Of a stretch of 64,000 nt of DNA, positions 1 to 64,000 are shown in pieces. A program made the position numbers and the translations under genes. Origin of the DNA: Sabellastarte sp. h YS-2021 (lineage: Eukaryota > Annelida > Polychaeta > Sabellida > Sabellidae); contig OZ024940.1 in the NCBI GenBank assembly GCA_964017235.1, positions 24,805,615-24,869,614 of the forward strand. The letters are read 5' to 3'. Under the pieces are notes generated by a model, which ran no database searches, had not been told where the DNA came from, and saw only the letters and a program-made list of their open reading frames with translations. Numbering within the stretch: position 1 is the stretch's first letter; every line of letters begins with the position of its first letter.

Positions 1-250
1 CAGGACAGATACATAGTGGCTCGGATGACCACTTAAAATGGTGGTCCTCTGTCAGTGGGTCCTATCCCCAGTGGCAGGCTAAAGAACCTCAAGGACAATG
101 ATAAATAGTCATCCTTGAGCCTCTGTCTTTCAGTTAGGGGAATGTCAGTAACTTGAGAACTGGACTGTACTTGTGCAGTCAGGTAGGGTCATATAGTGCT
201 TTGAGTCCTGTAGTATATGAAGATATTGGGCTGAGTATAAATACACAATA
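1..250 (+). mobile_element. SINE-C, body and 3' part
   Basis: AGGACAGATACATAGTGGCT to ATATTGGGCTGAGTATAAAT. The head lies before the window. Members share CACTTAAAATGGNGGTCCTC and CAGTGGCAGG(T/C)TAAAGAACC. Confidence 0.65.
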
Positions 251-404
251 CAGTACTATGTATACAATGTGCCAGCACTGCTAATGTAAACACTGCAAAC
301 AATACGAGGTGTCTTAAGGTCAATAATTGTGTCACATCATTTCGTGTTTTGGTAGCATCCATAAGGTTTGATAAGTTGGAATTCATATTTGAGTTCAATT
401 TGTG

Positions 405-665
405 TTGGAGTGTCAATGAGAATGGCAACCTTAAAGTCGCTATTATTGAATCATCTTAGTAACTTTAAGGTTACCTTAACCATGAAGTGGATACTTTCCT
501 GGGGCCGAAGTACATTGTTAGGACATAGATATATCCACACACCAAAAAATTGGTACCCTTAAAGTCGCTATAATTAAGTTATCTTTAGAAGTTTATGGTC
601 ACCTTAAAGTGGACACCTTTCTGGGGTATAGGTACATTCGCTTACCAAATATGAAAGCCAGAAAT
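405..665 (+). repeat. Two tandem copies of an AACCTTAAAGTCGCTAT repeat
   Basis: Units of about 125 bases at about 430 and 555 share CCTTAAAGTCGCTATWATT and TTAAAGTGGA(C/T)AC blocks. Related to 13.77-13.99 kb. Confidence 0.5.
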
Positions 666-1489
666 TAAGTTTGGACAACAAGGTTGAATATGATGTTCCA
701 ACCATATGAATGGCATGTAACTTGTCTTACCTTGGGCAGCCCATGCATGCTTGTCGTGTTGGCAAACGCCTCCAGCACTTGATTAAGTGGCATGGTTTGC
801 AGATGGAAGAGCTTCAGTAACATTTGGCAAACCTAGGCGGCGCCACCGGCCACATTTATGTTCATGCTACACTAGAGACTGCGACTCCGCACTTGCACCA
901 CTACAGTCTCATTTCCACACAGCGGCAGAGTTTTCAACTCGGACTTACGGCAATCCTCTTTTTTGTAATTATTAAATCTTTTTTTTTTTATAAAGAGGTG
1001 AATATCCAGTCTTTATACGAGGCCTGCAGATGTTCTTCACAGTGTTTCAAAGACCACATGTTTCTGAAAATTTTTTGTCATTGGCACATTTATATTCATT
1101 CTACGCCATCGATAAACACAACCGACTGGGCACTGTACAGGAGTTTCCAAATGAGTAGTTTTCATCTGAGATGTACGGCACTTGCCCCTTATTATGGTTG
1201 TAGTTGGCAGTTGCTGTTGTTCGAATGGCTTGTGTCTATGTTTTCAGGGTCTGTGCACTGTAAACAAAATATGAAATAAATACATACAGTTATTTGTGTC
1301 TCTGTGCCCATAATTTTGTTAACTCCTGTAAATTATATATATACTTAACCTGTAAATTATATATACTTAACCAAAAAAGAAAAACACAAGTTTTATAAAG
1401 AATAAATTAGAATATATCTTGCATTTCTTATACAAAAATTCTTGTGCAAAATTACGCTACTTCAGTAAATAAGTTGGCTGTTTTGGGTT

Positions 1490-1665
1490 TCAAGCCGCTC
1501 GAAACACACTGCAAAGCATCACATCAAGATGGGTAGTTGAAGGGGATGGAGGGAAGTAGTGCATACTAGTTGGTCGACATTCTGCACCGAAAAAACAAAT
1601 GACTGCGGGCAAGCAACTACTAACTACCAATATTCCCGCTCAAGGTCAAGCTGGGTATCAACCCC
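1490..1665 (-). mobile_element. SINE-A2, diverged subfamily
   Basis: GGGTAGTTGAAGGGGATGGA and AGTGCATACTAGTTGGTCGA; the CATACTAGTTGGTC signature separates this subfamily from SINE-A (CATACAGTTGGTC). Confidence 0.6.
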
Positions 1666-2209
1666 ATAATCTGAAAGGTCTACTAGTGTTGTTATCATTG
1701 GCGATTTCTGAAGATTGGGGATGACTTGTTAGAAGCGAGCTGAACTTGAGCTGAACTAGAGCAAATGAAGAAAAATATACAAGAGATAACATAGGGTCCA
1801 AATATTATCAGTGCAGTGTTGAGTATCATTTTATTGTGAGGAAATAAATATTTTTAAAAGGTTAAATTGTACAGATATGTATGCGCACTTCATGCACGGA
1901 AGGTAAATACAAAAATGACAACTTAATTATTGGTTTTTACGTTTTGGTGGTTTGATGAGTATAAGTTGCAAAAGTGTCAATTTGTTACAAGATTAGTATG
2001 TCACTATTTATTTTTTTAAAAACTTGAGTTTAAATTGCATTTATCGATGTGACCTCCAAACATAGAACACCGAGTCACTACTCAAATTACAGTTAATTCA
2101 TTACAGCATTGCTACCCACTATGCCATCACGCCCACACTTCAACAAAATTTCATGTAATCCGTACACTTAATCTCCATTGTATGGCAGATTCTAAGGCTC
2201 TATTTTTTG

Positions 2210-2440
2210 TTTGTTTTGCGTCTCCTTCAACAGCCAAGATCATATTGCGACGGGTAGTTAACGGGTGGAGGAACCAGAGCATACTAGTTGGTCAAGATTC
2301 TGCACTGTAAACCACCGGGCATCCGCAAGTAACTACCAGCTTTCCAACATGAAGCGCCCGGGCCGAGATTAAAACAGGCGACCCCAGAGGTTGAAGGCGA
2401 GAACTCTAACTGCAACACCACCGAGCCCCCACCCCTAAGG
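2210..2440 (-). mobile_element. SINE-A2, full length
   Basis: Has CATACTAGTTGGTCAAGATT and the head end CACCACCGAGCCCCC. Confidence 0.65.
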
Positions 2441-2714
2441 CTCTAGAACCACAAAGAGAGAGAGAAGAAATAACTGGAATCCAGACACATTGCACACTGA
2501 CATCAGAGACACCGGGAGCCCAGGTGGGCCCTGGATGCTAAGCATTACGGAAGAGGTCTGTACTGTCCAGTTGAAACGTAAAAAAATAAACATTTTTGTT
2601 AGAACTTCTTCTACTTGGCCTCTTTTTATCCATATAATTGCTCAATTTTATGAACTCATTTCAACACTCTACTACACTGTATTTTCCCTGTTGTTTCATA
2701 CTGAATTTCCTTCT

Positions 2715-2874
2715 TTCAAGGAGGCCCTCTGTGGCCTAGTGGTTAGCAAGTTTGGCATCTAATCATAGGCTGTCACCTCTGTGGGGTTCGAGCCCCCACA
2801 AGTGGCAATGCCGAGGACCTGTCCCAATATGAAACCCCAACCAACCAACCAACCAACCAACCAACCAACCAACC
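2715..2874 (+). mobile_element. SINE-B (tRNA-derived), full length
   Basis: GCCCTCTGTGGCCTAGTGGT is the tRNA-like head with box A; GGGGTTCGAGCCCC is a near-perfect box B with TPsiC stem. Body TGCCGAGGACCTGTCCCAAT, tail an AACC microsatellite (2838-2874). Confidence 0.8.
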
Positions 2875-3764
2875 TTCTTTCACAGTACTCTATGAAGCTT
2901 GTATTGTCTGTTATACCACTCCATGCCCCCCCCAACCCCCCACACTTTGTGTAAGGCAGTGCGGATTTCTCGTCATCGCGAGATGATGCAGTGATAACGA
3001 TGTCGTCTGGTGATCACAACTACATAAGTACACCAGGTGTTCACCAGAAAATAAATGCGCGATCACCACATCATCTGGTGATCACAACTTACCATAATGA
3101 CTTAAAATCTAAAAAGGCTTTAATGTCTGCATAAAATTTGGACTGTTGCCTATAGTAAATAAGAGTTAACAAAAAAAAATAAATAAACAAAAGTAAAACC
3201 ACCCAAATGAAGAAACTTGAGACCTTCTCATGAATTCAGCTCTTTACTCCAGATCTCAATGTGACCGGTCTGAAGCAACCCGTGACTCTGCCTTTTAGGA
3301 ATGGTTTATTTGACTGAATATAGCTTGGACCCACATCAGATATAAAGAATTTCTGATTGTTATTAATCACTCGTATGTTTTTGTCGTGTAGACATGGCGA
3401 TGGAGGTTTGAAGGAGGAATTTTCTTGTGAATCCACATTTCATTATTTGCCCATAAAAATACCCTTCCAATGAAGCTAATTATGCATGGGAAATCACTAA
3501 ATATGCGCATACCATAAATAACACAATGGTCAGCTTTTTGGCTGGGGCAGAAAATACTTAATTCTGTCAAAAACATAATGAGGATGTCAGGTTTTGTCTG
3601 ATAATCTAGGAATAGAATAGAAATACTTCTGTGCTAAATTGTCTATTCACATTTACTGCAACAAAAAAGCTTTAAGATTTGTTAGATAAAGTCAAACAAC
3701 TACCTTAACTTGTCCAATTAATTCTTTCTCTCTAACTAGTATTTTTAAGTGGGAGCTCACTAAG

Positions 3765-4030
3765 CAAGGCTCTCACTTCTAGGAAATCACTTTTTTTTTT
3801 TGTCTTTGGACTTTCATGAACTGTGACCTAATTTGATGAGTATCTGTCTGTTCACTGAAGTTACATTCACTATTTGCATTGAACTTTTGAAGTTACACGG
3901 CGACGGACTATGCGAGTACTTGGATGGGTGACCGCCTCAGTGCACTACTGGGTGTCTCTGATGGCTTTGGGCTCGTGCTAGTAGACCGAAACCCCCTTTC
4001 GGCCTTGTTTAAACTTATTTCCTGATGGTG
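3765..4030 (+). mobile_element. SINE-D, 5S rRNA-derived
   Basis: ACTTGGATGGGTGACCGCCT is an almost exact copy of the 5S rRNA 3' half (consensus TACTTGGATGGG(T/A)GACCGCCTGG). It is preceded by GACTTTCATGAACTGTGACC and followed by a non-5S body with TAGACCGAAACCCCCTTTCG. An internal stretch (3850-3890) is degraded. Confidence 0.8.
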
Positions 4031-4099
4031 TATCAGAACACACAGGTATCAAATGCAGCTGCCAAAATTAATAAATATACAAAGAATTTTACTACCCAC

Positions 4100-5270
4100 C
4101 CTTAAATATCCAAAGGTACTATAAAAAGTGTATCTCTAAAAAGATATTTTCAATAGTCAATATCGTTCTGATCCTTGTACACTTAAAATTGGTTTTTCAA
4201 AAGCTGGAGTGGGTGGGGGGGATCACTATGGAGAAACTTATGAACTAGCCATGCCATCAATACCACACAGCAGTTTTTATCGGGCAATCAATGGAGGCCT
4301 TTAAGAATTGCCCAACTGGGCTCATATTGTCGTTGGAAAGGTTCTTTATACAACTAACGATAATAATTACATTGATATCCAGTTTCGCTTTCAAAATAGA
4401 TTACGCAAAAACCCGACAAAATTCAAAAACTGTGGCCTTGCTAAGTTACGATTCTTTGTCCAAGAGTTTAATGTACTATCACTTACTCTGTTTGTCCCAA
4501 TTCGATGGCATATAGCTTTAGAACTTGGAACAAACAGTATTAATTAACAAGCACTCTTTTTCTGAGTGGAAGTTCAAAGGCAAAAAAAAAAATCTAGGTG
4601 TCATCTCAACGGGTGTCATATTCTCTTGTTTTGTTTGTTAAATCTCTGTTGCCTGGTTACGTCCGGATATTAATTCCCAGGATAAGGGGATCATCTGTTG
4701 GTCGACTTTAATGAAAATATAAAACCTTTCCCTCTGAAATGTCAAGCGATTTCTTAAGGGGTGAGTGGGGGGAGGGGAGATGTGTGAAATTCATCCGGCT
4801 GTTTGAAAATTTCTCTGACATTATACCCAATACCCCACTTACACTGCAGGCGGTATTGCCTATGATTTAATATTTAAAGCGTCATTCCTCTAGTTACTGA
4901 ATGATATATTTCTGTTAGTGAACTTGAGAAACTTGAGCTTTCCTTGCTTCGCCTGTCAGTTACAAGTGAAAGTTTTGGAATGTTCAAAATGTCTGCATCC
5001 ATGATTTTCAGGGTTCTGGACACTTATAAACGTAGGTAATACTGCCTATAGTGTGACCTGGGTATCAGCCATTTGAACTTTATGTGCCGTCATAAGGCAT
5101 TGTTGTATCCTCCATATAGAATGGATAAGTTTTACAAAAGGCTTTTCTTTTGGTGTGATTAAATTAGGATGAGTTCTCAAAGGGCAACGAATCGCCTTTA
5201 ACTACACAGTAATTCACATAAAATTGGTGTTTTTCTGTTTTTTTGTTTGTTTTTAATAATTTCTCCTTGA
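4100..5270. other. No gene seen
   Basis: AT-rich DNA between a SINE-D and a pogo-like MITE. Overlapping short frames at 4290-4547 show no domain or splice structure. Confidence 0.5.
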
Positions 5271-5324
5271 TTCTAGTTATTACGAAGCCCATGTAGAGGA
5301 ATAACCCATTCTCTCAAGAGTTCC

Positions 5325-5492
5325 AATTTCAGTACTCTTGGGAGAGTAACAATTAGGTCGGATAATAGAAAGGTCGGATAATAGAAAGCCTGATATAACA
5401 GGTTTAAATGGAGTTGGCAGAGTGGAATGGAGGTCGGATAATTGAAAATTTGGACAATAGAGGGTTGACAATAGAGGTTCCACTGTACCTCT
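5325..5492 (+). mobile_element. pogo/Tigger-like MITE, left end lost
   Basis: TCTTGGGAGAGTAACAATTA and repeated GGTCGGATAATAGAAAG words, ending AATAGAGGTTCCACTGTAC. The left inverted end is missing. Confidence 0.55.
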
Positions 5493-5631
5493 TTCAGAAA
5501 CCGTTGCGCCATCGTACTGTGTTTTAAAAAGGTCACTGGGAGTCATTCTTCAGGCCCTGAGTGAGCTCATATTGCCCGTGCTTATCTACGGCTTCTGTGG
5601 CATGAAGCAACTCGAGGGTATTTCTACCACC

Positions 5632-5990
5632 CTAATCAGGGTGCAAATCTGATGCAAGTTTACCTCCCAAACTACTATTGGTACCCATACTTATTATCCA
5701 CCATTGTATTTGACCTAAACAGGGGAACATACAGATCGAAATTTTCTGGAAAACTTTCCAGGTCACCACCGGACCTGCAACACAACAAGGCCAAAAGGGC
5801 TTTCTTTCTACTAGCATGAGCCGCAAAGCCTTCAGCGACATGAGTAGTGCACCGAAGCGGTCACCCATCCCAGTACTAACTTAGCCCATTACCACTTAAC
5901 TTCAGTGCAGAGACAGGTACTCATCACGCTAGGCCACAATTCATGAAAGTCTGGAGACCGAAAAAAAAAAAAAAGTGATCTCTAGAGGAG
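5632..5990 (-). mobile_element. SINE-D, 5S rRNA-derived, best copy
   Basis: On the minus strand: GCACTGAAGTTAAG, TGGGCTAAGTTAGTACTGGG, ATGGGTGACCGCTTCGGTGC. The GAAGYTAAG...GGTTAGTACTTGGATGGG(T/A)GACCGC order of 5S rRNA (internal promoter included) is clear. Confidence 0.85.
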
Positions 5991-6739
5991 CGAGCCTCGC
6001 GCCAGGCCATATTTCAAAGTAGGTAAAATCAATATTGAGTTCCAAAATTGACTAAGTGGCAAGTTTCTATAGAATAAATGGTTTTAATGTTGTTTTCGAA
6101 AATAGCAAGAAATGTAAAAAGTCAATTTCATCAATTTTTGTCAATTAAAAATATATGAACAGTAACTCTACTGAGGAAATTATATTATCACCCATTAAAG
6201 AGCCTTCTAAAACATTTACTGTTTCGAATTTGTTGTTGTTAAAGTAAATAGACAGTCTGTGCTTGTTTGTCAATGCACATATTAACCAATAGAAATATCC
6301 ACGATATTAAACAAGTAATAACCACAAATAGGGATTTCGTGTTCAAGGTGTGCCAAGTTACGACGGGAAGCAGTAGAAAGATACAGCTCCATGACAATAG
6401 TCACCAGAAATGGTGGAGAAATCTTAAGTTAAAAATGGAAGATTTTATCAATCACTCAGGTGCCTGTGAGCATGGATACATTTCGGAGCTAATTTTTTAC
6501 ATTCTTTTGGGAAAAAACAACATATTTTACTTGGTATATATTGAAGAAAAATCGGTGGCATAAATTCTATTTTCTTCATTTTTTCAGTCTTTCCGTTTTT
6601 GTTTTTCAATTGTTAACATTTATGCTATCCCATTTAATACCCAAAACCCTGCACTGGTGTATTACAAGTGCTTGTCAGATCTATTACGAAATTATGCTTA
6701 ACCTTCCAAACTTTAATATCAAATTAAGTTAGTCAAAGT

Positions 6740-6858
6740 TTTACATCCCATTCAACAGCGAGGGTCATATTTGGGATAGGCCCTCAGCATTGCCACTTGT
6801 GGGAGTCGAAACCCACACAGAGGTGACAGCCTGTTACTAGATCCCCAAACTTGTTTTA
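6740..6858 (-). mobile_element. SINE-B
   Basis: Reverse orientation; CAGCATTGCCACTTGTGGGA and ACACAGAGGTGACAGCC. Confidence 0.75.
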
Positions 6859-7137
6859 AATTTCTGTAACATGTACTATGTTTAGCTATGCTCTATTATC
6901 CCATCAAATTCGATGCACGAAACTGCTCGTCACACATTTACAACATTAAGTATTTTAATCTAGGTCGTGACAACATAAAGCACAGAATTTACTATAAAAC
7001 TTCTACGTACAAGAACTCCAGTTTCAATTTTTCATTCATACAGCTTTTTATTGAAAACTAAAACAACGTAAGATATAATTTGTCATGTAATTAAATCTTT
7101 TTATGTAGAATTCTCTTATTAATAAGTAGTATTCTCT

Positions 7138-7749
7138 CTTTTTTTTCTACGCAAAAGTAAATATGGAGTTTTTAGAAGGACCTTACCCGATGAAAAATAC
7201 TTGCCCTGCTATGCGGAACTTCTAGTTAAGAAGAAACATTTTTTAGGGGGGTCCCTTGCAATTTCCACTTACTTATTTCCGGTAAATATCAATATCCTAG
7301 TTTATTTTAGCAGATTTTTCTTTGCACATTATGTCTTGATATTTTGTTCAATCCTTGTCCAAACCTGTATAATAATTATTTTTTTATATATCCAAGCCAG
7401 TTACCTATTCGATCAACGAGCTACCGATCCACACAGATACAAGGTAAACATATGTTGTTTTCACACAATAAACAACTGTCCCTTTAAACATTATCATCCA
7501 AGTAAACCATTCAATAATCCTCCTTGTTTGCGTCTTGCGATTATTAGTTTTATTAATCCATGTTTAAATCAGGTTACATATTCTCTCATTAATTTGCCGA
7601 AAGTTGTTACATCACGGCTCGTCAATTCCCACAGAGAGAGATATTTATCTTTATCCGTCAAGCCGCCAAGGAGCAATTACTTATTTGATAAATCGCTACT
7701 GCTGGCTGCCCAGCTTACCCTGGTGCTCTTTAAGAAACAGCTATGCTAG
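7138..7749 (+). other. Long open stretch, coding status doubtful
   Basis: The longest open frame in the window (182 codons from a TTG at 7201, open somewhat further upstream). The translation has a hydrophobic run (SILVQTCIIIIFLYIQ), then an asparagine- and leucine-rich part with no recognisable domain. There is no ATG near its beginning. The DNA is complex, non-repetitive and rich in ATTA and TAAT words. It could be a membrane-protein exon, a conserved non-coding element or chance. Confidence 0.2.
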
Positions 7750-7951
7750 TTTGTATCTCTCTGAAAAAGCCGAGTGACATGCCAGAATAATAAGGCTGTG
7801 TTAGATTGGAGGCGTTTCATTTCCCGAAGTGGTATCTATGGCACATTAATCTCCATGAGGCATTTAGATGGTAGAGAATGCATTGTAAATTACAACAAAT
7901 TGAACAGCTCTGTCCCGTGGATATCGGAGGTACTATACTTGTAAGGAGTCT

Positions 7952-8190
7952 GGGGGCCACGGTGGTGCAGTGGTAACACACTCGCCTCCCACCTCTGAGG
8001 TTGGCGGGTTCAAACCCTGGACCTTATATGGGAAAGTTGGTAGTGGCTTACCGATGGTTGGCAGTTTACAGTACTTTGTACCAACTGTATGTACTGGTTT
8101 CCTCTACCCATAAAACTACCCATCGTGATATGACCTGTACAGTGTTAAAAACGGCGTAAAACCCCAAATAAATAAAATAAATAAATATTT
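7952..8190 (+). mobile_element. SINE-A (tRNA-derived), full length
   Basis: GGCCACGGTGGTGCAGTGGT starts the tRNA-like head; box B is GGTTCAAACCC. The body (GTTGGCAGTTTACAGTACT) and an AAATAAATAAAATAAATA tail follow. This is the most abundant repeat in the window. Confidence 0.8.
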
Positions 8191-8243
8191 AGAAGGAGTC
8201 TACGGCACAAAGTCATTTCAAAAGAGGCAGAATTTCAACATAC

Positions 8244-8340
8244 CGCATTAATGCAAGGTTCCCACTGGTCTGGTGTTTGTCCTTTCTGATGTAGTTCTGC
8301 ACAAGGTATCACATGGCAGACGAAATCAGGCGGCGAAGAT
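8244..8340 (-). CDS. Exon of unrecognised gene (third of three)
   Basis: 97 bases between a CTTATTTGCAG acceptor and a GTATGT donor. Only one frame is open; it reads SSPPDFVCHVIPCAELHQKG and then QTPDQWEPCINA, ending in phase 0. The composition is protein-like and unlike the surrounding repeats. Confidence 0.5.
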
Positions 8341-10768
8341 CTGCAAATAAGTGTGATTATATTTATTCATTTTTTTCACATTGGAAACAAAACTTGGAAA
8401 CAGAAACTGTCGTGGTGTTCTAACATGTTATAATGTGTCATTAAACACAGACACAAAACAATCGCCTCCCACCTCTGAGATCAGAGTTCAAATCCTGGCC
8501 TGACCTCATGTGGGAAAGCTGGTAGTTGCTTGCTGTTGGTCGGCAGTTTACAGTACAGAACCCTGACCAACTGTATGTACTAATTTCCTCTGCCCTTCCA
8601 ACTACCCATCACAATGTAACTGAGAAGGTACTAGGCGCGATGTGAAACACCAAATAAATCAATAAATGAAATGGTAATCGATCTCTACTGCTCTGTGAAA
8701 TCCACTAACTCTAAGACCGCAGACTTAGCCTGAGTTTTAAAGACAAGAAACTTAACTTATAGTGTACGCCGGGGCTGAGTCCTTTGGTGAAACTGGCCCT
8801 ACAGTATCATGAAAAATATTTTCTGGATTTACAAATATAAACAGAGTTGAACCCACTGAGGTGAACTCGAAGGGACCAACAGAATTACTCCCTCCAAGAG
8901 GAAATTTCCAGTACCCAGGAATTAATCTGTAAGAGAAAAAGCCTCACAAGGACATGATATATTTATCTTGCGACTTAGAATGTAATTACCTTGAAGGTTG
9001 ATTCATGCAGCACCTGAGTCATATATTTGCCTAAATACTGCATATGTTTAAATTTTCACTAAGGCTTTAACTTTAGAACTAATTTTAGCTAACTTAGCTT
9101 CAATAGTGAAAATTAATTCCTAGTGAAGTTTTAAATCTGTGTATGATCTCTGAAGTAGAAACTTGGCATTAGTGAAAATTACTTACTTTCTTTGAATTTC
9201 TTAAAAATTTAGAATTAGTTAAATTTTGTTGTAGTTAAAATTTCTACTTTATATACGGTTTATAATTTTATTTGGGCCGTATTTTTTACATTTTCCATTT
9301 ATATTGAAATAAATTACTCCTCCAAAAATGTACAGATTAGCTTAAACCTGTCCCACTGTTTTGTTCAATTTTTAATATGTCAGCCCTTCATTTATTCTAT
9401 TAATTAGTAACAATTTTTCCTTGTGATTGTTAAGTTCATTGTTGTCTCGAGCATAAACATCTGAAGACACCGATTTAATCCTAAATTGTCCAATGCCACT
9501 GACCAGTCCTCCCATCAATTATAATTCGTAAATTATTAATAACAGGCTAAGTATTTGCCTTCCATTGAGGGATTAACTTTATAAAAGGCAATCTAATGGT
9601 TTCCCGATTCACTATGAAGTGACAACAAAGTAAGCATAATGTTATAGCAAATATGATTTCAAGTTATTTGTTTTCAAAAATCTGGATGGAAATTAGAGAA
9701 AAAAAAGATGTGTGCATTCTTAGATCCTGAACAAATTTCAATACCATCATCTGTATTCGGTGCAATGTGAATATTCCAGTGGGGGATTTATACCAGCAAA
9801 CATATCTCTACATTCTGGTTTATTGCAATACAAATCAGCTCTAACACTAAAAATGTTTTGAACTACATCTTAAATTAACTGTTACATTCGTCTCTCTGCA
9901 GACAAAAAAAGGAACGACTCCAATCTAATCCCCCCAAAAGCTTTTCACTCTTGCAAAGAGATGGGTAATCACAAAACAAACCCCTGCCGTGATGAGTCTT
10001 TGGGGGGGCAAAAAATCCCAATTAGAAAGTGGGTAATTAGGACAGGCTGTTGGGTTTCTCTCCCGCCATTCAAGTACTGATATCTACACCTCACTGACCC
10101 GGACAGACAGTTAATTACTGGCCCGCATTGGCAAGACAATGGCTACGTAATAACAGATTGCCTTTACTGCATATGGCTAACTAGACAAAGAGAGATCGAT
10201 TTGATAAGTATAAGGCCTATTGTTGTGGAGCCTGTTTGTGGAATACAATACAATCTGAAAAAAAACTTACCTTCTTGGTGCCTGTTTTGATATTTCATCA
10301 CCACAGAAGATGTATAGTGGGCATACAGTGTTTTCCAAACAACATTTTGAATGTGAACCTAAGATATAGTGCCTATGTTAGATTGCTTTATCGAAAAAAA
10401 AGTCAATGAATGAAGCCAAAGAATGATTCAGAAGGGGATTACAAAAATATGGAAGTCACCGCACATACACTAAACTGACAAAAAGACATTAGATTGGAGA
10501 CTTTCCTTTTCTGCAGAGAGATAAATGTAACAACGTATAATATAGTTTGATAAAAAAAACAAAAAAAACAAACACACAATCCTTCGCAAAACCCAAAAGT
10601 TTAATACAAATTTTGTTAGTAAACTATCTTTCATTGTACGAAAACCATAAGTCCCTTCGTTTGATTGGAATTCCTCTGGCAAAATATTAACACTAAAAAA
10701 ATATTAACACTAAAAAGTTAGCACTTACTGATGAATCTGCGATGCGTAATTATGCACAGTATGTAACA
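8244..10768 (-). CDS. Unrecognised cysteine-rich protein, three internal exons (partial gene)
   Basis: Three short exons follow one another on the minus strand with good splice sites and matching phases: 10729-10768, 10271-10358 and 8244-8340. Together they encode about 75 residues with seven cysteines, including LENTVCPLYIFCGDEISKQA and DFVCHVIPCAELHQKGQTPD. The start and end of the gene are not visible. I do not recognise the family; the cysteine spacing could suit an extracellular domain. A possible further upstream exon at 16.67-16.73 kb (ends CGFCVTALFIW before GTAAGC) is too weak to list. Two tRNA-derived SINEs lie just below the last exon. Confidence 0.45.
8461..8668 (+). mobile_element. 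SINE-A, head truncated
   Basis: Starts at CGCCTCCCACCTCTGAGATC and keeps the body and tail; the box A region is missing. Confidence 0.75.
9895..10235. other. Complex non-repetitive block, possible conserved non-coding element
   Basis: Unlike its flanks: balanced composition, no match to other window sequences, and homeodomain-type words (GGGTAATTAGG, CAGTTAATTACTGG) plus a TTGGCAAGACAATGGC segment. Lies 36 bases from an exon of the unrecognised gene. No conservation data available. Confidence 0.3.
10271..10358 (-). CDS. Exon of unrecognised gene (second of three)
   Basis: 88 bases between TATATCTTAG and GTAAGT. In the frame that joins both neighbours it reads SHSKCCLENTVCPLYIFCGD and then EISKQAPR, ending in phase 2. 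Another frame is open too (starts VHIQNVVWKTLYAHYT) but does not match the phase of the next exon. Confidence 0.45.
10729..10768 (-). CDS. Exon of unrecognised gene (first of three)
   Basis: 40 bases between a strong acceptor (TTTCATTCCCCTAG) and a perfect GTAAGT donor. Reads CYILCIITHRRFI and leaves one base (A) to complete a serine with the next exon. Open in one other frame, but only this one keeps phase with the next exon. Confidence 0.4.
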
Positions 10769-11012
10769 CTAGGGGAATGAAAGACATTATGCAATTTATT
10801 GCTCAGTCTGTCTTTAGCTCAAATATATTGTGTGCTGGGTGAATAAGATTAATTATACTTTCTTGCATTGTAACTTTTCTTTTGTGTTGTATCAAAATTT
10901 CAAAATATTTGAGAAATTTGTTCAACGAAACCATATGAGCTCATAAGAGTATCTTTAGTCATGTCTTATCATTGAGTGATGTTAGAAAACATTTCTTCAA
11001 CAGTGATTTTTT

Positions 11013-11242
11013 ATTTATTTGGGTTTTAACTTAGCTTTCAACACATTGTATAGGTCATATCATGACAGGTAGTTCTATGGGCAGAGGAAACCATTATGTT
11101 CAGTTGGTCAAGGTTCTGTACTGTAAACTGCCGACCAATGGCAAGCAGCTACCAGCTTTCCCACTTGAGGTCGGGCCGGGATTCGAACTCCGATCTCAGT
11201 GGTGGGAGGCACGAGTGTTACCATTCTGCCACCATGGCCCCT
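11013..11242 (-). mobile_element. SINE-A, full length
   Basis: Reverse orientation; GATTCGAACTCC is box B on the complement, and the tail appears as TTTATTTATTTGGG on plus. Confidence 0.8.
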
Positions 11243-12685
11243 AACAGTGATTATGCCATGAAAACACTCAATTTGGAGAGAGATAAACATTTCACGTTGA
11301 ATAAGCCCAGTAGATTTTGCCAATGAAAGAGGGGAAGGAGGAGGGGGCACCCCTTAATAAAAGTAACAGGAAATAATCAGAACTTGTGGCAATTTTGCAA
11401 AAGGAGTGATCAAAGGCCCAAAATGAAGTGAAGAAAACCTCACAAATGTGTCAAGAATTCCCACAAGTCCAGCAAACATACAGTAATAAAAACAAAACTA
11501 CCCTCGCGGAGCATATTTTCAAGTTTCATCACTCGAGGGGACAAATCAATATTGCAATTGCAATAATTCGTAATTTAACACGTTAATTTTCAAACAAAAT
11601 ATGCAGCACTGGGGTAATATGTTCCAATGATACAATCCCATAAAAGTGTCATGTCGTCAGAATACAGTGCAGGTTTATTGCATTTGTTTAAGCTGTTCAG
11701 TGATGGTTCCATATTTAGGGCCTGTCAGAAAAATTAAGGTCGGGGAGGAGTCGGGGCAGAAAAGTGCCAAAAATTGGCAAACAAGGTGGGAAAATCCAAA
11801 TGCATCCCAAACCTTGGGAGTGGTCTGGGAACCTATCCGGATAGTTCGGGGAACCTATCCTGACCATCACCGATCTCTGATCACAGACACAACATGACGA
11901 GTGCGTATCCCCGACCCTGCCCATTTTTCTATGAATAAAACTGACAGGAGACTGCAAGGTTGCAGCTACTCCACTTCATCTGTTGGGACAAAGTTGGGGC
12001 CAAAACCTCCCCAACCTATACATTTTTAATTTTTAATCTTGTGACTTGTACAGTTTGACTTAGTGGCATTAAGATAGGTCGGGCTACGGGTTTGGGAAAC
12101 AAAGTCATCAAAATTTCCAAAAAATATTACACATGTTTGAAGTACTTCTTGACCTTCCTGAATTTGATGCCTGACCTATAGGAACTCCCCATAAATGTCT
12201 CCAAGTAAAAAAATTGGCAAGAGTTGGGGCCAAAGTCAGGAATATGGAATCACTACTTACGACCTCCTCTGCTCCATTGTGAAAAACCGTGTTAGGATTC
12301 CAAATGTTTTGATTCAGGGTATATGATTAGGCTAGCTATACTTTCATATAAGTGTCATATCATCAGCACACAGGAATATCCCGTTTTTCTGTACCTTGTT
12401 TTATGCAGAGTTTGAGGGTGTGTATAATATATCAGGCTTATGTGTTTCAAGGGAATATAAGTGGGCCATATTAGCTTTCGGAAAAGGAGTTCTATTACCT
12501 AGGCACATGGTGCGGTCAAAAATGCTATCCCCCTTTCACACTGTTCCGATATGGTTTGTAATGCTTGTAAACATGTTTTACAGTATCTCACATTTCTACT
12601 TGCACTTATTTATTGGTTTGGGTTTGTAAGTAAACGTTGCTTTATACACTGTATATGTCATACACGATGGTTAGTTTTGGGGAGG

Positions 12686-12821
12686 CTTCAGGAAACTTTT
12701 TAAACCCGATCTTTTTAGACCCATTTAAATGTAAGCCTCGCTCCAATCCCTCATATGTTTTATTATTTTTGACTCTTTTCTTGCATAAAATATTTTCACC
12801 AGGAAAAGCCAGTCATATAGT
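12686..12821. repeat. Block shared with 20697-20837
   Basis: CTTCAGGAAACTTTTT, CCCATTTAAATGTAAGCCTC and AAAATATTTTCACCAGGAAA occur in the same order at both places, immediately 3' of a SINE-A. Confidence 0.8.
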
Positions 12822-13057
12822 TATTTATTTATTTCGGGTTTAACATGATTGTTTTCAACCCTGTACAGGTCAAATCACGACGGGTAGTTTTATGGGCAGA
12901 GGAAACCAGTACATACAGTTGGTCAAGGTTCTGTACTGTAAACTGCCGACCATCGGTAAGAAACTACCAACTTTCCCACAAAGGGTCCGGGATTTGAACA
13001 GCAGGCCTCAGAGGTGGGAGGCGTCACCGTGTTACCAGTACGCAACCATGGCCTCCC
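12822..13057 (-). mobile_element. SINE-A, full length, part of a larger shared block
   Basis: Reverse orientation. The 130 bases beyond its tail (12688-12821) are also found next to the SINE at 20.84 kb. Confidence 0.8.
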
Positions 13058-13111
13058 CCAAAAAAAATTCTCCTTAAACTTCGTCACAACATTTTATAAA
13101 GTATATGTAAG

Positions 13112-13245
13112 ATCAGTCACTGTGCCAAAGTTGGTGACACACACTTGCCTAGAAACACTGATGACATGGGTTCAATCCGAGGTATAGGCACATAAATATA
13201 GTGGCTCAGATGACCACTTAAAATGGCGGTCCTCTGTCAAGGAGT
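13112..13245 (+). mobile_element. SINE-C, 5' part with tRNA-like head
   Basis: GTTGGTGACACACACTTGCC (box A-like) and GGGTTCAATCC (box B), then CACTTAAAATGGCGGTCCTC. Shows that SINE-C is tRNA-derived. Confidence 0.6.
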
Positions 13246-13764
13246 CATTCTTTTCATTTTTAGAATTAATCCTGGAAAATCCCTATGTTTTAAAACACTT
13301 TATGGAATGAGAGCATTTTTACAAATCTCATTTGACCTCCTGCTTTGCTCTGCAATATCTTCCCCACACAGGGGAACTCCGTGCATTAAATTGATCATCA
13401 AGAAAAGTTTTTGGTCAGTAGTGCAGGTTCGATGGTCTGTACCAGGGAAAAGATACTAAGTGAGGAAGTTTGAGTTGTAGAGGTGTTTTTTTAAGATGCT
13501 TCCTTAAAATGCACTGTTAACTTTGTGCATTTGGACTCGGAGCCATTTGCCTGGAGAAGTGTAAACTGGCTAGAACTCCCCTCACAATGTATTTATGCAT
13601 GCACAAAGACTGAGATAAAACTATTACATCGTCAGCATATGGTATGCACTTGTGTGTCCTATTCTGGCAAATGCCAGTGTAGCTATATACTGCACAGCTT
13701 AAAATCTCCAGTTGATAGCAGGTATATTGTATTGCAGCCTTTTGCTCAGTACGTACCAAACTGA

Positions 13765-14330
13765 CTTTGTGTTAAGGTAACCTTAAAGTTGTAATAATTA
13801 AATTACACTTAGGACTTCAAGGCTACCATAAAGCTGACCCAATTTAACCCATGTACCAAATATAAATTAAATTTGTCAAATACTTTGTGGAATATAAGTC
13901 ACTAAAAGCAAAACCTTGAAGTCCCAAAAGAAACAGATCTTGGGATTTTAAGGTCACCATAAAGTGAACATTTTCAAGGGGTCTACGGACATATTTCCCA
14001 AAATGTATACACTTCTTCCTTTGGCCAGGTCCTACCCAGATAAATAAAAAAATCATGAATATCTGTTCATTACTTTTGGATTAATGTTAACCAGAAAGGC
14101 AAACTCATTGAAAAATATATGGAAAACAGGACTTCTGAAAACTCAGGCTTTTTTGTATCCAGAAAATGATCCAGATCTTTCTTCAAAGTTAATCACCTCT
14201 ACCTTTGGTGAGGCCTCTACCTATGTAAAAGTATCTCAAGGAGTTTGCTCATTACTGTTTGAGTAATCACGCAGACAGACAAACGAACACACCCAAAAAC
14301 ATAACCCCTGGTGGAGGTAGTAAGAAAAGA
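13765..14330 (+). repeat. Dispersed repeat with a CAGACAGACAAACGAACAC motif
   Basis: Begins with a GTAACCTTAAAGT block also seen at 405-665 and ends with ATCACGCAGACAGACAAACG, CATAACCCCTGGTGGAGGTA. This 3' block recurs widely in invertebrate and fish genomes as a MITE or SINE tail (from general knowledge). Coding potential none. Confidence 0.45.
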
Positions 14331-14524
14331 TGACAAAAGCACTCGTGCATTTTATAATCTCCCGGCACGCAGCAGATAACTACAGGGGAATGAAAGTTTG
14401 AGAGACTGAAAATCAGTTTATAAATTTAACAGTTGGACAACAGGAAGTCGGAAAATAGAGGAATATTTACACAAACTGCTTTCATTTTTTGTTATAAAGT
14501 TTTGTTTTTTTTCTTTGTCTTCCA

Positions 14525-14770
14525 GTTGCGCTGAATTATCAAATCAAGCAGATTCTTCTCTGCTCTGCCCAAAGTAATCTCTGTGTGATGACAACATTTT
14601 TCCATTTTACTCGAGATTAATCGCGTGAACTCCGACCATCTGGAGACCCTAAGATCCCTGTCCCAAATTCAATTAGCTTTTGCCCGGCAATTGCCCGATA
14701 ATCCTACTTTATATCTCTCTGTCGTAAATGGCCCTTTTATTGTAAATAACGGGCAAATGGGAAGGAATAG
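14525..14770. other. Complex non-repetitive block, possible conserved non-coding element
   Basis: Contains CGAGATTAATCGCGTG, CAAATTCAATTAGC and GCCCGGCAATTGCCCGATAA. No exon-like frame with splice sites. Confidence 0.25.
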
Positions 14771-14972
14771 AGGAGGGGAGGGGGAGGGGGAGGGGAGGGG
14801 TCGTTCGAAGAAATAGGAAGAACGATCAGCTCCACATGTGGCCTAAATCCAATCCAAACATTTTTTTTCTTAGTTTGACAGTGTTTCTATTTATCGTTGA
14901 TATATCTAATTAACACTGAATTGGAACATATTTTAACAGTAACTACCCTCCAGAGCCACTAATTACCACTGC

Positions 14973-14993
14973 CCCCCCCCCCCCCCCCCCCCC
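14973..14993 (+). repeat. Poly-C run (21)
   Basis: Uninterrupted C run next to the L1/Tx1-like tail. Confidence 0.95.
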
Positions 14994-15149
14994 TCCAAGA
15001 TTATGGAACTTTTTTTTTTATATTTTTATTTCTTTTCAGTTTACAAAAAGGAATACTGTTACACAGTTACAATAAATTTTCTCGTTTCAGTTCTACATCA
15101 AAGAAGATTTTTATATACATTTTATACATGTGACATACAGAAGTTAACA

Positions 15150-15545
15150 GAACTATTCAAGTTCGAAGACATTTTTCCACAAATTCCATCTCTTATCAAA
15201 CACATCCATTTTAAAATTAATTTGGTATAAACTTCTCTGTTCTTGATAAATTTTAAAACACTCTTTTTGAAAAAAGTAAATGTTAAGTTGAAGTTCTTTC
15301 TTTGCAGACCACAATATATACCTTCTTGACAACAGGAGAATAAAGTTTAATGGCCAAAACATTTCATCCATGATACAGTGGCCTAAAATTTTCATTTCAT
15401 TAGTCAATGTGACAGTAATGCCAATTTTGCTTTTTATCCGTTCCCTTATTTGATTCCAAAATAATTGTACTGGGTTACATTCAGAAAATAAATGGCAAAT
15501 AGATGTTGTAATTTTGAGGGATTTGAGAGATTATGGAACTTGATA
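15150..15545 (-). mobile_element. L1/Tx1-like LINE, C-terminal fragment
   Basis: A minus-strand frame of about 125 codons: TSICHLFSECNPVQLFWNQI, then ERIKSKIGITV, then LSRRYILWSAKKELQLNIYF and MDVFDKRWNLW. The HLF.eC..v..FW motif followed by a YI...K helix and a W near the end is the standard tail of L1/Tx1-group LINE proteins. Ends in a stop with a poly-A-like run (poly-T on plus, near 15010). Confidence 0.7.
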
Positions 15546-15964
15546 AAGTCTATATTTAAATTTTTGAAAAGGTTTAAAATTTCCATGTGTTCAGGCACAA
15601 AATCGGAGAACACAGAAGTTTGCAAAGTTTACCGACAGAAGTGTGACAGTATGTACTACATGGAAGAATGGTGACACTAGCAGATCTAGGGGGAGGGCTT
15701 AGGCGGTTCAAACCCCCCCCCCCCACCTCTTGAAAAATAATGTAAAGGGGTTCAACCTAAAGTACAAAATTACCAGATCATGACTGGACGTACTGAGAGG
15801 TATGACCTTAACGACCCAATGGACATAAAAATTATAGATATGACCTTAGTTTGACCTTATTGATACAACTACCTGAAAATAATGTTTTTGTGCCCAAAAA
15901 GGATCATTATGCTCCATGTGGGTGTTGATATTTTTGGATTTATTGTTATATTCTGTGACAAATT

Positions 15965-16090
15965 GTACAAATCTTATCACAAAGGGTAGTTATGGTGATG
16001 GAGGAGAGCAGTGCATACTAGTTGGTCAACATTTTATGCTGTAACCCAATAAACCTTGGCAAGCAGCTATCAATTTCATACTGAGACAAC
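15965..16090 (-). mobile_element. SINE-A2, truncated
   Basis: CATACTAGTTGGTCAACATT and GGCAAGCAGCTATC; the head is missing. Confidence 0.55.
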
Positions 16091-16324
16091 TAGAAAAAAA
16101 AATTTAAAACAAAAGCTTGTGATTGTCAATTTTTTTTAAAATAAACAATGAATTTTTTTTACATATAATCATACATTAGGACACTACTTCCAGCTGATGG
16201 GATCACTAAATATTCATATATACTGAACCCAAAAAAAACCTGCCAGTTTTATAAAGAATAAATTGTTATATATATTGTGTTTCTCTTTTATTTGCTAAGT
16301 GTATTTCATTAAATATTCTTATAT

Positions 16325-16490
16325 ACATAGAGTAGAACATCTATTATCCGACCCTCTTGGGAGAGTAACAATTAGGTCGGATAATAGAAAGGCTAAAATA
16401 ACAGGCTTAAATGGAGTTGGGAGAGTGGGTTTGAGGTCGGATAATTGAAAGTTGTATAATAGAGGGTCGGACAATAGAGTTTTACTGTAT
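16325..16490 (+). mobile_element. pogo/Tigger-like MITE
   Basis: AGTAGAACATCTATTATCCG at the left and GGACAATAGAGTTTTACTGT at the right, with internal AGGTCGGATAATAGAAAGG words. Same family as 24.9 kb, opposite interior orientation. Confidence 0.6.
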
Positions 16491-16624
16491 AAAGTTTGGA
16501 CCGTGTTAATTCTGAACACAAAACTCCAGGTGTACAGAATCGATCTTAATGGCTCATCACACACATTTGTCATTCAGTCTTATGGATCACACTTTTTTTC
16601 CACCTTATCAAGGTATATGACAAA

Positions 16625-16765
16625 GCAGAGAACGTGTAGCTGTTACCGAGGCCATTAATTACTGACTTGTGAGCTTACCCAGATAAACAATGCCGTCACA
16701 CAAAACCCACATGTGTGAAGTTTGTAATTAATCATACTCCCTGTAAGATGCTTTTTGATTTTTTT
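16625..16765. other. Complex block with paired ATTAATTA words
   Basis: GGCCATTAATTACTGACTTG and TTTGTAATTAATCATACTCC frame a unique stretch. It also contains a weak minus-strand exon candidate (CGFCVTALFIW). Confidence 0.25.
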
Positions 16766-16999
16766 TTTCAGAGGTGCTGTATAATTCTGTAACACTTCAA
16801 ACTCCTTTAAGGACTCGTGAAGTCATGACTGGTTAATGCTCAAATTTGTAGCAAAAGCTTTTGTTGAACACATACAGAAAGGTTTGGGTCCATACAGAAA
16901 TTGTACACGTTACGGGAAATATTAGCTCACCAGACATTTTTAACAGTATGCCGACGTGTAAAAGCAGAGAAGATTTGTGCAGACTGAAAGATAATTAAT

Positions 17000-18350
17000 T
17001 ACAAAGAAACTCAAACCTATTCAGTAGAGGCTCGAGCCTTAAGCAAAGCTATCAGAGATAAAGGAGTATTGGATTACTTAACTAGAAAAGCCCTCAAATG
17101 GTGCAGAACTCTGCTAAGCAGTTCATTTCCACTCATGCTTATATTCACATACCGGTAAAATGGGTTAGATTTTGTTGTTTATTCTGGATCAAAAGCTGAC
17201 GGAGCCTAAATTATGGGGTTAAAAAGGAAAGATTTAAAAGTATTGCAGGAAAATAATGAACTAAATTAATATTAATGTATATTAAGTGGAAACTCAGGCA
17301 TAAAAAAAGCCATTTAAAATGTATAAATTTAAAGTAATTAACTTATGCTGTGCTATGTGAGATTTTTCGAAATTTTTGGGCTCAGTTGATCCTTCCTGGG
17401 TGAATAAAGACTTGAGCCAAAGATCAGTGGAGTCATTTTTCTTGATCCTAATCAGATCTCGAGTTGTTTTTTCGCTCCGCTTGATCTGTGTTAGTGAATA
17501 GGGCCCAGGATCGTAGTATGCAGAATGTTGCTAGGACCTGGATCAAACTCAATAGGTATATTATCGACACTATTGTGAGTGTTCTGTATTATTTTTTTTC
17601 CTTTCCCTAAGCAATCTGATGACTGATTACGAAGGTATATATACACGTATATACTGAAAGTAACCCTATCTCATAAAGGATCCTTCAGAAAATTTCCCTG
17701 AATATTACCCTTGGCATAACATTCTAACTTTCAGCTACTCGATAAGTTCAAAAGACTAATTTTGAATAGGGGCCCTAAGATAGGCTAGATCTAAATAGCC
17801 GATTGGGGCATTGTCCATCTAATTATTAATAATGTTGTGACCTTTTTTTATCTCCTTCCAAAAATTGCCGTCAATTATTCCGCATTACTAACCAACCCTA
17901 CAGAAACACAGTGGGTCCATATGTGCATGATATGTGCATGTAATATAGTGTTTTAATGTTGCTCATCATTTTCAGATAAAACCCAGGATTCATGTGTTCA
18001 AAGACGAAAGTTTAGATTTTAGATATTTCATTTCAATGGCTAACGTGGTCTCAGGACAGGAGCTCAGTGTTTCCTAGACGTTGTCCTGAGTTGGGTTCAA
18101 ACCATCAGCCACAGAAGTGAGGGGCTTGCAAGTGATCCAATGCCAAATTTGTAATAACCACTGAGGCCTCACCCCAAAGCTCATATAAGATGTCACTCCT
18201 CTTACAAGATGGAATCAAAATGATCGATTTGGTGGGGGGGGGGGAGGGGACATAAAGCTCATTAAATGTGACCTCTTTGACAGCGTTAAAGATAGCATGC
18301 CAGAGTGGGTTCTTGTCAATGATTGAGGTCAACATTTTGGACATTTTCAG
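17000..18350. other. No gene seen
   Basis: Mostly unique AT-rich sequence; a poly-G run at 18235-18245. No family match. Confidence 0.5.
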
Positions 18351-18352
18351 AA

Positions 18353-18779
18353 CAGAAACAAAAAATATATAAACCTATTTATTTTTTATTAAATCTTATT
18401 AACAACTGATATCTGCTGCTTATTAATGTGGCAGATAAACAACAATTACAGAGCTTTCTCTTACAATTATAAAGGCTTTCAAAGCTAAGGACAGAAAAAC
18501 ATATATAATAAACCTAGTTATTTTTTAGTAAATCAGATTATCAACTGGTATCTGCTGCATATTATATTTTAATGTGGCAGATAAACAACAATTACAGAGC
18601 TTTCTTTTACAATTATAAAAGCTTTCAAAGCTAAGAACAGAAAAACAAATATAATAAACCTAGTTATTTTTTATTAAATCTTACTAACAACTGATATCTG
18701 CTGCATATTATATTTTAATGTGGTAGTTAAACGACAATTACAGAGCTTTCTTTTACAATTATAAAAGCTTTCAAGGGCT
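18353..18779. repeat. Tandem repeat, three units of about 142 bases
   Basis: Units start at about 18353, 18492 and 18637 with ACAGAAA(A)ACAWATATAATA and end in ACAATTATAAARGCTTTCAA. The last unit abuts SINE-D. Confidence 0.8.
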
Positions 18780-19068
18780 GTTCCATTCTGATGATGGACC
18801 TCTCTGACTGGATTACAATCCTGAAACAAGGCCGAAAGGGGTTTCAGTCGACTAGTGCGAGCCATCAGAGACATGAGTAGTGCACTGAGGCGGTCACCAA
18901 TCCCAGTACTAATGTAGCCCATTGCTGCTAAACATCTATAAAACGACAGACAGTCATTTTGGCCACGCCACAACTTCTGTAACAGACCGTCAGTCATTGT
19001 AGCCATGCCGCAATTCATGAAAGTCCAGCGACAAACAAAAAAGTGATCTCTTGAGGCGCAAGCCTAGC
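18780..19068 (-). mobile_element. SINE-D, 5S rRNA-derived
   Basis: On the minus strand ACATTAGTACTGGGATTGGT, GACCGCCTCAGTGC, body with CGACTGAAACCCCTTTCGGC. Starts in the same AAGAGATCACTTTTTTG leader as the other two copies. Lies against a 140-base tandem repeat. Confidence 0.8.
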
Positions 19069-19854
19069 TAGAGCTTGCTGCTTAAAATGTTGTCATTCAG
19101 GAGAGTTTAGGAGGTTGATCTATTGATTTATGAAGTTCGTAAACCATAATGTTAGTGTTTAGGGGAGGGTCTTGGACCAGCAGGTAAACTTCAAGTGTTC
19201 AGGGGTGAATCGTGAGTATCTGCCCTGAATTAAACCTGTTTGAATTTTTTGGTAAACTTTCTGCAATCTTCTATGACCCTTGTCAGATCTAGCATTGGGG
19301 AACTGAATCCTTAAGCTGTGTTAATGCTCTTGATGTGAACTTTTCAATTTTATTTCAGTCATAGCAATCATACAGACCTTTGTGAGGTTTGTAACTCATT
19401 TGTAACATTTTGGGAAGCAATCATACAATTGGGGAACCAATCAGGGATGTTTCTCTTTTACCAATAATCAGGTTTTGAGCACCACTCCCAACATCGCTTG
19501 GAAAGCTATCTTTTGCCATTTTCATTCCATTTTTTTCCAATCAAGGACAAGGTATGCGATATAATCATCAATATGGAACAGCCCTCTTAGTTTTGCACAA
19601 AAAATGACATGTGAATTGTACCTTCCATGTCCCACCCACCAACAGGGGGCAAAATGCGGTGTACAATATATGCTCTACATCCCAATATACATGAATATGC
19701 TGCAGGAACACAATTACATACTCTATATGGATACATTTTTGTGTTAACATTAGAACTACAAAGAGAAAAAAAAGTTAAAAGGATTATCAACAAACAAGTA
19801 TATGTAACAAATTTATACACAAGTTTAGATGTCAAGTTTACACAATACACAAAA

Positions 19855-20282
19855 CAGGGTTGGGTCCAGTACATTTTGTACTAAAGCACTAATGTAATAA
19901 AGTACAAATTTTGATGTACTAAGACATACTAAATACTAACATTTTAAAACTCTACTGGTACTTGTACTAAATACATTTCAAATGTACTTGTACTAATCTT
20001 ATTACTTGTCAGTACATCAAAAACTTTTGGTCAGCTTTTTGTGCTGAGCTGTTTATTCAGCTAATGACTAACCTTCAGTGCATATTGATTAACACTGGAT
20101 TACGAAAAGATGTATATGGTTAAGAAATAATTTTGTGTCTGTGAAAAAAGTACTTGTAAATGTCCTAAATACTTTTCAAAATTACTTGTACTAAATAAAT
20201 TTCTTATAAAAATGTTCTGATACTTGTATTAAAAGATTGCAAAAGTACTTGTACTAAATACTTGAATTAAGACCAAACCCTG
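19855..20282 (+). mobile_element. hAT-like MITE (CAGGGTTGGG type)
   Basis: 428 bases, starting CAGGGTTGGGTC and ending GACCAAACCCTG (inverted: CAGGGTTTGGTC). Target duplication ACACAAAA / ATACAAAA with one mismatch. The interior is made of degenerate TACTTGTACTAAATAC repeats. Confidence 0.75.
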
Positions 20283-20696
20283 ATACAAAAATTACAACAT
20301 TTGATATTCAGTTACAGAAGTAGTCGTTAGTAGAGATAATTATTTCTGAGCCTGAGGATAGCTAGAAGTTTGGCTAGCAGAATGTTTGCCAAACCAGAAC
20401 CCTGACACAGAGAATTAGAAGACCTTTGAGCATGAACAACAAGGTATGTGCAGAAGCTCAGTTTCTTATATGTACTAAAGTGTCAAAGGCTATATTAAAG
20501 AGAAGTGACAAAACAGGGGCATTTTAAAAAATGACAGTAATTTCATTCCTATCAATACCCTAATATTGGCAACAAATATTACATTTCATGAAATCAAAAA
20601 CCCCAAGCTTTAATGAGTTCAGTATGTTATCAACAGCAAATTTTATTGAGCATTGATACCCCCATAAAGAGGACGAGTTTAGGAAAAAATGTCCAG

Positions 20697-20837
20697 GCTT
20701 CAGGAAACTTTTTGAACCTAAATCCTCCATAGTAGACCCATTTAAATGTAAGCCTCGCTCCAATCCCTCATAATGTTTTATTATTTTTGACTCTTTTCTT
20801 GCATAAAATATTTTCACCAGGAAAAGCCAGTCATATA
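20697..20837. repeat. Block shared with 12686-12821
   Basis: Second copy, about 93% similar with small indels. Confidence 0.8.
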
Positions 20838-21003
20838 GTTATTTATTTATTTGTTTTGGGTTTAACATGATCATTTTCAACACTGTACAAATCACGACGG
20901 GTAGTTTTATGGGCAGAGGAAACCAGCACATACAGTTAGTCAAGGTTCTGTACTGTAAACTGCCGAACATTGGTATGCAACTACCAACTTTCCCACAGGT
21001 CCG
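20838..21003 (-). mobile_element. SINE-A, 5' truncated
   Basis: Reverse orientation, tRNA head missing after CCACAGGTCCGGG. Shares its 3' flank with the 12.8 kb copy. Confidence 0.75.
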
Positions 21004-21119
21004 GGTATTTTTATAATTTTTTGGGCCTGTGTATTGCTTCCTATTGTTATTGTACTTCCTTGAAAATTATGGGGAAAAAAATTTAAAAACCCCCAAAAAC
21101 AAAAGAAAGGACAATTCTT

Positions 21120-21125
21120 TTTATT
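21120..21125 (-). promoter_or_regulatory. Candidate polyadenylation signal
   Basis: AATAAA on the minus strand about 170 bases past the proposed stop of the gelsolin-like gene. Common by chance in AT-rich DNA; position is the only support. Confidence 0.3.
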
Positions 21126-21296
21126 TAAGGTTGTGACAGATTTCCAGGTTACCCCTAAACCGGCTGAATTCAGGGTAGTGAATCAGGTAACTGAAAAACT
21201 ATTACAGTATAGATTAAATCAAGTAAGTAAGTAATGTCTTTGATTGGTTTTGTAAGTCTTCTTCCTCCCCCAACAAATCTGCGTGAATGCATCATG

Positions 21297-21365
21297 CTAC
21301 TTCTTCACTGGGGCCAGATGGTGTCTGAAGTTTGGAGAGAATTGTTTGAATTTCACCACGGTTAC
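21297..21365 (-). CDS. Gelsolin-like gene, exon 9 (stop)
   Basis: Phase 0 exon after a CCGACAG acceptor: VTVVKFKQFSPNFRHHLAPV, KK, TAG. A second frame is also open across this stretch, but exon 8 ends in phase 0 and selects this one. The basic C-terminus is unfamiliar. This is the weakest exon in the chain because it is short. Confidence 0.5.
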   Translation of the reverse strand, partial: VTVVKFKQFSPNFRHHLAPVKK

Positions 21366-24300
21366 CTGTCGGTATGGTAGTGGACTATTCTTTAGAAAAT
21401 CCTGCCAAAAAAAAAATAATAACAAATAAAGATAGAAAATACATTGGGAAAAAAAGCAAGCATTCGGTGACCGATTTGGACAGTGGCCACAAATCTTGGA
21501 TTTCTGTTCAGAGTACTTTTCTTCAGTGTTACTAACAAATTACATTTGAAATCTTTTTTTAGGAATGGCAAAAGTGTAGGAAGGGGGTGGGGGTGGGCGT
21601 TTAATAGGGAGGGGGCATTTATATGGACAAATACGGTAAACGGGGAAGCTTGAATCAAAAAGGCGAGACATAAGAAGCTTCCTAATAGGGGATGTTACTG
21701 ATGGACTGGTTCTTATACATTTATTTATTTGGGTTTTACGTCACTTTCAACACTGTACAGGTCATATTATGGGAGGGCAGAGGAAACCAGTACATACAGT
21801 TCGTCAAGGTTCCATACTGTAAACTACCGACCAACGGCAAACGGTAAGCAACTACCAACCTTCCCACTTGAGGTCAGGCCGGGAAGCAAACACCGATCTC
21901 AGAGATGGAAGGCGAGAGTGTTACCACTCTGTCATCGTGGCCCCTGATTCTTATACTTGGATGGAGAGTTATTATATTCTTTTGTCCGGTAACGCGTCAA
22001 AGTAGGTCGCATTGGTAAGGTAATTCAAAACTAAATAATTTATTCCCAAATTTGTTCCTCTATTTACAGTTATAATTCTTACAAAATATCTGTATTTAAT
22101 ACACTGCACTCCCACGAAATAATTTTCCTAATTTCGTGGTTTCTATGTCACAAACAAAGTTTGTTTTCACTTACAAAGAAAAGGTCCCAGATTTGCCAGA
22201 CAGAAGAACTGGAGTGTATAATGACTGAGTCAGAAAAAATGGGAAATATGGGATTTGTAGACTTTATAATCAAAACAGGAGACGTGAAGGAACTTAAATT
22301 TAGGACAGCTGCATCTGGGGCCATATTTTACAACAATACTTAGAGTAAGAAATCTAAACTTCGCCGGGAATCTAAAATTCGCCACCTCTAAAACCTTAGT
22401 TAATTTTATGAAGAAAATGATGTTTTTGTCCAGAAACTGGTATTTTTCAGTTCAAAAAGCCTTAATTTACCATACAGTCAACAAATCTCACCACAATTCA
22501 TTTATTTTATTAGTATTTTCACATGTGGCGAATTTCAGATATGTGGCGAATTGTAGATTTCTTACTCTAGATTGTTCCTAACTTGGATCCTAAGTTTTTC
22601 TCAAGCTTTTATTACCTTAGATCAAAAGGGTATTCATCAACATTCCTAACTCTAAGGTCACCTGAGACCTCGACATAGATTTCAAGTTATCTGCAGAGGT
22701 ACCTTAGATGATAAAGTGTTTTTAAAATATGTAATTATTGCAGGGAATCTTGTTTTATTGACATTAATCTGTGAATCAATATAAAAAAACCAGTATCTTC
22801 CCTGTAGAAAATGAGCTTTTTCACCATTTGTAACAAAGCAGATGATTCAGTAAAAAACAAAGGACACCTTATGTAAGAATTGTTGTGCAATAAGACTCTT
22901 CCCTAACTTAGATATACTGGTTTACAGTTACAGTACAAAGTATAGGGAGTTTTCCGAACTTAGAATCTACGTAATACTTAACAAAGTAGAGGTTGATGAA
23001 TACTAAATCTAAGTAATATTTTGGTAAGTAGAAAACCATTCCTAACTTGGATCTAAGGTGACCTTAGCAAAGTGTTGTTGAAGGTTATTATTATTATTAT
23101 TATGTATTTATACTCAGCGCAATATCTCCATATAATACAGGACTCAAAGCGCTATTTAACCAATCCGACTGAACAGGTACAGCCCCAACTCACAAGTAAC
23201 TGACATTCCCTTAACTGGAAGATAGAGGCTCAAGGATGACCATTTATCAACGTCCTTGAGGTTCTTTAACCTGCCACTGGGGATAGGACCCTAATGACAG
23301 AGGACCGCCATTTTAAGTGGTCTATGTATCTGCCTGTACCTGGGATAGAATTACGGCCCCAGGTATTTCTAAACAAGGAGTACGGATAGAGGTTTTCACT
23401 TAGGTATAATGGTTGTGTATAATGGTCATGTTCTTGAATTTAGTAGGTGATCGGGCCAATTTCGAACTGTACCCTGTATATTACTGGGAGCTGGTGGAGA
23501 TTTGGACTCAGTGCCTACCCTGTATTTATTTATTTATTTGGGGTTTTACGTCGCTTTCAACACTGTACAGGTCATATCACGACGGGTAGTTGGAAGGGGC
23601 AGAGGAAACCAGTACATAGAGTTCGCTAAGGTTCTGTACTGTAAACTGCCGACCAACGGCAAGCAACTACCAGCTTTCCCTACCCTGTAGTGCTGTGACA
23701 ATGTTTGTAGAAGTTCGCAATAGTTCGCTCGTTTACTGCCCCAATTTCGAGGTTCATTTCAAACGTCTGAAATTTGGACGTTTTGGACGTGCAAAAAACG
23801 TTTAGAAATCACCAAGATCAGACCACATCCCAATGGATCCTATTTTCACGAATGTACATATCGTGCATTTTAACGAAAATAAGGTGAAATTTATTTAAAA
23901 TATCCATGGATTTCCTATTTTTTAAGCAAATTTTTGGCAAAGTGACAAGATTTAAATGTTAGATTTCTGCGTTTTTACAGATTGTGAAAATGTTGTTTTC
24001 GATGATCAGACCGGATCAAAGTTCGCTGGCTTGTACAGATACCAAACATCGAACCTGACATTCTAAGCAATCTCACAACACTACTTCCCTGTAGGGTGAA
24101 TTACACCCCCCCCCCCCCCCCCTCCAAAAAAAAAATGAAAAGGTTAACTGGAAGTATCTCAAAAAATAAAAAATAAATATACAAACGAGTCACAATACTC
24201 ACATGTCCATATTGCAAGGCGATGTCCGATTCTTCTTTCGTTAATTTCTTATTCAGTACAACAAATACCTCCTGCTGGTTGCCATAGAAACAGATCGGCT

Positions 24301-27300
24301 GAGAAAGGAAAAAGATCAGGTTATCTTTTAAAAAAAATGTTAAAGGAGTCGCGCAATGATCGATATTCGAAAACAAACTTTCAGCAACCGATGATTTTAC
24401 TGATCTCACACCGTGGAGTCTGTTGGGGTGAAGACTGCATAAAGCGTTTTAAGGTCACCATGAAAACAGAAAACAATTCAACTTATCTATATGGTATCTG
24501 GCTATTTTAAGACCAAAATAATCATCTTGTGAAAACTTGAAAACACACAATATTTATATTAGTTTTTCAGAGCAAACATCATGCTTACTTATCTATGAGA
24601 CAAAAGCTTAAAGCTTAAATACTTATTCGGATGCTTAATTGTTGTATATCCATTGGACAATAATATACTTACAAGAGTAAAGTCTCGATACTTAAATACA
24701 TATCAGACGAACACTTAATACTTATATATCAGATGAAAAACTTAATACCGTAGAACCTCCAATATCCGAGCCTATCGCATGAACTTTCAATTAACCCACC
24801 CCAAACCTACTCTCCTAAATCCATTTATACCTGTCACTTTAGGCTTTCTATCCCCTGACTTATATATATCCAGTAGAACCTCTATTATCCGACCTTCTCT
24901 TTTCCAAATTTTCAATTATCCGACCTCAAACCCACTCTGCCAACTCCATTTAACCCTGTTATTTTAGCCCTTCTATTATCCAAACCAATTATCCCTCCCC
25001 CAAGAGGATCGGATAATAGAGGTTATACCGTACTCTTATACCCCTTTCTTATACCCCTTACAGTACGTCCCATGGTTAAAGGAACCGCCTTGCAGGTCAC
25101 CCCATATTGTCCGAGTTGTTCACACTACAGGCGGACGGCCACTGATTGGACACGCTTTTTTAACCATCGATAACAGTATGATGACAGTACTACAAAGGTT
25201 GGTCACCGAGAAGCAATCTCCAGTAACCTAAACCCGCCTCTGGTAGCTGTCGGACGAACATGTGGCACAAACGACCAATACCTCCACTAGTGAGTGGAAT
25301 CGCCTCAATTTTCGCGGTCAATTATTCGTCCAATTTTCTGACCGATGATTGACCCATAATCGACTTTTTTACTTCACTGTAAGAAAATATATCATGAAAC
25401 ACTTTCCGGGATGAAGTATTTGTCAATCCGGTAAGAGTAACGGTGTTTCCGACATTTAGAACCTACCAAAAGCACTCACTTCCAGTAAATATGGCGGTAG
25501 ACATAAACAAACCCAAATTCGTGACAAATCTCATTATTTATCAAAGGAAAGTTAAGGAAATTGCTTAAAATCTAAAAAAACACGTGGATATTGAGACACA
25601 TAAGGATGGGTAAGATTTAATCAATTTCTAGAAGTTGTCAGTGACCGAACGCGATTGTACCATAACGCCGACGATTAATCGAACGTTGGTCTAATCGTCC
25701 CTTCACTAACCTCCACCCACCTTATGCCGCCTTGTTACACCAAAGGACAAACGAGTCACAACCTTATGTACACCGTGGACCACACTTTTGGTTACCGCTG
25801 GAAGAAATTCCCACACGCACGCACAGAATCATCTGCGCATGGTCACGGTTTCGAAATCACAGGTGGGAATTTTAAACTTTTCAAAACTTCCGTGGGAAGG
25901 AATGTGACAGTGGGCCATTGACTCACAAGTTTGCAAACGGCTGCCAGGCAGTGATCCAAGGACAGGGACGTTTCACCAAACGTGGGTTACCGTGGGTGAT
26001 ACGCCTTTAGTCTGAAAAGGGTATTAACTCTGATATATTCATTCATTCATAATTTAATACTTACAGTAACAACTTAACATTTATGCCAAAACTGAAAACT
26101 TAATACTTAGTACTAAAAACTAAAACTTAATACTGTACTTAAATCTTAACTCTTACACTAAAAATGTAACAGTTATACGAAAAACTGAATACTTACATAT
26201 CGGTCTAGTACTTTCTGAGACTGTTTTCCTTTCTTCACCAAATCAAAGCCCATGTTGTACTTGCTCATGCGCTTGTCCTTTGATAACCTGTAGCCAAAAA
26301 AAAAGAAAAAAAATATTCACCAAAAATTAAAATATAAATGGATCGATTTAATTATGTAATCTAAAATTTTCGCAAGAATTGTTTAAAAATTTCTTAACAA
26401 TTGCCATTTATTAGAGCCCTCTTAATGATCCTTCACTGTGCACCATATTTTGTCCATATAGGGGAATATACGGTGTGGGATATATTTTATTTGTATAAAA
26501 TGGAGCCTCTGTACCGTGGATAATTAGTGTCAACTAGAAATAGGATGTCCACCCAAAGGGAAGCATGAGTTTTGCTCTAAAACTTGGACAAAATTGGCAA
26601 GAGTAGATTGCTGAGATACCCTGTGGGTGGAAAATTTCCACAAAATCACTCTATCTCGCAAAAATTTGAAAATTCAAAATGGCCGCCATTTTTGGGGAGA
26701 GAAATTTTTTTTTGAAAATTGCCAAAAGTACATTGCTTAGATACCCTTTGGGTGGAAAATTTCAACGAAATCACTCTATCTCGCACGGTTAAGGAGATAG
26801 AAGGAAATTTGTGTTTTTGCATTTTTGGGAAAAATTTGAAAATTCAAAATGGCCGCCATTTTTGGGGAGAGAAATTTTTTTATGAAAATTGCCAAGAGTA
26901 CATTTCTTAGATACCCTGTGGGTCGAAAATTTCGACGAAATCACTCTATCTCACACGGTTAAGGAGATAAAAAAAGTCAACTCAAAATAGCATAATAGCT
27001 ATATAGCACAGTAGCTATTACTCAGTTAGCTATAAAGTTATTATCACCAAAAGCAATCCCAAGCAAGCTACTGATCCAATAATCCTCCATCCCAAATTTT
27101 GTGAACATAGGTGAAATACTTTTCCTTTAAAATGCTTAAAATAAAAAAGCTACTAAAAGTAGCCAAGTAGCTATTACGCAGTCAATTATATAGCTATTAT
27201 CACTAAAAGCAATCCCAAGCAAGCTATTGAACTAACTATTGCCCATACCAAATTTGGTAAAGATATGTCAACTATTTTTCCTTAAAATGCCCGGAAACAA

Positions 27301-30300
27301 AAGAAGTACACAAACGTAACTAAGTAGCTATTACTCGGTTAGATATAGAGCTATCTTCACCAAAAGCAATCCCATGCAAGCTATTTTAACCCAATCCACA
27401 CCCGTACCAAATTTGGTAAACATAGGATAAATGCTTTACCGTAAAATAACTGGAAACCAAGCGTGAAGGACGGCGGACGCCGGAAAAAGCAAAAGTAATA
27501 TGTCCACCCCCCCCCCACCCACCCCAGTGGAGTGGACATAACACCTGCCTTTTGAAATATGCATTGCCCCCCCCCCCCCGGGTGTTTATACAGATAAATA
27601 CAGTAGACATGTTCAGTTTTGTAGCAGTTTTTTTCTTGGCCATTAAGTGCGATGTGAACAACACCAGCTTTGCCCTTTGACTTGTCGAAAAAGCAGTTTC
27701 TCGGGTATACTTCTTACTTGTGGAGTTCGTATCCTTGGTCTGTCTCTTCCCGTCTCAAGGACGCTGTGTTTTGCTTATGTAAGGTGCTGCCCTCTACCTC
27801 GTTATCGCTGCCTTCCTGGTTACGTTTTGCCAGATATGTGTAGAATTCATGCTGAAAAGATGGGTGAAAAAATGTTTCGCAGTTAGAGAAGAGATTACAT
27901 ATCGATCACGGACTATGTGGCTCTATAGCTGGAGTGTTGGACTTCAGAACTGAAGGTTTGGGGTTCCATCCTTAGATAGAAATACTCAAGCAGCTTTATG
28001 ACAAAGAAAATGGAGCACCTACTATATGGGCCAATGGATTCAGCCACTCAAACAATGACTTATACTGAGACACGGCTCGACAGATTTCATAGCTTGTAAT
28101 GACACTAAAACCAGTATTTAAAAAAAATATTATTTCCATTTATGATGTCTAATTTAAATATTCAGATCATTAAAAATTCATTCTTTGAAACATTCATTTT
28201 GTTTTAGAGATATTTTATAAGATTTTTAAGCTATCTAGTCTTTGTCTATCTTACAAACTGTTTCTGGTTCATCAACATGATAATTACGTAAAAGTTCAAA
28301 ACTGTCGTCACTTTCCCATTTGACAGCCATTTCTCAGCATTGTCACTTGTGGGAGTGGAACCCACACAGAGGGGACAGCCTGTGATTAGATGCCAAACTT
28401 GCTGACCCACTAGGCCACTGAGGACCTAACGTAGTAACATCGCCCTGGGGTGTGAACCCCAAGAATCATGTAACCTAGAAGCTTCTTTTAATATGTCTTA
28501 AGTGTACAAAAAAAAATGTATCTGTAATGCTTATATTTGGATAGAGTGTAAGGCTGGTGGTATTAACAAACGAGGAATAGGTTTGAGCCTTACATCTGGG
28601 TGGAGAGGCCATGCTACCACAATGTAACATTCTCCCTGACGAACCATTACTTTCCATAGGGGTGGCGAGTATTGAGCAATTAGTGTGACCCTCCCACATT
28701 CAAGCCATTACTTTCCATGGTGAGTATTGAGCAATTAAGTTAACCCAACTTTAAACCATTACTTCCCATATTGGGCCAGGACTGTTAAAACCTTATTTTT
28801 TAACAAAAAAAAAAGAGAAAGAAATCCTTACAGCATCAGTCTCTGTGTCATCATCCAGGGCTTCTACTGTGGTCGTGTCACAGCCGCGGTCGGCCCGAAT
28901 TTTCTCCACAAAGCGGGTACATCGAAGGTCTTCCTCTGTGGGCGTCAGATTGCCGTGCCAGATGAACAGCTTCTTGCCCGTATCCAGGAGAAAGGTAAAC
29001 GCCGGATCGAGTTCAGTTACACTGCAGGCAACCTGTTTAACGATAACGTGGGATTTGATTAGAAGAGGGAAACTTCCCAAATGATACAAAAAAAAATGTC
29101 ACCAATGAATGTGATAATTTTATCATCCACCACGAGCCATATATAACCTGTATAGCAGGATATACACTTTTTACTGCGCTTTGTTGTATAAAAATCCATG
29201 CAGGGATTCATGAGGGATGTTTTCCCTTTATTATCCACCATTTTGTATGATTTAGAGTAAGAAATCTAAAATTCGCCAGGAATCTAAAATTCGCCACCTG
29301 TAAAACCTTAGTTAATTTTATGAAGAAAATGATGTCTCAAAATTGGTATTTTTCAGTTCAAAAAGCCTTAATTTACTATACAGTCAACAAATCTCACCAC
29401 AATCCATTTATTTTATTAGCATTTTCACTTGTGTCAAATTTCGGATATGTGGCGAATTTTACATTTCTTACTCTACAAGTGAAATTCATCCATTTTTAAA
29501 GAGAGAATGCTTACAAAGCTTTCATATATAAACATGGGCACCAGTGAATACAAAAACTTCAGTCTTTAACTTGCGATATCTCAATCATTTCTGCATGGAC
29601 AACAAAAGTGAGCAGAAGGGGTGTAATGAGACCTTTCTGATGATATATAATACAATTTATTATCCACCACACGACGTATTTGTACTAAATACGGGGAAAT
29701 ACAGACCGGGATGTATTTTTTTTGTACACACCGGCGCCCCGGTACTATGGATAATGAGTGGGAATAACTTCCGGTTTTTCAACAATATCTCGGAAAGTAT
29801 GTAACTTACAAATATGTATAATATATCATTAGAAAGGTGTTCTGACAGCGCTTCTGCTCATGTGAATTACATAAAAATCCATGCAGAAATAATTAAGATA
29901 TTGCAAGTTAAAGATTGAAGTTTTTATATTCACTGTGGCTACTGGTCTTTGATAGTTTTTTCACATTCTCTCATTAAAGATTCATGTTATTTAACCCATA
30001 AATCATACAAAATGGTGGATAATAAAAGTAAAACACCCCTCATCAGACATATACAGAAAAATATATCACTCATGAAGATTAACAATATAATACTCGTGCT
30101 ACGCACTCGTATAATATTGTTATCTTCATTCGTGATATATTTTTTCTGTATATGTCATTCGGGAAGTTTTCCTATTATAATATTTGTAGCTTATATAGTT
30201 TCTGAGATATTGGTAAAAGACCAGACGTTATTGACACTTATTATCCGTGGTATGCAAAGAAAATATATCCTGCACCTTATGTCCCACTATGTGGGATAAA

Positions 30301-33300
30301 TACGGCTCGCGGTGGATAACAAAACCCTGATCCGATGAATATTTTTTCAGTTGTGCATGCAGATAGTATTTGCTGAAGAATCACAGAAAAAAAAATCTGG
30401 ATTCACAGATCACCAGATTATCTTTTAAAAGGGACCAAATTGTGTGAAAATATGACTGCAATCAGCTATAATATAGCTTTTGAGTTATGCATGTGGTTCA
30501 ACAAACAAGCAGACATGCGAATGGACAAAATTACAAAACATAGTATAAGTGACTGACCTCTTTTCCGACAATGTATTCATCATGTACGTTGGGTTTGTAG
30601 AGTTTCAGCAGCCTGGCTCCGTAAACTTCGTCCAGCACATTTTTCATCCAGTAGCCTTCCTCAAACCTTCCTCTCCAGTATCTGAGCCAAAAAAACAAAA
30701 CAAAATCAAATAGAAGATAAAAAGAACATCACATGAAAATAAAAGCATCTAATCTAGGACACAAAAAATTAATTTATTTTATTGATTTACTGGCGATTTA
30801 ACGTCGCTTGCTTTTTTTATTTATTTATTTGGGGTTTTACATCGCTTTCAACACTGTACAGGTCATATCACGACGGGTAGTTGGAAGGGTAGAGGAAACC
30901 AGTACATACAGTTCATCAGGGTTCTGTACTGTAAACTGCCGACCAACGGCAAGCAACTACCAGCTTTCCCACTTGAGGTCAGCTTTTTTTATTTATTTAT
31001 TTATTTGGGGTTTTAACGTCGCTTTCAACACATGATATAGGTCACATCACGACGGGTAGTTTTGTGGGCAGAGGAAACCAGTACATACAGTTGGTCAAGG
31101 CTCTGTACTGCCCCACGTGGGTAAGACATTGCACGTGCAAAGCAGTAGATAAGATACTTTAGATTAAATTAGAGTAAATATAAAATTAGGAATGGGTCGG
31201 TGTCAAAAAGGTGCACATAGGGAGGCCGCCAATGCAAAAACCATACCGATTTCGGCACTCCGTGTTTTAGTACACCCCAACCAAACATGAGGAGGTTTCT
31301 CTGAATGACGTCGCAATAAAAGTCCCCAAATGCACAAAATATGAGATAAGTGTGAATATTTTCTTTAGATGTTTTTTTATATATTTCTGATATTTTAAGT
31401 TTTCCTTCCATTTTACGTGTTGACATAAGCGAGATTAAGGTCATAAAGTGTCATTACCAAAACATGGGAGTTCTGCTCAACGTATCGCTACAAAGTCTGC
31501 AAATGCACGAAAATATGGGATAAAAGCTTATAATTTCTTCTGATTTGGAGCATATTTCTAATACTTTAGCCATTCCTTCCATTGTATGTGTTGACAAGCG
31601 AAGTGGCGGCTTTAAAATCCTGTCACGGTATTTCAGTAAAATGCTCTTGATACCGAGATACCGGGCCTATCAATGCATCCCTGTATAAAATTGACATTAG
31701 ATTCAATTGATCTACTCACACTATTGGGCAGAAGTACTGTCGGAATTGCCTGGATTCCAGGCCCTGGATTTCTCTGTGTAAAATGCCAGTTCCCAGAAGT
31801 TTGTTGTCTAAATGTGATGCCCAGAAAATCCCAGATTTGTAGCCAGACTGAAGAAAAAATATATTAGAAATACAGCACAATTCTTTTTTTTTAAATTTTT
31901 ATTTTCTCTTTGCATGCATGAAAATAAGACAAGATCGCGACACAAGTACATTTACACCATACAACACATAAACTACAATTAAGGAACACTACTGAATACA
32001 GTACTTCATGAATATTAACCCACAGTTGCTGTTTCTTCAGGAAAATTTTGCCGGAGAATTCTATTTTTTTTTTTCAAAAAAAAAAAAAAGACTATGCTTA
32101 AATTCCATCTTTGCTACAAATTCTTGTAGATTTCTTGTACTTGTTTTTGAAAATCTTTGAAACTTAATTTGGTTAGTGTTTTGAGATATGGGATATGTAT
32201 CTCGTTGCTGCCATATATAACAATATTTACAGGTATATGAACCTTGTCATTTGAAAGATAACCTAAAATGATACTGGTATTGACGATATTTCAATTGAAA
32301 CCAGTTGCTTGTAAAAGTAGTTCCATTAAATTTTGCCGGAAAATGTGAACCCTTTCTCAAGTAGCAAAAAGGTGTATGCTAGCTTCGCTGTGGTGACTGC
32401 AAAGTGAACACAGAGGATTATCTAAGTTTTGCCTTAAACCCGTAGGCTTGTGTACCAAGTATATTATTCAAGATTTTATACTGAAACCATCTTGGGGGGG
32501 GGGGGGGGGGGAGGGCACGGTGGCACAGTGGTAACACCCTTGCCCCCCATCTCTGAGGTCAGCGGTTCAAACCCCAGACCTTATGTGGGAAAGTTGGTAG
32601 TTGCTTACCGATGGTCTGCAGTTTACAGTACTGAACCTTGACCAACTGTATGTACTGGTTTCCTCTGCCCGCAAAACTACTCGTTATGATACGACCTGTA
32701 CAGTGTTGAAAGCGACGTAAAACCCCCATATAAATCAAATAAAGAAAGAAACCACCTTAAACTGTTATCCTGTATAGTACTTAGAACATATATTGTATGC
32801 TTTTCCCCACATATTTGCATTTATCTCGACTTAGTCTTGTAGTTTTTCTGCCCAGGAAGGGAAGGTGGAACTGACACAATTTTTAACCCTACAGAGAGCT
32901 ACACTTTTCACAAGTCTCATTCTCTTTTCATCTAAATAGTTCATACAAGAATTTTAACAGGAATTAGACCAATCAACTTTTTTGTTAATTTATGAACAAC
33001 CTTTTACAGTGACAAGTAGGGAAGGGAACATATATCAATATTTCAATATCGATTGATATGTCTTCCTAAATTTCAATATCGATACTAAAAGTATGAATTT
33101 CAGTATCGTTTCCAGCACCCACCAGGAAGAATTTTCAATATAGTGTTGAAGTCTGTCAGTTCCATTGCAGTTTGATCAGTAATATTTATGCATTAAAAGA
33201 CATATTGTGAGATTTTTTTATGAAATTTAATTGCTTTTATAGGCAGCTTGTATTAAATTCATGGTTAGTTTTGTACATCTGATATGCTAGCAAAACAAGT

Positions 33301-36300
33301 TCCGATAACTGGAGGATCAGTAGGTGCAAAATAATGCATTTTACGGCGTGAAATAATATTCCAATAACGATCGATATGCAAAGGCAAATTACAGTTTGAT
33401 ATCGATATTGAAATTACATTTAAATCCCTACACTAGTGTTAAGTTCTCTCCACTATACCTCAGATGCAGTCTTTCCAATCCACACATGGACATGTCTAAT
33501 CGGCACATAGTTTGGCCTACCGGCCATCTGTACGAGTGTAACATTCAGCAGGATATAGACATCGGACATAAAGAACTGACCCAACATCTCAAACGGCAGC
33601 AGAACTGGGTGGTCTTTCTGTTTGATGAAAAAAAAAAATAACCAAGATATCAGACAAATTTGAAAAATTTTGTTGTAATTTTAATTTTTATTAGATAAAT
33701 ACTTACCATTTCCTGACCATTGCTATATGTTGGTGCCATCCAACTCACTGGCCAACGTTGAGAAACGTTTTAAGAAACCTTAAGAGGCCAGTGAGTGAGT
33801 GTGAACTAGCATGTCCCCCTAGTGGTCATGTGACCACGCTAGTAAACAACCTTCATTATTTTTGTTGCAGAAAATACTCCCCTAGTACTGAATCTGCGGG
33901 GAGGCAGGGGGGGACTATCCTGGTCAGGAAATGGTAAGTATTTATCTAATAAAAATTAAAATTACAACAAAATTTTTCAATTTTATTGCGAAAAATACAC
34001 TTACCATTTCCTGACCATTGCTGAATGCAGCCTTCATGGAAGGAGGGCAGTACTAGAATTTAAAGACCCAGTACACCACTCTGCACAGCTATCATACACA
34101 GCACAAACCTATAGGCATTCAGATCCAAACTAACCTCCCAGATGAGGCAGTGGAACTGTTGAGCACTACAAAACAACACAGCCTTGTTGCTGTTGCTGTT
34201 GCTGTTGTAGGAAGGAAGTAATCATAACAGAGACTCACTACCTAGCCTACAACTAAAACATTATGAGAAGTTTACATTGAAATTTACATGCATACTACAA
34301 CATATAAACTTCCAACAGTCACCACATACCATACAGATCCCCTAAATCATAGTATGTAGTTGAAGTTCTCACAAACTGACAGTCATTGTCACAGTTGAAT
34401 GTTGCATCTAGACAAACATCCAACACCCACACAGGTGACACAAATATTGGAAGTGTCATCAGCATATTGTGTAATTCCAAGCCTGAATGAAGTCAACAAT
34501 TCTGCCTAATAAAAAGACAGATAGTATGACAGACATACAGATGCAAATGTATACTAAAGTATCAAAATAGGTATCACACATATACTTATAAGATTGCAAA
34601 CTGTAGGACACAATATCAAAGTCTGACCACAAGCAAACCAAGCAGGTGAGACTGAAAATTGGTGAAAAAGTTATGGTTTCCAGTAACAGGCATCTGAAAA
34701 TTCATATACAGAAACACTATACTAAAACCTAAAGATTCTTGCTTTGACTCGCTGCTGTTGAGAGTCAGAATTTGACTTCTCCTCAGTCAAAAAGCTAGTC
34801 TGCCTACAGCAAGATAAGATAGTAGACCTGAAAATATCTGCTGTAAAGCCTTCCTAACTAGGCACAGACAAGACATAATAATTCCTCATTGAATCCTTTG
34901 TCCCAAGTAAAAGTATTTCAAAACCTCACAAGACAAAGAGATCTATCTTGAGTAAAACTGCTGTCCCAGTGATTGAGAGCTGGCATATCGACCGGCTTAA
35001 CTGAAGTAGGCCCATCCAAAGCCAACTGAATCTTGGCTAATAAATGGCCAGAGCCACTTGTGAGCAATACTCATTCAAAGTAAGGGAAGACAAAGCTAAC
35101 GAAAATACCCTTCTTCCTTTGCCTAATGCCAAAGTCAAAAGAAAGACCGTCTTGAAAGTTAATAACCTCCAAGAAATCTTCCCCAAAGGCTCAAACGGCT
35201 GTCTGGTGAGACCAAACAAGACCAGAGACAAAAGGAAAAGAAGGCTTAACCTATTGACTACTGGATTGTCTCTATAGAAATATGTCAACAATCTATACAG
35301 CTGAAGAGTTCTAGAGACTTATTCTCCTTCAAGGAAAGCAATCTACCATTGTTATTCTGAAACCAGCAATAGTAGATGGCTTAAGATTCCTTTCCTTAAA
35401 GAAATAATTAAGGAAATTTGCTACATCTAGAAAAGAAGTATCTGAGAAGTTCACCACAAAGAAGCCTCAGATGTGCATAGATTTACCAGGTCCCACAACC
35501 AAGAACATCCACCATGACCATCATGATTCAATCATGATGAATCTGCACCTGAAGGTGGTCATCTTCTAAATCACCTGAAGAATCCTTGGCTATCCTGGTG
35601 CAATCATGATGATTCTGCACCTGTAGGTGATCATCTTGAGTCACCTGAGGAATGAGAACCACTGGAAACAAACACAAAGCTGTCCAGATCCTCCCAAGAA
35701 ATGAGTAATGCACCTGATCCCCAAGCCCCACAGTCTAAGAAAGGAAACACATACACTGGAAGCTTAAGATTCAGGTTATTGGATACCAATGGCATAATGA
35801 TTGAACTCACCAGCAAGGGAAGCCTTAAAAAGGAACCTTTGTGGAACAGATCCACCAGATCCCAAAAATAAGACATCCCTAGTCACTCTGATGCAATCCA
35901 GATGATTCTGCACTTAAATCTTGGAGTAGCCATTCTTAATAGCTACAAAAAGAATTTTCTTGACTTTCCTGAGATCTTTGACTTATCCAGATAACCTCTC
36001 AAGACTCTCACTGGACAAAGAAACCTATCTTGCACCAAAGCATGATCTAAAGAAGGTTCCAAAACAGGAATGACTACAGGTTGAAAAACCAAAGGAGCCT
36101 TAGAAGCCAAATGATTCACCTGCATCACCTGAAGAATCAAGGTCACAGGACCAAACAAACTGTCCAGTCCATCCCAAGAAAAGTTGAAAAAGACAAGCTT
36201 GTGGTTCAAACTAGTTGCAAAACAAATCCATCATTGGTGATTGTAATCAAAGACAGATTTGATTGAACACCTGAATCAGAATAGAAGATTCAAAAGTCAT

Positions 36301-39300
36301 CCAAAACACATTCAATTTGAATCACCTTGACTCTCATGAACAAAGAATTTGTTAGAACATTTGTATACCCTGGGAAGTGATATGCCTGAATCTGAACCCA
36401 TCGCATTCGTCCAAGGAATGATTCTTCAGATAAGGAAACACATTCCTGAAAGTGGGTACCTCCCTACCTGTTCAGATAGGAAACCACTGAAGAACTGTCT
36501 GTGGAAATCAACAGATTTAGAATCCGAATCAGACTTCCAAATGATTCTAAAGGTAGTAGCACTGTTAATGTGGAGTCTTGACCCCTCATGATACAACAGA
36601 CCACTGGCTGTTTGATGCCATAATTGTGCATCCCAACCCTAAAAGAAAGCATCTAATAACAGAAGGAGATTGTGCTCCTTCTGATGAAGTAATGGGAGCT
36701 CCTGCAAATTTGAAAAGTCGGTCCACCACTGAAGATGATCCCTGAGAACCTGAGAATATCACAAGATCTCTGGAACTCTAGAAGATAGCCTTGACCAAAA
36801 TGACCCAATGGCCTTGTCTTATCCTATGAAGCCATGCCACCAACCAGAAAAATGGCTTCCTAGAAACCATTAACTGGAGAATCTGCAATTCAAAATAAAA
36901 ACCCTGAGACTGGGACTTAACTTGATATAATAAATCATGATCCAAACCTGGCTTTAGACATGTACCAAATGTATATAAAGTGGTGACACCGAATGCCTTC
37001 TACTACAGCCATCATGTTCACTATCATTTGATACCAGCAGAGCCGAAAATAAACCATTTCAAAGAGCCAGGCAATGAAATGGTCTATATACTGGTAAAAC
37101 ATGATGCGTTCTTATAGATCCCACAGTTTCACCATGTACTGACATAGCGAAGAGACAATGAACTGGTGTGATCTGTCATCAACACTGAAGTGAAGATAAA
37201 AATTCGCGTGAATCCGGCTACGAAAGAATGCCACTGTAAGGAAAGGTACAAATACCTCCATTCACTTACTAGAAACAAAAGCAAATATTCCAATATTGCG
37301 AAATTAAGGTACATGTAAAGGCCTGTTTAACTGACCTCAACTATTGGTGGTAGCCATCTCTTCCCAGCTTATGACAACCGATAAACTGTAAAATTGCAGC
37401 GATATCCCCATCTTACTGGTGTTATCGCCCTTTTGTCGATCATTTCATAAACAGCTCCTATCAAACTGTTGTCTCTCGCCCTTTTTTTTTTTTTTTTTTT
37501 TTAACTTCAAAACCCATGTCCACAAATGTTTTCTGCATATGGATCAGAACTACTTCCTGCTACTGTCGCTTCCGTGAAAAAAATGGATGAAAAAAGTCCT
37601 GCTACTGTCTGAACAAGTAAGAAATTGTATATCTGCGAAACTGGACATACATTCCTCCTAAACAATTACTCCATTAAAAACATTACTAACTTATATTACT
37701 TCTAATTCCCCCATGTCTATCTGAGGAACAGAGTAAGAGGAAGAATTGTCATAAAAGGGACAAAAGTATATGTTGTAGTGCCTTTTATGACGTTTCTAGT
37801 CATATGTCAGATTTGGCCCTTCCTAACATAAGAATCCCCATAACATGAGATTACAAAATGAAGTTTTTCGGGGCATCTGACATGTGTCCACCAAGAAAAA
37901 ACTTCATTAACAGTGAAAAATGCACTCCTTATCCCACTAAAATATTTAAAGAGATATGTTAGAGCACTGAAAGATCTGAAACACTCCTGGTGAGCAAAAA
38001 TTCAGGATCTTTGAGGACTGTAATTGCAAATATTCTGGTGACAAACCAAGAAATTGCTGATATTCTATGAGAAGTAGCTAATCCTTATAGATCCTTGAAG
38101 AAATCCTGCCAGAGGTCCTGCTAGACCACTTCCAATAATTCTTATCCAAGATTTGACATGCTCTCTAGCTGCTGCAGAGAACCAGAGAACATGTACTCTT
38201 GAATAATAAATTGACAATGGCTACTAGTTATATGTACCGGTGCCGGTTTCCAGCAGAAAAACCGGTAAAAAAAATATAGACTGAAAAGGCAATTGCTGAG
38301 ATGAATCACAACTCCGGTCATCTGTCAAACCGATTCCAGACCTTTGAGGAGGTATGGAAACTCGATTGTGTTCGGATGACGTCATTCAGGTATTTTCCTC
38401 CGTGAAAAGTTCCGACTGAAGTCCATCGGAAGAAATAAATGGAGAACAGATCAAATCTGCATTCGGAACTTGTCCAAGAGCATGTCTGACCCCAAAGGGG
38501 ATTCCATCCAGTCACCCCTTCGGCAGAGAATGACGTGGTGAGATATATGCTACCAAACTCCCGGCTAAATGAACCCGACGAGTGAACAGGTTTATAACAA
38601 TCGAATTGTCTTTCATGGCGACTTCCTTGGTTGCCTAGCAACCTGTAAACTGTCCCTGCCGGAGCTAGTAAGACTGCCGACAGTTTCAGTGTATATTGTT
38701 GTAAATCTTCAATCTAGTGGACAAAAAATATAAAAATAAAAGAACTTGGCTCATCTTCATGAAACACAAGCCTTTTGAAGGAAAAATTGAATTCTGAATA
38801 GAGGAATCCTCTTCATCCAACAACGAAACATCAATGCCGCCATCTTAGAAATAGTGGCGCTCAATCCACCATAAAATGTCCACAAAAGCACTTTCCCTCT
38901 GTGCTTTTTTAATTTCGTCCTGAGAAGACATTGTCAACACAGATGTCTTACCACAGAACTCAAAAAGCCACAAAAACCATCAAACTTAATAAAAATCCCA
39001 ATAGAAAAAAATACGTCCACACTCTGGGATGGCCAACAAAAATAATGAAGGTTGTTTACTAGCGTGGTCACATGACCACTAGGGGGACATGCTAGTTCAC
39101 ACTCACTCACTGGCCTCTTAAGGTTTCTTAAAACGTTTCTCAACGTTGGCTAGTGAGTTGGATGGCACCAACATATAGCAATGGTCAGGAAATGGTAAGT
39201 GTATTTTTCGCAATAAAATTGGAAAATTTAATAGTAATTTAAATTTTTATTAGAATTACTTACCATTTCCTAACAGTAGCTATTTTTTGGAGCCATCCAA

Positions 39301-41531
39301 CCCATAATGGCCAATGCAGAGAGGTGATTTTTTAAGGTCATCTAACAACCTTAACCAAGCCATTGGGTTACAGTAGCCCGTTCTCCCGCCAATTAGGTCA
39401 CATGACCCCTTTCTTTACTTCATTTTTTCGCTATAAAACTGTTTATTACGGTACGGTAAAAGTACTGCATTATATTTATACTCTGTGCGATTACGCCTTT
39501 ACTACGATTGGACTCGAAGAGCTATTTGACCCATCCTGTCTGCACAAGTACAGCATAAGCTCTCTGGTGACTAACACTCCCCTAACTGAAAGACACAGGG
39601 TCTTAGGGATGACCATTTATCAACCTCCCCCAGGGGTGGTATTCACTAACATTCCTAATCTTAGTCTTATCTTAGTCATAAAATTTATGACCTTTGTCTT
39701 AGTTAAGATAGATCCCAACTTGGTATTCACAAAGCATGTCCTAGCTAGGACAATTTTCCTAATCCTATCTTTGTCCAAAGTTGCAAATCTCGTGAGAGTT
39801 TGTATAACACATTATAACCACTTAGATTTCATAATGTGATGCAAACATTCTCGTCTGCTTTATGTGTCACAATGGATGAATTAAGTACAGTTGAGAGGAG
39901 ACAGCCTCTAAGCATTTCCTAACTTTATGACAATAGTTAGTAGTGTTGGGAATCGCCTCCAATTTTCATGGTCGATTATTCGTCCATTTTTCCGAGCAAT
40001 GATCGACCCATAATCGATTATTTTACTCCATTATTGTTTATTATTTAAGAAACACTTTCCGGGATAAAGTATAGGTCAATCTCATAAGAATAACGGTGTT
40101 CCGACATTTAGAATCTACCAAAAGCACCCACTTCCTGTAAATATGGCGGTAGACATAAACAAACTTGAAATTCAGGACAAAACTGTCAGTTTATTAAGTA
40201 AAAATACCTAAAATATATTTTAAAATACCTGGATATTGATATAAATCAGGAAAGGTAAGATATAAGCTTAATAATCGATCATTAGAAAACGTCAGTGACC
40301 GACCGCGATTGTACACTGTCACTGATGGTTAATCGAGCACACGTCTAATCGTCCATCCACTAATAGTTAGGACTATGATAATAAGACTATGATGCTTTGC
40401 GAATACCAATTTCACTTGGAAAATTATCCTAACATATTTTTATGACAAAAATCCTAAAATTGTGACTAAGACTAAGATCGGAATGTTAGTGAATACCGCC
40501 CCAGGTTCTTTGGCCTGCGACTGGTTACAGGACCCAGTGACAGGGGACTCCACCTTTGTGATATAACCCTGCAATTCATACTGTCTAAAATCACAAATCT
40601 GATACTTAACAGTTGTTTTGACCAAAACAAAAAAGCCATTCATTCTGTAAAAGGGCACATCACGGAACAGCCAAAATCTGTGAGAATTTAGACTACAGTT
40701 TTGCAGCCAATCAATTAGAATAGAGCGGCTGATGCCTGTATGGATCCATGACTATCTGTTACAACAGATGACAAAGCTGAAACTCAAATGAGGGCAAACA
40801 AGTGGAACATAAGGACAGCCTCTCCTGGTATGACCCTGGCTGTCGAAAGATTGATGTAAACCCTACGTTTGACCTTTGACTTTAGTGGAAATGTACAGAC
40901 TTACATGTATCCTCCATACGTACACACAGGGGTTGTCTATGTTGACAAACTGCCATGGATCGCTAACTGCCTGGCAGCTTTCTGAAAATGTACCAAAAAT
41001 GATACTGAAACCAGAAAATCTAATTTTGATCAGCATGTTAAGATATCAATAGAAACTGAGTGATTCTAATGGCTGTAAGCAGAGTTTCAAACCTGCTTAA
41101 TAATACAAAGAGCCATTTGAGGGGTTGTGAAAGTTTAATATAAGATATTACAATAATTTTTTGTCATAACATTCTGCAGAAAGTTTTTTTTATTGTTGAA
41201 AAACTTCAACACAACTATAATTCTTCCACAGGCTTGATATATACTTATCCTCAGAAAGCGGGGTTTTCATTTTTGGTACAAGGACCAAAAATACTGTAAA
41301 ACAGTCTACATAGTGGGCCACCTGAAGAATTGTAAATAATTTGGAAATCTACAGAAAACACAAGGTCAGGTAATATGTATAGAGGTTTTTATCGCATTAC
41401 CTAAATGTTCTCAGAATGCAAATAGAAAATACTACGAATTTGTTCTTACCAAGCAGCTGGTGCTGAAAAGATTTATCTCTCAGATTGAAGTTACAGTCCT
41501 TCCAACTGTAGGCTGAGTTATCTGGCCTCAT
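21297..41531 (-). CDS. Divergent gelsolin-family protein, nine-exon gene (span)
   Basis: Nine exons join to about 338 codons, close to the length of short gelsolin-family proteins such as CapG or severin. Every junction is phase-compatible except exon 6 to 7. Residues 43-149 match gelsolin repeat 1: a VWRI strand, an FFMSDVYILL segment, a VHVWIGK core strand and LHREIQGLES, which corresponds to the HREVQG(F/H)ES signature. Residues 178-257 match repeat 2: RLLKLY, then FTFLLDTGKKLFIWHG, then an RFVEKIRADRG helix. Gelsolin repeats bind and sever or cap actin under calcium control in the cytoplasm; that role is inferred from family. Repeat 2 has LDPAF where the family has a Gly-Asp, so one calcium ligand is missing. 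The last 80 residues match no gelsolin repeat I recognise. Introns 1 to 8 are filled with transposable elements. An AATAAA lies on the minus strand at 21120-21125, about 170 bases past the stop. Confidence 0.8.
21718..21946 (-). mobile_element. SINE-A, full length
   Basis: Reverse orientation; TTTATTTATTTGGGTTTTAC tail and CGTGGCCCC head end. Confidence 0.8.
22343..22567 (+). mobile_element. TA-flanked MITE, copy 1
   Basis: Starts GAGTAAGAAATCTAAACTTC and ends with GAATTGTAGATTTCTTACTC, an inverted repeat of about 25 bases, flanked by TA on both sides (Tc1/mariner-type target). About 88% identical to copy 2. Confidence 0.8.
22628..23006 (+). mobile_element. Possible Harbinger-like MITE
   Basis: Left end GGGTATTCATCAACATTCCT and right end GGTTGATGAATACT give a 13-base inverted match (GTATTCATCAAC), similar to the 39.6 kb element ends. 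The interior repeats CCTAACTTGGATC words. Boundaries and target duplication are unclear. Confidence 0.35.
23088..23372 (-). mobile_element. SINE-C, nearly full length
   Basis: Reverse orientation, from the TTATTATTATTATTATG tail to ACCTGGGATAGAATTAC (box B complement). The best copy for defining the family. Confidence 0.7.
23420..23515 (-). mobile_element. L2/CR1-like LINE, small fragment
   Basis: GTACCCTGTATATTACTGGGAGC resembles the 58.78 kb fragment. Too short to say more. Confidence 0.3.
23522..23679 (-). mobile_element. SINE-A, 5' truncated, with target duplication
   Basis: Reverse orientation, ends at AGCTTTCC. Flanked by CCTACCCTGTA on both sides, an 11-base duplication showing insertion as an already truncated copy. 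Confidence 0.8.
23688..24083 (+). mobile_element. hAT-like MITE
   Basis: Ends TAGTGCTGTGACAATG and, inverted, TAGTGTTGTGAGATTG. Flanks CTACCCTG and CTTCCCTG (7 of 8 match). 396 bases without coding potential. Begins exactly at the 5' duplication of a truncated SINE-A. Confidence 0.6.
24106..24122 (+). repeat. Poly-C run (17)
   Basis: Uninterrupted C run about 80 bases from the donor of gelsolin exon 8. Confidence 0.95.
24203..24298 (-). CDS. Gelsolin-like gene, exon 8
   Basis: 32 codons, phase 0 at both ends, between a TTTCCTTTCTCAG acceptor and a GTGAGT donor. Reads PICFYGNQQEVFVVLNKKLT and then a short acidic helix-like segment. It does not match gelsolin repeat 3. The strand pattern (EVFVVLNKKLTKEE) could be a very degenerate third repeat, but that is a guess. 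Confidence 0.65.
24744..24870 (+). mobile_element. pogo/Tigger-like MITE, partial, abutting the next copy
   Basis: Starts ACCGTAGAACCTCCAATATC and has the same interior as 24871-25033 but is cut short where that copy begins. Confidence 0.5.
24871..25033 (+). mobile_element. pogo/Tigger-like MITE
   Basis: Left end CCAGTAGAACCTCTATTATC, right end (inverted) TACGGTATAACCTCTATTATC. The short interior repeats TTATCCGACCT-type words. CAGTA..CCTC..TTATCCGA ends are characteristic of pogo/Tigger elements in the Tc1/mariner superfamily. Confidence 0.6.
25288..25708 (+). mobile_element. hAT-like MITE, copy 1
   Basis: 421 bases starting TAGTGAGTGGA and ending TCCCTTCACTA (inverted: TAGTGAAGGGA). Flanked by a perfect 8-base duplication, ACCTCCAC (25280-25287 and 25709-25716). 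About 80% similar to copy 2. Contains ATATGGCGGTAGACATAAAC. No coding capacity. Confidence 0.85.
26197..26287 (-). CDS. Gelsolin-like gene, exon 7
   Basis: The only open frame reads KRMSKYNMGFDLVKKGKQSQ and seven more residues up to a GTAAGT donor in phase 0. The obvious acceptor (GGCTACAG) would need two extra bases from exon 6, which ends in phase 0. An AAAG acceptor ten bases downstream (exon 26197-26277) restores the phase. Either that site is used or a small exon between 26.3 and 28.8 kb was missed. Confidence 0.6.
26595..26975. repeat. Tandem repeat, three partial units of 120-170 bases
   Basis: Core CTTAGATACCCTGTGGGTGG, AAATCACTCTATCTCGCACG alternates with AAAATGGCCGCCATTTTTGG. The GCCGCCATTTT word is a YY1-type site in each unit. 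Confidence 0.75.
27013..27480. repeat. Tandem repeat, three units of about 155 bases
   Basis: Units at about 27013, 27170 and 27325 begin TAGCTATTACTCAGTTAG and contain CCAAAAGCAATCCCAAGCAA. Ends in GTGAAGGACGGCGGACGCCG, a motif typical of a mollusc/annelid-type dispersed element end (general knowledge). Confidence 0.75.
27650..27870 (+). pseudogene. Possible hAT transposase fragment (TTF-type zinc finger region)
   Basis: One plus-strand frame reads SKKQFLGYTSYLWSSYPWSV, SSRLKDAVFCLCK. This resembles the W(L)..yPWLvYS...DgaFC..C motif of the TTF zinc finger found in hAT/ZMYM-type transposases. About 60 codons only, with stops on both sides. Confidence 0.35.
28325..28432 (-). mobile_element. 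SINE-B, tail missing
   Basis: Reverse orientation; keeps the box B and box A region (CACTAGGCCACTGAGGAC). Directly beyond it, at 28205-28310 on the minus strand, lies a 31-codon open stretch starting MAVKWESDDSF that I could not connect to any gene. Confidence 0.7.
28832..29032 (-). CDS. Gelsolin-like gene, exon 6
   Basis: 67 codons, phase 0 to phase 0, between a GTTAAACAG acceptor and a GTAAGG donor. Contains FTFLLDTGKKLFIWHGN (family: dcFiLDlG..iyvW.G) and the helix CTRFVEKIRADRG (family: a..vak.IrdneR.G). GC content and codon use are higher than in the surrounding intron. The usual Gly-Asp before FiLD is absent (PAF). Confidence 0.9.
29255..29473 (+). mobile_element. TA-flanked MITE, copy 2
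   Basis: Same family as 22343-22567, same TA flanks, 219 bases. Lies in intron 5 of the gelsolin-like gene, close to exon 6. Confidence 0.8.
30558..30681 (-). CDS. Gelsolin-like gene, exon 5
   Basis: One base completes the valine codon from exon 4, followed by 41 codons. YWRGRFEEGYWMKNVLDEVY corresponds to the linker that in gelsolin reads kGGvaSGF..V. It is followed by ARLLKLYKP, the counterpart of RLlhvkGkr at the start of repeat 2. Ends in phase 0 at a GTCAGT donor. The sequence just upstream of the acceptor is A- and T-rich. Confidence 0.82.
30765..30810 (-). mobile_element. SINE-A tail fragment
   Basis: ATTTAACGTCGCTT is the end of the SINE-A body, directly followed by another copy. 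Confidence 0.4.
30811..30981 (-). mobile_element. SINE-A, 5' truncated
   Basis: Second of three stacked copies; breaks off at CACTTGAGGTCA. Confidence 0.75.
30982..31115 (-). mobile_element. SINE-A, 5' truncated
   Basis: Third stacked copy, starting with its TTTATTTATTTATTTATTTG tail and ending after GTCAAGGCTCTGTACTG. Confidence 0.75.
31720..31847 (-). CDS. Gelsolin-like gene, exon 4
   Basis: 42 codons plus two bases between a TTTTTTCTTCAG acceptor and a GTGAGT donor. Carries HLDNKLLGTGILHREIQGLE, the clear counterpart of the gelsolin repeat 1 stretch (v.LDdyL.g.avqHREvqG.ES). This is the strongest single piece of family evidence in the gene. Starts in phase 0 and ends in phase 2. Confidence 0.88.
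31865..32488 (-). mobile_element. L1/Tx1-like LINE, C-terminal fragment
   Basis: Minus strand: WFQYKILNNILGTQAYGFKA, stop, SSVFTLQSPQ, then RKGSHFPAKF, later YIWQQRDTYPISQNTNQIKF and FVAKMEFKHS. This matches the YKILh.iL.T..yl.k......C..C tail of L1/Tx1 LINEs. Stops are frequent, so it is older than the 15.2 kb copy. It ends in T-rich DNA next to gelsolin exon 4. Confidence 0.65.
32494..32511 (+). repeat. Poly-G run (18)
   Basis: Directly before a SINE-A head. Confidence 0.95.
32512..32755 (+). mobile_element. SINE-A, full length, preceded by poly-G
   Basis: GGGCACGGTGGCACAGTGGT head directly after an 18-base G run; box B is GGTTCAAACCCC. Confidence 0.8.
33017..33430 (+). mobile_element. 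Possible hAT-like MITE
   Basis: Begins GTAGGGAAGGGAACATAT and ends ACATTTAAATCCCTACAC. The subterminal parts share CAATATCGAT palindromes (ATATCGAT in both orientations). Target duplication not clear. Abuts gelsolin exon 3. Confidence 0.4.
33459..33617 (-). CDS. Gelsolin-like gene, exon 3
   Basis: 53 codons, phase 0 at both ends, between a pyrimidine-rich ATCAAACAG acceptor and a GTATAG donor. Contains LPFEMLGQFFMSDVYILLNV, aligning with the VP..lyGdFytGDaYvvL stretch of repeat 1, then VHVWIGKTASE, aligning with the yWiGkeas.DE strand. The insert between the two strands (MAGRPNYVPIRH) is unlike gelsolin or villin. Confidence 0.85.
33702..33867 (+). repeat. DIRS-like element, left inverted terminal repeat
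   Basis: Reverse complement of 39034-39199 with few mismatches. Contains a palindromic TGGTCATGTGACCA core. The segment just outside it (33661-33725) reappears inverted at 33925-33982, forming a hairpin like the terminal plus internal-complementary layout of DIRS elements. Confidence 0.75.
34600..35291 (-). pseudogene. DIRS-like tyrosine recombinase, catalytic part
   Basis: In minus-strand order: WRLLTFKTVFLLTLALGKGR (box I region, expected ..lALa..kRrSElhal), DRSLCLVRF, then GFTADIFRSTILS (expected KGFtkeIsraTIssW), then RVKA, then FSDACYWKP, stop, LFHQF (expected iL.acyWk...tFt.fYlrD). The order is the normal one for a YR domain. Several stops and frameshifts make it inactive. Confidence 0.65.
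35520..35935 (-). repeat. Short tandem duplications inside the DIRS-like element
   Basis: A unit of about 75 bases containing ATGATTCTGCACCTG and CACCTGAAGAAT recurs at 35530-35590, 35600-35660 and, more diverged, near 35890. In minus-strand translation this gives DDHLQVQNHHDCTRI twice. It looks like internal expansion of old coding sequence. Confidence 0.5.
35943..36209 (-). pseudogene. DIRS-like tyrosine recombinase, N-proximal fragment
   Basis: Open for 88 codons. HALVQDRFLCPVRVLRGYLD and KSKISGKSRKFFL match the DR.LCPVRAL..YLdrT.......LF segment between the two catalytic halves of these recombinases. A second LCPVR-like copy lies at about 34900-34960 (TQDRSLCLVRF), so this may be a duplicated or rearranged piece. 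Confidence 0.6.
36340..36680 (-). pseudogene. DIRS-like RNase H remnant
   Basis: LLLDAFF, stop, GWDAQLWHQTASGL corresponds to the RNase H start (TDAS..GWGahl....SG.W). It is followed by EGSRLHINSATTFRI, matching the .LHIN.LEl.ai motif, and FSGFLSEQVGRYPL. At least two stops interrupt it. Confidence 0.65.
36700..37320 (-). pseudogene. DIRS-like reverse transcriptase remnant
   Basis: Degraded minus-strand coding DNA. The stretch at 36700-36790 reads PEIL, stop, SQVLRDHLQWWTDFSNLQEL, matching the connection between RT and RNase H in DIRS-type elements (pattern dHL.WW...NL). RT similarity further upstream is faint and no intact catalytic motif can be read. Confidence 0.5.
38628..38642 (+). promoter_or_regulatory. 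Perfect palindromic X-box
   Basis: GGTTGCCTAGCAACC is a full-length match to the RFX-factor X-box consensus (GTNRCC N0-3 RGYAAC). It lies near the 5' end of the DIRS-like element, where an element promoter could sit. Function is inferred from the motif alone. Confidence 0.35.
39034..39199 (-). repeat. DIRS-like element, right inverted terminal repeat
   Basis: Mirror copy of the left repeat. Beyond the shared segment it continues with GTATTTTTCGCAATAAAATT, which on the left side is found only at the internal arm near 33985-34005. Confidence 0.75.
39634..40501 (+). mobile_element. Harbinger-like MITE, interrupted
   Basis: Ends are inverted repeats of about 37 bases: left GGGTGGTATTCACTAACATT, right (reverse complement) GGGCGGTATTCACTAACATT. 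Flanked by the 3-base duplication CAG. Without the nested hAT copy it is about 438 bases. The 3-base target and GGG..TATTCAC ends fit PIF/Harbinger, but no transposase is present. Inserted into a SINE-C copy. Confidence 0.7.
39941..40362 (+). mobile_element. hAT-like MITE, copy 2, nested
   Basis: 422 bases starting TAGTGTTGGGA and ending TCCATCCACTA, same family as 25288-25708. Perfect 8-base duplication ATAGTTAG (39933-39940 and 40363-40370). Inserted inside a Harbinger-like MITE. Confidence 0.85.
40800..40888 (+). mobile_element. SINE-B, 3' part
   Basis: ATGACCCTGGCTGTCGAAAG and AACCCTACGTTTGACCTTTG match the SINE-B body; the head is missing. Confidence 0.5.
40905..40981 (-). CDS. Gelsolin-like gene, exon 2
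   Basis: A TTTTCAG acceptor and an ATGTAAGT donor flank 77 bases. The first two bases complete the split codon from exon 1 (Glu). The 25 residues that follow end in NPCVYVWRIH, the first strand of gelsolin repeat 1 (family form: gl.iWRiE). Ends in phase 0. Confidence 0.8.
41450..41531 (-). CDS. Gelsolin-like gene, exon 1 (start)
   Basis: Reads MRPDNSAYSWKDCNFNLRDK and seven further residues, then a GTAAG donor in phase 1. The ATG sits in a good context (ACAAAATGA) and a TGA precedes it in frame, so I take it as the start. The sequence before it is A-rich and makes a poor splice acceptor. If an acceptor is nevertheless used, the protein would extend further upstream. Confidence 0.65.
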
Positions 41532-41629
41532 TTTGTTTTTATTGGTTCACTTCTGTGTGTACTGGGACAGCTTCTGAAACAGATGAAACCATTCTGTCAC
41601 CCCAACATTCTTCATTCATAACTCTTTCA

Positions 41630-41850
41630 GTATTTATTTATTTAATGGGTTTTTAAGTCGCTTTCAACACTGTTTTGGTCATATCACGACGGGTAGCTTT
41701 GTGGCCGGAGGAAACCGGTGCATACAGTAGGTCAAGGTTCTGTACTGTCAACTGCTGACCATCGGTAAGCAACTACCAACTTTCCCATATAAGGTACAGA
41801 GTTTGAACCTATGACCTCCGAGGTGGAGGACAAGTGTCAACATTTTATCA
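41630..41850 (-). mobile_element. SINE-A, full length, diverged
   Basis: Reverse orientation, just upstream of the start exon of the gelsolin-like gene. Confidence 0.75.
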
Positions 41851-42554
41851 TCATGATATTGAAAATAATTATTGAAAATTAGGAAATGTATTTGGAAGTT
41901 TCAAAAGGATTCTAAGCAAATTGAAAAGGTTTTAAATCCAACCCAAATCCTATTTCTCACAAAGGGAATTGAAATACTTTCAAATCCTCCAAATACTGAT
42001 CTTAAATCCTTTCAAATCCAAATCCTTAAAGGAATTGAACTCAAGCCTGGTAATATAATTTGAATTATAATCGCACAATGCGAAACGGACAGCAACATAT
42101 CACCAAAATCAATGTTTCATTACTAATTTACACCAGTTTGGACATGGAAAAAGACATACATATATGAGTACATTGTAGATCTACTTTCTGGCAGGATATC
42201 AAATCAAAATGTACTAGGTATCTATTCATTTCACAAAACAAACTGTGGAATCCTGTTGAAATATGAAAACCCTAACCTGAGTTTTGTCACCCAGTGAAGT
42301 ATGTCATCTGTCATATAAACCCTCAAGGGCCAGCAACATTCATGACTAACCAAATGTAATCATTGCTTACAATATTAATGTGTAAATTAATGATAAAATT
42401 TAAGCATGAAAATGTTAAAACATTGTCATAAAATGCAGGTGACAAACTTCACTGGGTGACAAAATTCACAGGCTGAGCAGCATCAAAAACTGCTTTTACG
42501 ATTTTTGAGCAAAATCTACATGTAGAACTCAAATATTCCAAGCTCTCTTATGAC

Positions 42555-43150
42555 TAATAACAGTAATTAGGGTCTCAGGGATGATCACTTGTCAACCTCC
42601 CTGGGGGTATTTAGCCTGACACTGGGGATAGGACCAAAAGACAGGGGACTTCTAGTTTAAGTGGTCATCTGAGTCACTGTATCTGTCTCTACCTGGGATC
42701 AAACCTGAAAGTGGTTACCTCAGCTCTACTTTACTTACGTGTAGAGCCGTGACACGATCCCACATAAAACTGGAGATTTGCACAGAAAACTTTCCTGTTG
42801 AATTAAACTAGGTAAATGGTTAAATTTGACTTTTTGCTGTTTGAACCAATTGATTCTAATGTAAGGATGACAAGGTTATGATATATAAGCCATTTCATTC
42901 AACTTTTTACAGTAAAATCTTCAAAAAAATGTTGAAAATGGGTAAATGCCATTTATTTTCACTCAGTTATCTTTGCATGTTGAAGGGGAATATAGGTTAA
43001 CAAAATAGTTCTGCAAATACTTGGGTAAATACATCTGTAGGTATTTGAAGCAAATCTCCAGTTATACGTGGGGTTGTGCCACGGTTCTACTGACAAGTAA
43101 AGTAACCATGTTTAGGATCAAACCCAGGTCCTCTATGTTCCTAGTGGCTT
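42555..43150 (-). mobile_element. SINE-C, split by a Mutator-like MITE
   Basis: Outer parts 42555-42705 and 43125-43150. The break lies in box B (GGATCAAACC duplicated). Confidence 0.65.
42706..43114 (+). mobile_element. Mutator-like MITE inserted in a SINE
   Basis: 409 bases with inverted ends of about 65 bases (inner part ...ACTGGAGATTTGC on both arms) and several indels. Flanked by GGATCAAACC (42696-42705 and 43115-43124), a 9-10 base duplication. It splits a SINE-C copy through its promoter box B. Older than the 43.9 kb copy and unrelated in sequence. Confidence 0.7.
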
Positions 43151-43329
43151 TCATCCAGTAAACGCCCACCTACCAGTAAACGCCCGCCTTATATTTCTTT
43201 GTTAGAGGTCAAGGATAAATATATTCCATAAGTCTACAAAATGGGCATTCACTGGTATTTCCGGTTTGCTGTAAAATGGCCGAGAATAGAAACAATTTAT
43301 TAATATAAAAAAATTCTGAAACAAACAGC

Positions 43330-43908
43330 ACAGAATAGAAACATTTATACAGCGCAAAATTGATACAAAATATGCAAGAACAAGTATAAAGTCAAAATGT
43401 TTGTCAGTTTATGGGGTAAAATTATGGAACAAAGTTCCCTCCTCCATAAGTCTAGATTCTTCATTCTTGTCCTTTAAAAGGAATTATAAAAGTTATTTAT
43501 TATGTGAATATTAGTAATTATCAGAAATTAGTTTCTGAAAACAAATGTATAGGTAAATATATATCATAATATATTATATTTACTCGACATGAAATCTATT
43601 TTGTAGCTAACTGTAGAAATCTGTGAAATTTATTTATACAAATAATTTATATGTCATTGCTTATTAAATAGGTTATTACAATCCTGTAATGTATTAAAAT
43701 TGGTACTGGATAGTTGTGGGAACAGCCTTGATAAGCTTTTGCTTCAGCTGTTTCCTTTTCATGTTTCTCTGTGGTATTGAAATTATGTACATTTACTAAT
43801 TTATTTACTAATTTATTTATTATATACTACTTTGTATATATACAGAATTATAGTTGCATTAACAGAGATGAAATAAATGTTATCTTATCTTATCTTATCT
43901 AATGTGCT
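43330..43908 (+). mobile_element. CR1/Rex1-like LINE, 3' end
   Basis: Plus-strand frame near 43360-43515 reads KYARTSIKSKCLSVYGVKLW, then NKVPSSISLDSSFLSFKRNY, KSYLLCEY, stop. This is the usual C-terminus of CR1/Rex1-type RT proteins. An AT-rich 3' UTR follows, and the copy ends in GAAATAAATGTT plus an ATCTT microsatellite (43886-43908), a typical LINE 3' terminus. Confidence 0.7.
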
Positions 43909-43940
43909 CAATGTCAAAAAGGGAAAGTCCAAGGACGTAT

Positions 43941-44430
43941 TAGACCGAGTTTCTGTCCCGTCGCCAATTGTTATTGATATACTGATGGACACAATGGCAA
44001 GGGACAGACCTCACATGTACTGGTTTTCAGTGTAAATCTCGAAGTTTTGGAAATTATTTCATTTACTTTGAAAAGTCCTTCTGATGTCTAGATAGCTGTA
44101 TCTCGTATACAATACATATGTTGTTGAACTAAACTGCTTTTACAAGCCAGGAATTTCTTTTGTAGATAACTATGTAATGTTGAAGGTTTGTTTACATTTT
44201 AAAAATAGGTTGAACTATACACATACCAGTAGGATAGGCATTAAATATTTGTGAACGGCACATGTACATACCTTAAAGAAACCAAATAACACTTTATACT
44301 TGTGGTAATATGTGTAGAAATATGCCGTTCAAAATTTACACTGAAAACCAGTACATGTGAGCTCTGTCCCTCGCCATTGTGTCCATCAGTATATCAATAA
44401 CAATTGGCGACGGGACAGAAACTCGGTCTA
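43941..44430 (+). mobile_element. Mutator-like MITE with about 98-base inverted repeats
   Basis: 490 bases starting TAGACCGAGTTTCTGTCCCG and ending with its reverse complement. The inverted match runs for about 98 bases with two or three mismatches. Perfect 9-base duplication AGGACGTAT (43932-43940 and 44431-44439). Long inverted ends with a 9-base duplication are the hallmark of MULE elements. No coding capacity. Confidence 0.88.
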
Positions 44431-45271
44431 AGGACGTATCAGGCCGAGATCCAATTAAATTAGTGCCTACCGGGGATATGTACTACGTAATGTTTAAATT
44501 TAAATAAATTCAGTGCTATATGTGACAAAATACACTCAAATAAATCATTCTTGTGCATATCATTTGATAGTTTGATCACAGAAGAATGTATGATATAAGG
44601 TTGTTAAACTTCTTATATATATATGGTGCACTAGTTTTGATAAATAACTTTTTAAAATTAATTTAACAGTAACAAGTACTCACTTTACAATTAACTTCCG
44701 GGTTTTCTTATCAACCATGCATGAAAATGTCTTACCCCCTTTTTTTTCAAAGTTTAAAATCCAATTGTGCGAATTATCTTTGAGACATAAACAAATAACA
44801 TACGCTTATGTGAAGTTGTTATTTTAATTATTCCATATTTACTGTATTGCAAAGAGTTCTTCTAAAAAAATCACTACTAAAAAGTATGTTTATATTTACA
44901 AAGTAAGTACCATTTACCGTAGATTGAGGTATTTCCTTTTGGGGCGAGGCTAAAGTCAAATTTTTATTTGGACAGGTACTTAATATTACGGATGGATAAT
45001 TTTGGGACATGACAATTGCGGAATAACCTAAGTACACAATGTCTGTAGTAAGATTATTATTGTTATTATTATTTAAAACTTAAGGGTAACCTGCATTAAA
45101 TATTTACAATTCTCTGTCAGAAACAAATAACCAAAACACAAACAAAACCAATTGTTCAAGTCTTAAGAAGTAAGTTTGTGAAATGTGAAATGAATACACC
45201 TAAAATATGAATCTTTCTGAAGAAGGAAAGACCTTTAATACGCCTTGTTCATTGACTGGGCATGACAGTAA

Positions 45272-45297
45272 GGGGGGGGGGGGGGGGGGGGGGGGGG
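45272..45297 (+). repeat. Poly-G run (26)
   Basis: Followed by GGGGAAGGAGGAGGGGG. Confidence 0.95.
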
Positions 45298-45639
45298 TAT
45301 GTGTCTAAGCGAGTGTGTAAGGGGAAGGAGGAGGGGGGATAATAGCTATCAGCTCCATAGCCTTTCCCATTGGCCCAAATCAGCCACAATAACTCCCTTA
45401 TTCAGAACTTCAACTTTCCATAACATATCAGACTTGTTACAAATCTCAATATCTGTGCGTTTTTGTATACACACATACAATTCATATCAGTGTAAGATGA
45501 TCTGTAAGAGTATGTAATAAAATAATATCCATCCAGCGTTACAGAACTGGACCTGTTGAAGTGAGGATGTGAGAAAGGACGTTGCAAAAAGTTCTATGAA
45601 ATAGTTGGCTGGCTTTAACTTTATGTGGTCCCCAGTTAT

Positions 45640-47558
45640 TTCTCTCTCCCATACTAATACTACTAGTACTAATAACACTTTTATAGCGCCTAATCTGTCA
45701 AAAGACAGACTCAAGGTGCATCACACCAAAAAACATTGTTTAATATGTATAAGCCAAAGACATTGCAGGGGTGAGCACCATGGAGAGAGAAGAATGGAAA
45801 AATTAGGGTGGATATGCTTTTCAAAAGAGGTAAGACTTCAGCCTTGACCTGAAGGAGGCAAGTGACTTTGCAGAGCAGACAGTATCAGGGAGGTCGTTCC
45901 AACTCATAGGTGCATCATATGCAAAACTGAGGCCAAAATGCTTTTGAGACTTGAAAACTGAAGCAAAGTGGGGGAACTCAAGAAACATACAATCAGATTG
46001 ACTTTGATGAGTGTTATATGCACTAAGTCTGGGTATCAGAAAGGGTTCAAAGTATTTGGGGTTACCCCTGTGTAGAAACTTATATACAAGGAAGGCAGTC
46101 TTAAAGATAGAGTGATACTTAATCGACAATCAATGTAGTGCTTTTCTAACAGGAGTGATGTGTGAATACTTGGCGGTGTTGGCCACAATTCTGGCAAGAC
46201 TGTTCTGAACACACTGAAGTTTGCGCAAATCCAGACCAGAGAGACCTCTGAACAGAGAGTTACAGTAATCAAAACGACTTCCGACCGGTACATTGACATT
46301 CATTATTGCAGCTTCTCGTGTCATGACAGATGTCTTCAGAGTTGCTTAAGATCCCTGACATGAGCAAAAGAGCCTTGCAGACCTTCATGATATGGCAAGA
46401 GAAAGAAAAATTGAAATCAAACCAGACATCAAGGTTCCTAACTGCATCTACTGGTGATACAAGATTGCCAAGTATGTTGACTGGGAAGGAGTGATTAAAT
46501 TTTTCATGCTGAGACTTTGAGCCAAACACAATGAATTCGGTCATATCAGGGTTTAACTTTAGATTATTTGTAGAGAGCCATCTCTTAACATCATCTGGGC
46601 AGTGTGACAGCTTATCAAGGGCCAGGACAACATTTCTATGTGTGAGATGCAAATACCATTGTGTGTCATTTGCATAGAAATGGGACTTATACCAGGATGA
46701 TTCTGTATGACTTTACTCAGAGGAGTAGTATAAGAGTGAAAAAAAGATTGGCCCCAGGACAGAGCCTTGAGGCACACCATACAATAACTTTTTGGCATCG
46801 GATAAAATTGAAGCAATCTTAATGCATTGAACATGGTCTGAGAGGTAAGACTTGAACCAATCCAGGACTACCCCACTGACACCAAACCAAGAGCTGAGAG
46901 AATCAAGGAGCGTATAATGGTCAATAGTGTCAAATGTAGCCAACTGATCCAAGAGAACGACAGCAGTAGCCTCACCTTTAGCAAAACACCAGATGAACAT
47001 CATTTTTCATTGAAAGCAATGCAGATTCAGTTGAGTGACCAAGTTTATAGGGGGACTGACATTCTCTAGTCTGTTTAAGCTGATATGGTCAATCAAGAAG
47101 CAACAACACGTACAACAAGTTTCGATATAAAGGCCTGAAATAGGCCTGTAGTTTTTTAATTCATTAGGTGGTACAGATGACTTTTTAATCAATAGGGTTA
47201 CAATAGCCTTTTTAAAACCATCTGGTACAAAACCTTCTGACAATGAGCAGTTAACAAGCCTTGTTATTGAGGAGAATTGAATATCTATACATTCTTTGAC
47301 AAGAAAAGTAGGCCATGGATCTAACAAACAAGATTTAGTGGGTGACTTCATGATAATTTTTCTAATTTCCTCCTGAGAAACCTGTTTAAAGCAGCTAAAT
47401 TTAGGCACATCAGGTGGAAAAAAAAGGATGAATGAGTCACTAGAGTAAAATGAGTTTCTGATTTTGGCTATTTTGTGGCTGAAAAAAGTGGCAAACCGGT
47501 CAGCAAGAGCTTTCTTAGATTCATGAGAAGGGAGTACTGTTTCAGGACTCGAGTGCAA
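45640..47558 (-). pseudogene. CR1/L2-like LINE with dead reverse transcriptase
   Basis: 1.9 kb on the minus strand. Blocks in order: SHKIAKIRNSFYSSDSF, LDPWPTFLVKEC, LKNYRPIS, LLDQLATFDTIDHYTLLDSL, YGVPQGSVLGPIFFSL, FYANDTQ, WLSTNNLKLNPDMTEFIVFG, DYCNSLFRGLSGLDLRKLQC and MSWNDLPDTVCSAKSLASFR. This is the standard order of a CR1/L2-clade RT with its C-terminal domain. At least six frameshifts or stops separate the blocks. The catalytic YADD is YAND. The 5' end is missing (no endonuclease). The 3' end runs into a TAC/TAG-rich microsatellite near 45640. Confidence 0.85.
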
Positions 47559-47667
47559 TGCGGAGCGTTAGACCTGCCATAGCAGGTCATAGCAGGTCTT
47601 ACATACCATGTTTTATGCCATACTCCATTGCTTACAATATATACACAATTTATCAGTCTGTGTATTT

Positions 47668-47870
47668 CTATTTATTTATTTGGGTTTTAATGTTGCTTTC
47701 AACACTGTATATATATATCACAACAGGTAGTTTTGCGGGCAGAGGAAACCAGTACATACAGTTGGTCAAGGTTCTGTAAACTGCCAACCATCAGTAAGAA
47801 ACTAATAACTTTCCCACATAGGGTCTGGGGTTCGAACCGCAGACCTCAGAGGTGGGAGGCAAGTGTGCTA
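47668..47870 (-). mobile_element. SINE-A
   Basis: Reverse orientation; GGGGTTCGAACCGC box B complement. Sits beyond the 5' end of the CR1/L2-like LINE. Confidence 0.75.
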
Positions 47871-47879
47871 CTCTATGTA

Positions 47880-49200
47880 TTTCTAAAAAAGCGATATCTT
47901 GGCAGTAGAGGAAACAAACAGGTGTGGGAGCCTTCAGAAAGACCATGTAATTCTACACTTACTAGACCAATACAGTGAGTCCACACATGCACATGTAGAT
48001 ACAGCCCAGTATATGATTTCTATATATAGTACTCGTCAAATCACTTCGTCAAAGTGTGGGTGTATAATACTTGTACAGGCGTTCTAGTCTAGTGCACAAC
48101 AAATAAACAACACTTTTATGAAGATCCCCCACAACACCTATCCTGCACACAGACAACTTACAGTGGCCATACATAAAATTTAACCAGGTTACAGTGATGT
48201 TATTTAACACTAGTTCTCACTTAATTATTGGTGGTTACAAACTACTCCGACACAAGGAAATCCCCATTTATTTGCATAAATATTTGTCGTAATTTAATAG
48301 GATGTGCTTTTAGACAAATATGTATGCATCTCACTTTATAAACTGTTTGAGATTCTATAAACGTCTGGGCTTCATGTTCAATATCATCTCAACGGCCAAG
48401 TTCATCTCATGACAGACGCCCCAGTGTGCCCCACATTGTAACTGCCTAGCTAAACTTAACAGCGCGAGGTCATGGGTTTCCTTCTGACATGAGACTTGTG
48501 GGTACTGAGACCTTGACCTCACTTGTTGAATTGGGTATAAATGGTAAAATTGCCACAGACAGAGCACAAAACCCACTGGATTTGTGGGTTCGAATTATGG
48601 TCCTGGAAGCATTAAGTGGGTATAGTGTCCCATTGGATTGGCTCAACTAAAGACATCGAACAGACTCAGCTACGCCCTTACAATTTCTTTTTATTTATTT
48701 CTGAAATATAACCAATCACTGTAACAATGAAGTGAGAACGTTTATTTGCACCAGAATTCAAGGGGAAGCCACCCATAAGTTAAAAACAATTTTTTTATCA
48801 ATGTAGGTCACACCCAAATTTTTACTATAAGTAATTTATTTCATTATAAGTGATACTTACTGCTTCAGAAAAAAAAGACTATGTAGATAGAATTGAAAAG
48901 TGATTAGTTATTTTTTTCTTTTGTGGTTATGGCGATTTTATAATCAGACATAAATATTTATCTTCCAAATCCATTATAAGACTTTCCTGTTTAAATGCAT
49001 AATGATGAGCATCTTTGCTTCATTAAAGGACTAGGTATGCGTCATGCAGTTTCTAGTTTATTGTGTCTCAATTTCAGCCCCGTTTAAGACTAAAAATGTG
49101 AAAAAGGTATTGGCTTAAGAACGGTGCTAGTTTGTGTGAAAGACCTGAATATAGTTTCATTTGGTCCAGCAAGGGGCTATGTTCCTAGATTCTCCTAGGA
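47880..49200. other. No gene seen
   Basis: Upstream flank of the gelsolin-like gene and beyond. One minus-strand stretch (48358-48510, reading ETHDLALLSLARQLQCGAHW) looks protein-like but has no clear splice sites on both sides. Confidence 0.4.
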
Positions 49201-49204
49201 CGTC

Positions 49205-49262
49205 TGGTTGTACTTGGTGGCCCAGCCGTTAGCAAGTTTGGCATCTATTTATATTATTTGGT
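49205..49262 (+). mobile_element. SINE-B, 5' fragment
   Basis: GGTGGCCCAGCCGTTAGCAA GTTTGGCATCTA, cut off after the anticodon-arm region. Confidence 0.5.
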
Positions 49263-49284
49263 GTTTAAAATCAGACCAAGTACC

Positions 49285-49565
49285 TTTGTATTAGTAATAT
49301 TTTGTGATGGGTAATTAGAAGGACAAAAAAACCCCACCAAGCTTCTGTGTTAGAGCCTACCAGCCAATGACAAACAATTTCTAGGTTTCCCATTTGAGGT
49401 TTGGCATCTAATCTGATAATGCTGAGGACCTGTCCCAATATGACCCTGGGTGTTCAACAGGATGTAAAACCCCAACTTTGACCTTTGTTCCGCTTGAGGT
49501 TGTTTCAGGATTTGGACTCCAACTTTAGAGGTGGGAGGCGAGTGTGTTATTACAACCCTACTTTT
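49285..49565 (-). mobile_element. SINE-A (old), split by a SINE-B
   Basis: Left part 49300-49400 and right part 49494-49565 are one SINE-A. A SINE-B lies between them with TTGAGGTT duplicated (49394 and 49494). Confidence 0.7.
49401..49493 (+). mobile_element. SINE-B inserted in SINE-A
   Basis: TTGGCATCTAATCTGATAAT to CCCCAACTTTGACCTTTG; flanking TTGAGGTT duplication. Confidence 0.75.
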
Positions 49566-49567
49566 GG

Positions 49568-49700
49568 CCCCATTTGGTATCCAATCACATGCTGTCACCT
49601 CTGCGTAGGTTCAACTGCCACAAGTGGCAATGTCGCGGGCCGATCCGAATGGGACCATGGCTGTTGAATGGGATTTGAACCCTAACTTTAACATACTGTA
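49568..49700 (+). mobile_element. SINE-B
   Basis: ATCACATGCTGTCACCTCTG, then CCACAAGTGGCAATGTCGCG; head degraded. Confidence 0.6.
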
Positions 49701-50111
49701 AACACTACAGTAACCATGTTTGACTGATGTTAGTAATACATCTGATCAGGTCAGAATTAATATGGTGATAAAAAGATGTCTTCTGGGTGCAGCAAAAACG
49801 GTTTTTATACAATCGAAGGTCAAGGTTGAATCAGTTTCCAACCCACGACCAGTAGGGTGACAGCCTAATGACTAAAAGGAAAACATATAAATCACATGCA
49901 ACTGTAAATTATAAAGTAAAAACTTCACCTGTCCTCTTTTCACCGTCCGTATCTGTGTCTGCTATTGTCCGTACCCATATTACTCCAGAGATATGTTGGT
50001 ATAAAACAGTGTAATTATCCATGTCTGCAATGAGGAAGAAATATGTAATCTATTCTTCACCATGGACGTGGAGGACCACACTGTCTTATTCAAAGATATA
50101 TGCTAACATTC

Positions 50112-50345
50112 GTTCACTTATTTGGGGTTTTTGATGTCTCTTTTAACACTGTACAGGTCATATCTCGACGGGTAGTTTTGTGGGCAGAGGAAACCAGTAC
50201 ATATACAGTTGGTCAAGGTTCTGTACTGTAAACTGCAGATCATTGGTAAACAACTACCGACTTTCCCACATCAGTTCCAGGGTTTGAACTGCTGACCTCA
50301 GAGGTGGGAGGTGAGTGTGTTACCACTGTGCCAACGTGGCCCCCT
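50112..50345 (-). mobile_element. SINE-A, full length
   Basis: Reverse orientation; GGTTTGAACTGC and CCAACGTGGCCCC at the head end. Confidence 0.8.
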
Positions 50346-51521
50346 GAAACAAACTCTAATATATACTACAAATATTTATTTATGCCCTAAATCAATTCCT
50401 TAGATACAGACAATGAAAAAAAGGACAGGTGACGCTCGAACTTAACATACATTCTGTGGAGACATAAATAACAATGGTTACTTATCCAAGCCATGAATTT
50501 ATCATTGTGCAAAAACATTGAATATGACATAAATCTAAAAACACCGTATCTCCAACACACAGAAAAAAATTATACTATTTCAGTGAAACCAAAGGGCTTC
50601 CGGTTGAAATAAACCTTCAGTTATTAACGGAGGATAGAATCGGTAAAGATGCCCATTGTCTAAGGCATTTATTTATATGACCATGTGTTGGTGCATACTA
50701 ATGGCCATATTGTTAGTTAATGAATAGCTATAGCTGTTATGCAAGCACCAGATACACTAAGGACCCTTGTTGATAAATCCCACGACATTTTTGTGGCTAA
50801 AGGAAAATTGCAAAAAAAAATCATCAGAAAACGATTAACCCTTTTGCTAGATAAAGTACACACTTCTTTGGCTGATAAAATTTACATTAGCCCTGTGTGG
50901 ATGTGGGTTTCCAATAGCTCCTGGACACATGCGTGAGACAACCAGAGGATCTGTCTTGATAAACCTCAACACTGACCTTGACTTCTTGGGCAGAAAACTC
51001 CATTTAATTTAAATTGAGAAGGGGCTTCAAAGTTTTGACACATAATCCAGGTTATTATAGACCTGAATTTACACTGCTTGAATTTTATGGAAAGTGAGGG
51101 ACCCTTAGAACTTCATTGCTCTGTGATTGTTGAATTCATTCTAGCTCATGCCAACAGATGGCGTGCATCAAATGTATGGTCAACATAAAGTGAAATAATA
51201 AGGATGTGGTCCACAGTGCTAAGAAAATAGCAAAATGGTGACCCTAAACTGCTGCCAAAATGGGAATAATGTGTTTCAAATAAAAACAGTAGAAATACAG
51301 GCCAGGGAGTGAATCCTAGCCGGTACGATTGTGACCAAAATGGCTGCCAAAACAGCAAAACTTTGACTCTTCAGCAAAAACAGAGGCCAAAATGAGGCCT
51401 AAACTATGGTCAAAACGTGGAAAATGAAGCTCAAAATAAAAGTGTAAAATATGACCTTCAATGCAGTCAAAATAGCAACAACATGACTTGAGTGGTTTAT
51501 ACTGGGTTCCAAAATAAAGGT

Positions 51522-51617
51522 CAAAGTTGGGGTTTTATGTGCCATTGAACAGCCAAGGTCATATTGGGACAGGCCCTCAGCATTGCCACTTGTAAGGGTC
51601 AAACCCACACAGAGGCG
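51522..51617 (-). mobile_element. SINE-B inside the 117-base array
   Basis: GTCAAAGTTGGGGTTTTATG to CCCACACAGAGGCGA, flanked by GGTTCCAAAATAAAG / GGTTCGAAAATAAAG (14 of 15 match), a target duplication. Confidence 0.8.
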
Positions 51618-54600
51618 AGGTTCGAAAATAAAGCCAGAGCATGAATAATAATGGCCTTAATTACAGTAAAGTGAGGAAGAATGTAGCTCAAATTGTAATG
51701 AAAAGGGCAAAAAATGTGAGATAAACTTGGCAATAGTGGGATAAAAAACAGAAAAGCCAGTAAAACATGCAATAATATGGTCTAAATAGTTGAAAATGGA
51801 CAGACATTACAATCAAGAGAGGCAGAATGTAACCAAATCGCAGTGAAAACTATAAACAAATAGGGCGTAAATGCAGTAAAACCAGTGAAATGTGGCTCAA
51901 GATATAGCCGAAACTATAACAAAAAGGCCGCAAAAGCATTTTAAAAGGGAATTAATGCGTCCCAAAATGCAGAAAAACCAGTGAAAATGTGGCCCAAATT
52001 GCAGTTAACACGGTAAGGATATGACCTGAATTGTTAAAAATAGGTCACAAATAGGGCAATATAATGAAGGAAAGGGCCTAAATTACAGACAGGAAAGAGA
52101 GTATACAGCCCAAAATGCAATGAAAATAGGAAGAATGGAGCCTAAAATGCAGTCAAACTGTAAAATTGTGGCCAAAGTTGTAGTCGAAACAGCAGGAATA
52201 TTGCATAAAGTGCAATTAAAATGCTAAGAATATAGCCTCAAAAGGTTCAAGGTGGGCCAAAAATGGAATCAAAACTTGAAGAATGGGGTGCAAATGTAAG
52301 TCAAAAACAAGAAGAATGGGACCCATAATGATAGGCAAACTGAAAGAATGTTGGCTGAAATGCATCCGAATTACCAAGAACATGAACCCAAATCATCCAA
52401 ATGGTAAGCATGTAATTGAAAAGGATGGGAATGGGTCTGAAATAGAATTTAAATATAAAGGGTGGAGCCATTACAGTAAGAATGTGAGACAAAAAGTGGT
52501 ATGGAGATTCAAAAAGATCCCCAATACAAACCAGTAAAATTGGAAAGAACTAAGTAAATAAATGCAGTAGAAATGGCAAAAATGTGAATCAATATGTAGG
52601 CAAAATGGTAAGTAAATGATCTGAAATGCTGGCAAATTGGGTAATACTATAGCTCAAATATAGTCCGAACAGTATGTAGCCTAGAATGAAGACCACACAC
52701 TAAGAATATGGCCAAAAATGCACAAAAAAACACAGCAAACCTTTGCCAGAGATATTGCCAAAATAGGAAGAATATTTGACCTGAAATACTGCCTAAATAG
52801 CAAGAATGGGGTCTAAGAGTGAGAGAACACGGGGAATGTTGCAGGTACATGGTAAGTACATGACGTATGACACGTTAAGAACTTGCCCAAAATATAGTCA
52901 AAACATGAACAATGGGGCCCTCAACAGGTAAAACAGATGGACTGTAGCCCCAAAGTGCCGATAAAATGGTAAAAATATGACACAAAAGGTTGAGAATGGG
53001 CCCCAAAACAGCCAGAACTTGGCATAAAAATAATACCAAATCACAAGTAATGGACAAAAAAGCAGAAAAAAATGGGAAAAAATATGCCCCAAAATACAAC
53101 CAAAATTGGGACAAGGGACCCATAATTGATTCAAAATATGAAGAATAAGACCCACAATGCAAATATAACGATAAAATTATGGCCCAAAATGCAGCCAAAC
53201 TAGTAGGGGTATGTCTTAAAAGCTGCAAATAGACACCAAAGTAGCAAGAGTTAAATGCTTAAATGAAGCCAGAAAGGCGAGATAATCTGGTCTAAAAAGC
53301 CGTAAAAAACCAGAGAGAATGTAGACCAAATTGTAGTTAAAATGGTCGAATATATCAAAAATAGAATAAAAACATGGACAACGGGCCAAAATTACATGCA
53401 AAGTGAAGAGATTGTAACAAAAAATGCATGTAAAATGGTAAGTATATGAATTAAAAGACTGAGAATGGGTCCAAGATATAGTCAAAAACACAAACATGTG
53501 AGGCCCAAGTTACAGCCAGAACAGGGGATATGTAACCAAAAACACAGTTAAAATAGCAAAGATATAACTTGAGAATGGGTTCCAAAACAGTAAGCACACG
53601 GCCTTAAGTGAATCCATACAGGTTATGAATGGAACTCAAAAAAAGATAGAAATGGGACCAATTTTGTGAAAAATATGACTTATGGGACGTAACTGACACT
53701 CAAAAAGGGGAGGATAAGGAGCTAAATACATTGAAAATGGTAAGAATATTTGCTAAACATTGGAGAACAGACCCAAATTGGAGTGAAAACAGACAGAATG
53801 TTGCCCATAATGCAATGAAAATGGGAAGAAAATGACTTAAGAAGTTGACAATGGGACCCAAATATTGTGAAAACATGGAGAAATGGACCCAAATTACAGT
53901 TGTCTCAGACAGAATGTGGCCCACGATGCAGTTAAACTGGCAAGAACATGCCTTAATAATATGGGAATGGCACCCAAATTGTGTAAATTGAAAATATGAA
54001 GAATGGGACCCCAATCACAATCAGAAAGGGTAGAATGTGAAACAAATTTCAGCTAGAACAGGAAAATATGGCCCAAAGTGCAGTTCAAAGTGTAATAATA
54101 TGGCTTAAAATGTTGAGATTGTGCCCCAAAACAGCAAGAACCTGGCCTAAACTGAAGCCAAAACCACAGGAATAGGACCGAAAAGGCAGTAATACAGATA
54201 AAATGTGCCCTTTAATACAGCCATAATATTGAGAAGTGGGTCAAAATAGATTCCAGATATGAATTATTAAACCCACAACATAGAGAGGAGTATAAAAATG
54301 TGGGCCCATAATGCAGTTAAAATGGCACGAATATGACTTAAATGACATAAATTTGGTCCAAGTTATAGCAAAACCCCGACCAATGGGGCCTAAATTATAG
54401 CCAAAAATACAGTTACAATGGTAAGATTTTGACTTAAAAGGTTGAGAATTTGTCCTAAAACAGCAGGAACATTACCTAAATTGAAGCTCGAATCACAGGA
54501 ATAGGGTAGAAAAAGCAGTTTAAAATGAACATTATTTGCCCAAAAATGCAGCCAAACTAGTTAAAGGGGACCAAAATAGAGTCCAAACAGGAACAATTGG

Positions 54601-54871
54601 GTGTATAGTCAAAAGGGAAAGAATGTATCCAAGAAATGCAGTTAAAATGGGGAGAACATGACTTACAAAGATGAAAATAGGATGCAATTAGAGTGAAAAC
54701 AGAGGAAATGGAGCCCAAAATGTAGTTCAAATGTTCATTATGTGGCTTGAAAAGTTGAGATCAAGACTCAAATACAGTTCAAATACATGAAAAATTCACC
54801 CCAAATTACATTCAAAACAGAGAGAATGTGGCCCTTAAGTGCAGTTAAATTGATAATAATAGGGCTTAAAA

Positions 54872-55117
54872 AGTTTATTTATTTATTTATTTATTATGCG
54901 TTTTACGTCGCTTTCAACACTGTACAGGTCATATCACGAAGGGTAGTTGGAAGGGCAGAGGAAACCAGTACATACAGTTCGTTAGGGTTCTGTACTGTAA
55001 ACTGCCGACCCAACGGCAAGCAACTACCAGCTTTCCCACTTGAGGCCGTGCTGGGAACCGAACCCCGGCCTCAGAAGTGGGAGGCGAGAGTGCTACCACT
55101 CTGCCACCGTGGCCCCA
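54872..55117 (-). mobile_element. SINE-A, full length, inside the 117-base array
   Basis: Reverse orientation. Flanked by CTTAAAAAGTT on both sides, an 11-base duplication that shows the array was present before the insertion. Confidence 0.88.
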
Positions 55118-55965
55118 ACTTAAAAAGTTGAGAATAGGCCCAAAATATAGTCAAAACCCAAACAATGGGGCCCAAATTATAGCCAGAACAGAGAGAATAT
55201 GGCTCAAAAAGCAGATAAAATAGTGAGAATATGAAGTAAAAGGTTGCAAATGGGCCACAGGGCGAACAATGGGACCCAAATTAGAGCCAGAGGGATGCGA
55301 CCCAAAAGACTGATTAAATATAGTAAGATTATGATATAACGGTGGAGAAGGCACCCAATATATGGCCAAAACACGGACAGCTAGGGTCAAATTACAACCA
55401 GAACAGGAAAAATTGTGACCCAAAATCCAGTTCAAGGTGAGAGAGAATATGACTTAAAAGGTTGAGACTGTGCCCCAAAGCAGCAAAAACATGGCTCAAA
55501 AGCAAACAAAAATCACAGGAGAAGGACCAAAAACTGTAAAATGGAAATGATGAGCCGCATATTGCAGCCAAAATATTGAGAAGTTGGACCAAAATAGACT
55601 CCAAATATGAAGAATTGGACCAAAAATGCAGCCCAAACAATAAAAAATATGGATCCAAAATGCAGCTGTAATGGCAAGAATATGACCTAAAAGACTAAGC
55701 ATGTGGCCGAGATGTAGTCAAAACACAAACATTGTGCCCAAACAGAGGGTATAGGGGGTAAAATGCAGTTAAAATGGTAATAATAAGCTTTAAAAAGTTA
55801 AAAATGGGCCCATAATACAATAAAATCCACGAACAATGGGGCCAAATAACAACACCAAAAAGGGGAGAATTTGGCCCAAAAGGCAAATAAAATGGTAAGA
55901 ATATGAAAAAAGGTTTAAGAATCAGCCCTAAAAGAACAAGAGCATGGCTTAAAATGAAGCCATGA

Positions 55966-58340
55966 ACAATTAATCGGAGCGAAGATATAAAACTGTGATA
56001 ATTTCACTCGTATTAACCCACTTTTGAATCTGTGCATGGTAACTTAGCAGTTAAAAGATATATGAAGCCTAAATATTAACTTTTTGGGCGTGGCAATAAG
56101 TCAGTGTAATTTGAACAGAAATGAACATTTTTTCTGTCATTTATTGTCAATTTAGCTCCAAAAACATGTCCATTTAGCTACAACCATGTCATTGAGAGTT
56201 ACTTCAATGTGAAAGAACATTTTATGCCAGACACAGAAATTTGATTTGCAGATTAAATAGGTATCCTAAATTTTGCACAATTACTATTATTATTATTCTA
56301 AATTTCTCTGATTTTAAAACCCTAAATATTGAAATTAAAAGATGTTAAAACATAAACCGGTGTCAAAAGTATATATTAAAGTCTGTCATTTCAAATTATT
56401 AAGGAAGTCAGTGTCTCCAATCTATGCAGATTATATATCCCATTACTTTGGCTAACAGCATCAAAAGCAGGCTAATGGGAACACTAGTTGGGTGGATTTA
56501 GATCTCTTAGGTACATCAAAACATTACTTAGAAACATATAAATAGAAGTCCAACTGGTTAAACATTTGCTTTGTTATTTATCTGCATTGTTCTTCTACTT
56601 GTATTTAATAAATCGGGAAGGCTTGCACGCTCATATATTTTCCTCGAGAAACCTTCCCTCGCACAAGTAGACTTTAGATGCTACCACTTATCTGCGCAAA
56701 ATTTGGTTTGAAGTTTGAGCTTATTACAAGCATATATACAGCATAAAATTCACGTGTTCATGGTTTATGCCAGCTTCGTTCAATCAACTTTACAAAGCAA
56801 GGAAATAAAGTGTATCTTTTTCTAAAACGTGTATCTTTCAAACGCGGAAGTAAAAATGTAAACAAATGACGTCACAAGCGCAAAACGTTACTAAACCTAT
56901 ATCACTTCCACTCTCTACGTAGTTAGTTTTCGGCAATTAAGTTAACGCACAAAATGTTTGGATATACCATGTTTAGTTTGGTGCTCAGGGAAAATAAGTG
57001 AGACTGACTGTGGGCCTGCATTGAGATGGCCAGCTTTTGACCTTTGTCCACAAACAGTAATATTCCAGTTCAAATCTTTGAATTGATGAACTTAAAGTTT
57101 ATCATTTTCTGTGAATATTCATGACACATCAATGCTCACCCATGTTGGCATAAAATGGATACAACTAGCAAAGGGGCCGTTTATCCATTTATTGATTGAT
57201 ATAACCTTACCCTACTTTTTCAGAACCAATTCTGGAATCTCAAAATTGGAGCCAGCCAAACGTTAAGTGCGTTTGTGTCCTTCCTTTTGTAACAAATGCC
57301 ACAGGGACATAAAAATATGGCTAAAACTTGGTAAAACCCAACCCATCTTCATTTTGGTTAAATACTTTAAGCCACCTGGAATGAACAAGAAGATAGAGCA
57401 AAGGGTATCTCATACCCTGTTTATGTTTTTCCAATAAGGCACCCCGTCACAGTGCCCACATTTGGAAACTTGTTTTTAAAGTCTGAGACCATTTCATATT
57501 ATTTTGTAATTTGTAATATAATCTCACTTTTGAATTTAAAACAAAAGTTACTCTAGATGCTATAATCTGTTGAAAACTAATATGGTTCATATCCAAATGA
57601 GGCTGTTTTTTAGTTGGGGAAACGACACATTCCTACATTTTCCTGGTATTGAATCCTGCGATGGTGTTGATGTTCAACCAACATTATTTAGTAATATGTT
57701 TTGTTGTTAGAATTACACTAGTTCATGTTTCCATTGTGACAAAACCTAGAACAACTATGTTCTCATTCATATGCAACAGTGTGTGTTACAGACATTAATC
57801 CCAAAAGGTTATGCCATAAGGCTATACTCAGCGCAATCAAATCTACTTAAAATAAGGGGCCAGGATATAAAAGTTTGTGTTTGTTATATCTTCCTTGTAA
57901 TATTCATTTTTGGCTTATAATGCTTGTTCTGGATGTCAACCTTAATGAGCCTTCAAATTGTTTGAAAATACTTAAAAAATTTAACGTGCCCCACAGAAAA
58001 AAATGTATCAGATTTCAATGTTCTAGTGCACTTGTTAGGAAACGCAGGTCAAATGTGTAACTCTATGCCTTAACAATACGCTGAGTGTGTTAACACGATT
58101 GCTTGTGCCCTATTCTATTTTTTTCTCTGTGCCCACCAAAACATGCTCCAAACTAAGCAAAACTATGGTAGTGCAAATATGGTTAAAAGATAAAGCCATT
58201 TTGGGGGGTTTAAAGGTCCACATGGCTTCAGTGATTCAGGTTTCTGTGGGATGAAACAACTCCAGAGTATTTCTGTTACTCTCACCAGGAAAGTAGTTAT
58301 TGTTGAATCGTTTGATGCACCTGTCACTGATTTACAATTA
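55966..58340. other. No gene seen
   Basis: AT-rich unique DNA after the tandem array. Holds a CRE palindrome at 56866 but no supported exon. Confidence 0.5.
56866..56873 (+). promoter_or_regulatory. Perfect CRE palindrome
   Basis: TGACGTCA in AACAAATGACGTCACAAGCG, shortly after an AAACGCGGAAGTAAA ETS-like word. No gene start is visible nearby, so it may belong to a repeat. Confidence 0.3.
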
Positions 58341-58344
58341 GAAT

Positions 58345-58870
58345 CTAATCTATCTAATCTAATGCTTAGCAGGCGCTATATATTCCCCTCAAAGGGGAGC
58401 TCGCTGGTTATTAGAAATGATCATAAAGGAGAGTCGAGGGGCATTCAAGGTTGGTGACCCGGAGTTATGGGTGTGACCAAGAGGGAAGGAGACTAAGTTG
58501 GGAAACTGGAGTTGAAGAGGTGGGATTTAAGGTAAATGATGCAATAGAGGGGATATTTCTTCTTTGGAAGGGGAAAGAGTTCCAAAGAAATGGGGCATAG
58601 TGACTGAAATAATTAGAAAAGTGTTTGATTGATTTATGAACTCTACGGTCAAAAGTGGGGGTATGGAGGAACTTAAGTTTGGGGGTGCTTCGCCTTGTAT
58701 TTCTAGAAGAGGTGTAGGGGTGAATTAATTCTCTTAGGTCCGAGAATTTTGTATGTCATGAGGGTTATTTAAAATTGTACCCTGTATCTGACTGGGAGCC
58801 AATGGAGTTTTTTTCAGTTGAGGGGTAATGTGAGAGAATTTGGGGGAACAAGTGACAACCCTGCTGAGTG
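58345..58870 (-). mobile_element. L2/CR1-like LINE, 3' fragment
   Basis: Minus strand reads HYAPFLWNSFPLPKK with later CR1-like tail features, and the plus strand contains ACCCTGTATCTGACTGGGAG, a stretch also present at 23475. It begins in an ATCTA microsatellite (58346-58362), the 3' end of the element. 5' truncated and non-coding. Confidence 0.55.
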
Positions 58871-59389
58871 AGTTTTGGACCCGCTCAAATCATTGAATCA
58901 ATCAGTGATAGAACCGTCAACTCATAGATAACTTCTCGGGATGTTAGCCTGGCACAGCTTTACCTCCCGTTCTAGAGTCGGTACCCAATTGTACTCCTGG
59001 GATCAAACTCTAGACCTTCCCCTATGAAATCCAACATCCTAAAGGCCATAGGTATCATGTGTGAGACATGAAATGGGTAGTTTTTCTTCCTATAGTGTCA
59101 TATTTCAGCATTTCTTTTGATTACTCAGAGTAATCTGATTGTGACAATTCCCAATGTTTTCACAAGCTGGAAATATGTTCTCTCACATTGAAATTGTAGC
59201 CACTTGAGTTTCACTGCTGAAAAGGTACTGAAATATATTCAGTCGCAATAAATCCTTGATGATAAGGTTACCAATAACTGAATTGCTGTTCTGATACGAC
59301 CTATGGTTGTGTCAGTGAATCTATGGCGAAGTTCTTTGTATACATGTTGGCTATTCTGACAATAACCACATACAATGTATAATTCTAAT

Positions 59390-59760
59390 TCTAAAAGTAC
59401 TTTTGTAATGCTTAACCTCTATCTAAGACAGACTTTCGGCGCATAATACAGAAAAGCAGAGATCCATAATCAGTTAACTAGAGACATAGCAGGGGTTGGT
59501 GCTAGGGAGAAAGACTGGGAAGAAACTCCCACAAATTAGAGTGGATATGCTTCTGCAAAGAGACAAGTTTTCAACTTCTTTCTGAGCGAAGAGAGAGAAA
59601 TGGCTGAATGTACATCATCAGGCAAATCATTCTAAATCTTCTACATTCAGCATAAACCATACTTTGTCGGTTGTGTCATCAATACAACATAGACACTTCA
59701 AATGACTGCCTTCTGTTCAGAATGGAGGCTAAGCCTGTTTCAATTAAGTTATATTAAGGT
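59390..59760 (-). mobile_element. L2-like LINE, 3' fragment
   Basis: Minus strand: DDVHSAISLSSLRKKLKTCL, FAEAYPL, stop. This is the same C-terminus as the 45.6 kb LINE (LPDtv.SAKSLaSFRsrLKsYLF). An ATTCT-rich tail lies at 59380-59398. Confidence 0.65.
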
Positions 59761-59867
59761 ATTTCCATGAAAAGCACAATGCAAAAAAAATCTACCAGTG
59801 CCAATAAGAGCTGCAAACCTGCATGGCTCAGTGAAATATACAATAGGTTTAATGTGAATGTCTAATT

Positions 59868-60075
59868 TCTAACACGACTTTTATAGTGCTTAATCTCCAC
59901 CAAAAGACAGCCTCTAAGGCTCAACAACCAAGAAACAAAAGATCCAAAAAAAATCATAGTTCAAAAACGTAAAAGGGGGTTGGGGGATGCACACCACAGA
60001 GGCAAATGAACGAAATACAATGAACCTAGGGTGGATAGGCCTTTGTGAAGGACAGAAAAGCTGGTAACGTAGGGT
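59868..60075 (-). mobile_element. L2-like LINE, short 3' fragment
   Basis: Contains ACTTTTATAGTGCTTAATCT, the 3' UTR start shared with 45668 and 62517, followed on the minus strand by a degraded ..FTKAYPP-like terminus. Confidence 0.5.
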
Positions 60076-60079
60076 TAAA

Positions 60080-61380
60080 ATGGTAAAAAATATAAAAACA
60101 ATTTTGCCCTTGCTGTTCCCTGCTTGACCGCAAAGATTATCCGAGTTCCTCCAAAGACAGGCGATAGCCAGTTTACAGAGGAACAGAGGAAGCCATCTTT
60201 CTTCATGTGTAAAAGTATCTGTCTCAATGAAGGAAATTCATTTTAGCCTGTAATTCAAGTTCTGGGTATCACTTGTGGCCCACATTTCTATTGTTTGCAG
60301 AATGGTTGAATAATTTAACATGTTCGGCCGGATAAATTTAATCCTTCTCGGAACAATGTCGCTGCTAACTGATGTCAGGCCCAATATGTCTTTCTAATTG
60401 TTTTCTTTTATTTCTTGTCTACGGTGTACAGCTCAAAAGAGATTGTCATAGTCAATAAATCACAAATTTGCCAAAGAGTTACCGTGGGGAAGTGGGTTTA
60501 TACAGTCTGTGACTGTAGGCTGACTATTAAATGATACTAAATTGTGATTACTAGATGACAATCACTTAATTCTCTGGCTGGCAAATTCAAAAAAAATTTC
60601 TAAGATTGTGTTGTGTTTTGTGCTATAGTATCCACTAATAAATTAAGCGCCATGAATAAACTCATGAGATTACATTACATTGAAAAAAATTACACTTTAA
60701 TTTAATCCCGAACCAAAAAAATTTCATCTTATTGTGATTTACTATTAATATTTAGGAAAACCCTTTGCATCAGAAATAATTTTAGCCCCCCCCCCCCCCC
60801 CCCCCCCCCCCACGAACTCCCCTAAAAAGCTGTAATGGTAAAGATTTCATTAGCGTTTCAGTTACTGCGATTAATGTCAGTCATTTAATGAACCATTTCA
60901 GTTTCTGAGTTACTCTGAAATGGCATACCCAGTAGAAGAGTAATGGGAGCAGATTAATGATCAGTGTATCACACGACTTTCAGAAAGGTTGTTTATATGA
61001 CTTAAACTATCTAATGACATTGGCAAGACTCCTTTAATTTTTGTCCTTTTCTGAAGAAAAAGGGTCTCCTTCACGTTCACATATGACGCTTGAACCCTTT
61101 AATTTATTTAAGGTTATTTGTAAATATATTTATGGTTTGTTATGGTGTATTTAACGTGGCAGAAACCCCTATTTGGCCAGCCCCCACCCCAAAATATTAC
61201 AAATAGTCTATGATACAAATATAAACAGATGTATTTGTAATGTTTCCAGTGTGACCTGAAGTGGTGGATCTTAATAAACGTTGAAATTGCAGTAGAGGTG
61301 TCATTCAGCCCATTGGACACTATTGACCGCCTTCAGATCAACATTTGCAGAATGTTATATGTTTGAGAGGGTTGTTTAGG
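60080..61380. other. No gene seen
   Basis: AT-rich intergenic sequence with one poly-C run, upstream of the secreted-protein promoter. Confidence 0.5.
60786..60811 (+). repeat. Poly-C run (26)
   Basis: Isolated C run in AT-rich DNA. Confidence 0.95.
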
Positions 61381-61382
61381 AT

Positions 61383-61614
61383 TAATTTATTTATTTGGGA
61401 TTTTGCGTCACTTTCAACACTATACAGGTCATATCATAACGGGTAGTTTTGTGGGCAGAGGAAACCAGTACATACAGTTGGTCAAGGTTCTGCACTGTAA
61501 ACTGACGACCATCGGTAAGCAACTAACAACTTTCCCACATAAGGTCCGGGGTTTGAACCGCCAACCTCAGAGGTGGGAGGCAAGTGTGTTACCACTGCAC
61601 CACCATGGTCCCTG
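61383..61614 (-). mobile_element. SINE-A, full length
   Basis: Reverse orientation; GGTTTGAACCGCC box B complement, CACCATGGTCCC head. About 350 bases upstream of the TATA box at 61962. Confidence 0.8.
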
Positions 61615-61961
61615 TATCAGGATTTAAGAGAACCACGGTAGGTCAATATTTAGCCAGTGCCAGACCCCAGCCAAAGCAAATCGACAAATTTATAGTTTAG
61701 GTAATATGCTGTCACTTATGACAGACTCATGCAATTTGATTTGCTGAAATAATAACGATGGACTTGGCACTAGTTACATTCATGCGAGACAACATAAATA
61801 TATCACAGCACTATTTTAAAATGATTCCCTGATAGAAAATGTAGCCTTCTGTAACTAAGGGTTAAGCAATCTAGTGGGGAGTTTATCGTGACGGAACTAT
61901 CTATGTGGGGGGAATTTTTTTTTTTCAGGAAAGTTGAGCATGGGGTGTTTTGGGGGCACAG

Positions 61962-61969
61962 TATAAAAG
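61962..61969 (+). promoter_or_regulatory. TATA box for the secreted-protein gene
   Basis: GTATAAAAGCC is a near-ideal TATA box. A start site would fall about 30 bases downstream, near 61993, in GTAGACTCACTC. It lies about 350 bases upstream of the signal-peptide ATG on the same strand. A TGACG half-site occurs about 70 bases upstream. Confidence 0.5.
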
Positions 61970-62315
61970 CCAGGTTATAACTTCTTTGAGGTAGACTCAC
62001 TCACAAAATTAACTGTCTCAACAGAAGCTTTTTTAACTCGGTAGGGTTTTCAGATGTCTGAGAGCTCCCGAAAGATTTCGACTTTGGCTTCGAGATTGTA
62101 AAAAGAGTCACCTACAATTTTGCGCAGGCAAAAAGGGGCAAGAGTTAAAAGTGCTTCTATTTTTGCCTCAAGAAAAAGATATGAAAATTTGGAAGAGAAG
62201 TGATTGAGTGAAATCAACAGAACAGCCAGAAAAGAAACAGGACGAATTATTATAAAATCAAAAGAAACCATCATTTAAAAACAAAACAAAATAAAACATA
62301 TTAAAGTAAGTCAAA

Positions 62316-62465
62316 ATGGTAAGAATTCTGTTTTGTTTAATGAACTTGATGCTATTTCTGCCTACACAATGCTTGGATCAAAGGGCGATTGCCGATGAGG
62401 ATGGCAATTTACTCGATTTGCTAAATGAACCAGGTATTTTATCGGATTTGGCCATCATTTTACAG
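62316..62465 (+). CDS. First exon of a small secreted or neuropeptide-like precursor
   Basis: 50 codons from ATG (context CAAAATGG) to a clean CAG|GTAAGAG donor in phase 0. The N-terminus MVRILFCLMNLMLFLPTQCL is a typical signal peptide: one basic residue, a long hydrophobic core and a small-residue cleavage region. It is followed by the acidic, leucine-rich stretch DEDGNLLDLLNEPGILSDLA. This layout suits a secreted peptide-hormone precursor, but I see no dibasic cleavage site or mature peptide in this exon and cannot name a family. The downstream exons are mostly outside the window. Confidence 0.6.
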
Positions 62466-62504
62466 GTAAGAGTACAAAATGATTAATTGATTATAAAGCA
62501 ATGG

Positions 62505-62660
62505 ATGTAATGTAGTACTTTTATAGCACTTAATCTCCACCTTGTAACAAATAGCGCTACATCCGCATAGAGAGTAGGAAAATAAAAATCGGAACTCCGA
62601 GACATGACAGGCCGATAGATTGATAGCACGATCCCAGGTACTCAACAAATGGGCTATCCT
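62505..62660 (-). mobile_element. L2-like LINE, 3' UTR fragment
   Basis: ACTTTTATAGCACTTAATCT matches the 3' UTR of the other L2-like copies. It lies in the first intron of the secreted-protein gene. Confidence 0.4.
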
Positions 62661-63403
62661 AAGAAATGGAAAATACTCTAACGGGCACTGGTAAAACTGC
62701 TATTTTTATTTTAAAAATAAATAGCATTTGTGAAGCTTGAATTTCATTCAGCTCCGTCTATCTAATATTTGGTTTCTCCATACGTAATTCTCATTATTTT
62801 CACAGATACTGTATGAATACAGTTTTTAGGTAAAAGAAAACTTTCCATTTTTTAAATAGTTTTTTTCTTTCCATTTTAAAATTTTTTGTTGTTGAAAATA
62901 TTCACTAGGATTAGTATTCACTAATGGTTGGTTTCTGCTTAAGAAATAAGTATATGTATTTTAAATTTCACTTGGAATTAATCTTCAATGTCTAAGCTCA
63001 TCAGATAAAATGGCTAAAATTAATACCTAGTGACAATCTCCATTTGTACAGTTTTTGACAATATTAGTTACACCACCAGCCATATTGGAATTACCTGGCA
63101 CTTCCTGTTGGTAAATACTAAAGATGAAAGTTGGGCATTTCTTATAGAGCTGTTCTATTACTGCGATATATTGTAAATCTGGCTCCCGATTGTGATAATT
63201 TGGGAATCAGGAATTGAATCTTATACATCTTAATGATCTTAAAGCCTTTGTAAACATGTAGTGTATGGAAAATACAGTACTTTACAATATATGTCAGATA
63301 AGATCATGTACGCAAACTGTCTGAAATTATCGCAAACCTCTCCTGCAAACTAATTATACTGTCATCTTTTAAATCTTATAGTGATCTTAAACTTATCTTA
63401 CAG

Positions 63404-63457
63404 TTGTATAGCAGTCTTTTCCCATCTTATGGCGATGGTAAACCGAGCTGTTTCATC
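63404..63457 (+). CDS. Candidate second exon of the secreted-protein gene
   Basis: After ACTTATCTTACAG, 18 codons in phase 0 read LYSSLFPSYGDGKPSCFI up to a GTAAGG donor. The phase fits the first exon. It is short, and the surrounding sequence has several similar TCTTA motifs, so this may be chance. Confidence 0.25.
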
Positions 63458-64000
63458 GTAAGGGACTCATAAATCAATCTGATGGATTGGAGACAATGAA
63501 ATCTTTGAGACAATGGCAAGGCCAATTGGGAAGCTATCGGGGAAAATATCTTGTACATCGGGAACACATCCTAAACCGATCTTTAAACTATACGCTGAAT
63601 CATGCACTTTCACAATTGGGAGCAAAGTTAACCATATATCGCACAAAATGGATCAGCCCCATAAGGGTCCCTTTTAAAAAAATACTAGAATCATATCAGG
63701 GTAAGCCTTGAACCCACACCCATAGAGGTGTGAGACGAGTCATTGAGAGCAAAATTTGCTACTCAGCCTTATAAAACCTCTAAAATAAGATGTCAGTCTC
63801 AACAAAAATGCAATAAAATACAGTGACTCAGAATGGTTATTAAAATGTGGATACCTCTCCCCACATTTTTGCATTTGCCCGCATTCTGCAACCCTTAAGT
63901 TTAAGATTGGTTTAGGCTGGAACAGACTAAGCACGAAGGTGATCTGTCACTCGTTTTAGCTACACAACTTGAAGGCACATCCACGACTTTGTATGCTATT

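Follow-up and report, generated by a model that had tools for sequence, protein, structure and literature searches.

A divergent gelsolin-family gene in a sabellid annelid, probably a fast-evolving paralogue of the animal three-repeat severins

Severins carrying three gelsolin repeats are known from several animals, and that of Clonorchis sinensis has been reported to bind both calcium and actin (PMC3868641). In gelsolin, calcium in repeat 2 is bound by G186, D187, E209, and D259 (PMC13013752), and Flightless-I, built of leucine-rich repeats and six gelsolin domains, is described as being without most of these ligand elements and as acting on actin independently of calcium (PMC7509490). Here we analyze a gene on the minus strand of a 64,000-nucleotide stretch (the window, C21:24805615-24869614) of the 1.786 Gb genome of Sabellastarte sp. 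h YS-2021, assembled in 647 contigs. It is a known kind of gene and an unusually divergent member of that kind, and we consider it, with a probability of roughly 0.7, to be a real gene, a rapidly evolving paralogue of the three-repeat, severin-type gelsolin gene of animals. With the C. sinensis severin (PMC3868641) it shares a similar length class and, most likely, the three gelsolin repeats; unlike it, the window gene has substituted ligands. Human gelsolin and CapG are collinear with the window gene across repeats 1-3, at 25.8% and 23.7% protein identity, respectively, but the calcium ligand positions are kept in both. A literature search, which was not made by organism, found no report of such a gene.

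Exons were sought with a purpose-written GeneWise-like spliced aligner, and the resulting model runs from an ATG at 41531 to a stop at 21297, comprising ten exons and 1197 spliced bases (398 codons plus the stop, with no internal stop). All nine junctions are GT-AG and the exon phases are consistent, taking eight listed exons together with the chosen exon 8, so that the chain of phases and splice sites claimed in the original prediction holds, with ten exons instead of the nine proposed. With human gelsolin and CapG as the only references, the aligner recovered exon 3 (159 bases, 33617-33459), which holds the core of repeat 1 and corresponds to canonical exons 3 and 4 fused; exon 4 (128 bases, 31847-31720), with the second half of repeat 1 and the motif HREIQGLES; exon 5 (124 bases, 30681-30558), with the end of repeat 1 and the linker to repeat 2; exon 6 (201 bases, 29032-28832), which encodes repeat 2 and corresponds to canonical exons 7 and 8 fused; exon 9 (96 bases, 24298-24203), with the core of repeat 3; exon 10 from 21401 onwards; and the end of exon 2 (40934-40905). 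Exons 4, 5, 6, and 10 were found with both aligner profiles, exon 3 in the aligner paths and as a Pfam piece (its donor being weak, score 0.1), and exon 6 by PF00626 and PDB matches as well, and the intron comparison described below bears on exons 3, 4, 5, 9, and 10.

A profile of the same-genome family added exon 1 (82 bases, 41531-41450), aligned from 41510 and extended to the ATG, which carries an N-terminal YxWKDxN motif and ends in phase 1, and the whole of exon 2 (77 bases, 40981-40905), which opens repeat 1 and passes from phase 1 to phase 0. Exon 1 was the top exon-1 candidate within 33618-47000, and its score of 27.3 was equaled in 0 of 150 shuffles (at most 21.0); exon 2 scored 27.9 against at most 25.2 in 150 shuffles, none of which was as high. 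At a lower intron penalty (-11), the family profile also added exon 7 (134 bases, 27851-27718), the linker between repeats 2 and 3 and the top of 25 phase 0-to-2 candidates, and it started exon 9 at 24274, compared to 24298 in the model. Exon 8 (91 bases, 26287-26197), the start of repeat 3, is the top of 12 phase 2-to-0 candidates, chosen with its phases imposed. Exons 7 and 8 are the least certain parts of the model, exon 8 above all. Several candidates were dropped: 25462-25343 from the human-reference path, having weak sites and no family match; 46982-46976 and 24419-24412 from the family-profile path, only 7 and 8 bases long; and 26620-26553 from the same path, with a weak donor and adjoining a tandem repeat at 26660-26969. 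Zero-length exons in some aligner paths are aligner artefacts.

The gene is a member of the gelsolin superfamily, as originally predicted: the joined exons match PF00626 in two stretches (E 1.3e-9), with 38.2 bits for the whole protein against a cut-off of 21. When the repeats were separated, repeat 1 reached 17.9 bits, below that cut-off, and repeat 2 reached 25.6, above it. Residues 44-380 of the spliced protein match gelsolin chains in the PDB, the best being human gelsolin D187Y (6jeh_A, E 1.3e-25), and the peptide of the repeat-2 exon matches gelsolin, villin, fragmin, and Lokiarchaeota gelsolin chains (best E 4e-7). Among 27 six-frame pieces of minus strand 16501-42300, two had a gelsolin Pfam match, one around 29032-28832, just above the cut-off at 21.3 bits (E 2.4e-4), and one around 33617-33459, below it (E 0.19); on the plus strand, which served as an aligner control, the gelsolin Pfam search covered 34501-37800 only. 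The aligner score of the region was 159.0 with the family profile and 140.6 with human gelsolin and CapG only, compared to 47.3 and 48.5 for the best of 60 dinucleotide shuffles and 36.8 and 44.8 for the best of five other strand or region controls. When the whole genome was searched with 203 residues drawn from four exons, four of the six matches listed were the gene itself, and of the other two, one lay in the villin-type gene (E 1.1) and one had an E of 8.7; at the sensitivity of this search, no close paralogue was seen. Rfam gave no matches over the window.

The same genome carries a canonical three-repeat severin-type gene of 12 exons (C21:8948685-8968621, plus strand), together with genes that we take to be gelsolin-type, villin-type, and Flightless-type, the type names being our own reading. 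The severin-type gene shares with the window gene the YxWKDxN N-terminal exon and, most likely, the three-repeat layout, although identity is only 24.4% over 349 columns, and the N-terminus that had been called unusual thus resembles exon 1 of this gene. Comparison of the introns showed that 9/9 have the same phase and 8/9 the same alignment column, the ninth being off by one column in a gapped stretch; 7/9 were recovered without imposed junctions and 5/9 with human references only, and the two introns flanking exon 8 rest on the phases by which that exon was chosen. A phase-0 intron at column 266 is common to the window gene and the severin-type gene and absent from the gelsolin, villin, and Flightless genes. 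The first intron is likewise common to the two, the other three gene models ending short of that position. Two canonical severin-type introns are missing from the window-gene model. Hence the intron positions and the N-terminal exon fit the animal severin-type lineage. The insert in repeat 1 that had been proposed is also present, amounting to 4 residues relative to the severin-type paralogue.

Sequence trees fail to place the gene because of its long branch. The tree of repeats 1-2 gives it no placement and an end branch of 3.74, and in the full-length tree (end branch 3.48) it joins a Flightless pair weakly (29/40), with a warning from the program that long branches meet; end branches of 3.5-3.7 compare with a median of about 0.7. 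The severin grouping is absent from the best full-length tree, yet it is unrejected, as are all placements compared (p-AU 0.248 for severin-type, 0.229 for gelsolin-type, 0.152 for villin, and 0.088 for CapG). Since the trees reject no placement, the severin-type placement rests on exon structure. The weak join, together with the top pairwise identity, which is to human Flightless-I (29% over 210 columns), and two features found in both, an LDPxF stretch and a Phe in place of D187, would suit a Flightless-I relative stripped of its leucine-rich repeats. This origin is highly improbable: the same-genome Flightless gene has other intron phases, 2/4 of its junctions being without counterpart (phase 1 at column 152 and phase 2 at column 235), the window gene keeps E209 where Flightless has lost it and shows none of the leucine-rich repeats, and the join itself is the one to which the long-branch warning applies.

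A third, strongly diverged repeat most likely follows the two that had been predicted. Pfam recognizes repeats 1 and 2 and leaves repeat 3 of the spliced protein unseen, a BLASTP comparison of its repeat-3 core with that of the canonical gene gave no match, and the family-profile path at an intron penalty of -14 ends within repeat 2, all of which would be expected of a true two-repeat gelsolin with an unrelated C-terminus, close to what was originally predicted. Such a gene is very unlikely in view of the exons themselves, as exons 9 and 10 were recovered with human references only, and the supposed unlikeness of the C-terminus to repeat 3 gives way to a match with the canonical repeat-3 exons in length and phase. 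Exon 9 has 32 codons, as does its equivalent, canonical exon 11, and exon 10 (105 bases, 21401-21297), with the end of repeat 3 and the stop, aligns to canonical exon 12, phases being equal in both cases. With canonical junctions imposed, exons 9-10 scored 52.1, a value reached by none of 200 shuffles (maximum 29.8) and none of 27 natural pieces (maximum 38.6); exons 7 and 8 were absent from the best path of this scoring. Moreover, when the 100 residues comprising the end of exon 7 and all of exons 8-10 were compared by hhalign with five repeat-3 sequences of the family, the probability was 83 and the E 8.5e-6 over 48 columns. Exon layout and N-terminal exon thus point to a three-repeat severin-type member and not to a two-repeat novelty, and they illustrate that exon structure can expose a repeat overlooked by profile searches.

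The calcium ligands were compared in gelsolin numbering; apart from the four repeat 2 ligands, the roles of the positions compared are presumed. The window gene keeps D66, D109, and E209, and it replaces G65 by Ser, E97 by Gly, and V145 by Phe, as well as G186 by Ala and D187 by Phe in repeat 2, which confirms the predicted loss of the Gly-Asp ligand there. A Glu lies two residues before the E97 position, where the alignment could shift, and the Asp position of repeat 3 is Pro; the D259 equivalent falls in a gapped stretch and was excluded from this judgment. The type II ligand set (D66/E97 in G1, D187/E209 in G2) is therefore incomplete, with E97 and D187 lost and D66 and E209 kept, whereas the severin-type gene elsewhere in this genome keeps the equivalents of E97 and D187. 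The loss of ligand positions, including the Phe at D187, is shared with Flightless-I. With ligand positions replaced in all three repeats, it is reasonable to infer that calcium control has been lost in part.

As judged from the sequence, its function is likely calcium-independent actin binding or capping. Repeat 1 would retain its fold and its actin contact, since the D66 and D109 equivalents are kept, and through this contact the protein would probably bind actin monomers and cap filament ends, perhaps with weak severing. The calcium switch may be blunted, as in Flightless-I, because type II site ligand positions are changed in all three repeats, and the predicted product would then consist of three gelsolin folds that contact actin mainly via repeat 1 under little calcium control. 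No hydrophobic N-terminus was seen by eye, and the protein is therefore probably cytosolic. A bolder version, rather unlikely, is that a severin paralogue, freed of calcium control throughout its three repeats, was rapidly repurposed to bind actin monomers or cap barbed ends constitutively in a specialized tissue, its Flightless-like repeat 2 having been reached independently. Calcium independence, if true, would show that these gelsolin residues are dispensable in an intact three-repeat actin regulator, by a route separate from that of Flightless-I.

The lost conserved ligands, the very long branch (3.48-3.74), and introns rich in transposons could also be read as signs of a severin-type gene decaying into a pseudogene, its frames still open by chance. 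We regard this as unlikely, given GT-AG at all nine junctions and a third-position GC that is coding-like (0.54, where the gene span as a whole has 0.379 and four paralogues have 0.47-0.66). The 398 codons without a stop, against about 26 expected in random codons of equal composition, also speak against decay, a suggestive figure only, as the exon finder demands open frames.

Beside the canonical severin-type gene, C21:8841294-8906600 has ten matches to the severin-type protein on the minus strand, three of them copies of its exon 5 at 70-76% identity; to judge by these matches, severin-type genes or exons are clustered locally here. Within the window, intron 2 contains a stretch of about 5.6 kb between inverted repeats (33656-39254), whose arms of 167 nt (33701-33867 and 39034-39200) are 99% complementary. 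Minus-strand frames in it at about 36.3-36.65 kb recall by eye the RNase H of DIRS/Gypsy-like elements, and Pfam on the stretch found no RNase H match. Upstream of the gene, 45001-47999 on the minus strand carries a degenerate reverse transcriptase (RVT_1, E 1.6e-9), a LINE-like remnant. Intron tandem repeats occur at 26660-26969, with a period of 170 bases, and at 27010-27437, with a period of 156 bases, and a 146-base tandem repeat in three copies lies at 18349-18774. A dispersed repeat, SINE-like by eye, recurs at about 11.1, 21.8, 23.6, 30.9, 41.7, 54.9, and 61.4 kb, and yields spurious one-strand translations approximating RPQVGKLVVAxRWSAVYSTEP.
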